NCBI GenBank assembly: GCA_040755755.1
Contig: JBFLZW010000055.1
Coordinates: 1 to 64,000 of the forward strand
From: a bacterium
Lineage (GTDB): Bacteria; SZUA-182; DTGQ01
Length of the DNA stretch: 64,000 nt
Direction of reading: 5' to 3'
Part shown: positions 1-64,000 of the stretch, piece after piece
Numbering within the stretch: position 1 is the stretch's first letter
Layout: each line of letters opens with the position of its first letter
The notes under the pieces: generated by a model
Database searches by the model: none
The model's input: the letters and a program-made list of their open reading frames with translations, nothing else
Told to the model about the DNA's origin: nothing
Program-made: the position numbers and the translations under genes

Positions 1-76
1 TAACCTTGACAATTACTCTGTAGGTTGCTATATACTAAAATTGGGATGAATTTGTGACGTAGTTTTTCGCCCTGCG

Positions 77-119
77 ATGGGGAATTTTAATTGTCGTCAA
101 TGGGGAAAAATAATTGTCG
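77..119. repeat. Two tandem 23-bp-period repeats, possible IS end
   Basis: Two 20-nt copies begin at 77 and 100. Each starts ATGGGGAA, then an A/T run, and ends TAATTGTCG. A short GC-alternating stretch follows at 127-134. Multiple short terminal repeats of this kind are typical of IS21-family ends, so this may be the edge of an element lying left of the window. No transposase is visible, so the assignment is tentative. Confidence 0.3.
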
Positions 120-148
120 CTGATCACGCGCGCGGGGGGAAAACTTTA

Positions 149-177
149 TTGACAAGTGTATGTAATTATGCTAATTA
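149..177 (+). promoter_or_regulatory. Sigma-70 type promoter for tRNA-Arg
   Basis: TTGACA at 149-154 is followed after exactly 17 bp by TAATTA at 172-177. It lies about 80 bp upstream of the tRNA-Arg gene on the same strand. Good match to the housekeeping consensus; not tested. Confidence 0.5.
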
Positions 178-259
178 TTAATACTCTGTATGAATCCTGA
201 TGCAGTTACGGTCTAAGGTTATCAGGAATATCATCACAGTAAGAGATCAAAAATAATCT

Positions 260-333
<74 letters not shown>

Positions 334-344
334 CTAGAAAAATC

Positions 345-385
345 AAGGGGATTCGGGGAAATCAATCTGAGTCCCCTTCTTTTTT
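345..385 (+). terminator. Rho-independent terminator after tRNA-Arg
   Basis: AAGGGGA (345-351) and TCCCCTT (372-378) form a stem that is followed by a T-rich tract. It lies 12 bp past the tRNA 3' end. Confidence 0.65.
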
Positions 386-502
386 GTGTGTAGGTTCATG
401 TGCAGTTTTTGAATTACTTGGAGTGTATTCATATTGCCCTCGTGATATTTTTGGGCTAGAATGGTGTAGCCTGATCAATGAGCCCTCATTAATCCGGCTT
501 AT

Positions 503-535
503 GGTCCTGGTGAGTGGTGACTCATTCCCAGGACC
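503..535 (-). terminator. Hairpin downstream of the coiled-coil gene
   Basis: GGTCCTGG (503-510) and CCAGGACC (528-535) are perfect inverted repeats just past the stop of the minus-strand gene ending at 539. There is no T tract on the minus strand, so it may protect the 3' end rather than terminate. The stretch 386-502 holds no supported gene. Confidence 0.4.
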
Positions 536-538
536 GCT

Positions 539-904
539 CTATTTTTCTTTCTTGGATATGTCAACCAACATTTGCATGATGGTATCAAGCCGCTGGTTAA
601 TCTGATCTACACGTTGACCTAATTGGCCGAATTCCTGCCTTACCTGTCCAACCTCTTGTCTTACCTGCCCTATTTCCTGCCTTACTTGGCCGACTTGTGT
701 ATCAATCTTTTGATCGAGTTTATCGAATCTCTTATCAAACTTCTCATCAACTTTTTCAATTCGTTCGCTTAATGTGTCAACCCTTGTATCTAACCGATTT
801 TCCAAAGATTCAATTTTGGTGTAGATATCAGCCAGTGTTATTCTTTTGAGTGCTTCGGAAGTCGTCTTGAATGCATCTGTGGCTTTTTTAGGTAAAATGT
901 TCAT
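539..904 (-). CDS. Coiled-coil protein with heptad repeats
   Basis: A 121-residue protein with no recognised catalytic domain. Residues 25-115 are a continuous predicted coiled coil. The middle shows near-identical heptads (GQVRQEI, GQVRQEV, GQVRQEF, then GQLGQRV), encoded by 21-bp near-direct repeats. There is no signal peptide or membrane segment. The start overlaps the stop of the upstream HTH gene by 4 nt (ATGA), implying translational coupling and a joint role. Such short coiled-coil proteins beside excisionase-like HTH proteins recur in accessory DNA, but the function is unknown to me. Confidence 0.75.
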   Translation of the reverse strand: MNILPKKATDAFKTTSEALKRITLADIYTKIESLENRLDTRVDTLSERIEKVDEKFDKRFDKLDQKIDTQVGQVRQEIGQVRQEVGQVRQEFGQLGQRVDQINQRLDTIMQMLVDISKKEK

Positions 905-1089
905 CTTGTAGCCACCCTTGCTTCTTTCTGAGAATCAATCCATCTTTCAATTTCTTCTTTTTTAAAAAGCCTTTTCCCGCCGATTTTATAAGAAGGGATT
1001 ACGCCTTTTTTAATAAGCTGCTTAATCCATACTTCACTGGATTTTAACAACTTCGCTACTTCTTTAGTAGTCATGAATTCATCAACCAT
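901..1089 (-). CDS. Excisionase-family HTH DNA-binding protein
   Basis: A 62-residue protein that is essentially one winged helix-turn-helix of the excisionase/MerR-like HTH_17 type. It opens with the family's typical MTTKEVAKLLK helix and has a recognition region around IPSYKIGGKRLF, where the KIGGKRLF wing is characteristic. It probably binds DNA as a small regulator or recombination directionality factor. No integrase is in the window. It is the first gene of a two-gene unit with the coiled-coil protein (4-nt overlap). Confidence 0.8.
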   Translation of the reverse strand: MVDEFMTTKEVAKLLKSSEVWIKQLIKKGVIPSYKIGGKRLFKKEEIERWIDSQKEARVATR

Positions 1090-1391
1090 ATTCTTTCCTT
1101 TTGTTTATGTTATCGGTTATTTATATACTAATGTATACTTATTTTGCCTGATAGTCAAGCAAATAATCACCATTTTGAAAAAGTATCTACAAGATTATTC
1201 AATGAACCAAAGATGGAAGGTAATGGCTCTGCCTACCTTTTCACCGATAGTGGACATGAGCGTTGCACAATAGCCCCCACAGAGGGAGTTTTTCCATAAA
1301 ATCTTTGGGCCAATTTTTTTGAAAATTTTTTGTCTCACTGTCATTCCCCTGATTTAACTGCCGGAGGTTTGCAGTAATGAGAGCCCATCTG
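1090..1391. other. Intergenic region, AT-rich, no gene seen
   Basis: About 300 bp between two minus-strand gene pairs. It should contain the promoter of the HTH/coiled-coil pair, and the AT-rich part at 1100-1200 suits this, but no clear -35/-10 pair stands out. A plus-strand reading frame across 1073-1273 lacks any coding signature. Confidence 0.4.
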
Positions 1392-1616
1392 CTATAGTTT
1401 CATTACCCGCTCAACTATCCATTTTAAAGGCTTTCGAGTATGGCCGACAAACTCGTTATACCCATTTAAAAATGCCAGCCATCTATCGGCATCGATTTGG
1501 CCATCAACCATGAAGGGGTCATATGCTTTGGCCGCTAATTGCCTCATATCTTCTTTGAGCCGGGAAGATTGTGACTGGCGCACCAGTTCTTCCTTTTCCT
1601 GATCAGTGAGAGCCAC
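1392..1616 (-). CDS. Small partner protein of nucleotidyltransferase
   Basis: A 74-residue charged protein that I cannot assign to a named family. The N-terminal half is helical and polar. The C-terminal half has an aromatic cluster (WLAFLNGYNEFVG). Its start lies inside the 3' end of the upstream nucleotidyltransferase gene (14-nt overlap), so the two are surely co-translated. The size and pairing resemble an antitoxin or adaptor for an MNT-like nucleotidyltransferase; this is inferred from context only. Confidence 0.7.
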   Translation of the reverse strand: MALTDQEKEELVRQSQSSRLKEDMRQLAAKAYDPFMVDGQIDADRWLAFLNGYNEFVGHTRKPLKWIVERVMKL

Positions 1617-2154
1617 GGTATTTTCTCCTCAATTCCCCTGCTGTCTCCTCAAGACCAAATAAAGCAAAATACTCCTCAATATCCGACCAATCAAGGTCTT
1701 TATGATGCAGAGCCATTATGCTTTCAATATCAGCAAGATCAGCAGTCCATCTTGCCTTGTCATTGGCCATAGCCTGCACTTTTAAGCCAATCAGGTCTTC
1801 GGGTTTCAGGACTCTTATGGTGAAACTTCCACCAAATATTTTCTTCTCCTCAGCTCTTCTCATCATACTCAGGGATATCTTACGAAAGGCATGAATGAAG
1901 TCGATTTCCCCAAAAACAGCCAAAGGTGAAACATACTGGGAGACATTTTCCGTCCGATGCACACAATCATAACCAAGTTCAGTCATAACACGGCTAATTT
2001 TGCCGAGATCATCCCGGTCAACCAGAAAATCAATATCCACTGTGGCCCGATGCACACCCCAAAAACCCAGGGCAAATCCCCCCATGAGAGCATACCGGAT
2101 ACCCTCACTCTCAAATGCAGCCAAGAGTTTCTTCATTACCAGATTGAAATCCAT
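1603..2154 (-). CDS. AbiEii/MNT-like nucleotidyltransferase
   Basis: A 183-residue protein of the nucleotidyltransferase superfamily. Residues 23-44 carry the active-site signature: GGFALGFWG, then R-x-T-x-DIDFLV, in which the two Asp residues of DID would bind metal. A later LKPEDLIGLKVQAMAN segment is typical of AbiEii/DUF6036-type proteins found in toxin-antitoxin and abortive infection loci. It overlaps the 74-residue downstream gene by 14 nt. The pair lies just beyond the type I modification gene. The substrate (tRNA, protein or nucleotide) cannot be read from sequence. Confidence 0.8.
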   Translation of the reverse strand: MDFNLVMKKLLAAFESEGIRYALMGGFALGFWGVHRATVDIDFLVDRDDLGKISRVMTELGYDCVHRTENVSQYVSPLAVFGEIDFIHAFRKISLSMMRRAEEKKIFGGSFTIRVLKPEDLIGLKVQAMANDKARWTADLADIESIMALHHKDLDWSDIEEYFALFGLEETAGELRRKYRGSH

Positions 2155-2246
2155 TTTTATAGCCTTCCTGCCTTCCTGTACTCTGTGCTTAACATTTCAA
2201 AAGCAATCCGAAAAATACTCCGGTGTGCGGCGCGGCCCCCTATATC

Positions 2247-3764
2247 TTACTCCCCATTTATCGTTTCCATGATTTGCTTAAAGCTTTCCACACTGGCTTC
2301 CAGGGTTTCAATAATCTCTCCCGCCAGTACATCCAGATCAGGCAGATTATCCAAATCTGCCAGGCTCTTATCCTTAAGCCAGAAAATGTCTAAGCTGGTT
2401 TTGTCTCTGGCAACGACTTCGTCATAGGTAAATTTTCTCCATCTGCCATCAGGATTATTTTCTGACCAGGTTTCTTTCCTTGCGCACCTGTTTTCAGGAC
2501 AGTAGCATTCGATGAAGTCGTTCATGTCTTCAAACTTCATCGGGTCCTTCTTCAGGGTGAAATGGATATTGGTTCTAAAATCATAGATCCAGACCTCTTG
2601 TGTCCACGGCTCCTTGCTGGCTGGTTTATTGTCAAAGAAGATCACATTTGCCTTAACGCCCTGCTTGTAAAATATCCCTGTCGGAAGTCTCAGGATAGTG
2701 TGCAGATCGGTAGTTTGCAGCAATTTCTTTCTCACCGTTTCACCCGCGCCGCCTTCAAACAGGACATTATCCGGTACAACGACGGCAGCGCATCCTGTCG
2801 TTTTCAGCATCGTGTGGATATGCTGTACAAAATTCAACTGCTTATTGGAAGTGGTTGCCCAGAAATCCTGCCGGTTATAGGTAAGGTCCTCTTTCTCCTG
2901 CTCTCCTTCTTCGTTGGTGGCTGTCATACTGCTCTTTTTGCCAAAAGGCGGATTGGTAAGCACATAATCATATCGTTCGCCGGTATCCGCAACCAGGGCG
3001 TCAGCCGGTGAGATAAACGATTCTCCATCTATTTCGCCAATGTTATGCAGGAACATGTTCATCAGGCATAATCTTCTGGTATTGGCCACAATTTCGTTTC
3101 CGAAGAAGGTTTTATGTTTCAGGAATTCCTTTTGCTCCCTGTCGAGGCTGCGGTTATGGTTATGGACGATAAAATCATAAGCCGCCAGGAAAAAACCACC
3201 CGTACCGCAGGCGGGATCGGCTATGGTCTTCATAGGTTCAGGACGGATACATGCGACCATCACCTTTATCAAGTCTCTTGGGGTAAAATACTGACCTGCC
3301 CCGCTTTTGGTGTCCTCCGCGTTTTTCTCCAGCAATCCTTCGTATATCTGGCCTTTTATGTCAGCACCCATGAGCGCCCAGTTCTCTTTGTCGATCATGT
3401 CGATGATCTTATAAAGCTTGGCCGGATCTTGAATCTTATTCTGAGATTTGGTAAAAATCTGTCCCAGCATCCCCTTTTGCTGTCCAAGGGTCCGTAAAAG
3501 ATTTATGTAGTGCGTCTCAAGATCAGCCCCTCTTTTTGAACGCAGACTCTCCCAGGTATACTCTTGAGGGATAGGCAGGTGACGGTTATAAGGGGGTTTG
3601 CTGAATTCATCCGCCATTTTCAGAAACAGGAGGTATGTAAGCTGTTCCAGATAGTCACCATAGCTTACGCCATCATCCCTGAGTACATTGCAAAAACTCC
3701 ATACCTTGGATATGATGCTGGATGTATTAGTGGTAGTGTTGGTGTTACTATTACCATTACTCAT
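2247..3764 (-). CDS. hsdM: Type I restriction-modification methylase subunit M
   Basis: A 505-residue N6-adenine methyltransferase subunit. Visible parts are the HsdM N-terminal helical domain (about 15-140), the SAM-binding motif ADPACGTGGFF, and the catalytic NPPFG motif followed by KKSSMT. Length is normal and no frame disruption is seen. HsdM needs HsdS for target recognition. Here only the C-terminal tail of hsdS remains upstream, overlapping by 4 nt (ATGA), so this is probably an orphan without sequence specificity unless another HsdS acts in trans. The N-terminus begins with an Asn/Thr-rich stretch (SNGNSNTNTTTNTSS) encoded by a degenerate trinucleotide-like repeat, unlike typical HsdM. 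Confidence 0.93.
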   Translation of the reverse strand: MSNGNSNTNTTTNTSSIISKVWSFCNVLRDDGVSYGDYLEQLTYLLFLKMADEFSKPPYNRHLPIPQEYTWESLRSKRGADLETHYINLLRTLGQQKGMLGQIFTKSQNKIQDPAKLYKIIDMIDKENWALMGADIKGQIYEGLLEKNAEDTKSGAGQYFTPRDLIKVMVACIRPEPMKTIADPACGTGGFFLAAYDFIVHNHNRSLDREQKEFLKHKTFFGNEIVANTRRLCLMNMFLHNIGEIDGESFISPADALVADTGERYDYVLTNPPFGKKSSMTATNEEGEQEKEDLTYNRQDFWATTSNKQLNFVQHIHTMLKTTGCAAVVVPDNVLFEGGAGETVRKKLLQTTDLHTILRLPTGIFYKQGVKANVIFFDNKPASKEPWTQEVWIYDFRTNIHFTLKKDPMKFEDMNDFIECYCPENRCARKETWSENNPDGRWRKFTYDEVVARDKTSLDIFWLKDKSLADLDNLPDLDVLAGEIIETLEASVESFKQIMETINGE

Positions 3765-4141
3765 AAGGCTTTCTCTTTTTTCCGGTTGTTTGAATTATTT
3801 TTTTCCACTTCGCGCCTGGCTTTTTCCGCTCTTATTCGCTCCAGGAGTACACTGGCCGGTTCATCATTCGGGTCCTGGGGGACAAGTTTTCCCTCAAAGG
3901 CTTTCTTCAGAATGACTTGCCGCAGGGCTTCGGCTTTTTGCAGGGCTTCCTCGATGTTGGCTTCGATTTTGTCGCAAACGGATAGGCGGGTTTCGATTTC
4001 CTGGACGATTTGGGATTGTTCAGCAATACAACAATAAGGAATCACGATATTTTCAAGTGTCGTGAGATTAATATTTCTTTGCGCACTAGCAGGTGCATAA
4101 GTTTCAATTTCTTGCCTTGTGGATTGAATGAAATATCTTAC
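3761..4141 (-). pseudogene. hsdS: Specificity subunit hsdS, C-terminal remnant only
   Basis: The frame open from 4141 to the stop at 3761 encodes about 126 residues matching the end of HsdS: the tail of the second target-recognition domain (VRYFIQSTRQEIETYAP, then NLTTLENIVIP), then the conserved C-terminal helix (EIETRLSVCDKIE, LKKAFEGKLVPQDPNDEPA). About three quarters of the protein is missing. The sequence is cut at about 4141-4150, where it meets an hsdR remnant in a different frame. An ATG at 4045 could allow a 94-residue product, but it would lack any recognition domain. Confidence 0.85.
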
Positions 4142-4293
4142 ACACCCGGACTGGCGTTAAAGTTTATTTTATCTTTATCCTGTACAGCCCAGCCAGACTG
4201 TCTGAGCATCGTGTCTATCTTATCTCTGGCGTTCTGTTCCGGGGTTTGGTTTATGCTATTGAACATCTTTGCTATCCAGGAGATAAGCCCCAT
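4138..4293 (-). pseudogene. hsdR: Restriction subunit hsdR, N-terminal remnant only
   Basis: ATG at 4293 opens a 51-codon frame. The part TPEQNARDKIDTMLRQSGW followed by VQDKDKINFNASPGV matches the conserved first domain of type I HsdR/DEAD-box restriction subunits, where the next residues would normally be AVREY. It ends at a TAA created at the junction with the hsdS remnant. Everything after roughly codon 50, including nuclease and helicase domains, is gone. A purine-rich AAGGA lies about 9 nt before the ATG. Confidence 0.75.
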
Positions 4294-4420
4294 GATTTTT
4301 CATCCTTGAGTTAAGGAGAAAAATAATTGTTTAGAAAGAAAATACAGATAAATTTGCTACTATTATAGTATGTTTCAAGGGAGAAAATCAAAGGGGGAAA
4401 TAGGAAAAAAGGTTGCGGTA

Positions 4421-4451
4421 TGTGGTGGGGCAAAAAAGCAGCCCCACCCTA
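4421..4451. repeat. GC-rich hairpin in hsd/nifA divergent region
   Basis: GGTGGGGC (4424-4431) and GCCCCACC (4441-4448) are perfect inverted repeats around a 9-nt A-rich loop, flanked by TGT and ACA that extend the stem. It resembles short REP-like hairpins scattered in many genomes. The rest of 4294-4603 is AT-rich and holds no gene. Confidence 0.45.
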
Positions 4452-4571
4452 CATGTGGTCACTGCCTTTCTCATGGGAGATAGCCCTCGTCAATTCCCTT
4501 GCTTCCTTGTAATTCCCGCGCCGTGTACTGAGCTCCTCACTCTCTGAATCGCTGAAAACAGGCAAATTTTT

Positions 4572-4600
4572 TTGACTTATATCTCAACTTGTAGTATTTT
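4572..4600 (+). promoter_or_regulatory. Possible promoter immediately before nifA-like gene
   Basis: TTGACT (4572-4577), a 17-bp spacer, then TATTTT (4595-4600). Transcription would begin near 4607, between the two candidate ATGs (4604 and 4613), which would give an almost leaderless message. No Shine-Dalgarno precedes either ATG, which is consistent. Weak evidence. Confidence 0.3.
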
Positions 4601-4603
4601 ATT

Positions 4604-6205
4604 ATGTTTGATATGGCAAAAGAAAATCAAGCTCTTAACGCTGTTAACCATGAAAACAGACCGGACACGTCCTCCTTTCTGGAAAGGAAGATCCAGGAAC
4701 TGACTGTGCTTTACGAAACCAGTCGGCTCCTTGTCTCTACTCCTGACCCTAAAGATGCTTTGGGCTCTGTCCTGGGAATTCTCCATTCTCACATGGGCAT
4801 GAGCCGGGGAACTATAACCCTCTTGAACCCGCAGACTCATGACCTGAGCATTGTGGTGGCTCATGGGCTGACTGATCAGGAAATGGAGCGGGGACGCTAC
4901 CAGGTGGGAGAGGGAATCACCGGCACAGTGGTAGAAAAGGGATCGCCCGTAATTGTTCCCAATGTGGGAAAAGAGCCGCTCTTCTTAGACCGGACCAAGG
5001 CCCGTGGAGATATCCAGAAAAAAAATATCTCCTTCATTTGTGTGCCCATCAAAATGGGATCGGTTATCTATGGCGCGCTCAGTGTGGACCGCCTGTTCAG
5101 CGAAGACATCTCTTTTGAGGAGGATTTAAGGCTTCTCACCATTATTGCCTCCAATGTTGCCCAATCCATAAAAATCAGCCAGATGATGGAAGAGGAAAGG
5201 AACCGCTTGCGGGACGAAAATGTAACCTTGAAGGAGCAGCTCAAGGAGCGGTACAGCTTCTACAATATCGTGGGCAGAAGCAACAAGATGACAGATGTGT
5301 TCGAGATGATCGAGCAGGTCTCAGCCAGTGACGCTACCGTGCTCATCAGGGGAGAGAGCGGGACAGGTAAGGAGCTTGTGGCCAATGCTATCCATTATAA
5401 CAGTCCGAGGGCCAAGGGGCCGTTTATTAAGATGAACTGCGCCGCCATACCGGAGACATTGATTGAAGCCGAGCTCTTCGGGCACGAAAGAGGCGCCTTC
5501 ACCGGCGCAGTGGTCAAGCGGATCGGGAAATTCGAGCGGGCCCACACGGGAACTTTTTTTCTGGATGAGATCGGGACCCTCAATCTCACTGCCCAGGCCA
5601 AGATTTTAAGGGTATTGCAGGAAAGGGAGTTCGAAAGAGTCGGCGGAGCGGATACAATCAAGGTGGATGTGCGGATCATTGCCGCCACCAATAAACCCCT
5701 GGAAGAGGCCTTGCAGGAGGGTACTTTCAGGGAGGATCTCTACTACCGCCTCAATATTTTCCCCATCTATCTTCCCCCGCTGCGGGAGAGAAAAACGGAT
5801 ATCCTTCTCTTGGCCGATTTTTTCCTGAAAAAGTACCGGAAAAAATATGGGAAGGATATCAGGAGAATCTCCACTCCGGCGATTGACATGCTCATGCGCT
5901 ATCACTGGCCCGGCAATGTGCGGGAGCTGGAAAATTGCATGGAAAGAGCCGTGCTCCTGTGTACCGACCATGTTATCCATAGCTATCACCTGCCGCCTAC
6001 CCTCCAGACGGGCAAAGAGTCTGGCACTCTGCCTGCCCAGTCCCTGGACTCCGCGATCGAGACGCTGGAAAAAGAATTGATTATCGACGCTTTGAAAGCC
6101 AGTCATGGCAGCCTGGTCGGTGCAGCCAGACTCCTGAGCACCTCGAAAAGAGTTCTGGGCCTGAGAGTAAAGAAGTATCGCCTCAACCCAAAGCAATACC
6201 GCTAG
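4604..6205 (+). CDS. nifA: NifA-like sigma-54 activator (GAF-AAA-HTH)
   Basis: A 533-residue enhancer-binding protein. An N-terminal GAF domain (about 27-190) is followed by a coiled linker and the AAA+ core, with Walker A GESGTGKE at 250-257 and the sigma-54 contact loop in [11 protein letters not shown]. The end is a short Fis-type HTH (about 485-525). This is the architecture of NifA. It lies directly upstream of nifH on the same strand, so it is the probable activator of nif and perhaps glnA. There is no CxxC-rich oxygen-sensing linker between AAA+ and HTH of the rhizobial kind. The start may be 4604 or 4613; neither has a clear ribosome site. Other GAF-AAA-HTH regulators look alike, so the name rests partly on context. 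Confidence 0.85.
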
Positions 6206-6259
6206 GCGCTTAACGCCGCACCATCGACTCATTAACCAACCTTCATGGAAGAATGATCT

Positions 6260-6328
6260 CCCGCAGAGACGCTGAGACGCAGAGGATATCATTTTCGGTT
6301 ATTCTCTGCGCCTCTGCGTCTCTGCGGG
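6260..6328. repeat. Long inverted repeat downstream of nifA
   Basis: The 25-nt arm at 6260-6284 (starting CCCGCAGAGACG) pairs with 6304-6328 at 22 of 25 positions around a 19-nt loop. The GCAGAGACG/CGTCTCTGC type is a widespread dispersed hairpin. It may end the nifA transcript, but there is no T tract. Confidence 0.6.
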
Positions 6329-6438
6329 ATAAATACAACTCTGCCGTGTCGTCTTTCCCATAAGAGCGACCAAAATAATATCAACCAGTTCAGCATTATT
6401 TTCAAATGAAAAACTACAGAATGGTAAGAACCTCCCTG

Positions 6439-6460
6439 AATCCTACCGTTTGGTAGGATT
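6439..6460. promoter_or_regulatory. Perfect palindrome in nifH leader region
   Basis: AATCCTACC (6439-6447) and GGTAGGATT (6452-6460) are perfect 9-bp arms around GTTT, followed by TTT and then CG. It could be an attenuator-like terminator on the plus strand or an operator about 100 bp upstream of the putative nifH promoter. It is not the TGT-N10-ACA NifA site. Confidence 0.45.
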
Positions 6461-6557
6461 TTTCGAGCCCTCTTCCTCCTTCTCCAAAATAGCCCTGAAA
6501 ATTATTACCATCTTAACAACAATAAGTTAACTCTCCAGGCCACAAAGTTTTCTCATC

Positions 6558-6572
6558 TGGCATCGCTCTTGA
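6558..6572 (+). promoter_or_regulatory. Putative sigma-54 promoter of nifH operon
   Basis: TGGCAT at 6558-6563, 5 bp, then TTGA at 6569-6572. The -24 element fits, but the -12 element has GA instead of the usual GC. It lies about 60 bp upstream of the nifH start. The only near NifA site is TGT-N10-ATA at 6347, one base off consensus. Confidence 0.45.
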
Positions 6573-6590
6573 GATTATCGGTAATCGTAA

Positions 6591-7457
<867 letters not shown>

Positions 7458-7478
7458 ATAGAAAGGAGAGTAAAAACC

Positions 7479-7859
7479 ATGATTATGATCAGAGCTATCG
7501 TCAGACCGGAAAAGAGCAATGAAGTTATGAAGGCGCTTATGGATGCCGGATTTCCGGCAGTAACGAAAATGGAGGTTTTCGGCAGGGGCAAGCAGCGGGG
7601 GTTGAAGGTGGGAGAAGTTACCTACGATGAGCTGCCCAAGGACCTTTTGTTGATCGTGGTCAGGGATGAGGATAAGGATTTCGTTATCCGCAGTATCATG
7701 GAATCGGCCAGATCGGGAGAGCGCGGTGCTTTTGGCGACGGGAAGATATTCGTGAGCCCTGTTGATGAGGTATATACCATAAGCAGCGGCAGCAGGGAAA
7801 CATCAGCCGAAGCCGCACGAGAGGCAGTCAGCGCGGCACCCCGGGAGGGAGCGGCATGA
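7479..7859 (+). CDS. nifI1: PII-family nitrogen sensor NifI1
   Basis: A 126-residue GlnB/PII-like protein. The N-terminus MIRAIVRPEKSNEVMKAL and the C-terminal GDGKIFVSPVDEVYTI are PII signatures. The T-loop is the NifI1 type (GRGKQRGLKVG), lacking the uridylylated Tyr context of GlnB. In methanogens NifI1 and NifI2 together bind NifDK and switch it off unless 2-oxoglutarate is present; that role is inferred here from family and position. The C-terminal tail of about 25 Ala/Glu-rich residues is an extension. It overlaps nifI2 by 4 nt (ATGA). Confidence 0.93.
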   Translation: MIMIRAIVRPEKSNEVMKALMDAGFPAVTKMEVFGRGKQRGLKVGEVTYDELPKDLLLIVVRDEDKDFVIRSIMESARSGERGAFGDGKIFVSPVDEVYTISSGSRETSAEAAREAVSAAPREGAA

Positions 7860-8242
7860 AAGAGATCATAGCCATTATCCGCATGAACAGAATGAGCCAG
7901 ACCAAAAAAGCGCTCATCGAAATCGGATTTCCCTCGTTCACCGCTCATAAGGTCATGGGCCGGGGCAGGGGGTTTGTAGACCTGGACCTTTTGCGGGGTG
8001 CCGCCGAAGGGTTGGAGGATGCCATTCCTCAGCTTGCTCAGGGACCTCGCCTGATCCCAAAGCGGCTCCTGAAGATGGTGGTGCCGGATGATAAGATCGA
8101 GCTTCTCGTCGAGACCTTAATAAAGGTCAATCAAACAGGCAATGCCGGGGATGGAAAGATATTCGTTATGCCCATCACCGATGCTATCAGGATCAGGACC
8201 AAGGAAAGCGGACTTGAGGCCATCAGTGAGATGAATGAATAG
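7856..8242 (+). CDS. nifI2: PII-family nitrogen sensor NifI2
   Basis: A 128-residue PII-like protein. It begins MKEIIAIIRMNRMSQTKKAL, has the NifI2-type T-loop start GRGRGFVD and ends GDGKIFVMPITDAIRIRT. It is the partner of NifI1 in post-translational control of nitrogenase by 2-oxoglutarate and ATP. Translationally coupled to nifI1 through a 4-nt overlap, and 32 bp before nifD. Confidence 0.93.
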   Translation: MKEIIAIIRMNRMSQTKKALIEIGFPSFTAHKVMGRGRGFVDLDLLRGAAEGLEDAIPQLAQGPRLIPKRLLKMVVPDDKIELLVETLIKVNQTGNAGDGKIFVMPITDAIRIRTKESGLEAISEMNE

Positions 8243-8274
8243 ACTGATGGCCCTCTTTCAGAAGGAGACAGTGC

Positions 8275-9903
8275 ATGTCCCAGGAAATAAAAGACCTTCC
8301 CCCGGTAAAAATGGAGGAAGCGGTAGAGGAAATATTGAAGGTATACCCCACAAAAGTGGCGCGCAAGCGGCGCAGCCACATCGTGGTGGTGAACCCGGAT
8401 GAGGGGCAGCAGCAAATCGAGGCCAATGTGCGGACCATACCGGGCATCATAACCCAGCGCGGCTGCTGCTTTGCCGGGTGCAAAGGGGTGGTGATCGGCC
8501 CGATCATCGACATGGTCCACATCGTTCATGGCCCTATAGGCTGTGCATTCTACAGTTGGGGTATCAGGCGGAACATGGGCAGGGTGCAGGAAGGAATGAA
8601 GAATTTTCTCCAGTACTGCTTCTCGACCGATATGCAGGAGGAAAACATCATCTTCGGCGGTGAGAAAAAGCTCAGAGAAGCGATCAGGGAGGCGGACAGG
8701 CTGTTTAATCCCAGAGCTATCTCGGTTCATGCCACCTGCCCGATCGGGCTGATCGGAGACGATATTCATCAGGTAGCCAGAGAGATGTCGAAGGAGCTCG
8801 GTAAACAGGTGCTCTCCTTTAGCTGTGAGGGCTACAAGGGAGTCAGCCAGTCCGCCGGGCACCATATAGCCAACAACGGTCTTTTTAAAAATGTCGTTGG
8901 CCGTGATGACGAGGGGGAGGAGGAGGGTTTTACGATCAATGCCCTCGGTGAATACAATATCGGCGGAGATGCCTGGGAGATCGAGAGGATTTTGAAAAAC
9001 TGCGGCATCCGGGTGCTCAGCACCTTCAGCGGCGACGGCTCTTACGAGGAGATAAGCCGGGCACATAAGGCCAAACTGAACATGGTTCAGTGCCATCGGT
9101 CCATTAATTATATGGCTGACATGATGGAGAAAAAATTCGGCATCCCCTGGGTCAAGGTCAACTTTATCGGAGTGAATGCCACCGTCAAGTCCCTGCGCAA
9201 GATCGCCCGGTTTTTTGATGACCGGGAATTAACCGATCGGATAGAGAAGGTTATCGAAAAAGAGCTGGCTGAAGTCACACCTCAGATCGAGAAATATAAA
9301 CCCTTATGTGCGGGGAAAAAAGCCATGCTGGTCGTTGGCGGATCTCGCGCCCATCACTATCAGGAGCTGTTCAGGGACCTTGGAATGGCCTCGATCGCAG
9401 CCGGTTATGAATTTGCTCACCGGGATGATTACGAAGGCCGGCAGGTTTTGCCGACCATCAAGATCGATGCGGACAGCCGCAACATTGAAGAGCTTCAGGT
9501 GGAAGCAGATCCCGAAAGATTCCATCCCCCTAAGCCGGAAGAGGTAATAGCCCGGTTAAAGGAAGAGGGAACCATCGATTCGTATGAGGGAATGATGCCC
9601 TCCATGATCAAAGGCAGCATCGCGGTCGATGATATCAGCCATATCGAGATGGAAAAGCTGATCAGGCGGTTTCGCCCGGACGTCTTTTGCGCTGGCATCA
9701 AAGACAAGTATGTGATTCAAAAGATGGGACTACCATCCAAACAGTTGCATAACTACGACTATGGCGGCCCATATGCCGGATTCCGGGGAGCGGTAAACTT
9801 TGCAAAAGAAATGGCCATGCTTCTCAATAACCCGGTCTGGAGCTATGTCAAGCCCCTGTGGGAAAAAGAGCCTGAAATCAGGGCCGAATTCGGCAATAAG
9901 TAG
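8275..9903 (+). CDS. nifD: Nitrogenase MoFe protein alpha chain NifD
   Basis: A 542-residue alpha subunit. P-cluster Cys ligands are in QRGCCFAGCKG, GPIGCAFYSWG and HATCPIGLIGDD. FeMo-cofactor ligands are Cys273 (in VQCHRSINYM) and His492 (in KQLHNYDYGGPY). An insertion of about 50 residues (roughly 385-440, LPTIKIDADSRNIEE onward) matches the clostridial-type NifD and explains the length. These features support a molybdenum, not vanadium or iron-only, enzyme. A ribosome site (AGAAGGAGA) precedes the ATG. Between nifI2 and nifK. Confidence 0.97.
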   Translation: MSQEIKDLPPVKMEEAVEEILKVYPTKVARKRRSHIVVVNPDEGQQQIEANVRTIPGIITQRGCCFAGCKGVVIGPIIDMVHIVHGPIGCAFYSWGIRRNMGRVQEGMKNFLQYCFSTDMQEENIIFGGEKKLREAIREADRLFNPRAISVHATCPIGLIGDDIHQVAREMSKELGKQVLSFSCEGYKGVSQSAGHHIANNGLFKNVVGRDDEGEEEGFTINALGEYNIGGDAWEIERILKNCGIRVLSTFSGDGSYEEISRAHKAKLNMVQCHRSINYMADMMEKKFGIPWVKVNFIGVNATVKSLRKIARFFDDRELTDRIEKVIEKELAEVTPQIEKYKPLCAGKKAMLVVGGSRAHHYQELFRDLGMASIAAGYEFAHRDDYEGRQVLPTIKIDADSRNIEELQVEADPERFHPPKPEEVIARLKEEGTIDSYEGMMPSMIKGSIAVDDISHIEMEKLIRRFRPDVFCAGIKDKYVIQKMGLPSKQLHNYDYGGPYAGFRGAVNFAKEMAMLLNNPVWSYVKPLWEKEPEIRAEFGNK

Positions 9904-9919
9904 TAGGGGAGAAAACAAT

Positions 9920-11317
9920 ATGCTGAGTTTAACACCGAAAGAAATATCTGACAGAAATGCTTTAACCGTTAATCCGGCCAAAACCTGTCAGCCTATAGGA
10001 GCCATGTATGCGGCGCTCGGCATTCACCGGTGCCTGCCGCACAGCCACGGGTCTCAAGGGTGCTGCGCCTACCACAGGAGCCACCTGACCCGGCACTACA
10101 AAGAGCCGGTCATGGCCTCAACCAGTTCCTTCACCGAAGGTGCGGCAGTGTTTGGCGGCATGAGTAACCTGCGCCAGGCCATTACCAACATATTCCATAT
10201 ATATGATCCCGATGTTATCGCGGTCCATACCACCTGCCTGTCCGAGACCATTGGCGATGACCTTTCCACGATCATCCTCAAGGCCAGAGACGAGGGCCTC
10301 GTTCCTGAGGGGAAATGGGTCATTCACTGCAACACTCCAAGCTACGCAGGCTCTCACGTGACCGGATTTTCCAATATGACCACGGGCATGGTGAAATACT
10401 TCGCTCAGGAAAACGAGAGACACCGCGAGCAGATAAACCTCATTCCAGGATATGTGGAGCCTTCGGACATGCGGGAAATAAAGAGGCTGCTGGCCGAAAT
10501 GGAGCTTCCGTCAGTGGTTTTCCCGGACACTTCGGATGTTTTGGATGCGCCGCAGCAGGGAGCCCCTGTGTCAGTCGGAAAGGCTGCTGATATCTACCCC
10601 AAGGGCGGGACCCGGATCAGGGACCTTCAGAGCATGGGGGACAGCAGGGTCACTCTGGCCCTTGGCCCGTTCGCCTCGGAAAATGCAGCCATAGAGCTTG
10701 AGAACAGGACCGAAATTCCAGCCAGGATCATGGACCTTCCCATCGGCATCGCTGCTACTGACCGGTTTATCCAGGTGCTTCTGGAAACAGCCGAAGTGCT
10801 GGAGCCACCTGCTTCCATTGCTGATGACAGGGGAAGGATGGTGGATATCATGCTCGACATGCAGCAATATTTCTATGATCGCAAGGTAGCCATTTACGGG
10901 GACCCTGATCAGGTGATCAGTCTCACTGAATTTGCAGTCAGCCTGGGAATGAAGCCAATCTATGTCCTGACCGGCACGCCGGGGAAACGCTTTGATGCGC
11001 GAATCAAGGGTATTTTGAAAGATGTCGTACCTGGAGCCAGAATAAAGAGCAGCGGAGACCTCTTCCTGCTCCATCAGTGGATCAAGAACGAGCCGGTGGA
11101 CCTTCTGATTGGAAACACCTACGGCAAATACATAGCCAGGGCCGAGGATATCCCCTTTGTCCGCTTTGGTTTCCCTATCCTGGACAGAGTGGGCCACAGC
11201 TACTTTCCAACCGTGGGATACCGGGGCGGAATGCGGCTCTTGGAGAAAATGCTCGATGCCCTCCTCGACCGCAAGGACAGGGACGATCCGGAGGAGCGCT
11301 TTGAACTGGTATTGTAA
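9920..11317 (+). CDS. nifK: Nitrogenase MoFe protein beta chain NifK
   Basis: A 465-residue beta subunit. The start at 9920 is chosen because AGGGGAG lies about 10 nt upstream and MLSLTPKEI matches known starts; the frame is open back into nifD. P-cluster ligands are in AKTCQPIGAMYAALG, HGSQGCCAYHRSHL and HTTCLSETIGDD. It lacks the long N-terminal extension of the Azotobacter protein, as in clostridial NifK. It ends GFPILDRVGHS, then a conserved C-terminal region. 16 bp after nifD. Confidence 0.97.
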   Translation: MLSLTPKEISDRNALTVNPAKTCQPIGAMYAALGIHRCLPHSHGSQGCCAYHRSHLTRHYKEPVMASTSSFTEGAAVFGGMSNLRQAITNIFHIYDPDVIAVHTTCLSETIGDDLSTIILKARDEGLVPEGKWVIHCNTPSYAGSHVTGFSNMTTGMVKYFAQENERHREQINLIPGYVEPSDMREIKRLLAEMELPSVVFPDTSDVLDAPQQGAPVSVGKAADIYPKGGTRIRDLQSMGDSRVTLALGPFASENAAIELENRTEIPARIMDLPIGIAATDRFIQVLLETAEVLEPPASIADDRGRMVDIMLDMQQYFYDRKVAIYGDPDQVISLTEFAVSLGMKPIYVLTGTPGKRFDARIKGILKDVVPGARIKSSGDLFLLHQWIKNEPVDLLIGNTYGKYIARAEDIPFVRFGFPILDRVGHSYFPTVGYRGGMRLLEKMLDALLDRKDRDDPEERFELVL

Positions 11318-11364
11318 GGAATCACCAGTTATCAGTTCTCAGTTGTCTGGTAAGGGAAGAGAAA

Positions 11365-12753
11365 ATGGAACAGATTCTGATTGAACAACAAGCTGAACAA
11401 CCGATCCCCGATGAAGAGCCGATTCTCGCCGAGCGGCGGGATCAGGTTTATTACAAAGGTGAAGAGCCGTTTCGGATGAGCTGCGACCGGGAGAGTCTGG
11501 CCGGTGCGGTCAGTCAAAGGGCCTGTGTTTTTTGCGGCTCCCGGGTTGTCCTCTACCCTATTGCCGATGCTCTTCACCTTGTCCACGGACCCGTAGGGTG
11601 TGCGGTCTATACGTGGGACATCCGGGGTGCGCTTTCTTCCGGGACCGAACTGCACCGGCTCAGCTTTTCCACAGACCTTCAGGAGAAGGATGTCATCTTC
11701 GGAGGTGAGGAAAAGCTCGCCGGGGCACTCCATGAGCTTATCGATCGTTATCATCCCAGGGCAGCCTTTGTTTACTCTACCTGTATTGTGGGAATCATTG
11801 GCGATGACCTCGATGCCATCTGCAAGAGAGTCTCCCGCGAAAAGGGCATTCCCGTTATCCCGGTGAAATCCGAGGGGTTTAAGGGAGGAAAGCGCGACGG
11901 TTATATGGCCGCCTGCGCGGCCCTCTCCCGCCTTGTGGGAACGGGCGATACTTCGGGGATCGGCCCTTTCAGCCTGAATATCATGGGAGATTTTAACCTG
12001 GCTGGCGAGATCTGGATCATCCGGGAATACTTCGAGAAGATGGGCATCCAGGTCGTAGCCAATATAACCGGAGATGGGCGGGTGGACGATATCCGCCGGG
12101 CGCATGGCGCTGCCCTGAACGTGGTCCAGTGCTCAGGCTCCACTCTGTATCTGGCTCAAAGCATGGAGAAGGAATTCGGCATTCCCTACCTTCGGGTTTC
12201 GTATCTTGGCATAGAGGACATGACCGAATCCCTCTATGCTGTAGCCGGATTCTTTGGTGATCCGCACATGATGGAGCGGACCAGAAAGCTGGTCCGCGAC
12301 GAGCTGGCCGTTCTCTATCCGCAGCTTCAGAAGTATCGACAGGCATTGCGGGGGAAAAAGGCCGCCATCTACGTAGGCGGGGCTTTCAAGGCGTTCTCTC
12401 TGGTCAAGACCTTTCGCCTGCTCGACATGGAGGTGGTTATGGTCGGCTCCCAGACCGGCAGGAAGGAAGATTATCTGGAATTGAAGGAAATCACCTCTGA
12501 TGGAACGGTCATAGTTGATGACTCCAATCCTCTGGAGCTGGCCTCCTTTCTCAGGGGAAAAAAGGTGGATGTGTTTGTGGGCGGCGTCAAGGAAAGACCC
12601 ATTGCCTATAAACTGGGTATCCCTTTTTGTGACCATAATCACGAGAGAAAAGAGGCACTCGAAGGTTTTATCGGCATGTTGAACTTTACCCGTGAAATAT
12701 ACAGCTCGGTAATGAGCCCGGTATGGCAGTTTGTGCCTGGCCGTAAAAGATAA
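11365..12753 (+). CDS. nifE: FeMo-cofactor scaffold subunit NifE
   Basis: A 462-residue NifD homologue that, with NifN, forms the scaffold on which the NifB cofactor precursor matures. Cysteines sit in RACVFCGSRVVLYP, GPVGCAVYTWD and YSTCIVGIIGDD. The equivalent of the NifD cofactor Cys is in VQCSGSTLYLA. The cofactor His of NifD is replaced by the family-typical GIPFCDHNHERKEA. A small leader gap of 47 bp follows nifK; a purine-rich AAGGGAAGAG is the ribosome site. Confidence 0.95.
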   Translation: MEQILIEQQAEQPIPDEEPILAERRDQVYYKGEEPFRMSCDRESLAGAVSQRACVFCGSRVVLYPIADALHLVHGPVGCAVYTWDIRGALSSGTELHRLSFSTDLQEKDVIFGGEEKLAGALHELIDRYHPRAAFVYSTCIVGIIGDDLDAICKRVSREKGIPVIPVKSEGFKGGKRDGYMAACAALSRLVGTGDTSGIGPFSLNIMGDFNLAGEIWIIREYFEKMGIQVVANITGDGRVDDIRRAHGAALNVVQCSGSTLYLAQSMEKEFGIPYLRVSYLGIEDMTESLYAVAGFFGDPHMMERTRKLVRDELAVLYPQLQKYRQALRGKKAAIYVGGAFKAFSLVKTFRLLDMEVVMVGSQTGRKEDYLELKEITSDGTVIVDDSNPLELASFLRGKKVDVFVGGVKERPIAYKLGIPFCDHNHERKEALEGFIGMLNFTREIYSSVMSPVWQFVPGRKR

Positions 12754-12773
12754 GATAACAGGAGGAGCATACA

Positions 12774-14228
12774 ATGCCTGCACCCGCACCCCAAAAAGTG
12801 GAAAGGAAATATGTTTCCACAGTCAATGCCTGCAAGCTCTGCACTCCCCTGGGCGCATGTCTGGCCTTCAGAGGCATAGAGGGAGCAATGCCCCTTCTCC
12901 ACGGCTCTCAGGGGTGCAGCACCTACATGAGGCGTTATATCATCAGCCATTTTAACGAGCCGATCGATATTGCCTCTTCATCTTTAGGGGAGAAAAACGC
13001 CATCTACGGCGGAGCCATAAACCTGAAAAAGGGAATAACCAACGTGATCAGGAAATACCGTCCCCAGCTCCTTGGAATCGCCACCACCTGCCTGACCGAG
13101 ACCATCGGCGATAATGTCCCGATGATCCTGAAAGAATACCTGAAGGAGGCCGGGGGACCGGGAGACCGGGAGACGGGGGGACCGGGGGACAGAAAAGATT
13201 TCCGTGAACAGGGGGGGCTGCCTTTGATCATTTCCGTATCCACCCCCAGTTATGTCGGGACCCATATGGACGGGTTTCACCTCGCGGTTAAGGCTGCGGT
13301 GGAGTCGCTGGCTGAAGGGGGAGAGAAAACCGGCAGGGTCAACCTGCTTCCGGGCTTTGTCTCACCGGCAGATCTACGCTATCTCAAGGAAATCATGGAA
13401 GGGTTCGGACTCGAATATACGCTCTTGCCCGATATTTCCGAGAGCCTGGACGCGCCGATCCTTGAGGAATATCACAAAATACCTGATGGGGGCACGCCAT
13501 TGTCTGAAATCCGGGCTATGGGAAGGGCACAGGCTACCATCGAGTTTGGCCGGACACTGAATTATTCATATGCAGCCGGGAACCCGTACACGGCCGCAGA
13601 TTACCTTCAGGCCCGATTCGATGTGGACAAATACTCTCTTGGGCTTCCGATCGGAATCAATGAAACGGACCGCTTCTTTGCGGTCCTGGAGCACTTATCC
13701 GGACATCCTGCCCCGGATTCCCACCGGCTGGAGAGGGGAAGGCTCATCGATGCGTACGTGGACTCGCATAAGTACCTGTTTGGCCTGCGCGGCATTGTCT
13801 ATGGAGAGGAAGACCTGGTGATCGGTCTGGCCTCATTTTTATCCGAGACAGGCATCGTCCCCGTGCTCTGCGCATCGGGGGGAAAAAGCGGCAGGTTCGA
13901 GGAATGCATCCGGGCCGTGTGTGCCGCACACGCTGGGAATCCTGCTGAGAGCCTTCCGGTCCGTGAAGGAATGGACTTTTACCAGATCGCGGAAGAGGCC
14001 GAGAGCTTGAAGCCGGACCTGCTCATAGGGAACAGCAAGGGTTATCCTCTGGCCAGAAAGCTCAATATCCCTTTGATCCGGGTGGGGTTTCCCATCCACG
14101 ACCGGATCGGCGGGCAGCGCATCCTTCACCTTGGCTACCGGGGAGCACAGAGGCTGCTGGACCAGATCGTCAATACGGTTATTGAAAAAAAACAAAACGA
14201 CTCACCCGTGGGCTATGCCTATATGTGA
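12774..14228 (+). CDS. nifN: FeMo-cofactor scaffold subunit NifN
   Basis: A 484-residue NifK homologue, partner of NifE. Motifs are NACKLCTPLGACLAFRG, LLHGSQGCSTYMRRY and TTCLTETIGDN, with a C-terminal VGFPIHDRIGGQ. Residues 124-148 are an unusual Gly-Pro-Asp-Arg-rich insertion encoded by a G-rich tandem repeat, placed in a surface loop between conserved helices. The frame stays open, so the protein is probably still made. GGAGG lies about 8 nt before ATG. Confidence 0.95.
   Translation: MPAPAPQKVERKYVSTVNACKLCTPLGACLAFRGIEGAMPLLHGSQGCSTYMRRYIISHFNEPIDIASSSLGEKNAIYGGAINLKKGITNVIRKYRPQLLGIATTCLTETIGDNVPMILKEYLKEAGGPGDRETGGPGDRKDFREQGGLPLIISVSTPSYVGTHMDGFHLAVKAAVESLAEGGEKTGRVNLLPGFVSPADLRYLKEIMEGFGLEYTLLPDISESLDAPILEEYHKIPDGGTPLSEIRAMGRAQATIEFGRTLNYSYAAGNPYTAADYLQARFDVDKYSLGLPIGINETDRFFAVLEHLSGHPAPDSHRLERGRLIDAYVDSHKYLFGLRGIVYGEEDLVIGLASFLSETGIVPVLCASGGKSGRFEECIRAVCAAHAGNPAESLPVREGMDFYQIAEEAESLKPDLLIGNSKGYPLARKLNIPLIRVGFPIHDRIGGQRILHLGYRGAQRLLDQIVNTVIEKKQNDSPVGYAYM
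13151..13190. repeat. G-rich tandem repeat inside nifN
   Basis: Five imperfect units of the form GGGGGACC / GGGAGAC lie in tandem. They add the sequence GGPGDRETGGPGDR to NifN. The low-complexity base composition is unlike the rest of the nif genes and resembles a dispersed element that kept the frame. Confidence 0.7.
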
Positions 14229-14281
14229 AATGTTCAAAGGGCATCATAGGGCTTTTTGATGAATATAGAGGAGAATGTGAG

Positions 14282-15553
14282 ATGGATCTTAATCGACACC
14301 CCTGCTATCAGGTCGAAGCAAAAGGCCGGTTTGGCCGGGTGCATCTTCCTATAGCACCAAAATGTAATATACAATGCAATTATTGTAACCGCCAATATGA
14401 CTGTGTCAATGAAAGCAGACCCGGAGTAACCAGCACCGTGCTCTCTCCGGGACAGGCTCTTCGGTATGTGGAACAGGTTCTTGAGAGGGAGCCAAGAATA
14501 ACCGTGGCCGGAATAGCGGGTCCTGGAGACCCCCTGGCCAATGCAGAGACCACCATGGAAACGCTCAGCCTGATCAGGCAAAAATTCCCCAAATTGATTC
14601 TCTGCCTGGCCACCAACGGTCTGGGGCTGCCTCCCTACCTTGACAGGCTGGCCGAATTAAAGGTCAGCCATGTAACCGTAACCATAAATGCCGTAGATCC
14701 TGATGTTGGGGAAAAAATGTATGCCTGGGTCCGCGATGGCCGGGCCGTTTACCGGGGAGGGGCCGCAGCCGAGCTTCTCCTCAATCGACAGATTGAGTCT
14801 ATTTATGGGCTGAAAATGCGCGGCTTTCTGGTCAAGGTCAACTGCATCGTTGTTCCCGGAGAAAACGACCACCATGTGGCTGAAGTGGCCCGGCGCATGA
14901 GTGAGCTTGGTGTGGATATCTTTAATTGCATGCCTGTTTATCCCAGTCCGGACACTCCTTTTGCGGATATTACCGAACCATCCGAAGAGATGATGTCCAC
15001 GCTTCGTCAGCAGGCTGCCCAATATATTCCCCAATTATATCACTGCACCCGATGCCGGGCCGATGCCGTGGGCCTTTTGAACGAAGACCGGACTCAGGAA
15101 TTGCGGGATTGCCTGACCGCCTGCAGCGCTTTGCCGCTCAATCCGGATGAGGATCGCCCTTATGTGGCTGTAGCCTCCCGGGAAGGAACGCTGGTCAACC
15201 TCCATCTTGGTGAGGCAGCCCAATTTATGATCTTTGGCCAGGCCGGGAAGGGCTTTTCTCTCATGGAAACCAGACCCGGCCCACAGCCAGGGTCCGGCCA
15301 GGCACGATGGCAGGCGCTCGTTCATACTCTGAGGGATTGCCGGGCGGTTCTGGTGAGCGGCATAGGCGAATCTCCCAAAACCGTCCTTGAGAAAGCCGGA
15401 ATTCGTCCGGTGGAGATGTATGGTTTTATTGAACAGGGACTTGAAGCCGTATTCCACAATGGTGACCTGCGGGGGCTTAAAGCACGCCGCATCAGTTGCA
15501 CCAGGGCCGCAGGATGCAGCAAAAGCGGCAGCGGCGCAGGCTGCTGCGGATAA
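14282..15553 (+). CDS. nifB: FeMo-cofactor radical SAM protein NifB
   Basis: A 423-residue radical SAM enzyme that builds the 8Fe carbide precursor NifB-co. The Cys triad is in PKCNIQCNYCNRQYDC, just after RHPC and HLPIAP, all NifB hallmarks. A C-terminal NifX-like cofactor-binding domain (about 300-405) follows, then a Cys/Gly/Ser-rich tail (GCSKSGSGAGCCG). I prefer ATG 14282, with GAGGAG upstream and the usual MDLNRHPC start; an in-frame GTG at 14225 overlapping the nifN stop is an alternative that would add 19 residues. Confidence 0.96.
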   Translation: MDLNRHPCYQVEAKGRFGRVHLPIAPKCNIQCNYCNRQYDCVNESRPGVTSTVLSPGQALRYVEQVLEREPRITVAGIAGPGDPLANAETTMETLSLIRQKFPKLILCLATNGLGLPPYLDRLAELKVSHVTVTINAVDPDVGEKMYAWVRDGRAVYRGGAAAELLLNRQIESIYGLKMRGFLVKVNCIVVPGENDHHVAEVARRMSELGVDIFNCMPVYPSPDTPFADITEPSEEMMSTLRQQAAQYIPQLYHCTRCRADAVGLLNEDRTQELRDCLTACSALPLNPDEDRPYVAVASREGTLVNLHLGEAAQFMIFGQAGKGFSLMETRPGPQPGSGQARWQALVHTLRDCRAVLVSGIGESPKTVLEKAGIRPVEMYGFIEQGLEAVFHNGDLRGLKARRISCTRAAGCSKSGSGAGCCG

Positions 15554-15598
15554 AGAATTGCAAATTGATAAAGAGATGACGGAAGGAAGGGTAAACTC

Positions 15599-15919
15599 AT
15601 GGAGAAAACGCGAGTTGCAGTAGTCTCAAAAGACGGGGTGAATGTAAATGATCACTTTGGCCAGGCCAGTCGATTTCTGATCTACGACTGCGGGGATACT
15701 ACTCTGAGTCTGGTAGAAGAGCGGTCGGTGGAGCCGCTTTCCGTGGGTGATCCCCATCACCCCTTTGATCCGGAAAAGTTTGGCCGGATAGCAGACCTGC
15801 TGAAGGACTGCACCAAAGTCTATGTCACGAAAATAGGAGAAGTTCCGGCAAAAAAATTACAGGAATATAATATTCAACCGATAATTTATGCAGGCCCTAT
15901 TGCCACTATACCGAGATAA
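15599..15919 (+). CDS. NifX/NafY-family cofactor carrier
   Basis: A 106-residue protein of the dinitrogenase iron-molybdenum cofactor-binding family. It has the conserved NVNDHFGQASRFLIY start and a C-terminal ADLLKDCTKVYVTKIGE. Such single-domain proteins bind NifB-co or the VK-cluster and hand it to NifEN or NifDK. It repeats the fold of the NifB C-terminus next door. GGAAGG precedes the ATG. It could be named nifX, but family members are hard to separate by sequence alone. Confidence 0.88.
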   Translation: MEKTRVAVVSKDGVNVNDHFGQASRFLIYDCGDTTLSLVEERSVEPLSVGDPHHPFDPEKFGRIADLLKDCTKVYVTKIGEVPAKKLQEYNIQPIIYAGPIATIPR

Positions 15920-15953
15920 ATACGATGACTGTATTCAAACGGAGGAAAGAATC

Positions 15954-16271
15954 ATGAAGAAACCGGCTTACCACATTTTTATCTGCACCAGCTCCCGTAT
16001 GGCCGGAGAGCCGAAAGGGGTATGTCAGAAGAAAGGAGGCTCTGCTCTTGTCCAGTACCTTGACGAGGAGATCCAAAGCAGGGGGATGGAAAATATCATG
16101 GTTACCAATACCGGCTGCTTCAAGCTCTGCGATCATGGGCCGGTCATGGTGATATATGGCCCAGCCGCTCCCCAGGGGTACTGGTATGCTGATCTGTCTG
16201 AAGAAAAGGTGGACGAAATCCTGGACGCATTGGAAAAGGGCCAACCGGCAGAACACCTGCTCCTGGCATGA
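15954..16271 (+). CDS. Thioredoxin-like [2Fe-2S] ferredoxin
   Basis: A 105-residue protein of the Shethna-type [2Fe-2S] ferredoxin family (HIFICTSSRM, a Cys about 12 residues on, then NTGCFKLCDHGPVMVIY). Four Cys residues fit cluster binding. ATG 15954 is chosen for the GGAGGAAAG site 6 nt upstream; the frame also opens earlier inside the NifX-like gene. Genes of this type end many nif clusters of anaerobes and may donate electrons to, or protect, nitrogenase. Confidence 0.88.
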   Translation: MKKPAYHIFICTSSRMAGEPKGVCQKKGGSALVQYLDEEIQSRGMENIMVTNTGCFKLCDHGPVMVIYGPAAPQGYWYADLSEEKVDEILDALEKGQPAEHLLLA

Positions 16272-16343
16272 CTGTCGTGCGGCTTGTGAAGGCTAGGGAG
16301 CGTAACGCTTTTCTCCCTTGACCTCTTTGAGGGCACATCTTTT

Positions 16344-16383
16344 CTCCCTCGCCCCTGAAGGGGAGAGGGCTGGGGTGAGGGGC
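16344..16383. repeat. Dispersed CTCCC/GGGGAGAGGG hairpin repeat
   Basis: A hairpin with arms CCCCT/AGGGG, followed by GAGAGGG, CTGGGGTGAGGGGC. A close relative occurs at 54086-54125. The rest of 16272-16664 contains more short G-rich pieces (around 16480-16515) but no gene. No molybdenum-cofactor riboswitch or ModE palindrome was recognised before modA. Confidence 0.6.
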
Positions 16384-16664
16384 TTTCTTGGTAAGTAGTG
16401 TGAAGTTGATGACATTGGTCCCTGTGAGGAGAGGGCTGGCAGGGAACCTCTGCTCTAGGGGCTTCCAATGTGGCAGGTGAGGGAGAAGAGATGCCCTCAC
16501 GGGCGAGGGAGAAGATGTGCCCATACTATCAAGATGATTTACTATGACCAAAGCAATTTGACTAATTTAACATTGTGTAGTTAGTACACGTCGCGCCACA
16601 ATAGCGAGGTTACCACAGAGGTTAATGGAGTCTTTTGAAGATACTGAGAGAGAAAGGAAACACC

Positions 16665-17426
16665 ATGAAAAAGATAGGCATCCTGTTCCTGGCTTCCCTG
16701 TTCCTGGCTTCTTTGATGTGCTTGATTACTCCGAATGGTTTCGCCCAAAAGGAAGTTAAAGAGATCCTTGTATTTGCCGGTGCGGGAATGCAGGCACCTT
16801 TGGATGAAATCGGGAAAAAGTTTGAGGCGCAGTATGGAGTAAAGGTTATTTATGACTACGAAGGGAGCGGGAGGCTCGGTAATAAAATCCTGGTCGGGCA
16901 GGAGCCCGATGTATTTATTCCCGGCAGCGAGAAGTGGGCCAGGCTTCTCAAGGAGAAGGGCTATGTCAAGGAGTATAAACCGATCGCCTATCATACCCCC
17001 GTTGTCATTACTCAACCGGAAAACAGCAGGATAAAATCCCTGAAGGACCTGGCTGACCCGAACTGCTCGGTCGTCCTTGGCGATATCGAGGCTGCGGCTA
17101 TCGGCGAGCCTTCTTCGGCGATATTGAAAAAAGCCGGTATTGAAGAATCGAAAATGAACATAAAAGCCAGAGGGATAACCATTAAGCAACTGGTACTATG
17201 GATCGAAGAAAAAAACGCTGACGCCTCGATCGTCTGGAAGGCGGATGCCGTGCTATCGGGCAAGGTTAAAATTATCGAGATTTCTCAAGAATATAATTCT
17301 ATCAATATTATACCTGTTTGCCGGATGAAAAAGGACAACCAGTGGATATCCCAATACATCCAATCCGTGTTGAGCGCTGAAGGGAAAGGGATCTTCGCCA
17401 AACAGGGATTTGAGGTTGTGAAATAG
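16665..17426 (+). CDS. modA: Molybdate ABC transporter substrate-binding protein
   Basis: A 253-residue periplasmic binding protein. A signal peptide (MKKIGILFLASLFLASL, cleavage likely after NGFA near residue 24) precedes a type 2 periplasmic binding fold with LVFAGAGMQAPLDEIGKKFE and the ligand-region GSGRLGNKI and PDVFIPGS. The start at 16665 has AAAGGAAA upstream. It lies just after the nif genes and before modBC, so molybdate supply for FeMo-cofactor is the likely role. ModA and tungstate-binding WtpA/TupA overlap in sequence, so anion preference is not certain. Confidence 0.92.
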   Translation: MKKIGILFLASLFLASLMCLITPNGFAQKEVKEILVFAGAGMQAPLDEIGKKFEAQYGVKVIYDYEGSGRLGNKILVGQEPDVFIPGSEKWARLLKEKGYVKEYKPIAYHTPVVITQPENSRIKSLKDLADPNCSVVLGDIEAAAIGEPSSAILKKAGIEESKMNIKARGITIKQLVLWIEEKNADASIVWKADAVLSGKVKIIEISQEYNSINIIPVCRMKKDNQWISQYIQSVLSAEGKGIFAKQGFEVVK

Positions 17427-17434
17427 AGAAAGAC

Positions 17435-18229
17435 ATGAAAAGACTTGCTTTTGATTTTGCCATATCCTGCGCGGCGGGAATTTTCACCTGTTTTATCGTA
17501 CTCCCCATAGCCGGTTTATTTACCGTTACACCTTTTCGGGAGCTGATGAGCCAGTTTCAATCTCCGCTGATCTGCTCATCCATTCTGGTCAGCCTTGAGA
17601 CTTCGCTGACGGTGGTTTTCCTGGCCTTCTGCCTGGGAGTTCCGATGGCCTACTTATTGGCTACTACCCAATTCAGGGGGAAAGAGGTTCTCGATACCCT
17701 GATCGATCTTCCCATCACCCTGCCACCCCTGGTGGCAGGGCTGGCCCTTTTGATTATCCTGGGAGGAAACAGCCCGGTGGGGGATTTTTTTTCCAGGCAT
17801 GGTGTTGATCTGGTATTTTCCAAAAAAGGGATCATCATGGCCCAGCTCTTTGTCTCTGCGCCCTTTTTAATCAAATCGAGCCGTCAGGCGTTTGAATCGA
17901 TCGGTGAGAATATCATGAAGGCTTCTTCGACTCTGGGAGCATCGAAGTTTTATACTTTTAAAAATGTCGCCCTTCCCCTTGCCAAAAACGGCATCTGTGC
18001 CGGAATGGTTATGACCTGGGCCAGGGCTTTGGGAGAATTCGGCGCTACGTCTATGGTTGCCGGCTGCATTCCCTGTAAAACCCAAACCATGACCGTAGCC
18101 ATATATATGAATGCCATGTCGGGGAAATTATCCTCCTCGATCGCTGTTGCCCTGCTGCTCACGATATTCTCCTTCACCGCGCTCCTGATCTTTAAGTCAC
18201 GGGCTAAAAAAGGGCAGATCAGGTTATGA
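17435..18229 (+). CDS. modB: Molybdate ABC transporter permease
   Basis: A 264-residue inner-membrane permease with about six hydrophobic segments and the cytoplasmic EAA-type loop ARALGEFGATSMVAGCIP, which contacts the ATPase. PITLPPLVAGLALLII is typical of ModB. The gene is 8 bp after modA and overlaps modC by 4 nt (ATGA). Confidence 0.94.
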   Translation: MKRLAFDFAISCAAGIFTCFIVLPIAGLFTVTPFRELMSQFQSPLICSSILVSLETSLTVVFLAFCLGVPMAYLLATTQFRGKEVLDTLIDLPITLPPLVAGLALLIILGGNSPVGDFFSRHGVDLVFSKKGIIMAQLFVSAPFLIKSSRQAFESIGENIMKASSTLGASKFYTFKNVALPLAKNGICAGMVMTWARALGEFGATSMVAGCIPCKTQTMTVAIYMNAMSGKLSSSIAVALLLTIFSFTALLIFKSRAKKGQIRL

Positions 18230-19500
18230 GCATCGTTCTCAGGGATATCTCGAAGAGCTATCAGGGCCGGACCGTACTGAACAACCTCAACCTGGAAGTC
18301 AGGCAGGGAGAATTTCAGGTCCTGCTCGGCCCAAGCGGCAGCGGCAAGACCACCATTCTTTCGCTCATTGCAGGGTTGATCAGGCAGGATGCGGGAAACG
18401 TATTCATTAACGGCCGTGAGGTAAGCGGGGTCCCTGCGGAAAAACGAAAAATTGGTTTTGTTTTTCAGGATTATGCCCTCTTTCCGCATCTTACGGTTTT
18501 TAGCAATGCCGCTTATGGTCTCAGGGCCAGAGGAGTTAAAGAAAGCGCTGTAACCCGGACGGTCAACCACTATCTGCATAAAATGGGGATTGCAGGCGAA
18601 AGGGACAAATTCCCCCATCAGTTGAGCGGAGGGCAAAGGCAAAGAGTTGCCCTGATCAGAGCGCTGGTTACCGAACCGGATATACTGCTTTTGGATGAGC
18701 CTATGAGCAGCCTCGATGCCCCATCCAGGGAAAAAATAGGCGATGAGCTGCGAAGCATTCAGCAAACAATGCAGCTTACGGCGCTCTATGTCACCCACAA
18801 CCAGAGTGAAGCCACCGTGCTGGCAGATCGCGTCTGTGTGCTCAACCACGGGAGGATAGAGCAGATCGGGACTGCGGATGAAATCTTCCATCACCCCAGG
18901 ACCGAATTTGTTTCCCGCTTTGTCGGTGCAAAAAATATTTTGAAAACAGAGGTAATCGAAATACGGGAACATGAGGCGATTCTGAGAATCACTAATGAAG
19001 AGCTTCGTCAGCCTTTTCAGGTTAAGGCCGCGAGGTACCCTATCCTTGAAAAGGGTAAAAAGATACCACTGTGCCTGCACCCGGAAAAAATCAGTATCAA
19101 AAACGAGTGGCAGGCCATTGCCATGACTATGCCGAGGACAAGAGCGGGGGCAGAGGCAGGCCCCCCGATGAACATGGTTGCCGGGAAAATTGTCCATAGC
19201 ATACCAGGCCTTATAAGCGTCAGGGTAACCATTGACCTTGGAGGCATGGAATTATATGCGATAATTCCTGAAGCCTCTTTTCACTTCAGACCCTCTGAGC
19301 AGGTATGGATTTGCTTTCCCCCTGATGCGCTGCACCCCTTGTGCGGCAAGAGCTGTAAGGATCCGGTAAATCAAAGAAAATGCTTTAATCATGAAGAAGC
19401 AATAATTGCAAGAGCTACAAACGAAGGAGCAGCAAGCCATGAAAGGTATCATCGACACCACATTGAGAGAAGGAGAACAGTCGGCCTACGTCTATTTTAA
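18226..19500 (+). CDS. modC: Molybdate ABC transporter ATPase, extended C-terminus
   Basis: A 424-residue ATPase. Walker A is GPSGSGKTT (about 36-44), the signature is LSGGQRQRVAL, Walker B is ILLLDEPMSSLD, and the switch His is in YVTHNQSEA. A TOBE-like regulatory region follows (about 240-370). The family normally ends near here; this frame continues about 50 further residues (from KSCKDPVNQRK) and stops 62 bp inside nifV. The tail looks like read-through of a lost stop rather than a domain. Confidence 0.9.
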   Translation: MSIVLRDISKSYQGRTVLNNLNLEVRQGEFQVLLGPSGSGKTTILSLIAGLIRQDAGNVFINGREVSGVPAEKRKIGFVFQDYALFPHLTVFSNAAYGLRARGVKESAVTRTVNHYLHKMGIAGERDKFPHQLSGGQRQRVALIRALVTEPDILLLDEPMSSLDAPSREKIGDELRSIQQTMQLTALYVTHNQSEATVLADRVCVLNHGRIEQIGTADEIFHHPRTEFVSRFVGAKNILKTEVIEIREHEAILRITNEELRQPFQVKAARYPILEKGKKIPLCLHPEKISIKNEWQAIAMTMPRTRAGAEAGPPMNMVAGKIVHSIPGLISVRVTIDLGGMELYAIIPEASFHFRPSEQVWICFPPDALHPLCGKSCKDPVNQRKCFNHEEAIIARATNEGAASHERYHRHHIERRRTVGLRLF

Positions 19501-20569
19501 CCTTGCCGAAAAGCTTCACATCATCGGTCTGCTCGATAAAGTGGGTGTCGATGAAATAGAGGCAGGGGTTGCGGTCATGAATCCGGAAACCAAAGAGCTT
19601 TTCAGGCAGGTCAGGGAAAGGACCCTGAGCCCGCGGCTTTCCCTCTGGTGCCGATGCCTGTCCAGTGACATCGATGAAACCTTAAGCCTTTCGCCGGATA
19701 TCCTGTCCATGTCTATCTCAGTCTCGGATATTCACATCAAAAAGAAACTTGGCAAGGACAGAAAATGGGTATTGACCAGGGTCAGTGAGAGTATACAACA
19801 GGCCAAAGATACGGCGCCCTCCTGTTATCTCTCTCTTGGTCTTGAAGACGCTTCCAGGGCCGATCATGCCTTTGTCGAAAAGGTATGCTCCCTGGCACAG
19901 GAAGAAGGTATCAAGAGAATTCGCTATGCCGATACCGTTGGGATTATGGACCCCATGACCATGATGAGTACAATAACCAGGCTGCGGTCCCTGCTGAAAG
20001 TGGACCTTGGCGTACACACCCATAATGACTTTGGCATGGCTACAGCCAATGCCATCAGTGCCCTGGCCGCAGGCGCGGACTTTATTGATGTCACCGTCAA
20101 CGGCCTCGGTGAGCGGGCGGGAAATGCCGCCCTGGAAGAAGTAGCGGCCTTTTTGGCCAAGAGGAAAGGGGTCGATAAATATAACCTGAAACCCCTCCGG
20201 TTCCTTTCCTGGTATGTAGCCAAGGCTTCCCATATTGCTATTCCGCCCAAAAAACCCATTGTGGGAAAAGACATTTTTACCTGTGAATCCGGCATTCACC
20301 TCGACGGGCTGATCAAAAACCCTTCAAACTATGAGCCATATGATCCCGCGGAGGTCAATATGGAGCGAAAATTCCTGGTCGGTAAAAAGGCTGGCAGAAC
20401 CTCACTCAAGCACAAGCTGGAAACCCTTGGTGTCAGGACGGAAGGCAGCCTTCTGATTGAATTGCTCATGAAGGTCAAGGACGAATCTTCACGGCTGAAA
20501 ACCGATCTCACCAACGAGGAGCTCCTGCATCTTTATAGTATGCAGGAGGATGCCGAAAGCAGGAAATAG
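19439..20569 (+). CDS. nifV: Homocitrate synthase NifV
   Basis: A 376-residue enzyme of the isopropylmalate/homocitrate synthase family, condensing acetyl-CoA and 2-oxoglutarate to homocitrate, the organic ligand of FeMo-cofactor. The catalytic start IIDTTLREGEQSA and metal-binding HTHNDFGMATANA are clear. The length (no LeuA regulatory domain) and nif/mod context favour NifV over LeuA or citramalate synthase. The start at 19439 has GAAGGAG 9 nt upstream and begins MKGIIDTTLREG, directly at the conserved domain; it lies within the modC frame. Confidence 0.92.
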   Translation: MKGIIDTTLREGEQSAYVYFNLAEKLHIIGLLDKVGVDEIEAGVAVMNPETKELFRQVRERTLSPRLSLWCRCLSSDIDETLSLSPDILSMSISVSDIHIKKKLGKDRKWVLTRVSESIQQAKDTAPSCYLSLGLEDASRADHAFVEKVCSLAQEEGIKRIRYADTVGIMDPMTMMSTITRLRSLLKVDLGVHTHNDFGMATANAISALAAGADFIDVTVNGLGERAGNAALEEVAAFLAKRKGVDKYNLKPLRFLSWYVAKASHIAIPPKKPIVGKDIFTCESGIHLDGLIKNPSNYEPYDPAEVNMERKFLVGKKAGRTSLKHKLETLGVRTEGSLLIELLMKVKDESSRLKTDLTNEELLHLYSMQEDAESRK

Positions 20570-20580
20570 GAGCAGAGCTT

Positions 20581-20860
20581 CTAATACGCATACAACTTCC
20601 CATACGGCCAGTGAGTAGAGGGGATGAGTTTGCGGTAGCACGATACCGCTTTCCTTCTCCTGGATCGAATCAGTTTTAGCAAGTTCGCGGCGTCCCTGAG
20701 AGTGATCTTCCCTTCCCTGAATGATTGAGCAATGTAATACTCAAACCCCACAGCCGGGCAATTTCCTTAATGATTGGGGTTTTTCGATTTTTTCTTTTTT
20801 AGACACATATTCTATAGCCTGGTCGAGGTCTTCCGGTATTCGCATGGATTTACCTTTCAT
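20581..20860 (-). pseudogene. Frameshifted antitoxin-like gene with copied GOGAT tail
   Basis: ATG 20860 (GGAG about 9 nt upstream) starts a protein resembling small ribbon-helix-helix or UPF0175-like antitoxins (MKGKSMRIPEDLDQAIEYV). A frameshift near 20745-20760 is needed to continue into FEYYIAQSFREGKITLRDAA. The reading frame then runs into a segment ending THWPYGKLYAY, a near copy (52 nt, about 4 mismatches) of the last codons of the GXGXG glutamate synthase gene at 21584-21636. Hence it is a decayed gene fused to a duplicated 3' end. Confidence 0.7.
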
Positions 20861-20891
20861 AGTATTTTCTCCAGCACTCCCCGTCCCGCTC

Positions 20892-21176
20892 TTATTTCAC
20901 GACTACTTTGCTTACAAAGGAAATAACGGTCTGAATCCAGGATGTTTGAAGCTGTGCAAAGCCAAAGAATATGGCTATAGCAGCAGCAATGAAACCCACG
21001 AAGAAGGTAATTGCACTCCCCAGTATCCAATGCCGAGTAGACTTATTGTCCTCTTTAACCTCTGCAAACTGGTTTTTTAATTCCCCGAATTGAGTTTTTA
21101 ACTCACTCATAGAAGCATTTATCTGAGTGAATTGAGCCTCAAGATATTTGTCAAAGTAATTAGTTTCCTCCGGCAT
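20892..21176 (-). CDS. Small coiled-coil membrane protein
   Basis: A 94-residue protein. Residues 1-45 are a polar coiled coil with heptad-like ELKTQFGELKNQFAEVK. Residues about 50-73 form one strongly hydrophobic membrane segment (ILGSAITFFVGFIAAAIAIF). The C-terminus is short and ends with a basic residue. The shape resembles XhlA/holin-accessory or DUF1640-like small proteins, but I cannot assign a family. Monocistronic on the minus strand. Confidence 0.6.
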   Translation of the reverse strand: MPEETNYFDKYLEAQFTQINASMSELKTQFGELKNQFAEVKEDNKSTRHWILGSAITFFVGFIAAAIAIFFGFAQLQTSWIQTVISFVSKVVVK

Positions 21177-21519
21177 GAATTTTCTCCATTCCAGTTATCT
21201 TATAGCCGCCTTAAGATTCTCATTTTCACCGCGACTGTCTGCGATATTCTTAATATTATCCCTACCTTATCGGCACGTCAAGCAAATAATTCAATATTTC
21301 ACCTTATCCTGGAAAATTTTCAAGACCTATGCTAAAAATTATTAAGGTATTGATTGATTTTACAGAAGCCAAGCAAAAGTGTTATGGAAGGAGTAAAAAT
21401 ATCAAAATTGATTTGATATAATATAGATTTAAAATTACCCGCTCGTGATTAATCGTCCTTCCCCCACCGTGAGCGGCAGTACAACCGGCTGGGAAATTAC
21501 CGCAACCTGCACTTAGTGT

Positions 21520-21579
21520 CTATCCGAAAAGTCGGGATGCCGCCAGAATTGATAATGTTTCCCAGGATTTTTCGGATAG
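21520..21579. repeat. Inverted repeat downstream of GOGAT operon
   Basis: CTATCCGAAAA (21520-21530) and TTTTCGGATAG (21569-21579) are perfect 11-bp inverted arms 38 nt apart, ending 5 bp before the stop of the GXGXG gene. It may act as the operon's terminator or be a MITE-like remnant. The remaining stretch 21180-21519 is AT-rich and holds no gene. Confidence 0.5.
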
Positions 21580-21583
21580 GCCC

Positions 21584-22378
21584 TTAATACGCATACAACT
21601 TCCCATACGGCCGGTGGGTATAGGGGATGAGTTTGCAGAAATGCCCTTTGAGGATTTCCTCTGCATCCAGGGAGAAATCACGGGCATATTCCCTGACATA
21701 GAGCTCAAGGTTTTTTCTATCCTTCATATCGAGCTCGAAAGTCTTTACTTCCTTGCCCAGTTGATAATCCTTCACCTTACCCCTGATGTACATGGCTCCG
21801 CCATGCATGCCGGTGCCGCAGAAGTCTCCCACGATCGGATGGCTTCCATCACTATCCATACCCAGGACAATGATCAATCCTCCGGCCATGTATTCACCCA
21901 GATAATCCTGGGCATAGCCGCCGACGATAATGACCGGATAGAGATCCTGGTAGGCTTTCATGTGAATGCCTACCCGGTAGCCGACATTGCCCCGGATGAA
22001 GATTTTCCCGCCGCGCATGGAATGTCCGGCAATATCTCCGGCATTTCCGTGGACGATGATTTTTCCGGCATTCATGGTGTTGCCGATCCCATCCTGGGCA
22101 TTGCCCAAAATCTCGATAGTTGGCCCATCCATAAAAGCGGCAAGATCATTGCCCGGTGTACCGTGGATCGTAATCCTGATATCTTTTCCGGACAAACCGT
22201 CTCCGATGTAGCGCTGCCCGTTGATATTCTCAAGACGAAGATCCCTGTGCCCTTCGCGGACCGCATGGTGTATGCTCTCGTTCAGTTCCCGGTAATATAT
22301 TCCCTTGGCATTGATATTCATGGTATTGGTATTCAGAGTATTAGTATTCATAGCATTCATATCGTTCAGAGCGTCCAT
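21584..22378 (-). CDS. Glutamate synthase GXGXG-domain subunit
   Basis: A 264-residue protein consisting of the C-terminal beta-helix domain of glutamate synthase large subunit, encoded separately as in archaea. Repeating G-x-x-G turns are visible (IHGNAGDIAGHSMRGGKIF, GNVGYRVGIHMK). The N-terminus begins with a hexanucleotide-type repeat giving MNTNTLNTNTMNIN, so the real start may be a later ATG, for instance that of MNINAKG. Last gene of the split glutamate synthase operon. It lacks active sites and is structural or linking. Confidence 0.9.
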   Translation of the reverse strand: MDALNDMNAMNTNTLNTNTMNINAKGIYYRELNESIHHAVREGHRDLRLENINGQRYIGDGLSGKDIRITIHGTPGNDLAAFMDGPTIEILGNAQDGIGNTMNAGKIIVHGNAGDIAGHSMRGGKIFIRGNVGYRVGIHMKAYQDLYPVIIVGGYAQDYLGEYMAGGLIIVLGMDSDGSHPIVGDFCGTGMHGGAMYIRGKVKDYQLGKEVKTFELDMKDRKNLELYVREYARDFSLDAEEILKGHFCKLIPYTHRPYGKLYAY

Positions 22379-22447
22379 AGCCTGCCTACCCTCTCTCTTC
22401 CAGACTCAAGGAGAGTCGAAAATCATGATAATAGTTCGAGCTTTGGT

Positions 22448-23758
22448 TCATATCTCGATCCCCTGGCCGGTAACCATATGTTTCCGATACTCCCTGGGCA
22501 GCGAGAGCAGACCGAAATCATCTTTGAGAAGATATTCCCGGAAAGAGGCGATATCGATCTTATCTTTAATCAACCCGGTATAAATTCCCGCCCGGTCGAT
22601 TTTGTTCACCAGAATTATGCCTACGATTCTGTTATCTTCCAGGACGATTTTCTTATAAACCGAATCCTTTTCACGATAATCCTGGATGACTTCCATCCCG
22701 TTTCGTCTTTCACCATCGGCCAGAGTCGAGGGATCGGTCAGTCCTACCGAAATAGTGGGAACACCGGCCAATTCCACGGAATTCATAGGGATGCCACCCT
22801 CATACGCTTTCGGTGCCCCGGCCATATTATACCCGGCTATCTTTCCCTGCCTGGCTGCGGTGGGGAGGATAGCGATAGGCCGTGCAGCCTGGGCTATCAA
22901 ATCGTAGGCCTCCACGGCATCACCGGCAGCATAGATATCATCAACACTGGTTTTCAGATGCTCATCAACCAGGATCCCCCGATTGACACTGATGCCAGCC
23001 TCCCTGGCCAGATCCACTCTGGGCCGCACACCGATAGCCACGATCACCAGTTGGCAATCGACCTGGGTACCATCCTTCAGGACAACGCTTCCCACCCGCC
23101 CCGGTTCTCCTTCGCGGATCTCCTTCACCGTGCTGTTGGTCAGGCAGGCACAGCCAATTCCTTTTAAGGCCCGCTCGATGATTCTGGAGGCAGTCCGGTC
23201 AAAGGTGGCGCTCAGGATCCGGTCCGCCAGTTCCACGATAGTCACCTGAATATCCAGAGCCAGAAGAGCTTCGGTGACTTTCAGGCCGATCAGCCCTCCG
23301 CCGACGACCACGGCTTTTTTAACCTGGTGGCTGGCGATAAATTTTTTTACCTGCTGGGCGTCATCAAGGGTGGTAAAGGTGAAAACGCCGGACAGGTTCT
23401 GACCCGGCATCTCAGGGACAAAGGGAGCACCGCCGGTAGCCAGAAGGAGCTTTTCATACTGTATCCCGGTCCGGTCATCCAGAACGACCTGCTTGTTTGC
23501 ACAGTCCAGGCTGACGACTTTGTCTCCCAGAAATGCCTGGACCTTATTGAGGTAATAAAAGGAGGATGGCCGATAGAAAAGCTGCTCCTCTTCGACCTTG
23601 TTTCCCAGATAATACGAGATCAAGGGCCGTGAATAGGTATGGCAGGGCTCATCCGAGACCAGACACAGACTCCCCAGCCTGTCCTTTTCCCGGATAGCCT
23701 CGACGGCATTGACCGCAGCCGTGGAATTACCGATAATCAAATACTTTGTCTTGGTCAT
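22448..23758 (-). CDS. FAD/NAD(P)-dependent oxidoreductase of GOGAT operon
   Basis: A 436-residue pyridine nucleotide-disulfide class flavoprotein. The N-terminal FAD fold has the variant IIGNSTAAVNAVEAI in place of GxGxxG, as in some NirB/rubredoxin-reductase relatives. The NAD(P) fold has VVVGGGLIGLKVTEAL, and the second FAD motif is IYAAGDAVEAYD. No active-site CxxC is visible. It probably feeds electrons from NAD(P)H or ferredoxin, through the adjacent 4Fe-4S protein, to the FMN subunit, replacing GltD. The role is inferred from operon position. Confidence 0.88.
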   Translation of the reverse strand: MTKTKYLIIGNSTAAVNAVEAIREKDRLGSLCLVSDEPCHTYSRPLISYYLGNKVEEEQLFYRPSSFYYLNKVQAFLGDKVVSLDCANKQVVLDDRTGIQYEKLLLATGGAPFVPEMPGQNLSGVFTFTTLDDAQQVKKFIASHQVKKAVVVGGGLIGLKVTEALLALDIQVTIVELADRILSATFDRTASRIIERALKGIGCACLTNSTVKEIREGEPGRVGSVVLKDGTQVDCQLVIVAIGVRPRVDLAREAGISVNRGILVDEHLKTSVDDIYAAGDAVEAYDLIAQAARPIAILPTAARQGKIAGYNMAGAPKAYEGGIPMNSVELAGVPTISVGLTDPSTLADGERRNGMEVIQDYREKDSVYKKIVLEDNRIVGIILVNKIDRAGIYTGLIKDKIDIASFREYLLKDDFGLLSLPREYRKHMVTGQGIEI

Positions 23759-23825
23759 TTTTTATATCCTGACGTCTTATCTTAACGTTTCTATCCTAGC
23801 GTTATTTCCTGGTCTTAAAACCGTT

Positions 23826-24266
23826 TTATCTTTCCTCAAACGTGATGGCCTCGTTGGGACAATTCTGGACACAGACCGGCATCTTCTCCCCTGCGCACAG
23901 GTCACATTTCGAAGCAGCCTTTTTCCCTTCCGTATTCCTGGCAATGACACCAAGAGGACAAACCATGATGCACATCCAGCAGCCTACACACTTATTCTCA
24001 TCACAAATGACCGCCCCGGTTTCTGCATCCCGGTGCAGACTTCCGGTCATGCAGGCTTCGAGACAGGGGGCGTCCTCACAGTGGCGGCACTGAAGAGCAA
24101 AGGATAGATACCCCTGCTCCTCAACCAGAACGCGCGGCAGGGCCTTGGGAAATTCGCCCTTATAGGCCTTGACGATCTCCTTTGATTTTGAATGCTGGAC
24201 CAGGCAATGGATTTCACAGAGCCGGCAGCCCATGCAATATTCTTCGCGAATAACGATCCTTTTCAT
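23826..24266 (-). CDS. 4Fe-4S ferredoxin-type electron carrier
   Basis: About 146 residues with several Cys clusters: EEYCMGCRLCEIHC, QCRHCEDAPCLEAC, NKCVGCWMCIMVCPLG and SKCDLCAGEKMPVCVQNCP, enough for up to four [4Fe-4S] clusters, as in HycB/CooF-like proteins. ATG 24266 is preferred (GGAG upstream); an in-frame TTG at 24284 would add six residues. It lies between the flavoprotein and FMN-subunit genes, so it likely relays electrons within the glutamate synthase complex. Confidence 0.92.
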   Translation of the reverse strand: MKRIVIREEYCMGCRLCEIHCLVQHSKSKEIVKAYKGEFPKALPRVLVEEQGYLSFALQCRHCEDAPCLEACMTGSLHRDAETGAVICDENKCVGCWMCIMVCPLGVIARNTEGKKAASKCDLCAGEKMPVCVQNCPNEAITFEER

Positions 24267-24285
24267 TCCATCATTCTCCTTCAAT

Positions 24286-25815
24286 TTACCACGCTTCGCC
24301 TGCCGGTTTTATCCCCAGGATCTTCAAATCCGTATCCGAAAGTCCAACACCCCGCAGGGCCTCGCGGTTTCCCCGCAGGGATTCAATGGCGTTGATGCCC
24401 ATGCCGCCCAGCATCTCCTTAATCTCCAGAGACCAGGCCCGCAGGAGGTTGACCAGCCTTCGGGCTCCGATGGAGGGATTCAGCCTCTTGGTGAGGAAGG
24501 GGTCCTGAGTTGCAATTCCCCAGTTGCATTTGCCGGTATAGCACTTCTGGCAAAGATGGCAGCCCAAAGCTACCAGGGCTGAAGTGCCGATGTAAACCGC
24601 ATCTGCGCCCAGGGCAATGGCCTTGATTATATCACCGCTGGTGCGAAATCCGCCGGCAGCGATGACCGAGGCATGATTCCTGATCCCTTCCTCGCGCAAC
24701 CGGGTGTCAACAGCGGCAATGGCCAGCTCGATGGGAATCCCCACGTTGTTTCTGATAACGGTCGGAGCGGCACCCGTTCCTCCCCGCAGGCCATCGATAC
24801 TGACAAAGTCAGCTCCTGCCCGCACAACACCCGTGGCAATGGGGGCCACATTATGGACAGCGGATATTTTTACCCCTACCGGCTTCTCGTAGCGGGTAGC
24901 CTCTTTCAGGGCGTATATGAGCTGCCGAAGGTCTTCGATCGAATAAATATCATGATGCGGGGCAGGGGAAAGGGCGTCTGTTCCCGCAGGGATCATCCGG
25001 GTCCGGCTGACTTCCTCATCGACCTTTTCCCCGGGCAGGTGTCCGCCGATGCCCGGCTTTGCCCCCTGCCCGATCTTGATCTCTATGGCTGCTCCGGCCT
25101 TCAGGTATTCCTCATGAACCCCGAACCTGCCTGAAGCCACCTGCACGATGGTGTTGGCCCCATAGGGATAAAGATCCCGGTGCAGCCCGCCTTCTCCGGT
25201 GTTGTAGAAGGTGCCGAATTCGGATGCTGCCCAGGCCAGGGATTTACAGGCATTCAGACTGATGGAGCCATAGGACATGGCTGAAAAAAGAATCGGCGTC
25301 TGAAGCAGAAGCTGTTTGCCGGGTTTGCTCTTGAGGCGGGCCACGGTGCCCGGCTCCGGCCTGCGTTCCAGCTCAAGCCGGTCCGGCTTGCGACCGAGAT
25401 AGGTTCGAAGCTCCATAGGCTCCCGCAAGGGGTCTATCGAGGGATTGGTAACCTGTGAGGCATTCAGCAGCATGTGGTCCCAGTAGACCGGAAAGGGCTG
25501 ATCGCAGCCCATGCCGGTCAATAAGACGCCTCCGGTATCGGCCTGTTTGGCGACCCAGGTCAGCATCTCCTGATTCCAGTTGGCGTTCTGCCGGATCTGT
25601 GAAGGATTTCGCCTGATGGTCAAGGCTCCGGTAGGACAAAAGCTTTCACAAAAGTGGCAGCCCACACACTTCTGAGAGGCGGTATTGACCTCATCGGCTT
25701 GCCGGTCATACACATGAGCATCGTTCGAGCACATCCGGCAGCAAACCTGGCAGGTTATACATTTATCCTTGTCCCGCTCGACAATAAAATCCGGCACTAT
25801 CGGTATCCTGGCCAT
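24286..25815 (-). CDS. Glutamate synthase FMN-binding subunit with ferredoxin domain
   Basis: A 509-residue protein. The N-terminus (about 10-75) holds two ferredoxin-like Cys clusters (CITCQVCCRMCSN, CVGCHFCESFCPTG). The rest is the FMN-binding TIM barrel of glutamate synthase, with SAMSYGSISLNA, EGGLHRD, KIGQGAKPGIGGHLPG and SIDGLRGGTGAAP. Cys residues for the 3Fe-4S centre are in CHLCQKCYTGKCNWG. This is the archaeal-type GltB core. Its ATG overlaps the amidotransferase stop by one base (TAATG). Confidence 0.94.
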   Translation of the reverse strand: MARIPIVPDFIVERDKDKCITCQVCCRMCSNDAHVYDRQADEVNTASQKCVGCHFCESFCPTGALTIRRNPSQIRQNANWNQEMLTWVAKQADTGGVLLTGMGCDQPFPVYWDHMLLNASQVTNPSIDPLREPMELRTYLGRKPDRLELERRPEPGTVARLKSKPGKQLLLQTPILFSAMSYGSISLNACKSLAWAASEFGTFYNTGEGGLHRDLYPYGANTIVQVASGRFGVHEEYLKAGAAIEIKIGQGAKPGIGGHLPGEKVDEEVSRTRMIPAGTDALSPAPHHDIYSIEDLRQLIYALKEATRYEKPVGVKISAVHNVAPIATGVVRAGADFVSIDGLRGGTGAAPTVIRNNVGIPIELAIAAVDTRLREEGIRNHASVIAAGGFRTSGDIIKAIALGADAVYIGTSALVALGCHLCQKCYTGKCNWGIATQDPFLTKRLNPSIGARRLVNLLRAWSLEIKEMLGGMGINAIESLRGNREALRGVGLSDTDLKILGIKPAGEAW

Positions 25816-26993
25816 TACAGCACCTCCCTTCGTGCAGCCTCAACCGCCACCTGCGTGGCCAGGGGACTGGCGATATCAATTTTTGCCGGGATATCCTTTT
25901 TCAATCTCCCCAGGATCGGCTCTCCTGCCCTTGGCATCCATACCCGGTCAGGCTGAGGGCAGATCTGCCGGATGGCGGATTCCTCGGAGGCAACGTAAAC
26001 GAAGTTTCCCCATCGGGCCGCCACCAGAGGCCGTAATTTGAGCCGGTCATTCAATCCGAGCATGGTGTCGCTGTTAGCCACTATTATCCCAAAAGGACCA
26101 TTGAGCAGGGCTGAGCCATATATCATGCGCAAATTTTGATAAAACTCTTTTTCCTCCTCCGGCATTCGTTCGATATCCGCCCAGAAGGGAGCAGCCAGAA
26201 TTTTGGCCACCATCTCGAAAGGCAGCTCATGTTTTCGGATCAGCAGGTCAATGAGATAGGTTATTACTTCCGTATCGGTAAAAAAGGAACAGAAGTAATT
26301 GAAATTTTGCAGGTAACGCCGGTTGATGCCATAGGAAGATATCTCCCCGTTGTGCACCACTGACCAGTCCAGAAGCCCGAATGGATGAGCGCCCCCCCAC
26401 CAGGCCACACTGTTGGTGGGAAACCGTCCGTGGGCTGTCCAGATATACCCCTGGTATTCCTCCAGGCGGTAGAACTCCCCGATATCCTCAGGATAGCCGA
26501 CCCCTTTGAAAATGCCCATATTTTTGCCGCTTGAAGCTACCAGGGCATCTTTAATTTTACTGTTGATGTGCATTGACGTCTGGACAACCAGATCAGCCTC
26601 AGTCGAAAGAGGATTCTTCGCCAGAGCCTCCTCACGGGGCTTGAGAAAATACCTCCAGAGGATAGGATTTCGGGTAATCACCTTAACATCCCTGCTGGGT
26701 ATCGGCTCATCATGCATAATAGTGTAATATGCCCTGAGATATTCCTCGGTCTGCCGTTTGGCCTCATCGGTTTCATACATGAGGTGAAAAGCGTAATAAT
26801 CAGCCAGGTCCGGATATATCCCGTAGGCAGCAAAGCCCCCACCCAGACCATTGGAGCGGTCGCGCATGAGAGCGATGGAGGTCATGATGGCATCTCCACT
26901 GATTCTCTCTCCTGCCTCGTTCATGATGCCGGATACCCCGCAACCGGACGGCACCCGGTAATCTTTATCTGCTTTATAAATTTGTTCTGACAT
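25815..26993 (-). CDS. Glutamate synthase glutamine amidotransferase subunit
   Basis: About 392 residues of a class II (Ntn-type) glutamine amidotransferase, which releases ammonia from glutamine for the FMN subunit. The nucleophile is the Cys of SGCGVSGIM, after an 18- to 23-residue leader that would need to be removed. Further motifs are AHGRFPTNS and [12 protein letters not shown] prefer ATG 26993 because GGAAGGA lies just upstream; an ATG at 27008 overlaps the regulator's stop (ATGA). Confidence 0.92.
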
Positions 26994-27004
26994 GAATCCT
27001 TCCA

Positions 27005-27253
27005 TCATTTTACTTTAATTCCCAGTTTCCTGATCTTGGAACGGAGAGTATTACGATTGATTCCTAAAATCCTGGCGGCCCTGAGCTGATTCCCTTCCAC
27101 TCTCATCAGGACATGCTCAATCAATGGCTTCTCGGCCGCCTCAATAACAAATCGATATAAGTTCTTGGACCCTCCTGCATAGAAAAAGGCTTCTTCCAGT
27201 TCTCCGACCACTTGCTCGACAGATTTCATTCGATGAGATTTTTGCCTTTTCAC
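27005..27253 (-). CDS. Fis-family HTH regulator leading GOGAT operon
   Basis: An 82-residue protein. The C-terminal half is a Fis-type helix-turn-helix ([31 protein letters not shown]), the same module that ends NifA and NtrC, but with no AAA+ domain. The start is GTG 27253 with AGAGGAA about 13 nt upstream. It overlaps the amidotransferase reading frame by 4 nt at 27005-27008, so it is the first gene of the operon and may autoregulate it. A small palindrome, GGCATT-N5-AATGCC, lies upstream at 27290-27306. Confidence 0.85.
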
Positions 27254-27465
27254 GGTTTTTGTGTGTTCCTCTTATTTTAATATTCATATGGCATTTTTGC
27301 AATGCCCTATTACCAGGCAATTAACAGAGAACCAAGCATGGCTTTTTCAAAGTTGTTTTTATTTGTCATGCCGACAGCACGCTCTTCTTCTCCATTGAAG
27401 AAGGATTAGAAATTAGCCTTAACATGCTTAAAAAGCAGGCAATAGAAGCGAAAAAACTGAGGAAT

Positions 27466-27508
27466 CCCCCCTTGTACTTTCTCTCTGTCGCAAAGAAAGC
27501 AAGGGGAG
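27466..27508 (-). terminator. Hairpin downstream of glnA
   Basis: CCCCTTG (27468-27474) pairs with CAAGGGG (27500-27506), extended by CTTTCT/AGAAAG. A T tract follows within about 10 nt on the minus strand, and a shorter one on the plus strand. It lies 30 bp after the glnA stop. Confidence 0.55.
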
Positions 27509-27539
27509 ATTTTTCCTCATTCCGGTTTGCCTGTCTTAT

Positions 27540-28871
27540 TTACAGAATAGGCAAAAGGTTTTCCATCTCATACTGGGTCAACTGAATGCGATAATCGTCC
27601 CATTCCTTTCGCTTCAAGGCAACGAAGCGGCTGAAGACATGATCGCCAAGGGCTTTTTTCACCAGCTCGCTATTTTCGGTCAGAGTGATGGCCTCACCCA
27701 GACTGTCCGGCAGGGACTCGATCCCGGCAGCCTTTCTTTCGGCAGCCGTCAGATGATAGAGGTTTTTCTCCATCGGCTCCGGCATAGTATATCCCTTTTC
27801 GATGCCCTCAAGACCTGCATGGAGAATAACGGCAAAGGTCAGGTAGGGGTTACAGGCCGGATCTGGGCAGCGCAGCTCTGCCCTCGTAGCAACCTCTTTT
27901 CCCGGATGATACATGGGTACCCGGATGAGAGCGGAGCGGTTTCTTCTCGACCAGGCCACGTAAACCGGGGCTTCATATCCGGGTACGAGCCTCTTGTAAG
28001 AGTTGACCCACTGAGCGAATACCGATGACATCTCCCGGGCATGCTTCAGTTGTCCGGCAATATACCCTTTAGCTTCTGCACTGAGGTTATACTTGTCATT
28101 AGCGTCAAAGAAGGCGTTCCTGCTGCCGCGGAACAGGGACTGATGGGTATGCATACCGCTTCCGTTCTGCCCGAAGAGCGGCTTGGGCATGAAGGTGGCA
28201 TAGCAGTCATACTGGGCAGCAATCTCCTTGACCGTCACCCGGTACGTGATGACATTATCGGCCATCTTCAGGGCATCGGCAAAGCGCATGTCAATTTCGT
28301 GCTGTGAGGGGCCAACCTCGTGGTGGCTGTATTCGATCTGGACGCCCATCTGCTCCAGGGCCAGAATGGTATCCCGGCGCATGTCGCTGGCCACATCCAG
28401 GGTAGTCAAATCAAAGTAGCCGCCCTTGTCCAGAATCTCGGTAGCCTGATCGTTCTTGAAGTAGAAATATTCGAGCTCCGGGCCGGTATAAAAATGATCG
28501 AATCCCATGTCCTTGGCTCTTTGGAGTGCCCTTTTCAGAACGTAGCGGGGATCGCCCTCGTACGGTTTTTTATCCGGGGTGAGGATGTCGCAGATCATCC
28601 TGGCCACGGCCTTTTCCTTGGGACGCCAGGGAAGAATCTGAAAGGTGCCGGGATCCGGCATGGCTATCATGTCACTCTCTTCTATGGACTGAAAACCGGT
28701 AATGGAAGAGCCATCGAATCCCATGCCATTTTCCAGAGCCCCTTCAAGCTCACTATCCGTGATGGAAAAGCTCTTTACCTGCCCCAGAATATCGGTAAAC
28801 CACAGCCGGATAAACTTGACATCTCTCTCCTTGATTAGGGACAGTATTTCCTCTTTACTTTTGGTTGACAT
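27540..28871 (-). CDS. glnA: Glutamine synthetase, GSI type
   Basis: A 443-residue type I enzyme. The signatures FDGSSITGFQSIEESDM, GPELEYFYF, and GQNGSGMHTHQSL (ATP/metal region) are present, and VAWSRRNRSALIRVP is near the active site. Around the position where GSI-beta has its adenylylated NLYDLP tyrosine, this has NLYHLTAAERKAAG, the GSI-alpha pattern, so adenylylation is unlikely. It assimilates the ammonium made by nitrogenase together with the split glutamate synthase. A sigma-54 promoter and NifA-like site lie upstream. Confidence 0.97.
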   Translation of the reverse strand: MSTKSKEEILSLIKERDVKFIRLWFTDILGQVKSFSITDSELEGALENGMGFDGSSITGFQSIEESDMIAMPDPGTFQILPWRPKEKAVARMICDILTPDKKPYEGDPRYVLKRALQRAKDMGFDHFYTGPELEYFYFKNDQATEILDKGGYFDLTTLDVASDMRRDTILALEQMGVQIEYSHHEVGPSQHEIDMRFADALKMADNVITYRVTVKEIAAQYDCYATFMPKPLFGQNGSGMHTHQSLFRGSRNAFFDANDKYNLSAEAKGYIAGQLKHAREMSSVFAQWVNSYKRLVPGYEAPVYVAWSRRNRSALIRVPMYHPGKEVATRAELRCPDPACNPYLTFAVILHAGLEGIEKGYTMPEPMEKNLYHLTAAERKAAGIESLPDSLGEAITLTENSELVKKALGDHVFSRFVALKRKEWDDYRIQLTQYEMENLLPIL

Positions 28872-29013
28872 CTACTTTTCCTCCTTTTCGACTACGTTAC
28901 CTCTTGGGGTTAACGACCATAATGAACGCTATTGCCTATATCTCCTCCTCGGAGCACTGGTAAATACTCTTTTCTTTTCATGCTATTTCTCCCCCTTGGT
29001 GACTAAAATATGG

Positions 29014-29028
29014 GCAAGCTTGATGCCA
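29014..29028 (-). promoter_or_regulatory. Sigma-54 promoter of glnA
   Basis: On the minus strand TGGCAT (29028-29023), 5 bp, then TTGC (29017-29014). Both GG at -24 and GC at -12 are present at correct spacing. Transcription would start near 29002, about 130 bp before the glnA ATG. Confidence 0.7.
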
Positions 29029-29107
29029 CCTGAAAATTACCGGATTTCATAGTCTAAATAGCCTTTATTTCTAGTAAGTTATAAAGACTCAACCTGATTT
29101 TGCTGAA

Positions 29108-29123
29108 TGTTGTGGCTCTGACA
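29108..29123. promoter_or_regulatory. NifA-type upstream activator site before glnA
   Basis: An exact TGT-N10-ACA at 29108-29123, about 80 bp upstream of the -24 element of the glnA sigma-54 promoter, the usual distance for NifA binding. The motif is short and can occur by chance, but its pairing with a good sigma-54 promoter raises the likelihood. Confidence 0.5.
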
Positions 29124-29358
29124 GAATCCGCGCATCCATTTTCGGCCACTGATTAATCTTTCACCACAAATAGACGTTTTTCCCTCTACTTATCTGATCT
29201 GCCTGAATTTTGGCATATGCTCGATTTTTGGCAGCATGATTGCCAGCTCAGGGAGCACCTTCTCCACCGCAGGTGTGATTACACTCGAAGCCCTGCCATT
29301 TTTCTTCTCAAAAGTGACGACAAACAGGTATGAACCAAAGCCGGCAAGAAGAAGGCTG

Positions 29359-29427
29359 ACCGTCGCCTGGACTGTCGCAAGCGACGGTGCAAGGGGTCGC
29401 AATCGATCCCGGCAATGGCCGGGATCG
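29359..29427. repeat. Two adjacent perfect hairpins, no gene
   Basis: ACCGTCGC (29359-29366) pairs with GCGACGGT (29381-29388), and CGATCCCGGC (29404-29413) pairs with GCCGGGATCG (29418-29427) around AATG. They lie in the 500-bp gap 29124-29590 between glnA and hsp20, where neither strand shows a convincing gene. The overlapping frames on both strands here are caused by the GC-rich hairpins. Confidence 0.55.
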
Positions 29428-29539
29428 AAAATGGAGGAGGTTATGTATTGATTTTTCTTCGACAATTTTCTTTTCGCTGCTTGGCATTGCCTATGCAGAT
29501 GCAAAGATTGCCAAGCAAATAAGCAGGAAAAATGAATAA

Positions 29540-29553
29540 ATTGTGTTCACAAT
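29540..29553. promoter_or_regulatory. Palindrome upstream of first hsp20
   Basis: ATTGTG-TT-CACAAT at 29540-29553, with 6-bp arms, about 55 bp before the hsp20 start. It could be an operator. It is not the CIRCE element. Confidence 0.35.
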
Positions 29554-29607
29554 ACTTTTATAAGAATTATATTATTGGCTATTTTTATATCAGAAGGAGG
29601 TAATACT

Positions 29608-30072
29608 ATGGCTTACTGGGATCCATTACGGGAAATGGAGTCTTTGCGCCGTGATTTTGATCGGATTTTCAGCACCCTCGGAGAATGGACATCCCCATTC
29701 TCGCGGGCATCGTTCCTTCCGGGGCTGTCAACATGGCAATATCCAATGGTTAATATCAACGAAGATAAAGACAACTATTATGTTGAGGCTCTGGCGCCGG
29801 GAGTTAATCCAAAAGCCATTGACATTTCGATCGCTCATAACAGCCTGACGATTTCAGGAGAAAAGCTTATGGCCGGTGCCGGCGTCGAGGTCAAGCCCGA
29901 AGCTTATCACCGCAATGAACGGGCTGCCGGCAAGTTCAGCCGTTCCATAGAGATGCCGACTGAAGTGGATGCGGACAAGGTCAAGGCAGATTACCGAAAC
30001 GGCCTGCTGTTAGTGACCTTACCAAAGTCTGAAAAGGCCAAACCGAAACAGATTACTGTCAATGTTGGATAA
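29608..30072 (+). CDS. Hsp20/alpha-crystallin small heat-shock protein
   Basis: A 154-residue small heat-shock protein. The N-terminal arm (MAYWDPLREMESLRRDFDRI) is typical of bacterial class A Hsp20. The alpha-crystallin domain spans about 45-150, ending with the conserved ADYRNGLLLVTLPKSE (A-x-x-x-N-G-x-L motif), then a short C-terminal tail (PKQITVNVG). ATG 29608 is chosen for the near-perfect AAGGAGGT site. It is a holdase chaperone passing clients to ClpB/DnaK. Confidence 0.93.
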   Translation: MAYWDPLREMESLRRDFDRIFSTLGEWTSPFSRASFLPGLSTWQYPMVNINEDKDNYYVEALAPGVNPKAIDISIAHNSLTISGEKLMAGAGVEVKPEAYHRNERAAGKFSRSIEMPTEVDADKVKADYRNGLLLVTLPKSEKAKPKQITVNVG

Positions 30073-30158
30073 CTCAAGAGATCAGGTGAGCGAAAGACCG
30101 ATCTTCGAGTTTCTGCTCAGGAAAGATCTCGTTCATCGGAAATAGGGAGGAAAGAACA

Positions 30159-30560
30159 ATGGCTGAAAGAACAGTTCCCGTAACTACTGCCAAAGCAAAG
30201 GAGCCGATTGCCCGCGAGGAAACCCGGCAGGAGGAGCGCTTTCTGGTTCCCCCGGTCGATATTTACGAAACTCCGGAGCTGCTTATGGTTATCGCTGACA
30301 TGCCTGGGGTGGATAAGGAGAATGTCGATGTCCGGGTTGACAATAATGTTTTGACCATCCAGGGAAAATCCGGGCAGATAGCTCCGGGCAATCCGGTTTA
30401 CACCGAGTTTTCTCTCCTGAATTTTTTCCGCCAGTTTCAGCTCAGTGAAATGATGGATCAGGAGAAGATCGGTGCCGATCTCAAAAACGGTACTCTGATC
30501 ATCCGGCTGCCAAAAGCGGAGAAGGCCAAACCAAAGAAGATCACGGTTAATGTGACCTGA
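30159..30560 (+). CDS. Second Hsp20 small heat-shock protein
   Basis: A 133-residue alpha-crystallin protein with a shorter, Lys/Glu-rich N-terminal arm (TTAKAKEPIAREETRQEERF). The core VPPVDIYETPELLMVIADMPGV and the LKNGTLIIRLPKAE motif are clear. The C-terminal segment KPKKITVNV matches that of the preceding Hsp20, suggesting paralogues that may co-assemble. GGGAGG precedes the ATG. It lies 86 bp after the first hsp20. Confidence 0.92.
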   Translation: MAERTVPVTTAKAKEPIAREETRQEERFLVPPVDIYETPELLMVIADMPGVDKENVDVRVDNNVLTIQGKSGQIAPGNPVYTEFSLLNFFRQFQLSEMMDQEKIGADLKNGTLIIRLPKAEKAKPKKITVNVT

Positions 30561-30722
30561 AAAATACACCTGGCCGGGAGGGGAAAATGGCTGAAGAGCA
30601 TAATTAGCTGTTGACCTCTCTCCGGCAGGATCATGCTGATAAAGCAGAGAGAAGTATAAGCACGCTATTTTAAAAATCCGCCTGCCGAAGAGCGAGCACA
30701 CCGCCGCAGGATATAATTCCCT

Positions 30723-30751
30723 TTGCAATACAAAGGATTATGGTATATTAT
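30723..30751 (+). promoter_or_regulatory. Putative promoter of clpB
   Basis: TTGCAA (30723-30728), 17 bp, then TATTAT (30746-30751), 72 bp upstream of the clpB ATG. It is a housekeeping-type match. The rest of the gap 30561-30823 shows nothing definite. Confidence 0.4.
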
Positions 30752-30823
30752 ATTCCTTGATTCATCAAGTCAGACTGTTTGACTCCTTACTGTTTCATTG
30801 AGGTTACGAGGAGGTAAAAATTC

Positions 30824-33472
<2,649 letters not shown>

Positions 33473-33487
33473 AGGAGCCAAAAATGT

Positions 33488-34831
33488 GTGAGAACCATGA
33501 GCGATTTTGACCAAAGCCAGGGAAAAGACCAACTCTTTTCTTCGCTCGACCAGGAGATGGAGGTGCCAGGAGGAAATTTCCTTGGCATTGTAGGCCAAAG
33601 TGAACTGATGAAACGGGTGTTCCATAAGATCACCGTTTATGGTCCTGCTCAGGCACCGGTCATAATTACCGGAGAAACGGGCACTGGTAAGGAACTGATT
33701 GCCAGGGCACTGCATGAGCGAAGTGAAAGGTTCAAGATGCCGTTTGTGGCCGTAAATTGCTCCGCTCTCTCTGAAGAGCTGTTTGAGTCGGAACTTTTCG
33801 GTCATGAGCGGGGCTCGTTTACCGGCGCAGTCAAGACCCACAAAGGCCGCTTTGAGCGGGCTGATAAAGGCACGCTTTTTCTCGATGAAATTGGTGATAT
33901 GCCCCTGAAAACCCAGGCAAAAATCCTTCGGGTGCTGGAGGAGGGGAAATTTGAGCGGGTTGGAGGCGAGCAGGAATACCCGGTAGATGTCCGGATCATT
34001 GCGGCCACCAATGTCTCTCTGGAGCAGGCTGTGGCCGTGCGCCGGTTTCGGGCCGATCTCTATCACCGTCTGGCTGTATTCCGGATCCATGTGCCCCCCC
34101 TCCGGGACCGGCCCGGAGACATAGCCCTGCTTGTAGATCATTTCCTGAAAATCTTAAACCAACGGTATAACCGCCATGTTCTTCGCCTGACTCCTGAAGC
34201 TTTGAAAGTCCTGGCTGACTACCATTGGCCTGGAAATGTGAGAGAGCTGCGCAATGTATTGGAGCGGGTATATGTTGAGAGCCGCGGTATGGTTATTGGC
34301 CATAATTCCTTGAACGAATGGGTTCGGGAGCGGGATTACTTTGCCGCCGGAGAATGGAACCTCTACTTTCCGGAAAACCGGAAAGCTGCAAAACCAGCTA
34401 TTATTGTGCCCCATGCCCCCTCTTCGAATTCCCGCCAGGTGGCCCTGCTTCCTTTCAAGCATGACACTCCTCCCCGCCTGGGAGATGAGCATTGGGGAAC
34501 CCCACCATCAACTTCACTGCCGGCCCTTCCCTTTCCCGGCAACCCTGAGCTGCAACCTTACGAATTGCATTCTCACGGGGAGAATGCCAGACCTATAGAT
34601 ATCACTCCCACAAATCCATCCGCTGCTTTGACCAGACCACTCAAGGAGCTGAACAGGGAAACCGTGATCAATGCCATCCAAAATACCGCAGGCAATATCA
34701 CCCGGGCAGCACGCCTTTTGGGAGTTCATAAAGCAACTCTTTACCGACATATGAAAAATTGGGGCTTGAGCAGGGAAGTCATTGGTATTCAGACTCAGGG
34801 GAATCGACCAGGGGGACCGGAAAATCCTTGA
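33488..34831 (+). CDS. Sigma-54 activator lacking a receiver domain
   Basis: A 447-residue enhancer-binding protein. Only about 35 residues precede the AAA+ domain, whose Walker A is GETGTGKE. The sigma-54 contact loop is GSFTGA instead of the usual GAFTGA. A variable Pro/His-rich linker of about 100 residues leads to a Fis-type HTH ([16 protein letters not shown]). GTG 33488 or ATG 33497 may start it; GGAG lies 12 nt upstream. It is 15 bp after clpB, so probably co-transcribed. Without a sensor domain it may be constitutively active or PspF-like, controlled by a partner. Target genes unknown. Confidence 0.88.
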
Positions 34832-34866
34832 CACATGAAGCTTACTAAGCAGGTTCATTAAAAAAA

Positions 34867-34904
34867 CAAAAGAGCCCGCAAGATGACTCGCGGGCTCTTT
34901 TATA
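34867..34904. terminator. Strong bidirectional terminator
   Basis: AAAAGAGCCCGC (34867-34878) and GCGGGCTCTTTT (34889-34900) form a perfect 12-bp stem with a 10-nt loop and T tracts on both strands. It lies between convergent genes ending at 34831 and 34945. Confidence 0.9.
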
Positions 34905-34944
34905 TTGTATTCTTCCTATCATGCTTTGCAAAAAAAGCTAACGA

Positions 34945-35370
34945 TTAGAGCAAAGCTCCATAGGTAGCACCATTCAGCAGAGACCAGGTTGAGTAAAAAC
35001 TTGGGCTGCCATAAGAATAGTAGGGATAGCTAAAGCTTACATACGGTGACACAGCGCCGGGTGTAGTCAGATACGGGAAGGGGGTTACATAGGGAGAATA
35101 GGGATATCCGTATGAAGGAATCGTAATAGGTGTAGCCAAAGCAGCCAAAGAAGTAATATAAGCAGGATCATAGAATGGGCTAAAGGGTGCATATCCCAAC
35201 AGGGTTGAAGACCCGGAGATGGGATTGCTGTATCCGTAGCTGGGATAATAAAGAGGATTGGTATAATACCATGATACTGGCAGCCACTGGGCATGAGCAC
35301 TGACACCGATAAACAGAACTGTAGCCGCTACACACGCCATTATCACTCTCAAAAGCCATCCTTTATTCAT
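34945..35370 (-). CDS. Exported Tyr/Pro/Ser-rich protein
   Basis: A 141-residue protein with an N-terminal signal peptide (KGWLLRVIMACVAATVLFIG, cleavage likely after AHA near residue 27). The mature part is rich in Tyr, Pro and Ser with recurrent Y-x-x-PSYGY and SPY motifs (for example YPSYGYSNP, IPSYGYPYSP), giving a low-complexity aromatic repeat. No family is recognised. Such proteins can be surface or matrix components. GGAAGG precedes the ATG. It has a long leader with a small reading frame (see 35491-35535). Confidence 0.75.
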   Translation of the reverse strand: MNKGWLLRVIMACVAATVLFIGVSAHAQWLPVSWYYTNPLYYPSYGYSNPISGSSTLLGYAPFSPFYDPAYITSLAALATPITIPSYGYPYSPYVTPFPYLTTPGAVSPYVSFSYPYYSYGSPSFYSTWSLLNGATYGALL

Positions 35371-35490
35371 AATAAACCTTCCTTTCTTCCATTATAACTC
35401 ATGAATCTCTTAAAGCTCTCTCTTTAACTCTATCTTTAGATAACTGATAATTACTGAAAATTAATGATTACAACAATTGCTCAAATAACT

Positions 35491-35535
35491 TTATGAAAAC
35501 TTCACCTCCTTTTTAATTTTTTTGTAATGTATCAT
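35491..35535 (-). CDS. Possible 14-residue leader peptide
   Basis: ATG 35535 is preceded at 7 nt by a perfect AGGAGG (35548-35543) and encodes MIHYKKIKKEVKFS before TAA. A second AGGAGG lies within its last codons. It lies in the 600-bp gap 35371-35977 upstream of the exported Tyr-rich gene. Two longer minus-strand frames in this gap (35547-35768, 35696-35944) show no family or ribosome site. Confidence 0.35.
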   Translation of the reverse strand: MIHYKKIKKEVKFS

Positions 35536-35977
35536 AACATCACCTCCTAAATATTGCTTTTTATGAATTGAGGTTTGAATTTTTTGGATGAATAGAATCC
35601 CTTGTAATATATTTCCCATAAAAATACCCTTATCGACGGTAAACGTTTGCAATATCCATGCCATACCCCATTCCAGTGCATCCCCTCCTGATATCTCAGG
35701 GAAATATAAATTTTCCCGGTAAACTCATAGGGCTCAGCACTCTCCCTCCCTGGAGTTTGTCTTTCCACACGGCAGACCCCAGGTGATACCTGATATTAGT
35801 TGAATTATTAATTCCCTGCCATATGAATTTTGTTTCATATCCTTTCAGTCTGCTTTTAATTAACCGAATACAATCAAGCCGATAAAGAGCTAAGAAAGCA
35901 GTTACATAGGTATGCAACCAATTGCATACTCTACGGAAAAACATTGCTTATCATCCTCTATCTATCTCCATTCCTTT

Positions 35978-38900
35978 TTACGGCAGCCATGATAGATAGG
36001 GTTCTTTCATATCGACAATATATGCTTTGGTGGGATAGATTTGAAATCTATTTCCACCACACCTTCCCCAGAACAGCGTTGAGTTTAACCATTTTCCGGT
36101 CCTGAAGTCATAGCTCCTGATATCATACACCTTACCTGAAAGGTCCTTCAGCATGTGATAGGAATCATAGTTGGCTGTATCTGAAGCAATATTGCCGACA
36201 ATGTTCTTGCCTCTTTGCAGATTAATCGCCAGTCTGTCCGATCCGGAAAATGCTGCCGCCCCTTGATAGTTGATTTTCTTCCCCGCCCTGGAATACAGGA
36301 CATATCCTTCACCATTTGTAATCAGAAAGCTGGAAAGCTGATTCTCCCACTCCCCTTTTTCTGAATTATACCGAAGGATGTTGATAATACTCGGATCACC
36401 CGGTGGAGACCATTCAGTCAGAAGAGTATTGACCGTGTAAAGAGCAGGCCAGAGCGGGACCCTGGTCGGGAAGCTGAATAGATTGAGACCTTCTGATATA
36501 TCCAGAGTGGTTTTCTCCATTTGCATTCCTGGATCCGCTTTCGGTAATGTCAAGTCAACTCCGGTCTTCCCCGCTTGAGTTAAAGTCAGATCGTACTCTT
36601 TGGGAAGATAATTGTTGTTGTATTCCCAGGCTAAAACCCGATAATTGCCGGGAGGTAAATCTTTAATTGTATACTTGCCGCTCGAATCGGTAGCAGTAGT
36701 ATAATATTCAGCGACAAAAGACCATGCATTGTTCCCGGCAGGCTGGTAAAGGTAAATGAATATGTCGGATAAGGGGCTGCCATTCTCGCCGCTTATTTTA
36801 CCCTCAATTTTAGCCCCCTCCATGTCCAGGGAAATATCTTTCCGCAATGAAGAGGAAGGAGTTGTATAATTGATAGTTATCGACTCGGCATCTGCCCTGT
36901 TAAAAGCATACGTCGTGGTATTTGAGGTGTAAAACCTTGGGACGTAAACTCTCTCAGGATCAAATGCCCTGATTTTGTAACTCCCCTCCGCCAGGCCGGT
37001 AAAACTGTATCGCCCGTTCGGATCGGTTATCACATTTTGCACGGCCTGGTAATTTTCAGAAGAATAAAGGTAAACCCATCCTCCGCGGACAATTTCTTTT
37101 CCTGCCCCCCTGGTTATAATTCCGTTGATAATTCCAAGCTGGCCATTCAGCTTGAAATCATAAGATGCGCTTGAGGTTGATAAAGGAAGAGTAATCCGGG
37201 CAGCTTTATCAGGGGTAAAGGCATTATTACTCGGATTATAAAATTCTGGCGGGTAGAGATGAGTCATTTCGTCAGTTGCCTTTAAAATATAGGTTCCCGT
37301 GGCTAACCCTTTCAAACAGTACATTCCGTTACTGTTAGTCAGAGCATAAATCCCACTGTCAAGCAACTCCCCGGAACTTCCTTCCACCTGGTAGGCTTGT
37401 ATCTTAATGTATGGCAGAGGTGTCGATTCTGAGCCCTCTGCTGATACCTTCCCGCAAATGGTTTCACCGGGCTCATCCCACGTGAAATTTATTTGAATGG
37501 GATTAGCTGCCTGGTCTATTGTCACTATACTCGCTTCTTTATAAGAAGAGACGCCCTTGGGGGCATTTTCCTTATAATATTTTTTTAACATTTCCGGTGG
37601 CATTCTGGTATCGGTGACACTGATCTTATACTCTCCTTGAGGAATACCGGTAATTTTATATTCCAGAGTATTCGGATCGATCAACTCGGTAGTTGTATAC
37701 ATTAATTTGCCTGTCTTGGCGTCCGCCAGATCGACATGGATGTTATTCTTCAGGTTACTCCGCAGCTCCGTGGGAATACCGATGATCCGGCCTTGGATTA
37801 TTCCTCCCTTTCTTAAGGAAAAATCATACGATGCCAGCACTTGACCAGGAGAGGTAATGACTATGTTGGGGTCAGCGTTATTCAGATCATAACTATCCTT
37901 ATAAAAAACAGCAATATAATTCACACCGGGGACAGGCCCGGCAAAAAGGACATATTGACCTGCCGGGAGTCCGGTGATCTCATAAGTCCCATCCTCACCG
38001 CTTACGCCAATCCCGCTGGGGGCTGTGGCTACCGGGTAATTCACTAATGGACTGCTGGTTCCAACCCGAAGGGCCTGGACAGAAATCCGGGGTATCGGCT
38101 CATGGGATGCTGCATCCCGAATACAGCCGGTTATTCTTGCCCCGATTTCCAGCTCAAAATCAACGTGGGTCTCGTTCAGCTTCTGATCCGTTAACTGAAT
38201 GGCAGTTGCCTGCGCGAAACTGGTCTTGCCTTGATAATATTGCCACAGATATTTACCACCAACCTCATCGACCGCCTGTATCTTGTAATCAATTGGAGGC
38301 AGTCCGACCAGCTTATATCTGCCATTAGGGTCAGTTTGGGCAAGAGGCTGGACGACTTTCATTTCATCACGGGCATCAATTGCTTTGATGACAATGCCAT
38401 TAAGAGGCTTGCCCGCCTTATCCTTGACCGATCCCTCGATTGTTCCCGCCCGGCGGAAACGAAGGTCATAAACTGAGCCCTGGGTAATATTCCGTAAGAC
38501 TATTTTGTCAGCATCGCTGACAAAATAATGGTTTTGGTAGACCGTGGGAGCATATTCGCCTCTTTGGTCGACTCCCAGCAAGATGCACTCGCCCCCGGAG
38601 CCTTTTGGTAATCCTCCCACAGAATAATTGGGGTCCAGACCACCGATGAAGTACTGAGGGGTATTCTTAAAGTAAGCAAAATCAAGTGTCCCACCGCTCT
38701 GATAATAACTGAGCCGGGTCATGAGCTCATCATAGGATCCGCTGTTGGGATCATAAAAGCACCAGCCCAGGGGGGTACTTGAAGCAGCATCCAGCAGATA
38801 GACTCTCGCTCCATGCTTTATCGGCTTTCCATCCGGGTCAAGCAGCGCCCCCTGAATGGAGTACCCCTCATTGAGAACGAAATTTTTGCCGGTAACATCA

Positions 38901-39670
38901 GAATTTTTTATTTCAATGAGATCAGCATCTGCCAGCAGATCAGTGCCTGTGCCCTCTTTGTAAAATTTTCGGATATATCCTTTGGGAGCACCATCCGCCA
39001 AAAGAAAATACTTGCCAGGAGAAAGGCCATAAATCGTATAGTTGACACCACTCACTCCACCAGTGCCGGTGCTTTTCCCATACCGGGCTACCGGAGTTCC
39101 ATTCTCATTATAAACCTTTACCGTCACCCCTTCGATATACGTATTGCCTGATCCGGCCTTTTTTATGCTTCCTTCAATTTTATACCCTGTCTCAAGAGAA
39201 ATAATCTTGGTTCCATAGGTTGCACTGCCGGTTGTATCAACGAAACTCTCGTCGGCAATAGCCTCTTCAGCAGTGCGGTGTCGGTTATAGAATTGGCTTT
39301 GGTAGTTTGCTTCTTTTATCTGGTAGGGACTTTGAATGCTGGAGCGTCCCACAAGGGGTTCAACCTTGATCAAATATTTCTTGCCCCTGGGAAGTTTGAC
39401 ACTTACGGGAGCGCCATTCGGAGGATTTAAGCTGCTCTTGGTATTGCATAAAGTCAAGCCGGCAAGAGGCCCAATCGTACGGCTGCTCTCGAGATACTCA
39501 TAAATCTCAACCCAGACCAGGATGTCCCTGCTTGTTTCAGGTCCACTGAAATCAATAGTTAAAGAATAATCATCAGCCCATGCACAGCTCTCGTTACCAG
39601 CCAGCCAGCATCCTAGCAGGAATGCAGCGAACAAGGATAATATTATGACTGGGGCAAGTTTTTTCTGCAT
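35978..39670 (-). CDS. Large exported protein with carboxypeptidase-regulatory-like repeats
   Basis: A 1230-residue exported protein. The N-terminus has a hydrophobic signal with a possible lipobox LLGC at 18-21 and an alternative signal-peptidase I site after AWA at about 33. The body holds about eight to nine beta-sandwich repeats of the carboxypeptidase-regulatory (CarboxypepD_reg/Cna-B-like) type; each ends with a pattern such as GKYTIKDLPPGNYRVLA or GRYKLVGLPPIDYKIQA and is often followed by a Y-x-x-x-FY segment. The C-terminal 170 residues, starting near LNLFSFPTRVP, form another domain I do not recognise. It is likely a surface or outer-membrane-attached adhesin-like protein. Confidence 0.85.
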   Translation of the reverse strand: MQKKLAPVIILSLFAAFLLGCWLAGNESCAWADDYSLTIDFSGPETSRDILVWVEIYEYLESSRTIGPLAGLTLCNTKSSLNPPNGAPVSVKLPRGKKYLIKVEPLVGRSSIQSPYQIKEANYQSQFYNRHRTAEEAIADESFVDTTGSATYGTKIISLETGYKIEGSIKKAGSGNTYIEGVTVKVYNENGTPVARYGKSTGTGGVSGVNYTIYGLSPGKYFLLADGAPKGYIRKFYKEGTGTDLLADADLIEIKNSDVTGKNFVLNEGYSIQGALLDPDGKPIKHGARVYLLDAASSTPLGWCFYDPNSGSYDELMTRLSYYQSGGTLDFAYFKNTPQYFIGGLDPNYSVGGLPKGSGGECILLGVDQRGEYAPTVYQNHYFVSDADKIVLRNITQGSVYDLRFRRAGTIEGSVKDKAGKPLNGIVIKAIDARDEMKVVQPLAQTDPNGRYKLVGLPPIDYKIQAVDEVGGKYLWQYYQGKTSFAQATAIQLTDQKLNETHVDFELEIGARITGCIRDAASHEPIPRISVQALRVGTSSPLVNYPVATAPSGIGVSGEDGTYEITGLPAGQYVLFAGPVPGVNYIAVFYKDSYDLNNADPNIVITSPGQVLASYDFSLRKGGIIQGRIIGIPTELRSNLKNNIHVDLADAKTGKLMYTTTELIDPNTLEYKITGIPQGEYKISVTDTRMPPEMLKKYYKENAPKGVSSYKEASIVTIDQAANPIQINFTWDEPGETICGKVSAEGSESTPLPYIKIQAYQVEGSSGELLDSGIYALTNSNGMYCLKGLATGTYILKATDEMTHLYPPEFYNPSNNAFTPDKAARITLPLSTSSASYDFKLNGQLGIINGIITRGAGKEIVRGGWVYLYSSENYQAVQNVITDPNGRYSFTGLAEGSYKIRAFDPERVYVPRFYTSNTTTYAFNRADAESITINYTTPSSSLRKDISLDMEGAKIEGKISGENGSPLSDIFIYLYQPAGNNAWSFVAEYYTTATDSSGKYTIKDLPPGNYRVLAWEYNNNYLPKEYDLTLTQAGKTGVDLTLPKADPGMQMEKTTLDISEGLNLFSFPTRVPLWPALYTVNTLLTEWSPPGDPSIINILRYNSEKGEWENQLSSFLITNGEGYVLYSRAGKKINYQGAAAFSGSDRLAINLQRGKNIVGNIASDTANYDSYHMLKDLSGKVYDIRSYDFRTGKWLNSTLFWGRCGGNRFQIYPTKAYIVDMKEPYLSWLP

Positions 39671-39924
39671 GCCGTTTCCTCCCCTCGTGGTGAAAGCCTA
39701 ACTTTGAAAAAATTATTTCATCAATAGTCGTCTTTACTCAAAAGTATAAAAACCTGGCAGATCAAGATGCAATATTCATACCAAAGGCTTTACAATATTC
39801 ATTGAAAGTGACCATTCCCCCTGAAATTTTTTAGTACTCTTGACAATGACAGGTGTTCTGACAATATGTTGACGATTTGAGTTATGAAAACATTACGCTT
39901 TTATCAAAAATTTCCCCCTTCAAT
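39671..39924. other. Intergenic region upstream of large exported protein
   Basis: AT-rich gap between rnpB and the 1230-residue protein gene, both on the minus strand. It should hold the latter's promoter, but no clear -35/-10 pair or gene is seen. CCTCCCC at 39676-39683 is the complement of that gene's GGGGAGG ribosome site. Confidence 0.4.
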
Positions 39925-40310
39925 CACAGCAGATCTGTAAGCCGAATTCTGTCCCTCAACCGAGCGTTGAGGGGATGATCATTAATCTCAAGATGCCTGT
40001 CACCAGGCACCTTATGCGACCTACCCGAAAGCGCTGAGAGGGCTGCTCAGATATGCTTTCCTATTTGGTCTTGCTCCAGGTGGGGTTTACCGTACCTTCA
40101 AAGTCACCTTTGAAGTGGTGAGCTCTTACCTCCCCATTTCACCCTTATCCTGTTCAGCCTCTGGCTCAACAAGACGGTATATTTTCTGTGGCACTTTCCT
40201 TGGGGTCACCCCCACTTCGCGTTACGAAGCACCCTGCCCCGGGAGTTCGGACTTTCCTCTGGGTTTCAAAAAATATGCTGAAACAGCCAGCGATCATCCA
40301 ATCTACTGCA
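39925..40310 (-). ncRNA. rnpB: RNase P RNA (class A)
   Basis: Minus-strand catalytic RNA of about 385 nt that matures tRNA 5' ends. The conserved 5' core GAGGAAAGTCCGAACTCC is at about 40259-40242. The 3' region has the conserved ACAGAATTCGGCTTACAG. The ends pair: CAGTAGAT (40308-40301) with ATCTGCTG (39934-39927, one G-U pair) as helix P1. Protein frames crossing this interval are spurious. Confidence 0.95.
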
Positions 40311-40339
40311 ATTGAAGGGAAATATCACTTGTAGATCTC

Positions 40340-41068
40340 TTAGCTGACAGCCTCCGGTTCTTTCTCTTCTTGATAATAGAGGATACGGTGGCAATGAGGA
40401 CAAAAATAAATCTGAACGTTCTGTTTGACTTCCTGAAAGAGCTGCGGCATGAGACTCATAAAGCATCCCTGACAGGAGCCATCCCTGACAGAAACTACTG
40501 CCAGCCCATTCCTGCTTTTCCTGACCTTATCGTATTGCTTCAACAACTCACCGGAAATTTCCTTCCGTAATGCTTCCTTTCGGGACTCAAAGGCGTGCTT
40601 TTGCTCTTGAAGCAGCGCCATCTCCTGCTCTTTCTCTCTTCGCTGCTCGATATACCGCTTCTGACTTTTTTCCATCTCAAGACTTATTTCCCTGATGCAC
40701 TGCGCTGCGGATTCGCTGTCTTCGATCATCTGCAGGATTTCCTCTTCCAAATGAGAGATATCCTGCTTGCCATTTTCGATTTCGTGTAGCAGCGCCTGAT
40801 ATTCACGGTTTGTCTTGACCGAAAGAAGCTGATCCTTCAATTTTGCCAGGACGCTCTCCTTTGATTCCAGGTCTCTTTCCTTCTTTCTTCTGTTTTTCTC
40901 GATGCCATCGGCAGCCTGTACTTTGGCCTCGTAGATACGCTTCTGATCGTCATTTTCCTTTTGCAGATCGTTAATTTGCAAAGGGATCTCGGCCTCTCTC
41001 TTTTCCAGTCTTTGAATTTGCAGGTCAACCCCCTGCAAATCAATGAGTAGCCCTAACTGTTTGTCCAA
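40340..41068 (-). CDS. Coiled-coil zinc-ribbon protein (DUF164/CT398-like)
   Basis: A 242-residue protein. A long antiparallel coiled coil (about 10-180) is followed by a C4 zinc ribbon: Cys pair in GSCQGCFMSL and second pair in YFCPHCHRIL. This family is widespread; proposed roles include nucleic-acid or ribosome-associated functions, not settled. The start is TTG at 41068 with GGAG about 9 nt upstream. It lies between rnpB and the terminator after tRNA(CAT). Confidence 0.9.
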   Translation of the reverse strand: MDKQLGLLIDLQGVDLQIQRLEKREAEIPLQINDLQKENDDQKRIYEAKVQAADGIEKNRRKKERDLESKESVLAKLKDQLLSVKTNREYQALLHEIENGKQDISHLEEEILQMIEDSESAAQCIREISLEMEKSQKRYIEQRREKEQEMALLQEQKHAFESRKEALRKEISGELLKQYDKVRKSRNGLAVVSVRDGSCQGCFMSLMPQLFQEVKQNVQIYFCPHCHRILYYQEEKEPEAVS

Positions 41069-41183
41069 TATCTGCTCCTCATTCTCCTTAACAAATTGAT
41101 ATTATACCATAAAAATTTTACCAAATCAAATTTCCAGTCTTTTAATTCTCATCCCCTGGATCAATTGACCGGCAGCTTTACCC

Positions 41184-41219
41184 AAAAAAAAAGTGCACAG
41201 TTCCTTGTGCACTTTTTTT
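41184..41219. terminator. Terminator after rpoD-tRNA unit
   Basis: AGTGCACA and TGTGCACT form a stem around a 6-nt loop, flanked by A and T runs of seven or more, so it can work on both strands. On the minus strand it ends the rpsU-dnaG-rpoD-tRNA region. Confidence 0.85.
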
Positions 41220-41293
41220 CACCGTTGTTGGATACTTCTCATGATATTCACAATATTCAGAACCTGTCAGATTTCCCAATAAAAAATTTCACG

Positions 41294-41366
41294 TGGGCCC
41301 ACCTGGGTTCGAACCAGGGACCTACCGGTTATGAGCCGGTGGCTCTACCAGCTGAGCTATGGGCCC
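41294..41366 (-). tRNA. tRNA with anticodon CAT (Met, or Ile2)
   Basis: Minus-strand cloverleaf: the acceptor stem GGGCCCA pairs with TGGGCCC, the anticodon loop is CTCATAA, and the T loop is TTCGAAC in a CCTGG/CCAGG stem. The discriminator is A and CCA is not encoded. Elongator tRNA-Met and lysidine-modified tRNA-Ile both have CAT; the choice needs comparison with tilS identity elements. It lies 26 bp after rpoD. Confidence 0.93.
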
Positions 41367-41391
41367 GCCAAAATCCAGGTATTACAAGATA

Positions 41392-43146
41392 TCAGGTATA
41401 GAAGCTCTTGAGCACCTTACTTCTGCTCGGATGTCTCAACTTTCTGAGTGCCTTGGCTTCAATCTGCCGAATTCTCTCCCGGGTAACATCAAAATCCTGC
41501 CCTACCTCTTCCAGAGTATGCTCGCATGACTCACCAATTCCAAATCGCTTTCTTAAGACTTTTTCTTCCCGGTAATTCAAAGTTTCCAGTATCCGGTTGG
41601 TCTGCTCGCTCAAATCAATACTGATAACTGCATCCAGGGGGGATTCGGCCTTTTTATCCTCAATAAAATCACCAAGGTGACTGTCCTCTTCCTCACCGAT
41701 AGGAGTCTCCAGAGATATCGGCTCCTGCGCTATTTTTAAAACTTTCCGAACCTTATCAACTTCCAGATCCATTCTCTCGGCAATTTCTTCAGGAGTCGGC
41801 TCTCTGCCCACTTCCTGAACCAGAGACCGCGAGGTTCTGATCAGCTTGTTAATCGTTTCGATCATATGGACCGGAATCCTGATGGTTCTGGCCTGATCTG
41901 CAATTGCCCTGGTGATCGATTGGCGGATCCACCAGGTTGCATAGGTACTGAACTTATACCCCCGCTTGTACTCGAACTTATCCACCGCCTTCATGAGACC
42001 AATATTGCCCTCTTGAATCAGGTCTAAAAACTGTAACCCTCGATTGGTATATTTCTTGGCAATACTGACCACCAGTCTCAAGTTTGCCTCAACCAATTCT
42101 CGTTTGGCCTTTTCCGCTTCCCCTTCTCCTTCCTTGACCTCTCTGACGATCTGGCGCAGTTCCTCGGCACTCAGCCCGGCCTCCTGCTCCGCACGCTTGA
42201 CTTTCCGGTAGGTATTACTCAAACCTCTTTCATAGTGAACAAGGTCCTCTTCAGAAAGAGAGGAAGAAATGTCCGCAAGCAGTCTGCTGCGCTGTTTTAT
42301 TGCCTTGCGCAATTCCAGATAACTGATGCCGATTTCCTTTTCAACCAGATGCATTTCTTTGACTGCATTGTCAATCTGATCGAGGAATACCCTGATCTTT
42401 TCAACTATCTTATTGATCTGCCGGGAATCCAGGGGAATCATTCTTATTAATTTGACAATCTGGGCTTGTTTTTTTTGAACGAGCTTACTGATCATTTTTT
42501 TCTGGATACTGTCTATATCCCTCTTGCCTGCTTCCAGTTGAAGGGCATGTGTTTCCATCTCCAGTTTCTCAATCGCCTCGACCATCTTGATAAAGTTACC
42601 CGCCGCTTCCGCCTCAGCATCCTCAAAGTGCAAGCTTTCTTCACTGTCAATCGACTGGATGTCCCGGGGAATGTTTTTCCCTTCCACCATCCGGTTCTTG
42701 AGATCGATGATCTCCCGATAGGCGACAGGAGTCCTGGTAATGGCTTTCAGCATCCTCTGCTTTCCCTGCTCTATCCTTTTGGCAATCCGGACCTCGTCCT
42801 CCCGCGTTAAAAGAGGCACGGTTCCCATCTCCCGGAGATACAGCCGGACCGGATCATCCGTTCTGCCTACATACGAACCGGCAACCTCCTCATCCAATTC
42901 CGTAAGCCCCAGATCGCCGATCTTCTCTTCAGGTTCAAGCTTTTCCTCGGAATACTTGTTCTTTTCCGTATCATCGATAATATTAATGTCCATCTCATTG
43001 AACATGATAAATATATCATCAATTTCTCCCGACGATACAACATCATCGGGCAGAAAATCATTCACCTCTTCATACGTCAGGTAACCCTTTTCCTTGCCAA
43101 TGGAAATCAGTTGTTTCACCTGATCCACCTTTACTTCGTTAGACAT
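41392..43146 (-). CDS. rpoD: Primary sigma factor RpoD
   Basis: A 584-residue sigma-70. Region 1.1 is at the N-terminus ([20 protein letters not shown]). Region 1.2 is [21 protein letters not shown], with a non-conserved region between 1.2 and 2. Region 2 has [20 protein letters not shown] and [18 protein letters not shown]. Region 4 has [28 protein letters not shown] ribosome site precedes the ATG. Third gene of the rpsU-dnaG-rpoD macromolecular synthesis group. Confidence 0.98.
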
Positions 43147-43242
43147 TTTCTCTCCTTTCTTCTAGCCCATTATATAATCATCTACATAAAAATGGCAAGA
43201 AAAATAGTTTATATCCCGTTGAAAATATTTTATAATGAGCGA

Positions 43243-45102
43243 TCATCCTATGATAATCTTTTTCTTGATTTCTGAATATTCTTTCAATAACATATTGATT
43301 TTCGGATCATTCTGTGGCTTTGCCTGTATCTCATCGTGCAAAGACTGCAATTTTCTTACCAATTCACGGCTTTTTATCTTGGCCACACAATCATGAAATA
43401 TTTTATTAATGTCTTCATGCTGAGCTTCCTCAAAAAGGAAGCCGGATACTGCTCCTTTTAACTTTTCGTCTTTGAGAGATAATATCAGTTCTTCCGGACT
43501 GAGCTTCCCTCGCTCCCGCCAGAGAGAAAAAACCGCCTGAGCGATGTCTTTCATTGATTCCGATTGAAAATCATGATCACTAATAGATTGCGCAACAACA
43601 TCCTCCATTGATACATTTCCCCGGCAGATGAGGCCCATCAGCATTCGCTCCGCCACCTGAATTGCATCAAGGACAGAGGGGTTTCCCCGACTGCCCGGAT
43701 CCGTTGCAGGAAAAGGTGCCTCTTTTCTCCCGCTCCTGAACGGCACAGGTGTTTTATCGCCTCTGAAAGACATCTGCTGTGCTTGCCGGATATTTCGCTG
43801 CAATCCCTCAAAAAGCGTCTCCTCATGAATGTCGAGACGTTTTGCAATCTGTTTTACATATTCCATTCGAACCAACGGGTCAAAAACTTTGGATAAAATT
43901 ACTAAAATCTCTTTGGTGGCCTTTATTTTTCCCTCAACAGTTGAAATGCCGCTCCGTTGGATGGATTGATTAATCAGAAATTCGATAGCCGGACTACTCT
44001 GGTCAATCCTTGCTCCAAGCTCCTGCGGGCCATATTGCCGGATAAAGCTGTCCGGGTCATGGCCGGAAGGAAGCGTAACCACCCGGACATCGATATTATG
44101 CTGCTGAAAAATTTCGAGCCCGCGTAACATGGCTGATATTCCCGCCTGATCGGCATCGTATAAAAAAACGACCTTATCCGTATATCGTTTCAGCAGCTTT
44201 ACCTGTCCCTGGGTCAGCGCTGTCCCCAGAGTGGCCACAGTATTTTTGAAGCCCCCCTGATACAGGGAGAGGAAATCCAGATACCCCTCAACCACAATAG
44301 CCAGGCCACATTTTCTCATGAACTGTTTAGCCTGGAAAAGTCCATATAAACTGTTACTTTTGCTATAAACTGACGTCTCGGACGAATTCAGATATTTTGG
44401 CCCGAAGGCTCCCTCATCAATCTTTCGCCCCCCGAAGGCTATAATTTTTCCATCATGGCTGTAGATGGGAAACGTTATCCGGCCCCGAAACCGGTCGTAT
44501 CCTTCTTTCCCTTCCTGACGAATGGATACCAGTCCCGCTTCAATCGCCTGACCTGCTGAAATATTCTTCTTCTGTAAGTAAGAAATAAGGTCTTTCCCCG
44601 AATCTTTACTATAACCCAGGCAGAACTCCTCTATCGTCTGCGAAGTTACCTGCCGGGAAGCCAGATATTTCCGGGCAGTCCTTCCCACCGGTGAGCTTAT
44701 GAGCAGTTCATGATAATACCGGGCAGCAAGTTCATTAACCTGGAGAATCAGCCCTTTTTCTTTATTTTCCCTGTCATTAACAATAAGACCGCTTATTTCA
44801 GGAAGCGTTATGCCCTGTCGTTGTGCGAGATATTCAACCGCCTCGATAAATGAGCAGTTTTCAAATTTCATTAAAAATGATAGAATATTCCCTCCAGCAC
44901 CGCAACCAAAACAGTAAAAAAGCTGCTTCGCCGGGCTGACAGTAAAAGAAGGGGTTTTTTCCTGGTGGAAGGGGCACAGGCCGGTGAACTCTTTCCCTGC
45001 TTTGGAAAGGGGCACAAATTCTGAAATAACTTCTATAATATCAATGCCCTGGATTACCCGATATACCGTTTCCTGGGATAGATGCTTCAAGTAATACCTC
45101 AT
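43243..45102 (-). CDS. dnaG: DNA primase DnaG
   Basis: A 619-residue replication primase. The CHC2 zinc finger is near residues 40-65 ([21 protein letters not shown]). The Toprim domain has [15 protein letters not shown] and [10 protein letters not shown]-terminal helical domain for DnaB binding follows (about 480-619). ATG 45102 lacks a clear ribosome site; a TTG a few codons later is an alternative. 96 bp upstream of rpoD. Confidence 0.97.
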
Positions 45103-45570
45103 GAAAAGCTCATAGTTGTTACCGGGGAAAATATTCTGATAATTTATTTTTGGTGTAACATTCTGATCCTTAATGAGGATCTTTTATGCGCTCATTATCG
45201 GCAATACCAGCTTCTGTTTCCCTAAAATCACGTTCAGGTATATCCCGGGATAGACACAGGGGGAGAGCTTAGCAGGCAGGTAAGAATCTTCTCCTCAATA
45301 GAGCAAGTCCCAATCTTGCTCTCTCAAGATGGTCAGTCCACAAAGCTTTATCAGAGTCCGGAGCAGGTTGTCAGGAGTACAGCTTGAAATTCCTTTCCGT
45401 TAAGCTTTATTTGCCCTCATCATTCTCGATTCTCTTCTTCCTAGATTCTCTTCTTCATAAATCAAGAAACAAGATAACTACCGGGTAGATCTCAGCACAC
45501 TACCTGTTTTCCTTCAGACTAACCGAGGTTATATAGTAATACAGGAAATAATAATCGCCGGCGGCATTTG
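45103..45570. other. Long gap between rpsU and dnaG with hairpins
   Basis: About 470 bp without a gene, unusually long inside this normally tight gene group. It contains perfect hairpins GATCCT-TAATG-AGGATC (45165-45181, followed by TTTTAT) and AGAGCAAG-N7-CTTGCTCT (45300-45322). dnaG presumably has its own promoter here. I do not recognise a known RNA family. Confidence 0.45.
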
Positions 45571-45607
45571 AAAAAAAAAGATTCGGGATGGTATTGCATC
45601 CCGAATC
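45571..45607 (-). terminator. Rho-independent terminator after rpsU
   Basis: GATTCGGGAT (45580-45589) and ATCCCGAATC (45598-45607) are perfect 10-bp arms with an 8-nt loop, followed on the minus strand by nine T. It separates rpsU from dnaG. Confidence 0.92.
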
Positions 45608-45637
45608 ACCCGTGTCTAAATTTCCGCCCTGCGAGAA

Positions 45638-45823
45638 TCATATTCTCTTCTTTTGCGCTTTCTTTCGCGCAGCAATAGCTTTTCTTTTCCTTCTGGCGCT
45701 CGGCTTCTCGTAATGCTCTCTCCGCCGAAACTCAGTTAAGACTCCAGACTTTTCACATTGCTTCTTGAACCTGCGCAAAGCACTTTCAAAGGATTCGTCT
45801 TCCCTTATCTTTACAACTGGCAA
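45638..45823 (-). CDS. rpsU: Ribosomal protein bS21
   Basis: A 61-residue basic protein of the 30S subunit: start [20 protein letters not shown], a middle [14 protein letters not shown], and a Lys/Arg-rich helix at the end. The reading frame starts with TTG at 45823; an ATG four bases upstream (45827) is in another frame and would encode only 13 residues. The GGAGGGAGGG site (45840-45831) could serve either. First gene of the rpsU-dnaG-rpoD group, separated from dnaG by a terminator. Confidence 0.95.
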
Positions 45824-45895
45824 TCATTTTCCCTCCCTCCGGAACAGTATATTTATATCTCTCGTTCAAGTTATATACACTCGTCTAAAATAGAT

Positions 45896-45924
45896 AGTAT
45901 AGCTACGGTAACAGGAAATGTCAA
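45896..45924 (-). promoter_or_regulatory. Consensus sigma-70 promoter of rpsU
   Basis: Minus strand TTGACA (45924-45919), exactly 17 bp, then TATACT (45901-45896). Near-perfect housekeeping promoter. It would start transcription near 45889, about 65 bp before rpsU. Confidence 0.8.
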
Positions 45925-46060
45925 GTATAATTTTGAACTTCAGAGCCAGTGTCTGAAGTATAGTATAGCGCCATTGGTGGGAAAAAAGCAAATAATTATT
46001 TTGCAGGGAGGTGTGTTAAAGCGTATTACGTGTTGAGATAGCATTGGTACCTTTGAGTAT

Positions 46061-46118
46061 AACGTTACCAAATTAGTAACGTTATCAGATTGTTAACGTT
46101 ACTAAACAGCAAACGTTA
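46061..46118. repeat. Four AACGTTA boxes with exact 17-bp period
   Basis: AACGTTA begins at 46061, 46078, 46095 and 46112, so each interval is 17 bp. The 10-bp spacers differ, though their A/T content is similar. The first two boxes also form an inverted repeat, TAACGTTAC-N7-GTAACGTTA. It lies in the gap between rpsU and the tRNA methyltransferase gene. It looks like an iteron or repeated operator, but no replication protein is nearby. Confidence 0.7.
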
Positions 46119-46152
46119 CTGATATGCGCCGCAAGGATAACTCAAAAATTAA

Positions 46153-46980
46153 TCAATTTCTTAAACACTCCAGCTTCTCCTGAAAATCACGGTATATATT
46201 CTCGATTTCCTCAGAAGGGATGCCCTTCTCCCGGTAGAGAACGAGGGGAGGAAGAATCCGCAACCCGACCTGGCGGTTTTTATATGCCTCGATTAAGAAG
46301 TGCCGAGATTCTGCCCAAGAGTAGGGATAGAGTAATTGCAGGGTTTTTGGCTCAAGACGATGCTTCTTGAGAAGAGGTAACAATTCGGCCAGCCTGAAGG
46401 AGGGCAGAACAAAATAGGCACGTCCCCCATTCTTCAGTAAAATACCGGCTACGGAAATGAAGGACTCAAGGGAAGCGAAAACTTCATGCCGTGCCCCGGC
46501 CCGGCAGGGGTTGGGATTGATCCGCCCCGAATGTGCAGGGCGGTAGGGAGGATTGGAGATGACCGCATTCAGGGAACCTGGCTGTAATAGCCGGGGGAGG
46601 TTGTGCAGGTCCTCATGCAAAACTTTCATCCGGCGAGATACTCCGTTGATAATGCTGTTTCGCAGGGCCTGGTCTGCTAAATGATCCTGAATCTCGACAG
46701 CACAAAACATCGATTCAGGATAAAGCTTAGTCAGCAGCAGGGTGATAATGCCGTTTCCGGCACCGAGATCTATAGCCTGCTCATGCCTTTTAATTCTGGC
46801 AAAATGAGCCAGCAAAACCGAATCCACAGAGAAGCGGTAACCGGAACGGCCTTGAATAATGGATATTTTCTGGCCAAATAATGTGTCTACGGTTTCATCT
46901 TTCATCACCAGAGCATTCTGGGGCAGGTCCATCGATGGTTCCTTATGGTAACATATTCCAGGTACAAGATATTGTACCAT
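46153..46980 (-). CDS. tRNA1(Val) adenine-37 N6-methyltransferase-like
   Basis: A 275-residue class I methyltransferase. The SAM motif is AIDLGAGNGIITLLLTKLYP and the catalytic motif is VISNPPYRPA, as in the TrmN6 (YfiC) group of N6-adenine methyltransferases. It begins with the family's DETVDTLFGQKISIIQGRSGYRFSVD region (read in two parts). Start may be ATG 46980 or an in-frame ATG at about 46932. A close alternative is an RNA/protein N5-glutamine methyltransferase, but the NPPY surroundings favour TrmN6. Confidence 0.85.
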   Translation of the reverse strand: MVQYLVPGICYHKEPSMDLPQNALVMKDETVDTLFGQKISIIQGRSGYRFSVDSVLLAHFARIKRHEQAIDLGAGNGIITLLLTKLYPESMFCAVEIQDHLADQALRNSIINGVSRRMKVLHEDLHNLPRLLQPGSLNAVISNPPYRPAHSGRINPNPCRAGARHEVFASLESFISVAGILLKNGGRAYFVLPSFRLAELLPLLKKHRLEPKTLQLLYPYSWAESRHFLIEAYKNRQVGLRILPPLVLYREKGIPSEEIENIYRDFQEKLECLRN

Positions 46981-47012
46981 TCCTGATTCGTGATGAAAAC
47001 CCTCTCATCAGC

Positions 47013-47041
47013 TTGACAAGAAAGTAGTTTATTTATATTAT
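47013..47041 (+). promoter_or_regulatory. Sigma-70 promoter of DUF3842-CooT pair
   Basis: TTGACA (47013-47018), 17 bp, then TATTAT (47036-47041). It lies about 48 bp before the TTG start of the DUF3842 gene. Confidence 0.7.
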
Positions 47042-47088
47042 CTTGGAGAAGCGAAGCTTGGAACCTTATCAAGGAGAGGGAAGAACTC

Positions 47089-47538
47089 TTGGTACTTGCA
47101 GTTATCGACGGGCATGGCGGTGGTATTGGGAGCTATATTATCAAGCGGCTGCGAGAAGAGGATGAGTTAAATAACCTTGAGGTCATCGCCCTGGGGACCA
47201 ATTCTCTGGCCACTTCGGCCATGATGAAAGCCCGTGCAAACCGCGGAGCTTCCGGAGAAAATGCCATTGTGTTTGTTGTGCAGCAGGTCAATATCATTAC
47301 CGGATCATTTACCATTGTCATGGCCAATTCAATGCTGGGAGAACTAACCCCCAAAATGGCCGAAGCCATTGCCAGCAGCAACGCTTTAAAGCTCCTGCTG
47401 CCTCTGCCGGTAGAGAAAGTCTCCATGATCGGTTATCAATACGAGCCTCTGCCTCACCTCACTGATAAACTGGTACAGAAAATTAAAGAACTGGTAGCCA
47501 CCGAAGGCAAGAAGGAGATAAGAGAAAGCCGTGTGTGA
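47089..47538 (+). CDS. DUF3842 protein
   Basis: A 149-residue protein of unknown function with a Rossmann-like glycine-rich start (VIDGHGGGIGSYIIKRL) and a conserved ALGTNSLATSAMMKARANRG stretch. The start is TTG, with AAGGAGAGGG about 10 nt upstream. It overlaps the following CooT-like gene by 8 nt, implying joint function. The family occurs mainly in anaerobes; a nucleotide or cofactor-binding role is suggested by the glycine motif only. Confidence 0.85.
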   Translation: MVLAVIDGHGGGIGSYIIKRLREEDELNNLEVIALGTNSLATSAMMKARANRGASGENAIVFVVQQVNIITGSFTIVMANSMLGELTPKMAEAIASSNALKLLLPLPVEKVSMIGYQYEPLPHLTDKLVQKIKELVATEGKKEIRESRV

Positions 47539-47725
47539 AGCAAACGCCTATATCGATCACGAAGGGAAAGAAGAACTTTATATGGAATCGGTGGATGTCA
47601 TTAAGCCGGAAGCGGAAAACAAGCTTTTGATCATGAACATTTTCGGTGATCAGAAAATTTTACAGGGAAGAATTAAAAGGATATCTCTGCTTAATCATAA
47701 GATTCTGCTGGAAAGAATTAAATAG
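47531..47725 (+). CDS. CooT-like small protein
   Basis: A 64-residue protein starting MCEANAYI, where Cys2 is the conserved nickel-binding residue of CooT-family dimers, followed by a small beta-barrel region and LQGRIKRISLLNHKILLE. The start is GTG inside the DUF3842 gene. CooT helps nickel insertion into CO dehydrogenase in Rhodospirillum; no CO dehydrogenase gene is in this window, so the partner is unknown. Confidence 0.8.
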   Translation: MCEANAYIDHEGKEELYMESVDVIKPEAENKLLIMNIFGDQKILQGRIKRISLLNHKILLERIK

Positions 47726-47788
47726 CGAAAAAAACGGATCACCCTCCATGAATCCCCTTTTGGTCTGTGGTGTCCTCCTTTTGTATTT

Positions 47789-48625
47789 TCAATAAAAACT
47801 CTCCAGGAGAAGCAAAAAATCCACCACTTCACTATGCCCGCTGAGACAATACCCGGCAGAGGTCGTATTCTTTCGTCCGACCAGTATCCCGATCCCTTTT
47901 CCCCTGATGGCCCGAAAGGCATCCTCATCCGCATTGTCAGCGCCCAAATAAATGGTCAGCGGGTGCGCCTTCCGGGAGGATACCAGGTTTTCAAACATCT
48001 TAACAACCCTTCCCTTGTCCCAATTGACAACCGGAAGAATCTCCAGACCATCTTTCCCTTCCACAAGGCGGAGCGTCCCTGAGCTCAAAAAGGGCTGAAT
48101 AACCGCACCGATTCTCTCTCTCACCACTTCTTTCTGATTGTTGTCCGCCTGTTGATAGCCAAGGGAGAGAGAAAATCCATTGTCTTCGACTGAAATTTCG
48201 CCAAGGTCGCAGAACCGCTCCTGCAGGGATGCCTTCATGGATTGAAGCTCAGCAGCACACTGGGCACAGGCCGGATGGATAAATTCCATTTCCGGCCCCC
48301 GAATCTCCAATCCGGAATTTCCCGAATAGTACATGCCATTGATCCTGACCAGATTTTGAAGGCTGCTTAATTTAAGGCTGCTGATGATACCGGTAGTCAC
48401 ACTTGACTTGGATCGGAGAGAAATGAGAAGCTCACGAAGATTATAATCCAGATTCGGGGGAGATGGTGGAGCGGGAACCAGAATACCTTCATAATTCATC
48501 AAAAGAAGCACCGGCCTGCTTCGTAATTCTTTTTTAATCCTCGGCCATTCCGCAATCGGATCTTTTATACTGTACATCAAGCCCTCGGACTTTCCTGCCG
48601 TGCAATTCAATTCCTGACATTTCAT
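47789..48625 (-). CDS. Degenerate trehalose-phosphatase (OtsB-like)
   Basis: A 278-residue HAD-superfamily protein that aligns with trehalose-6-phosphate phosphatase over its length. The catalytic motif that should read DYDGTL is NYEGIL here: the nucleophile Asp is Asn, the acid/base Asp is Glu and the Thr is Ile. The second motif lacks the usual SGR (TGIISSLKL), and the fourth has GADNADEDAF where GDD-x-TDEDAF is expected. It is probably catalytically dead, perhaps a binding or regulatory protein or a decaying gene. Start at 48625, or ATG about 48577 with GAGGG upstream. Confidence 0.8.
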   Translation of the reverse strand: MKCQELNCTAGKSEGLMYSIKDPIAEWPRIKKELRSRPVLLLMNYEGILVPAPPSPPNLDYNLRELLISLRSKSSVTTGIISSLKLSSLQNLVRINGMYYSGNSGLEIRGPEMEFIHPACAQCAAELQSMKASLQERFCDLGEISVEDNGFSLSLGYQQADNNQKEVVRERIGAVIQPFLSSGTLRLVEGKDGLEILPVVNWDKGRVVKMFENLVSSRKAHPLTIYLGADNADEDAFRAIRGKGIGILVGRKNTTSAGYCLSGHSEVVDFLLLLESFY

Positions 48626-48648
48626 TGATATTGTTTATTGGTTGATTG

Positions 48649-48676
48649 GTTTGTTTGTTCGTTTGTTTGTTTGTTT
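48649..48676. repeat. GTTT tetranucleotide microsatellite
   Basis: Seven consecutive 4-bp units of GTTT (the third is GTTC). It lies 24 bp upstream of the OtsB-like start on that gene's promoter side and about 50 bp past the SPOR gene's stop. A 6-bp hairpin CTGCCC-N8-GGGCAG follows at about 48688-48707. Confidence 0.8.
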
Positions 48677-48725
48677 CAATCCTCACCTGCCCGTCAGAGA
48701 GGGCAGGAGCCCCATGGTTGATTAC

Positions 48726-49316
48726 TTATTGCGTTGCAGCGATAACAAAACCATGAAACCCGGCTTTCTCACTCAGGCTTTGAAGCTGCCGTTCAGCTTC
48801 CAGACGATCAGAAAATCCGCCGATCCTGATCCGATACCAGGAGGTGTTTCTATCCTCGGAATCCCCGGTGGTCAGATATGCTGAATATCCTCTGGCCCGT
48901 AACGACTGCATTATCTTTTCCGCTTCGTTTCGCATCCTGAGAGCTGCAACCTGAATAGTATACCTGCCGCCGCTTTGAGAGGCTTGCGCAATACCAGGGG
49001 ATAAATGGATTTTGCGAGCTCGTCCCATATCCATCTTGATATCCGGCAGGGTGTGAAAGAAGGTAAACTGATCCTGGCTGTTTGCCGCCTTGACCTGGGA
49101 TTCCAGTTCCTTGACACTATCCTGAATGGCAAGCTTTTCTCTCAGGTGAATCATCGTCCCCAGGATAGCGAAAAGGATAAGCAGCAGGCCAGCCAGCCAA
49201 ACCGTTCGACCGGCGGTAAAAGTTGTGCGGGCGGCCAAAGATTGACGGCCACCAGGTCGTCCCCTGGCAGGATTTTCCTGCTTCTGAATGAATTCACCTT
49301 GAGTTTGCATGCTCAT
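48726..49316 (-). CDS. SPOR-domain membrane protein
   Basis: A 196-residue protein with a cytoplasmic tail (1-38), one membrane anchor (about 40-58, VWLAGLLLILFAILGTMI), a periplasmic linker with FTFFHTLPD and a C-terminal SPOR domain (about 115-196, YTIQVAALRMRNEAEKIM, YRIRIGGFSDRLEAE). SPOR domains bind denuded septal peptidoglycan, so a role at the division site is likely. Two bases separate it from argS upstream, so they are co-transcribed. Confidence 0.92.
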   Translation of the reverse strand: MSMQTQGEFIQKQENPARGRPGGRQSLAARTTFTAGRTVWLAGLLLILFAILGTMIHLREKLAIQDSVKELESQVKAANSQDQFTFFHTLPDIKMDMGRARKIHLSPGIAQASQSGGRYTIQVAALRMRNEAEKIMQSLRARGYSAYLTTGDSEDRNTSWYRIRIGGFSDRLEAERQLQSLSEKAGFHGFVIAATQ

Positions 49317-49318
49317 GA

Positions 49319-50977
49319 CTACATCGCCGTTGGTGTTGAAATACCCAGCAACTTCAGCCCATCGGCAATGACAATCCGGATTGCCGAAACAAGGACGATG
49401 CGGGCAGATGAGAGACGGGAATCTTCCGAGATTACCCGATAAAGATTATAGTATTTATGGAACAGGGTAGCAAGCTCAATCAGATAGAAAGTAAGCCGGT
49501 GAGGCTCAAGCGCTTCGGCGGCTTCGGTCAGGACCTGTGGATAGAGGGAGAGCTTCTGAATCAGTTGAATCTCTTCCGCATTCTGAAGCAGGGACAGGTC
49601 CGGCTCAGGAAGGAGAAGTCCTCTTTTTTCAATTTCCCGGAAAATGCTGCATACCCTCGCATGGGCATACTGGGTGTAGTAGACCGGGTTCTCACTGGAT
49701 TGCTTTTTGGCCAGATCAAGGTCGAAATCAAGATGGGTATCAAACCTTCGCAGGAGAAAGAAAAACCTGGCCGCATCTACCCCGACCTCCTCAATGACCT
49801 CCGAGAGTGTGGTAAAGGTGGCCTTGCGGGTAGACATGTTAACCGGCGTCTCTCCCCGCATCAGCCTGACCAGTTGGACCAAGAGGATCGATACTCTCTC
49901 CTCCGGTACCGAGAATGCCCTGGCAACAGCCCGAATACGGTTGACATACCCGTGGTGGTCCGCACCCCAGATATCAATCAGCCGGGCATATTTCCTTTGA
50001 AACTTGTTCCGGTGGTAGGCGATGTCAGAAGCATAGTAGGTCGGCTCACCAGAGGAGCGGATCACTACCCGGTCCTTTTCATCCCCCACGCTTGAGGTCT
50101 TCATCCAGAGCGCGCCATCCTGCTCGTAAACCCATCCCTTGTTCCGGAGATACTTTATGGCTTTTTCCACTGACCCGGTATCATACAGGCTCCTCTCACT
50201 GAACCACTGATCGAACTGGACGCGGGAAAGGACCAGGTCATCCTGAATCTGCCGCAGGATTATATCAGCGGCGATCCTGGTCAGGAGGGGAACAGCCTCC
50301 TTCTCGGGCATCGACAATAAGCTGTCTCCCTTCTCCCTGATAAGATCGCGGGCGATATCCCGGATGTACTCACCCTGATAGCCATCAGCGAGAAAAGGAA
50401 CATCTTTTCCCATCTCCTGATAGTAGCGCAGCAGAACCGATTTCCCAAGAATTTCCATCTGCCTTCCGGCATCATTAATGTAATACTCTCTGGTTACCCG
50501 GTAGCCGACCTTTTCAAGTATCCGGGCCAGAGTGTCCCCGACTACTGCGCACCGGCCATGCCCCACGTGCAGAGGGCCGGTTGGGTTGGCACTGACAAAT
50601 TCAATATTTACCTTCCGTCCCCTTCCGACTGCCGGTGAGCAAAACTCTTTCGGCTTGGCCTGAATCTGCCGCAGGATTTGATGCCAGAACTGCGGTTTCA
50701 GGAAAAGATTAATGAACCCGCTTCCGGCAATCTCAACCTTGTCCACAACCTTTGGCCAGGCCGGGATGTTCTGGATAATGATTTCGGCCAGCTTGCGGGG
50801 TGGCATTTTAGCTGCCGGAGCAAGCAGAAAGGCAATATTGGTCGTCAGGTCACCGAATTTTTTCTCTTTCGGGATTTCAAAATAGATTTTTGGCCAGGAG
50901 ATCTCCTGGGGAATCAATCCTTTTTCGACTGAAGATTTAAGGCCATTTACGATGCTTTTGGATAAAATTTTTTTCAT
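49319..50977 (-). CDS. argS: Arginyl-tRNA synthetase
   Basis: A 552-residue class Ia synthetase. The HIGH-type motif is in SANPTGPLHVGHGRCAV. The KMSKS equivalent is the degenerate NMSTRKATF typical of ArgRS. The N-terminal Arg-tRNA additional domain (about 1-100) and C-terminal DALR anticodon-binding domain are present. Length is normal. In a tight pair with the SPOR gene downstream. Confidence 0.97.
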   Translation of the reverse strand: MKKILSKSIVNGLKSSVEKGLIPQEISWPKIYFEIPKEKKFGDLTTNIAFLLAPAAKMPPRKLAEIIIQNIPAWPKVVDKVEIAGSGFINLFLKPQFWHQILRQIQAKPKEFCSPAVGRGRKVNIEFVSANPTGPLHVGHGRCAVVGDTLARILEKVGYRVTREYYINDAGRQMEILGKSVLLRYYQEMGKDVPFLADGYQGEYIRDIARDLIREKGDSLLSMPEKEAVPLLTRIAADIILRQIQDDLVLSRVQFDQWFSERSLYDTGSVEKAIKYLRNKGWVYEQDGALWMKTSSVGDEKDRVVIRSSGEPTYYASDIAYHRNKFQRKYARLIDIWGADHHGYVNRIRAVARAFSVPEERVSILLVQLVRLMRGETPVNMSTRKATFTTLSEVIEEVGVDAARFFFLLRRFDTHLDFDLDLAKKQSSENPVYYTQYAHARVCSIFREIEKRGLLLPEPDLSLLQNAEEIQLIQKLSLYPQVLTEAAEALEPHRLTFYLIELATLFHKYYNLYRVISEDSRLSSARIVLVSAIRIVIADGLKLLGISTPTAM

Positions 50978-50992
50978 TGCTGAACAGTGAAC

Positions 50993-51025
50993 AAAAGGGC
51001 ACCCTTTTTACCAGGGTGCCCTTAG
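50993..51025 (-). terminator. Terminator after rpsA
   Basis: AAGGGCACCC (50995-51004) and GGGTGCCCTT (51014-51023) form a perfect 10-bp stem. On the minus strand TTTGTT follows. It lies between the rpsA stop (51112) and argS start. Confidence 0.8.
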
Positions 51026-51111
51026 TATGGAATATCGAATTGAATGATGGGTTATCTTCACCCACTCGTGCAGGAAAGCCTGCTGGCTGATAGAGATAAC
51101 CTCGGGTTATC

Positions 51112-53019
51112 TTACGAGGATAAAGACTCTTCCTCTTTCTCCTCCCGGCCAGGAGAGGAAGCCGGAGCATCATTTCCTGATGATCCGCCGGTGGCATGAG
51201 CATTCTGGTTTTTCTGCCGCTTCCGATACTCTTCCAGCTCAGCACTGTGGGCTGATTCCTCATATCCCCTGATGCTGAGGCCGATCTTTCTGGCTTCGAT
51301 ATCGGTCCGGATAATTTTAACCACGATCTCATCGCCTACAGACAGAACCTGCTTGGGATTGCTGATCGATTCATCTCCCATCTCACTCACGTGGATGAAG
51401 CCATCGACGCCTCCTTCCAGTTCAGCCACTGCACCCGTATCGGTCAGCCGCAAAACCTTGCAGGGAACGATGCTGCCTACCGGATATTTTTCCTCCACTT
51501 TGGACCAGGGATCGGGCTGCAACTGTTTGATGCCGAGCGAAAGCCGCTCATTCTGGGTATCGATGCTCAAAATCACGGCATCAATCTTCTCTCCCTTTTT
51601 CAGAACCTCGGAAGGATGCTTGACCCGCTGGGTCCAGGAAATATCGGAGATATGGACCAGGCCATCGACCCCTTCCTCAAGCTCAATGAAGGCACCAAAA
51701 TCAGTTATATTCCGGACCCGTCCGGTAATTTTCGATCCGACCTGGTACTTGCTTTCGATGATCAGCCAGGGATTGGGTTCGGTCTGCTTCATGCCCAGGG
51801 AGATTCGCTTATTCTCCTTGTCAACATCCAGAACGATCACCTCGACGATTTCACCGATAGCTACCACGCGGGAAGGATGCCGGATTTTCCGGGTCCAGGA
51901 CATTTCGGAAACATGGATCAGACCCTCGACTCCTTCTTCCAGCTCGACAAAAGCACCGTAATCGGTCAGGCTGACAACTTTTCCGCGCACGCGGCTGCCG
52001 ATAACGTACTTTTCATCCACCCTCTCCCACGGATCAGGGGTTTTTTGCTTCAGGCCGAGAGAGATTCGCTCATTGGCCTGATCAAATTTCAAAACCATGA
52101 CCTCCACTTCATCACCGACCACGAATAATTCCGAAGGATGGCGGACCCTCCCCCAGGACATGTCGGTCACGTGCAGCAGGCCATCGATGCCGCCCAGGTC
52201 AATAAAAGCTCCGTATTCAGTGATATTTTTGACAATTCCTTTGACCAGCTTGCCTTCCTCGATGGTTTCCAGGGCAACTTTTCTCTTTTTGTCCCGCTCC
52301 TCTTCCAGGAGGGATCTGCGGGATAAGACGATATTGCCGCGCTTTTTATTTAATTTGATGATTTTCATCTTCAGGACTTTACCGATCAGACCATCGAGAT
52401 CCCTGATCGGCTTGATGTCGATCTGCGAGCCGGGTAAAAATCCGAGAATCCCGATATCGACCGTCAATCCGCCCTTAATCCGTTTGATGACTCTTCCCTC
52501 GATTGTCTCTCCATTTTCATAGATCTTCATCAGGTCATCCCAGATCTTGATCTTATCGGCCTTCTCTTTGGACAAGACAATCAAATCATCACTATCTTCC
52601 ATAGTTTCAAGGAAGACATCCACCACATCACCGACTTTGACGTTCAGCTCTCCGGCAGGAGTCCGGAATTCCCGCAGCGCAATGGTCCCTTCGGACTTAT
52701 ACCCGATATCAACCAGGACTTCCTCGTCCATGATCCGAAGTATCGTCCCTTTGACCACCTCGCCCTCTTCGATATGCCGGAGACTCTCGGTATACAACCG
52801 CTCAAGCTCCTCTTCCCCCATGGATTCTTCCTCATCGAGGTCATCCTTATAGGTATCTTCGAGCTCGGACACCATTTTCCCCTGGCCTGCGGCGGAAGAG
52901 GAGCGTTTCTCTTCCTTTGAGCTTGTCAGCGTTTGCTGTGGATTGTGGCTGCTTTTCTTTTCCAAAATCGCATCCTCCTCGGACAGGAGAATGTCTTTTG
53001 GATCGTTGTTAATGGTCAT
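51112..53019 (-). CDS. rpsA: Ribosomal protein bS1
   Basis: A 635-residue protein with six S1 RNA-binding domains, roughly at 85-165, 170-245, 258-330, 345-415, 430-500 and 515-590. Later repeats show the typical GxVxxIxDFGAFIELEEGVDGL-like pattern, each with HISDISW or HVSEMSW. The N-terminal 70 residues and C-terminal 45 are polar extensions. Required for mRNA binding to the 30S subunit. Confidence 0.96.
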   Translation of the reverse strand: MTINNDPKDILLSEEDAILEKKSSHNPQQTLTSSKEEKRSSSAAGQGKMVSELEDTYKDDLDEEESMGEEELERLYTESLRHIEEGEVVKGTILRIMDEEVLVDIGYKSEGTIALREFRTPAGELNVKVGDVVDVFLETMEDSDDLIVLSKEKADKIKIWDDLMKIYENGETIEGRVIKRIKGGLTVDIGILGFLPGSQIDIKPIRDLDGLIGKVLKMKIIKLNKKRGNIVLSRRSLLEEERDKKRKVALETIEEGKLVKGIVKNITEYGAFIDLGGIDGLLHVTDMSWGRVRHPSELFVVGDEVEVMVLKFDQANERISLGLKQKTPDPWERVDEKYVIGSRVRGKVVSLTDYGAFVELEEGVEGLIHVSEMSWTRKIRHPSRVVAIGEIVEVIVLDVDKENKRISLGMKQTEPNPWLIIESKYQVGSKITGRVRNITDFGAFIELEEGVDGLVHISDISWTQRVKHPSEVLKKGEKIDAVILSIDTQNERLSLGIKQLQPDPWSKVEEKYPVGSIVPCKVLRLTDTGAVAELEGGVDGFIHVSEMGDESISNPKQVLSVGDEIVVKIIRTDIEARKIGLSIRGYEESAHSAELEEYRKRQKNQNAHATGGSSGNDAPASSPGREEKEEESLSS

Positions 53020-53098
53020 TAGTCATTAAACCCCCTAAAAAGTATAATGAATCAGAATATCGCTACTCTGATTGTGCGCTTTTATAAGCGTACAGATA

Positions 53099-53127
53099 AG
53101 TATATCACACTTTTGCTTCATTCACAA
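53099..53127 (-). promoter_or_regulatory. Putative sigma-70 promoter of rpsA
   Basis: Minus strand TTGTGA (53127-53122), 17 bp, TATACT (53104-53099). It would give a leader of about 70 nt that includes a small GCTTATAAAAGC hairpin. Confidence 0.5.
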
Positions 53128-53148
53128 GCAAATAATCTCATGAGGTAA

Positions 53149-53856
53149 TCAGATACCAATTTTCCGGGCCATGATGTCTCCAACCTCTTCAATGCTCCGG
53201 TGAGTGGAATCGATTACAATCGCATCCTCAGTCTTAACCAGTGGAGCGAGCTGCCGACTCCGGTCGTTCCGGTCGCGCTCGGCTAAATCCGCCATGACTT
53301 CCGGGAAGCTCACCTCCATGCCCCTTGACCGCAACTCTTCAAACCGCCGCCGGGCACGCTCCTCCAGGCTGGCGTCCAGGAAAAATTTCTTATCCGCATC
53401 GGGAAAGACAAAGCTTCCGATGTCCCGGCCATCCATAACCACAGCCCCCTGCCGACCGATTTGCCGCTGAATCTCAACCATGGCCAGTCTTACCCCGGGG
53501 AGAGCCGAAATCCTTGAAGCCATCATGCCAACCTGCTGGGTCCGGATCAGGGAAGTGACATCCTCGGCGTTCCAAAATACCCGCAGGTTCAAGCAGCAGT
53601 CACTCCCTTTGCACTCCTCGCCAGACACATTGTGCAGGGAAATGCTGTTGTGATGGAGAAGATCGGTTAATGATGCCTCGTCATCATCGGCAATGCCTGC
53701 CTGAATTGCCTTCAAGGCCAGCGCCCGGTACATGGCCCCGGTGTCGATGTAGGTGTAATTATACCGCCTGGCCAGTAACTTTCCCACGGTGCTTTTACCG
53801 GCAGCCGAAGGGCCGTCAATGGCAATGATTAATCCTTTTTTTCCTGCCTGCTCCAA
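53149..53856 (-). CDS. cmk: Cytidylate kinase
   Basis: A 235-residue nucleoside monophosphate kinase that phosphorylates CMP and dCMP. The P-loop is GPSAAGKSTVGKLLA (about 15-29), followed by YTYIDTGAMYRALALKA. The substrate region is VVMDGRDIGSFVFPDADKKF, and the lid has RARRRFEELR. cmk next to rpsA is a conserved bacterial arrangement. No clear ribosome site was checked beyond GGAG-like purines upstream. Confidence 0.95.
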   Translation of the reverse strand: MEQAGKKGLIIAIDGPSAAGKSTVGKLLARRYNYTYIDTGAMYRALALKAIQAGIADDDEASLTDLLHHNSISLHNVSGEECKGSDCCLNLRVFWNAEDVTSLIRTQQVGMMASRISALPGVRLAMVEIQRQIGRQGAVVMDGRDIGSFVFPDADKKFFLDASLEERARRRFEELRSRGMEVSFPEVMADLAERDRNDRSRQLAPLVKTEDAIVIDSTHRSIEEVGDIMARKIGI

Positions 53857-53984
53857 TGCCTGCCCTTACCTGTTGTCTGAATATGACTCTCGATCCGAAG
53901 GTGGTGTGTTTTGATAAAGGTTTATTTTAACAGGCCCATTGGTCGATTGTCAACTGGTTTTCCAGGCCACCCGGATATTCCCCA

Positions 53985-54125
53985 TCCTGGATGGGAGCCC
54001 CCCTATTCTCCTCCCCCCCTTGAGGGGCAACAGTATTAAGTTAAGAGATCGTAGAGTTCATACCCAGAGCCCAGGGGAGCGTTTTTCTCCCTCTCCCCTC
54101 TGGGGAGAGGGTTGGGGTGAGGGGC
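53985..54125. repeat. Dispersed CCCCTTGAGGGG and GGGGAGAGGG repeats
   Basis: 53985-54030 carries ATGGGAGC, TTCTCCTCC and a CCCCTTGAGGGG hairpin, resembling 56650-56705. 54086-54125 carries the CTCCC...GGGGTGAGGGG element also found at 16344-16383. The stretch 53857-54237 holds no supported gene. Confidence 0.6.
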
Positions 54126-54237
54126 GTTAGTGGTAGGGGAGTTCTTTCGTACTTTGGTGCAGACTTTTCAATGTGCATTTTGACTACAGGATAAGATATA
54201 ATAGATATTGTGAACCGTCTTATATGAGGATATGTGA

Positions 54238-54462
54238 TACCGTATTCTCCTCAATGATCAAATAGAAAATCGGGCGAGAGAATTAAGCAGATCGGGCATA
54301 AGGCCATTGGATGCATTACATTTAGCCTCAGCAGAAGAGGCAGAAGCAGATTATTTTTGTACTTGTGATGACAAATTTCTCAATAGGACGAAGACTATCC
54401 AGGGCATTAAGACAAGGGTAGTTTCACCTGTTGAATTGATAGAGGAGATCGAGAAATGGTAA
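54238..54462 (+). pseudogene. PIN-domain toxin, C-terminal remnant
   Basis: The open frame of 74 codons after a TGA at 54235 encodes NRARELSRSGIRPLDALHLA, then DYFCTCDDKFLNR and VSPVELIEEIEKW, the second half of a VapC-like PIN ribonuclease, including two of its acidic residues. The first half with the N-terminal Asp is missing, so it should be inactive. It overlaps the start of the next gene by 7 nt. Confidence 0.75.
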
Positions 54463-54656
54463 CAGGAACAGTACCATTGTCTGAAATAACGAGAGAGGCG
54501 ATCAGGGTGTTGTGTAAGGAAATAGGACTAGTGAATACTGTTCGTTTTATAAACCAATTTACAACTGGCTATGGCAACTACACCGAAGAGAGGGAGCAAC
54601 TGTTTGCAGATATGACCCTGGATGATATTGTATCTGAAATAAAAAGAAGGCGGTAA
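54456..54656 (+). CDS. Small protein following PIN remnant
   Basis: A 66-residue protein (EITREAIRVLCKEIGLVNTV, FINQFTTGYGNY, LDDIVSEIKRRR). I do not recognise the family, but genes of this kind sit beside PIN toxins in other genomes. Its ATG overlaps the PIN remnant's stop, so it was the second gene of that module. Possibly an antitoxin or unrelated regulator. Confidence 0.6.
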   Translation: MVTGTVPLSEITREAIRVLCKEIGLVNTVRFINQFTTGYGNYTEEREQLFADMTLDDIVSEIKRRR

Positions 54657-54658
54657 TT

Positions 54659-55090
54659 TTATGAAAGATGCACCTTATTCAACACGAATTCTTCAATTTT
54701 ACTTGCGGCTTCAAGAGCCTCTTGAGCATCTTCCTGGCAGATACTCTCAAAGGGCAGATCACCTGGATAGCGAGCTTCGGTAATGTACTCATTGAATAGC
54801 CCGCACTCTTCCCTGAGATTTTGGAATTCCGGTTCAAAATCCATACAAAAGGCCAACAGCTCTTCCAGGTCGTGAGTTTTCTTAAGCTCCCATCCGTTCC
54901 ATATTAAAAATGCTTTCAAGTACTTCTCTGCACTCCCCCGACACAGAAAGCAGACTGTATGGCAGGGTGCAAAATCCTCTTTCATCCCTGAGCGTGCAAG
55001 AGCGAGATTTTCCCGGGCAAATTTCAGCCAGGAATCGACCAGTTTTATCTCTTCCTCACTCCTGGCCATAGGCAGCCTACTCTTTCTCAT
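54659..55090 (-). CDS. HEPN-domain toxin of HEPN-MNT module
   Basis: A 143-residue four-helix protein of the HEPN family: SWLKFARENLALA, AEKYLKAFLIWNG, KKTHDLEELL, and YITEARYPGDLP. HEPN proteins are usually RNases in toxin-antitoxin modules; the classical R-x4-6-H motif is not obvious here. It begins with 14 nt of overlap inside the MNT gene, so the two are coupled. A truncated copy lies at 56767-56952. Confidence 0.88.
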   Translation of the reverse strand: MRKSRLPMARSEEEIKLVDSWLKFARENLALARSGMKEDFAPCHTVCFLCRGSAEKYLKAFLIWNGWELKKTHDLEELLAFCMDFEPEFQNLREECGLFNEYITEARYPGDLPFESICQEDAQEALEAASKIEEFVLNKVHLS

Positions 55091-55427
55091 AGACTACCTT
55101 ACCATCCTTAAAGATGTGATAAAGATAAAATGGGTTTTTCGCCCGGAAATTCCATTCAACTTCTTCAGGCTTTCGCACGATTATATCAATCGGGAACCGC
55201 CTTCCCCAGAGCAGAGCATCTACTTTCCGTCTCATGATCCGGCTGGATTCTTGACTTTTTTTGATGATGAATAAATCAAGGTCACTCTCCCGGTTAAAAT
55301 CACCTCTGGCATATGAGCCAAAGAGGATGATTTTCTCCGGCTGAATCTCCCGGACAATTTTTTGGACAATGTAGTCTATTAATTCGGGAGTTATCTTTTC
55401 TATATTTAATTTTTGGTCTATGGACAT
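55077..55427 (-). CDS. MNT nucleotidyltransferase antitoxin
   Basis: A 116-residue minimal nucleotidyltransferase. The active-site motif is FGSYARGDFNRESDLDLFI, with Gly-Ser and the two metal-binding Asp. MNT proteins neutralise HEPN toxins, in some cases by adding nucleotides to the toxin. First gene of the pair; a truncated copy is at 56961-57251. Confidence 0.92.
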   Translation of the reverse strand: MSIDQKLNIEKITPELIDYIVQKIVREIQPEKIILFGSYARGDFNRESDLDLFIIKKSQESSRIMRRKVDALLWGRRFPIDIIVRKPEEVEWNFRAKNPFYLYHIFKDGKVVYEKE

Positions 55428-55486
55428 TTCTCTTTACCGCCCCCTACAATCCCCGTAATTATAAGCACTTGAGAGGTTGCCATAAG

Positions 55487-55780
55487 TTAGTTAACTCTCC
55501 CCCTCCACGATCGAGGTTCCCGATGAAGATGCATGACGGCTATAACGAGAATGGTATTACCTCGTATCTGATAGATAATCCCGTATGGAAACCTTTTAGT
55601 CCTGCAACGGCGGGTTCTCTGGGAAATCAATGACCACGCTTCAGGATATTGAATGATTCTTTCGATGGTTTCTTTAACTTCCTCAGCGAATTCAAAGCCA
55701 AGCCCTTCTTTTTGTGCATTATAATAACCAACGGCTTCGATAAGTTCTGCTTGGGCAGGTTTAAGAAATTCAACGTCCAT
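55487..55780 (-). CDS. RelE/ParE-family toxin
   Basis: A 97-residue protein with the RelE/ParE fold: FLKPAQAELIEAVGYYNAQ, ETIERIIQYPEAW, RTKRFPYGIIYQI, and VMHLHREPRSW at the end. The H-x-R-x-P-x-x-W ending is typical of ParE. Its start overlaps the antitoxin stop by one base (TAATG). Confidence 0.92.
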   Translation of the reverse strand: MDVEFLKPAQAELIEAVGYYNAQKEGLGFEFAEEVKETIERIIQYPEAWSLISQRTRRCRTKRFPYGIIYQIRGNTILVIAVMHLHREPRSWRGRVN

Positions 55781-56019
55781 TATATCTTCTTCTTAATAAT
55801 CTTATCAATCTCATCAAAAACTTCCTGAGAAGAGACCGTTTCGATTTCCCCCCGTTCAAATGCGTCGAGACGGTCCTCGGCTTCCTGTGCCCATAACTCA
55901 TCTATTCTTTGGCGAGAAGGCGAATCGAGACTGGATAAAAGTTTATCAATTAACTCGGCTCTTTCTCCAGGCGGAAGAGATAAAGCTTCTTCGAGAACCT
56001 GGGCACCTCTTTTTAACAT
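55780..56019 (-). CDS. Addiction-module antitoxin
   Basis: A 79-residue acidic protein of the putative addiction-module component family: VLEEALSLPPGERAELIDKL, LLSSLDSP, and ELWAQEAEDRLDAFERGE. It is the cognate antitoxin of the downstream RelE/ParE toxin and is expected to repress the operon. A GGAGGAG ribosome site is at about 56029-56035. Confidence 0.92.
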   Translation of the reverse strand: MLKRGAQVLEEALSLPPGERAELIDKLLSSLDSPSRQRIDELWAQEAEDRLDAFERGEIETVSSQEVFDEIDKIIKKKI

Positions 56020-56766
56020 GATGATTGCTCCTCCTTAAAAGAGAATTACAGCAGCAATAGTTACCTTATATTTTATCCCTTTTAAGCCAATTATACAAAT
56101 CGGTTTGAATCTATCCAGCCAATTCAGCTCATATCCCGTTCATTGTAAACGGATTGGATCTCCTCTGCGTGGATGCAGAGATAATTCAAGACCTGACGGC
56201 GGGTACTATTCACCCGGAACTAACCGCAAGGGAGCAGGTGCCTGCTCTTCCTCGCCCGGTGAGGTCGGTGCAGGAAATAAGTTTGTTATCACGTCATTTC
56301 GCCCGTTTTTACCCCGGGAGCTTGGGTTCTGGCTTCTGACCCAATGGCTTACCGGCGGCCATTTTACCTTGCACCGGATTCTGGCGGGAGAGCAAAAGGC
56401 GCCTTGCAGGCAAAAGCAGAAGCCGGGCTGCAGGCAGCGGCATGAGCCCGCAGGCGGGCAAGAATAAGTGCCTGGCCTTTAGACTTACCGGATGGTCCGG
56501 CAGCCTGATTCCGAGAGGGTATGGAGGATTTTCCTTGACCCGATGGATCAATCACCTATTTGGCATATTAAAAATCCCTCTCTTTCCCTGGTCTGGGACA
56601 TCAGCAAGGAGAAGATCTTAAAAATGTGAATACAAATGTTCCCAGCTTGCATGGGAGCATCCCAAATTCTCCTCCCCCTTGAGGTTCAAGGGAGGACAGT
56701 TTTAGTTTACCGGAATCAGTCCCCTGTTTTACACCATAAGGGGGCAAATGCACCTAATAATATCTT
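56020..56766. other. Gene debris region without an intact gene
   Basis: About 750 bp with several overlapping frames on both strands that have skewed, repetitive composition (Gly, Ala, Arg or Leu-rich) and no family match. It includes a copy of the CTCCTCCCCCTTGAGG repeat (56650-56705). It appears to be inserted or decayed sequence between two copies of the HEPN-MNT module. Confidence 0.5.
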
Positions 56767-56952
56767 CAACTCCCATTGTTTCCATATCAAAAATGCTTTC
56801 AAGTACTTCTCTGAGCTCCCCTGACACAGAAATCAGATTGTATGGCAGGGTGCAAAATCTTCTTTCATCCCTGAGTGTGCAAGGGCGAGATTTTCCCGCG
56901 CGAATTTCAACCAGGCATCGACCAGTCTTATCTCTTCCTCACTCCTGGCCAT
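56767..56952 (-). pseudogene. Truncated second copy of HEPN gene
   Basis: From ATG 56952, the first 40 or so codons match the HEPN gene at 54659-55090 almost exactly (MARSEEEIRLVDAWLKFARE), then TGC is TGA, so the reading frame stops after APCHTI. Similarity continues to about 56767 and then ends. Confidence 0.8.
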
Positions 56953-56960
56953 AGGCTGCT

Positions 56961-57251
56961 TTACTCTTTCTCATAAACTACTTTCCCATCCTTAAAGATA
57001 TGGTAAAGATAAAATGGGTTTTTCGCCCGGAAATTCCATTCAACTTCTTCAGGCTTTCGCACGATTATATCCACCGGGAACCGCCTTCCCCAGAGCAGAG
57101 CATCTACTTTCCGTCTCATGATCCGGCTGGATTCTTTACTTTCCTTAATGATAAATAAATCAAGGTCACTCTCCTGGGTAAAATCACCTCTGGCATATGA
57201 GCCAAAGAGGATGATTTTCTTTCGATGGCACATCGTGAAATTAAGGGTCAT
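56961..57251 (-). CDS. Second MNT copy with replaced N-terminus
   Basis: A 96-residue frame. Residues 12-96 are nearly identical to the MNT gene at 55077-55427 (only a handful of changes, for example FTQES for FNRES). The active-site GSYARGD-x4-SDLDL is intact. The first 11 residues (MTLNFTMCHRK) are unrelated and replace about 30 residues of the first copy. It may be expressed, but its HEPN partner is broken. Confidence 0.65.
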   Translation of the reverse strand: MTLNFTMCHRKKIILFGSYARGDFTQESDLDLFIIKESKESSRIMRRKVDALLWGRRFPVDIIVRKPEEVEWNFRAKNPFYLYHIFKDGKVVYEKE

Positions 57252-57431
57252 GATAGCAAGTGTATAAAAACTCCATTAAAGTTATATTTCCCATATTTAT
57301 TGATATGATCAAAGCGACAAGGTGATCAGAGTGGGGTAATTCAAATAGTAAAGCACTTAATTTTCTGATCGGAGCATAAAATCTAGGCATGAGCAATAAA
57401 CATATTTCTTGCGCGTAACCCTAATTTGCAG

Positions 57432-57450
57432 TATCATTTTCAAAATGATA
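57432..57450. promoter_or_regulatory. Perfect 9-bp palindrome before helicase gene
   Basis: TATCATTTT-C-AAAATGATA. If the helicase starts at 57504, this lies 54 bp upstream and would be a candidate operator or part of the promoter. The rest of 57252-57431 shows no gene. Confidence 0.5.
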
Positions 57451-57503
57451 GAAGTTATTTTATCAATTTACCAATCTTGTCCACTAACCAACTTATTGGT
57501 CTG

Positions 57504-59861
57504 ATGATTACCGATTATCATGCAAAATATTTCGCCTTTGAACTCTCAAAGCGCAGTTCGTCTGACAGCTTACAGAAGCTGACCTTTTCCCTTTTAGATG
57601 CTCAGGTTGATCTAAACCCCCATCAGGTTGAGGCTGCTTTGTTTGTGTTCAGCTCTCCGCTTTCCAGGGGGGCGATATTGGCTGATGAGGTAGGGCTGGG
57701 GAAAACCATTGAGGCGGGTCTGGTTATCTCCCAGAAATGGGCTGAGAGGAAGAGAAAAATCTTAATCATAGTACCGTCCAGCCTCCGGAAACAGTGGTAT
57801 CAGGAATTATCCGACAAGTTTTTTCTTCCCTCCATCATTTTAGAAACTCCCTCATTCAACCAGGCGATAAAAGACGGGAAAATAAACCCCTTCGATCATG
57901 AAGAGATAGTCATTTGCTCTTACCACTTTGCAAAGGCCAAAAGTGCTTATATCCGGCACATTAATTGGGATTTGGTGGTTATAGATGAGGCGCATCGGTT
58001 AAGGAATGTATACAAGCCATCCAATAAAATTGCCAATGCCATTAAAGACGCCGTTGCTCACGCTCCCAAAATTCTGCTCACCGCAACACCGCTCCAAAAC
58101 TCACTGCTGGAATTATACGGCCTGGTCAGTGTCATTGATGACTATACCTTTGGGGATCTGAAAAGCTTTAAGGCCCAATTCTCCAGGGTGGCAGGGGATG
58201 AAGCCTTTGGTGCTCTTAAGGAACGGTTAAAGCCAATATGTAAAAGAACACTGCGAAGGCAGGTTTTGGAATACATCAAATATACGAACAGAACGGCAAT
58301 TACCCAGGAGTTTATCCCATCACCTGATGAGCAAAAACTCTATGATCTGGTTTCAGGATATTTGCAGCGGGAAAATTTATATGCCCTTCCGCCAAGCCAA
58401 AGGCAACTGATGACCTTAATCCTACGTAGACTACTGGCCTCATCAACTTTCGCTATTTCAGGGACATTGGATGCTTTAGCCACGAAACTTGAGGATATTA
58501 TCCAGAGGCAAAATAATCAGGACCAGGAAGATTACGAGGATAAAATCTTATATGATTTTGAAGCCTATAATGAAATAAAAGATGAATGGCAGGAGAATGG
58601 GCAGGATGACGGGCAAGAGGATGGTAATGGAGAACAGCCTCTTACCGCTGTTGCTGCTACGGCCAATGCTAATCCTGCTATTGCTGCTGCCAATAATAAT
58701 AACCCAAGGCAGTATTCATTGGAAGAAATTGAAGAAATCAAGAAAGAGATAGCTGATTTGAAAGAATTCCAGCGGCTCGCCCAGTCTATTACTCGGAATT
58801 CAAAGGGGGATGTCCTCCTGACCGCTCTCAAAAAAGGTTTTGCAGAAACAGAGCGGCTTGGGGGCCGTAAAAAAGCAATCATCTTTACCGAGTCAACGCG
58901 GACCCAGAAGTATTTAAGAAACATCCTGGAGAACACAGAATATAAGGGGAAGATAGTCCTATTCAATGGCTCCAATACCGATCCGCGAGCCCATGAGATT
59001 TATCAAAGATGGATTGACCGCAATAAAGGAATGGACAGGCTCACAGGCTCCAGAGCCGCTGATATGCGAGCTGCCATAGTAGACTATTTCAGAGACGAGG
59101 CGGTTATCATGATAGCTACCGAAGCAGCCGCCGAAGGCATTAATCTGCAATTTTGCTCTTTAGTGGTCAACTACGACCTGCCCTGGAATCCCCAGCGCAT
59201 TGAACAAAGGATTGGCAGGTGTCACCGCTACGGGCAGGAGTTTGATGTGGTAGTGGTAAATTTTCTCAATAAGAACAATGAGGCAGATCAGAGAGTTTAC
59301 CGGCTTTTGGATGAAAAGTTCAAACTCTTCAGCGGCGTTTTTGGGGCAAGTGATGAAGTTCTGGGAAGCATTGAATCGGGAGTTGATTTTGAAAAGCGGA
59401 TTGCCCAGATTTACCAAAGTTGTAGAACACCCCAGGAGATACAGGACTCATTCGATCAGTTACAGAGAGATCTGGAAGAGCAGATTGAAGACAGGATGAA
59501 AACCACAAGACAAAAGCTGCTGGAGAATTTCGATGAGGAAGTAAATGAAAAATTGAGAGTTAACCTACAGGAGAGTAAGGTATATTTGTCTCGGTATGAG
59601 GATTGGCTCTGGCAGATTACCAGGTTTTTCCTTGAACCCTACGCCTGTTTTAATAATGTTGACCACTCCTTTACCTTGAATCAGAACCCCTTTCCGAACG
59701 AAAATATTTACCCTGGCCTGTATAAGCTCGGAAAGAACGCTATAGATGCTCATACCTATCGAATAGGCCATCCCTTGGCCCGCTGCACTATCGAGCAGTG
59801 TAAATCACTCCCTTTGCCGGAAGCTGGTTTGGGAAAAACGGTAATGGAGCTCCAAGGATAA
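57504..59861 (+). CDS. SNF2-family helicase, C-terminus truncated
   Basis: A 785-residue SF2 ATPase. Walker A is ADEVGLGKTIEAG (about 59), DEAHR is at about 161, TATPLQNS follows, and the C-terminal helicase lobe has WNPQRIEQRIGRCHRYGQ (about 560-577). A Glu/Asp/Ala-rich insertion with TANANPAIAAANNNN lies between lobes. I prefer ATG 57504 (MITDYHAKYFAFEL), a start typical of the family, over the TTG at 57426. It lacks the last 150 or more residues after HTYRIGHPLA; the frame ends by fusion with a methylase gene. Probably part of a restriction-type defence locus. Confidence 0.88.
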   Translation: MITDYHAKYFAFELSKRSSSDSLQKLTFSLLDAQVDLNPHQVEAALFVFSSPLSRGAILADEVGLGKTIEAGLVISQKWAERKRKILIIVPSSLRKQWYQELSDKFFLPSIILETPSFNQAIKDGKINPFDHEEIVICSYHFAKAKSAYIRHINWDLVVIDEAHRLRNVYKPSNKIANAIKDAVAHAPKILLTATPLQNSLLELYGLVSVIDDYTFGDLKSFKAQFSRVAGDEAFGALKERLKPICKRTLRRQVLEYIKYTNRTAITQEFIPSPDEQKLYDLVSGYLQRENLYALPPSQRQLMTLILRRLLASSTFAISGTLDALATKLEDIIQRQNNQDQEDYEDKILYDFEAYNEIKDEWQENGQDDGQEDGNGEQPLTAVAATANANPAIAAANNNNPRQYSLEEIEEIKKEIADLKEFQRLAQSITRNSKGDVLLTALKKGFAETERLGGRKKAIIFTESTRTQKYLRNILENTEYKGKIVLFNGSNTDPRAHEIYQRWIDRNKGMDRLTGSRAADMRAAIVDYFRDEAVIMIATEAAAEGINLQFCSLVVNYDLPWNPQRIEQRIGRCHRYGQEFDVVVVNFLNKNNEADQRVYRLLDEKFKLFSGVFGASDEVLGSIESGVDFEKRIAQIYQSCRTPQEIQDSFDQLQRDLEEQIEDRMKTTRQKLLENFDEEVNEKLRVNLQESKVYLSRYEDWLWQITRFFLEPYACFNNVDHSFTLNQNPFPNENIYPGLYKLGKNAIDAHTYRIGHPLARCTIEQCKSLPLPEAGLGKTVMELQG

Positions 59862-60751
59862 AAAAGTTGCTTTCTGATGCGAATTCTGGCCTGACACCAC
59901 AAACACTTTGGACCGCAGAAGAAGTAGGAACTAATGATCATGCCAAAAAGGCACTTATACAAATGTTTTCTGATGGGAAGTTATTTGATACTCCCAAACC
60001 GGAAACATTACTTCAACGAATCATACATATAGCCGCAAGCAAAGGCGACTGGGTTCTCGACTCCTTCCTCGGTTCCGGCACCACGGCTGCTGTTGCGCAC
60101 AAGATGGGACGTAAATGGATAGGCATAGAGCTTGGTGATCATTGCCATACCCATTGCCTGCCTCGCTTAAAAAAAGTCGTAGATGGATCGGATCTGGGTG
60201 GTATCTCAAAATCCGTTAACTGGCAGGGTGGCGGCGGATTCAAATATTACTATTTAGCTCCAAGTCTCCTGAAAAAGGATAAATACGGCAATTGGATAAT
60301 TGAAGAGCGTTATAATGCCGATATGCTGGCTGCTGCTATGGCCAAACATGAAAGCTTTAAATATTGCCCTGATGAGCAAATTTATTGGAAGCAGGGGAAA
60401 TCAACCGAAAAGGACTTTATTTTCACCACCACCCAGTTTATCACGGTTGAGATCCTGGATGATATCCATGAGCAGATGCAGCCAGAGGAGAGTCTCCTTA
60501 TATGCTGCACTTCTTTTCAGGAAGACTGTAAAAATCGACATACCAATATAAACGTTAAAAAAATTCCCAATATGCTGCTTGGCCGTTGCGAATTTGGAAA
60601 AGAGGATTACAGCCTCCATATTATCAATATACCTAGTATGTCTACTGATGCAGAAACTCCGGAAATTGCCTCTTCTGGTCCTGCTTTTGAGAGAGATCCA
60701 GCAAAAGAAAAAAAGAAGACCTCTCGGAAGCAGATGAGTATCTGTGACTGA
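59815..60751 (+). pseudogene. Type III methylase (Mod), C-terminal half only
   Basis: The frame from about 59815 reads WFGKNGNGAPRIKKLLSDAN, then GLTPQTLW and GTNDHAKKAL, matching the region in the second half of Mod proteins. It contains the SAM motif DSFLGSGTTAAVAHKMG but lacks the earlier catalytic DPPY motif (N-terminal in this beta class). Without it, methylation is not possible. ATG 59867 could start a 294-residue product. The region past the SAM motif (about 110-294) is intact and would be target-related or a Res contact. Confidence 0.85.
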
Positions 60752-60785
60752 ACAATAATGGCCTTAAACAGGGAGATATTGAGAA

Positions 60786-63479
60786 ATGAACAGCATTGCC
60801 AATACCATAAGGAACCGTTTAAGCCTGAGAGCTCCACAAGAGAAGAGCTTATATATACTGGCCGATTTAGTTGAAAAATTACTCCTGAAAAAAGATGCAG
60901 ACCTCGGTGCAGAGCTTGAAAAGGTCAGAACCGACTATCCAACCTGTACCGATTTCGAGAGGAATTTTCCTTCCCTGTGCTTTTCATTGGCTACCGGAGT
61001 AGGAAAAACCCGTCTGATGGGTGCGTTTATTACCTATCTCTATTTGGCCAAAAGGATAAAGAACTTTTTTGTACTGGCACCTAATCTCACTATTTATAAC
61101 AAGTTAATAGGTGATTTCTCCGACCCCAGTAATCCAAAATACGTATTTCGCGGTATTGGGGAGTTTGTAAATAACCAACCACGGGTAATCACTGGCGATA
61201 ATTACCAATCCGCTTCACAAATGGCTCTATTTAATTCTGAGATCCATATCAATGTTTTCAATATTTCCAAAATCAATGCAGAGACCAGGAGCAACAAAGA
61301 ACCACGGATCAAGAGGCTCTCAGAATGTTTGGGATGGTCATATTTCAACTACCTTTCCAATCTTAATGATCTTGTTTTATTGATGGATGAATCCCATCAC
61401 TATCGAGCTGATCGGGGGATGCAGGTCATCAATGAATTGAATCCCGTTCTTGGGCTGGAACTTACCGCTACTCCCCAAGTGGAGCGGAATGGGGGAGCGA
61501 TCAAGTTTAAAAACGTAGTGTATGAGTATTCCCTGGCCAAGGCTATTCAGGATGGTTTCGTGAAAGAGCCTGCTGTGGCTACTCGCAGAGATTTTGATCC
61601 AACCCATTATTCCGCTGAGGATCTGGACAGGATAAAGCTGGAAGATGGTGTCCGTATTCATGAGGATACCAAAGTTGCTTTGGATATTTATGCAAGGGAT
61701 AACAAAGTGAAACAGGTCAAGCCCTTTGTCCTGGTTGTGGCCAAGGATACAAACCATGCCGGAGCCATCAAAGAATTAATTGCCTCACCCGCTTTTTTTG
61801 ACGGGTATTATGCTGATAAGGTAATGGAAATTCACTCAAGCCAGACAGGAAGCGAGAAAGAGGAAAATATCGCCCAGTTGATATCATTGGAAAACCCAGG
61901 CAATCCCATAGAGATAGTAATCCACGTTAATATGCTGAAAGAAGGATGGGATGTAACCAACCTTTATACAATCATTCCCTTGAGAACTGCTGCTTCAATG
62001 ACCTTGAGGGAGCAGACCATAGGCAGAGGATTACGGCTGCCCTACAGGCAACGAACAGGGTACAACAAGGTAGATAAACTCACGATTGTAGCCCACGATA
62101 AATTTCAGGAAATAATTGATGAAGCCAATAAGCCGGATTCTATCATCAGACGGGAAAACATTATAGAAATTGACGAGCAGGAAATAAACCAGAGGAAAGA
62201 GGTTATCACTTCGGTTTCAAACATCGAGGTAAAACTTGAGGAGGAACGGAAGAGGATTGAAAGTATTTCACAGCCTGAGCAAAAACAGAAAGCTCAGATC
62301 AACCTGGAAGTGCAGAAAAAGATTCTTGAGACTCTTCCGAAACTCAACGATAAGGTAAGCAATATCAATGAACTGACAAAAGCGGAAATTAAACAGATTG
62401 TCGTTGAGAAAATAAGAGAGAGAATATATAGCGAGCCGCAGCAAAAACTGTTCGCTGAAGAAATTGTGAAGGAGGCTGAGGCAGCTTATGAAACTGTAGT
62501 AGCTGACTACATTCAGAACATGATCGAAATTCCAAGAATCATGATCCAGCCAAGCGCACGGATACGCGCAGGATTCCATGATTTCGACCTTGATACGAAA
62601 AACCTGAATTACCAACCCGTATCAGAAGAAATTCTGAGAAAAACCCTTCGTGAGCAGGAAGATGGCCTTGATATTATCACAGGACGGGGAAGAATTATTT
62701 TCGATAGTCCTGAACACGTTATCGTGAATGAGCTTATTGATTATCCAGAAGTGAACTATGATGCCCAGGCAGACTTATTGTTCAAACTGGCAGGGCAGGC
62801 AGTTGAAAAATTCAAGACCTATCTCGATGAAGATACCGTAACCAATAATGTTGTCCCAGCTCATAAGAAAGAGATTGGCCGATATATTTACTCGCAGTTG
62901 ATGCAGCATTTTTACTGTGAAAAGATAGGCTTTGAGAAACCTATCGTAAAACCATTTACCAAAATAGAAGAACATAATTTTTCAAAGGATACCCAAGATA
63001 GTATCTATCACTATACACAGACCATTACACCTGCCAGGGATATCCCAAGGAAGATATTCACGGGTTTTACAAAGGCTTGTCATAGGTTCTATAAGTTTGA
63101 GTCTAAACCTGAAAAAGACTTCGCTATTATCCTGGAGCAGGATAAATCCGTATTAAAATGGCTGCGGCCTGCCCCTAATCAATTCCGTATATACTGGAAA
63201 CCCACAAACCAGTACCATCCCGATTTTGTGGCAGAATCAAAAGATACAATTTACTTGATCGAAACAAAGAGAGAAGCAACCATCGACTCGAGAGAGGTTG
63301 AGGGAAAAGCCCAGGCAGCCCTTGAGTATTGCAGGTATGCAACAGAATTCACCACCCAGCACGGAGGGAAGCCCTGGAAGTATATTCTGATTCCAGATAA
63401 TGCCGTGATGACCAATATGAGCTTTGATACTATGGTAAGGTGCTACGAGTACCGCAGAAATGATGAGAAGTTACCATGA
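60786..63479 (+). CDS. Type III restriction endonuclease Res
   Basis: An 897-residue subunit that appears intact. The helicase part has Walker A ATGVGKTRLMGA (about 69), DESHHYRAD (about 200), LGLELTATPQ, and motif VI REQTIGRGLRLPY. The C-terminal nuclease of PD-(D/E)xK type shows HPDFVAES (about 812) and YLIETKREATI (about 825). Res proteins cut only with Mod, so the broken Mod upstream should leave it inactive. 34 bp after the methylase remnant, same strand. Confidence 0.93.
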   Translation: MNSIANTIRNRLSLRAPQEKSLYILADLVEKLLLKKDADLGAELEKVRTDYPTCTDFERNFPSLCFSLATGVGKTRLMGAFITYLYLAKRIKNFFVLAPNLTIYNKLIGDFSDPSNPKYVFRGIGEFVNNQPRVITGDNYQSASQMALFNSEIHINVFNISKINAETRSNKEPRIKRLSECLGWSYFNYLSNLNDLVLLMDESHHYRADRGMQVINELNPVLGLELTATPQVERNGGAIKFKNVVYEYSLAKAIQDGFVKEPAVATRRDFDPTHYSAEDLDRIKLEDGVRIHEDTKVALDIYARDNKVKQVKPFVLVVAKDTNHAGAIKELIASPAFFDGYYADKVMEIHSSQTGSEKEENIAQLISLENPGNPIEIVIHVNMLKEGWDVTNLYTIIPLRTAASMTLREQTIGRGLRLPYRQRTGYNKVDKLTIVAHDKFQEIIDEANKPDSIIRRENIIEIDEQEINQRKEVITSVSNIEVKLEEERKRIESISQPEQKQKAQINLEVQKKILETLPKLNDKVSNINELTKAEIKQIVVEKIRERIYSEPQQKLFAEEIVKEAEAAYETVVADYIQNMIEIPRIMIQPSARIRAGFHDFDLDTKNLNYQPVSEEILRKTLREQEDGLDIITGRGRIIFDSPEHVIVNELIDYPEVNYDAQADLLFKLAGQAVEKFKTYLDEDTVTNNVVPAHKKEIGRYIYSQLMQHFYCEKIGFEKPIVKPFTKIEEHNFSKDTQDSIYHYTQTITPARDIPRKIFTGFTKACHRFYKFESKPEKDFAIILEQDKSVLKWLRPAPNQFRIYWKPTNQYHPDFVAESKDTIYLIETKREATIDSREVEGKAQAALEYCRYATEFTTQHGGKPWKYILIPDNAVMTNMSFDTMVRCYEYRRNDEKLP

Positions 63480-63603
63480 ATTCACTATTTCCAAGAAAAT
63501 CTGAAACTTGGTGCACTCACCGATGCTGGATGTGAGCGTAATCATAAATAAGGGAGAGCCAATAAAAATGGGAGGTACATCTATGCTGTATTTATGCATT
63601 TGT

Positions 63604-63661
63604 TTGGGGTCAGCCCTTGACATTTGACGTTCCTGTTAAAAATGTCAAGGGCTGACCCCAA
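63604..63661. repeat. Perfect 22-bp hairpin (REP-like)
   Basis: Left arm 63604-63625 (starting TTGGGGTCAGCCC) and right arm 63640-63661 are perfect inverse complements around a 14-nt loop. Hairpins starting GGGGTCAG...CTTGACATT are common REP-like repeats in environmental genomes. It lies after the restriction gene; a terminator role is possible. Confidence 0.75.
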
Positions 63662-63744
63662 GTGGTACAAGTGGTATGAGATGGAGGAAAAATGTTATGA
63701 TAAAGGAGCTATAAATGGGCAGACTACAGTATAGGAACTGATGA

Positions 63745-64000
63745 ATGAAATCGCTTGAAAAGATTATGAGACAATTATCCTTGGGTCAGTTTGAATTTAG
63801 CCGGCATGCTTTCAAGCGAGCGGTTGAACGCAATATCAGCGAATTGGAGATAAAGTGGGCCGGAGGACATGCGAGAATCATTGAAGATTATCCTGATGAT
63901 AAATACTTTCCGAGTTGTCTGCTGTTAGGATTTACGGAAAATGGACGTCCACTGCATATACAGGTATCGTATGTTGATTCAGACCTGGTCAAGATCATCA
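63745..64000 (+). CDS. DUF4258-family protein, partial at window end
   Basis: ATG 63745 opens a frame that runs off the window after 85 codons. It encodes MKSLEKIMRQLSLG, SRHAFKRAVERNISELEIKW, YPDDKYFPSCLLLGF, and GRPLHIQVSY, which match DUF4258, a small toxin-like family (related to BrnT/RelE-like folds) often encoded beside an HTH antitoxin. AGGA lies about 10 nt upstream. Confidence 0.8.
   Translation, partial: MKSLEKIMRQLSLGQFEFSRHAFKRAVERNISELEIKWAGGHARIIEDYPDDKYFPSCLLLGFTENGRPLHIQVSYVDSDLVKII

Follow-up and report, generated by a model that had tools for sequence, protein, structure and literature searches.

A lineage-restricted array of palindromic boxes at 17-bp steps upstream of rpsU-dnaG-rpoD as a candidate operator cluster

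The closest precedent that we encountered for the exact word TAACGTTA is the operator of GraA, a HigA-family antitoxin of the XRE type. GraA binds the graTA operator of Pseudomonas putida, which carries TAACGTTA as its central palindrome; a pair of GraA dimers occupies it, one on either side of the helix, and each recognizes one of the TAAC halves (PMC6393540). Changes within the palindrome reduce the affinity by factors of 100 to 10,000, and substitutions elsewhere by a factor of less than 10. Two dimers per palindrome need an operator of 33 bp, the bare palindrome being unbound, and within a dimer the two helix-turn-helix motifs are separated by 35 Å (PMC6393540). In Pseudomonas aeruginosa, HigA is reported to control mvfR in addition to its own operon and to use a palindrome printed as TTAAC GTTAA (PMC6987408). 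In PMC10101121, TAACGTTA belongs to lacI primers, and the terms searched retrieved no TAAC/GTTA sites from the accessible text of PMC11006873 and PMC5906591.

Here, we describe an array of four boxes of this type in the window, i.e. the whole stretch of 64,000 nucleotides of bacterial DNA that was analyzed. A literature search that included TAACGTTA and GTAACGTTAC found no description of this array. We tentatively interpret the boxes, with a probability of about 0.47, as four operator-like candidate sites for a homodimeric helix-turn-helix protein with TAAC half-sites in the palindrome TAACGTTA. The array was first noticed in a sequence-only reading of the window, and what became of its claims is reported where the evidence bears on them.

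Anatomy and genomic setting of the array

A motif scan of the window finds AACGTTA on the forward strand at 46061, 46078, 46095 and 46112, in agreement with the four boxes and the exact 17-bp period of the sequence-only reading. The same word is found on the reverse strand at 46060, 46077 and 46094, because three of the boxes are the palindrome TAACGTTA, a property that the earlier reading had missed. Written in register in 17-bp steps from 46060, the units are TAACGTTACCAAATTAG, TAACGTTATCAGATTGT, TAACGTTACTAAACAGC and AAACGTTACTGATATGC, and the array totals 59 bp (Table 1). The 8-bp palindrome is perfect in three of the four boxes and has a single mismatch in the fourth; a random 8-mer is palindromic with P 0.004. 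Tandem Repeats Finder (TRF) describes the array with a period of 17, only 2.8 copies and 76% matches. Over both strands of the window, AACGTTA is observed 10 times against 2.91 expected, a count reached by none of 100 shuffles, seven of the 10 matches being supplied by the array, where palindromes are counted twice. No other four identical 7-mers at equal steps (spacing 10-60) occur in the window, and none were found in five windows simulated with a first-order Markov model. As separate observations on composition, the local GC skew, negative at first, becomes positive within 45750-46250, the region of the array, and 45875-46124 has the lowest GC content (0.35) of the 4 kb profiled.

On one side of the array, 34 bp away, a methyltransferase gene ends; on the other, rpsU starts, with dnaG and rpoD next in order and all four genes on the reverse strand. 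The intergenic position and the vicinity of the rpsU-dnaG-rpoD group were correctly recognized by the earlier reading. Its naming of the neighbor as a tRNA methyltransferase is likely rather than established, since TrmN, its best NCBIfam match, scores 58 bits where the cut-off is 350. The -35 box of the promoter-like site before rpsU lies 135 bp downstream of the end of the array, so that the array does not overlap the detected promoter; the 1 kb scanned holds three promoter-like sites against 1.6 expected from shuffles. None of the four nearest proteins scanned is a regulator, which, like the lack of overlap with the promoter, counts against the operator reading.

Table 1. Coordinates of the array and its neighboring features in the window
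Feature	Position	Strand	Remark
Box 1, TAACGTTA	46060..46067		perfect palindrome
Box 2, TAACGTTA	46077..46084		perfect palindrome
Box 3, TAACGTTA	46094..46101		perfect palindrome
Box 4, AAACGTTA	46111..46118		palindrome with one base off
Three 9-bp spacers	46068-46076, 46085-46093, 46102-46110		related though diverged; mostly transition differences
Methyltransferase small-domain protein gene	46153..46980	-	TrmN is the best NCBIfam match, far under its cut-off
Sigma-70-type promoter-like site before rpsU	45896..45924	-	TTGACA-17-TATACT, 11/12 matches; shared with the same-genus genome
rpsU (ribosomal protein S21)	45638..45823	-	first gene downstream of the array
dnaG (primase)	43243..45102	-	downstream of rpsU
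rpoD	41392-43146	-	recognized from its translation; follows dnaG

Duplication origin, box conservation and distribution

Outside the box, 25 of 60 pairwise comparisons between the units agree, a level above that of shuffled spacers (P 0.013). The identity of the spacers at the level of purine or pyrimidine class is 0.75 (P 0.002), and transitions make up 20 of their 35 differences (P 0.002). This transition-rich divergence of related spacers indicates that a single 17-mer, duplicated in tandem, gave rise to the array. The earlier claim that boxes were kept while spacers vary consequently stands for the boxes, which account for seven contiguous invariant columns, but was incomplete for the spacers, since these are diverged copies of each other (P 0.002-0.013) rather than simply variable. 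All seven invariant columns of the 17 lie in the box and the other ten vary; under random placement, seven such columns are contiguous with P 0.0009.

The same facts fit a second history, in which a 17-bp minisatellite of this lineage is decaying neutrally and the constancy of the box is luck or a by-product of copying. This is the main rival of the operator reading and a serious possibility. The relatedness of the spacers speaks for it, and homology does run along the full period, but divergence is not even along the unit. In star-like simulations of even decay, arrays with an overall identity at or below that observed kept an invariant run of at least seven columns in just 0 to 0.07% of cases (0/210, 2/2,949, 2/9,832, 0/16,243, 1/19,120, 0/19,872 and 0/19,982 from the lowest to the highest rate), which argues against the rival. 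Without conditioning on identity, a decay rate that gives a mean identity of 0.66, the value observed, leaves such a run in 1.9% of the arrays, which is in favor of the rival. The invariant run by itself is not decisive, because it belongs to a type of finding selected out of a very large number of windows. That the surviving word is palindromic is a point additional to the run and counts against neutral decay. Compared with degenerate intergenic minisatellites, the array shares the exact period, the related spacers and the restriction to one lineage; it differs in having a palindromic box that is better conserved than the remainder of the unit. A decayed minisatellite and an array of binding sites are compatible and do not exclude each other.

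The distribution of the array is that of a lineage-restricted element, which also suits the minisatellite history. No second array was found in the 5.26-Mb genome, and AACGTTA-N10-AACGTTA occurs at this locus only. With up to three mismatches allowed, seven forward matches were obtained in the genome, three of them in the array itself, against 11 for the reversed control. The palindrome TAACGTTA totals 27 sites in the genome, below the 44 of the reversed control, and of the 24 sites outside the array, 20 fall within stop-to-stop frames with a minimum length of 100 codons. The lack of a second array and these site counts weigh against the operator reading. Among nine genomes of the class, the source genome alone has TAACGTTA pairs 3-32 bases apart, and an exact pair at 17 bp is absent from 39 other genomes (8 of the same class, 31 sharing the domain only).

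A genome of the same genus shares the methyltransferase-rpsU-dnaG order and the rpsU promoter but lacks the array, with no AACGTT in 3.2 kb around rpsU, which argues against the operator reading. Its gap between the methyltransferase gene and rpsU measures 198 bp against 329 bp here; a gain here and a loss there are both compatible with this difference. A survey of seven further genomes (G001-G007, the same-genus genome included) covered nine rpsU loci, L235 being cut by a contig end and the G008 locus and a weak second G002 match being left out; a single isolated AACGTT was seen, at L241. The earlier reading had named two things that would speak against it: no similar array or conservation elsewhere, and spacers that prove to be a decayed minisatellite. 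We find no second array, no pair in the 39 genomes and spacers that are a decayed 17-bp repeat, so the objection holds in half.

In a public genome collection, 48 stretches contain AACGTT as a triplet in 17-bp steps, a count from which records close to the genome of the window may be left out. A spacer identity of at least 0.60 in 37 of the 48 marks most of them as plain repeats, a further point for the minisatellite history. Two stretches are near rpsU or dnaG. In Shewanella sp. MBTL60-007 (L093, 2394-2473), a 17-bp minisatellite of AAACGTTTGATTTCACG occupies the yqeY/dnaG gap of an rpsU-yqeY-dnaG-rpoD group; in the Oculatellaceae cyanobacterium Prado106 (L055, 4986-5074), a degenerate 17-bp array of AACGTTAGCAGATTGT lies between the gene of an RRM protein and rpsU, and one of its units resembles unit 2 of the window. 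Both share with our array the period of 17, the AACGTT core (imposed by the search) and the same operon neighborhood or gene. They differ from it in that the Shewanella array is a near-perfect repeat with a spacer identity of 0.89, and the cyanobacterial array is degenerate, with 0.54. For rpsU in a tile of at most 8 kb, 0.085 such coincidences are expected (P 0.003), or 0.17 with two rpsU genes per genome (P 0.013); a 700-bp version gives P 0.0001, with a distance chosen after the matches were known. On follow-up, one of the 29 other Shewanella loci proved to have a 17-bp array, and none of the 29 other cyanobacterial loci an AACGTT triplet, with one rpsU locus taken per genome although cyanobacteria often have several. 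Since related arrays are this rare, the two arrays are probably independent, and the coincidence with rpsU was rejected as a conserved link, neither group showing conservation.

Structural, mobile-element and replicative readings

The array could instead be a structural element, either a nested RNA hairpin at the end of the methyltransferase transcript or an extruded DNA cruciform, which we regard as unlikely. In its favor, the array DNA folds into a symmetric nested hairpin of -14.4 kcal/mol (z -5.5 against plain shuffles), the reverse-strand RNA of the array folds to -23 kcal/mol, and a longer stretch of reverse-strand RNA has z -2.3, with 3 of 200 shuffles equally good; moreover, no intrinsic terminator was detected between the methyltransferase gene and rpsU. 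However, keeping the boxes fixed and shuffling the spacers removes most of the signal (P 0.066-0.088 for DNA, 0.084-0.144 for forward-strand RNA and 0.039-0.054 for reverse-strand RNA), and the hairpin is therefore largely a product of the repeated palindromes. Because complementarity outside the boxes is barely or not significant (P 0.039-0.144), the box and not the hairpin is the best candidate for the unit that is kept. A T-run after the array is absent as well, and an Rfam search of 45000-47500 yields two matches far below their family cut-offs, one of them over the array; both belong to microRNA families and were taken as chance.

Two specific structural candidates were rejected. An intrinsic terminator is not found at the array, the sole site in 45500-46500 being 45607-45580, after rpsU. 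The 59-bp nested hairpin also suggested an integron attC site. The core sites of attC are RYYYAAC and GTTRRRY, and neither strand of 45950-46200 has core sites.

That the array is left over from a control region of a phage or plasmid, as a cluster of operators or iterons retained in the chromosome, is very unlikely. Six viral stretches were retrieved with a 17-bp pattern that specifies AACGTT alone (spacer identity 0.37-0.53), with TAACGTTA in all three boxes of five of them and in four of five boxes of the sixth, and the array lies in an intergenic stretch whose length here exceeds that in the same-genus genome. Against this, neither the four nearest proteins nor, on visual inspection, the ORFs of 40-52 kb include a phage, Rep or integrase gene, the segment has no second copy in the genome, and plasmid and phage records match over at most 29 bases. 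Among at least 118 further viral loci, a spacing of 17 is not favored either (two loci; peaks at 11, 12, 21 and 24), and outside genes it occurs in seven of the loci listed, six of which are the preselected L103-L108. The arrays of L103-L107 are moreover not independent, because L103 and L105 share a contig and L104-L107 share a gene neighborhood. Among the matches listed in the scan over all spacings, most pairs at 21, 24, 30 and 36 are inside predicted frames, and the phage link suggested by the 17-bp viral scan was dropped, since 17 is not favored among these matches. A mobile element was likewise rejected: 45990-46160 has no second genome copy, the best other matches being one of 24 bases (E 0.017) and the self-match of the array to its reverse complement.

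Some of the viral contigs are described here in their own right. On a 90.9-kb viral contig (IMGVR_UViG_3300021962_000060, 2942-10660; L103), 29 TAACGTTA occur in 7.7 kb, where short ORFs are each followed by a cluster of four boxes in steps of about 23/13/23, the inner boxes being part of long, near-perfect inverted repeats; the layout resembles a gene-cassette array sharing one palindromic word. A second viral contig (IMGVR_UViG_3300012358_000003, 217-335; L108) has eight AACGTT, mostly as TAACGTTAATG, in steps of 17 and 13 and with no long ORF adjoining. A third (IMGVR_UViG_3300031760_000128, 1986-2035; L123) has three TGTAACGTTACA palindromes in 19-bp steps near an ORF that, by eye, is SSB-like.

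A role in replication was also rejected. The DnaA-box consensus is TTWTNCACA, and the comparison with origin or DnaA-box regions proposed by the earlier reading finds a single such site in the window, at 11665 and thus 34 kb away, where 4.18 are expected by chance; no rep or dnaA gene is found in the four nearest proteins scanned or, by eye, in the ORFs of 40-52 kb. Of the iterons or operators considered at the outset as protein-binding sites, replication iterons are thereby disfavored, with no DnaA box or Rep gene nearby, while the palindrome fits the operator of a dimeric protein.

The operator reading compared with GraA and HigA

As an operator cluster, the array would have formed when one 17-bp unit was duplicated in tandem, after which the spacers would have drifted and the recognition word alone would have been kept. 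Its most likely action would be a modulation, through cooperative binding, of the transcription that enters rpsU-dnaG-rpoD, or an insulation of this operon from read-through. The operon is proposed as target because of the location of the array, upstream of the -35 box and just past the methyltransferase gene, and the link to its expression is accordingly a suggestion from position. If the boxes bind a protein, they would offer a snapshot of the birth of a multi-site operator in one lineage, upstream of a widely conserved operon, and would suggest that a regulator specific to the lineage acts on rpsU-dnaG-rpoD. Should they bind nothing, they caution that decaying repeats can mimic box-like conservation.

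A candidate partner in the same genome was considered. The only HigB-like match found there (PF05015; G000:C72:126091) is on a contig other than that of the array, and the HigA beside it resembles GraA overall, scoring 102.9 bits for TIGR02607 against a cut-off of 47.7. Its best solved relatives are 6f8h, 6fix and 6f8s (E 3.5e-20), which we take to be GraA. Compared with these chains, Asn42 and Arg46 are kept and Gln replaces Pro39, the residue of GraA that enters the major groove. The higBA promoter region contains the palindromes CGTCACGTGACG, which includes TCACGTGA, and ATCTTAAGAT. In this module (L250, 1795-1806), the 12-bp CGTCACGTGACG has the half-site TCAC instead of TAAC and lies, by eye, between TTGACA and TATCAT. 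The TCACGTGA palindrome in the promoter and the Gln at the position of Pro39 weaken this HigA as a partner: it probably reads a word other than TAACGTTA and is probably not the protein of the array. A second or solitary XRE protein of the HigA/GraA kind, with another binding geometry, might have been recruited to the operon of S21, primase and housekeeping sigma factor through the home-grown array of four TAACGTTA, the rpsU/dnaG arrays of Shewanella and the cyanobacterium being parallel inventions. This is highly speculative and to us the least credible of the proposals; if true, it would tie an antitoxin-type regulator to the macromolecular synthesis of the cell.

Set beside the operators of HigA and GraA, the array has the central palindrome of the TAACGTTA type, three times perfect and once with a mismatch. 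The match to one known operator is weak evidence alone, because only 256 such 8-bp palindromes exist. The room of 33 bp per palindrome is missing: boxes are 17 bp apart and the facing half-sites of neighboring boxes 13 bp apart, so not all boxes could be filled at once in the manner of GraA. Neither adjacent higBA-type genes, the neighbors being the methyltransferase gene and rpsU, nor an overlap with -35 or -10 elements is seen.

The likeness to the graTA operator lies in the identical 8-bp core TAACGTTA and in the fact that specificity in the GraA operator sits in the palindrome. An array conserved in its boxes alone is the trace that would be expected of a protein with GraA-like specificity. 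The graTA operator, however, has one palindrome in a 33-bp operator within a toxin-antitoxin promoter and needs its flanks for binding, whereas the array has four palindromes at 17-bp steps, far from the promoter and with no adjoining toxin-antitoxin genes. With the HigA sites of P. aeruginosa in the higBA and mvfR promoters, the array shares the half-sites, and HigA there is reported to act beyond its own operon; those sites consist of one or two palindromes with demonstrated binding, while the array offers four evenly spaced, putative sites.
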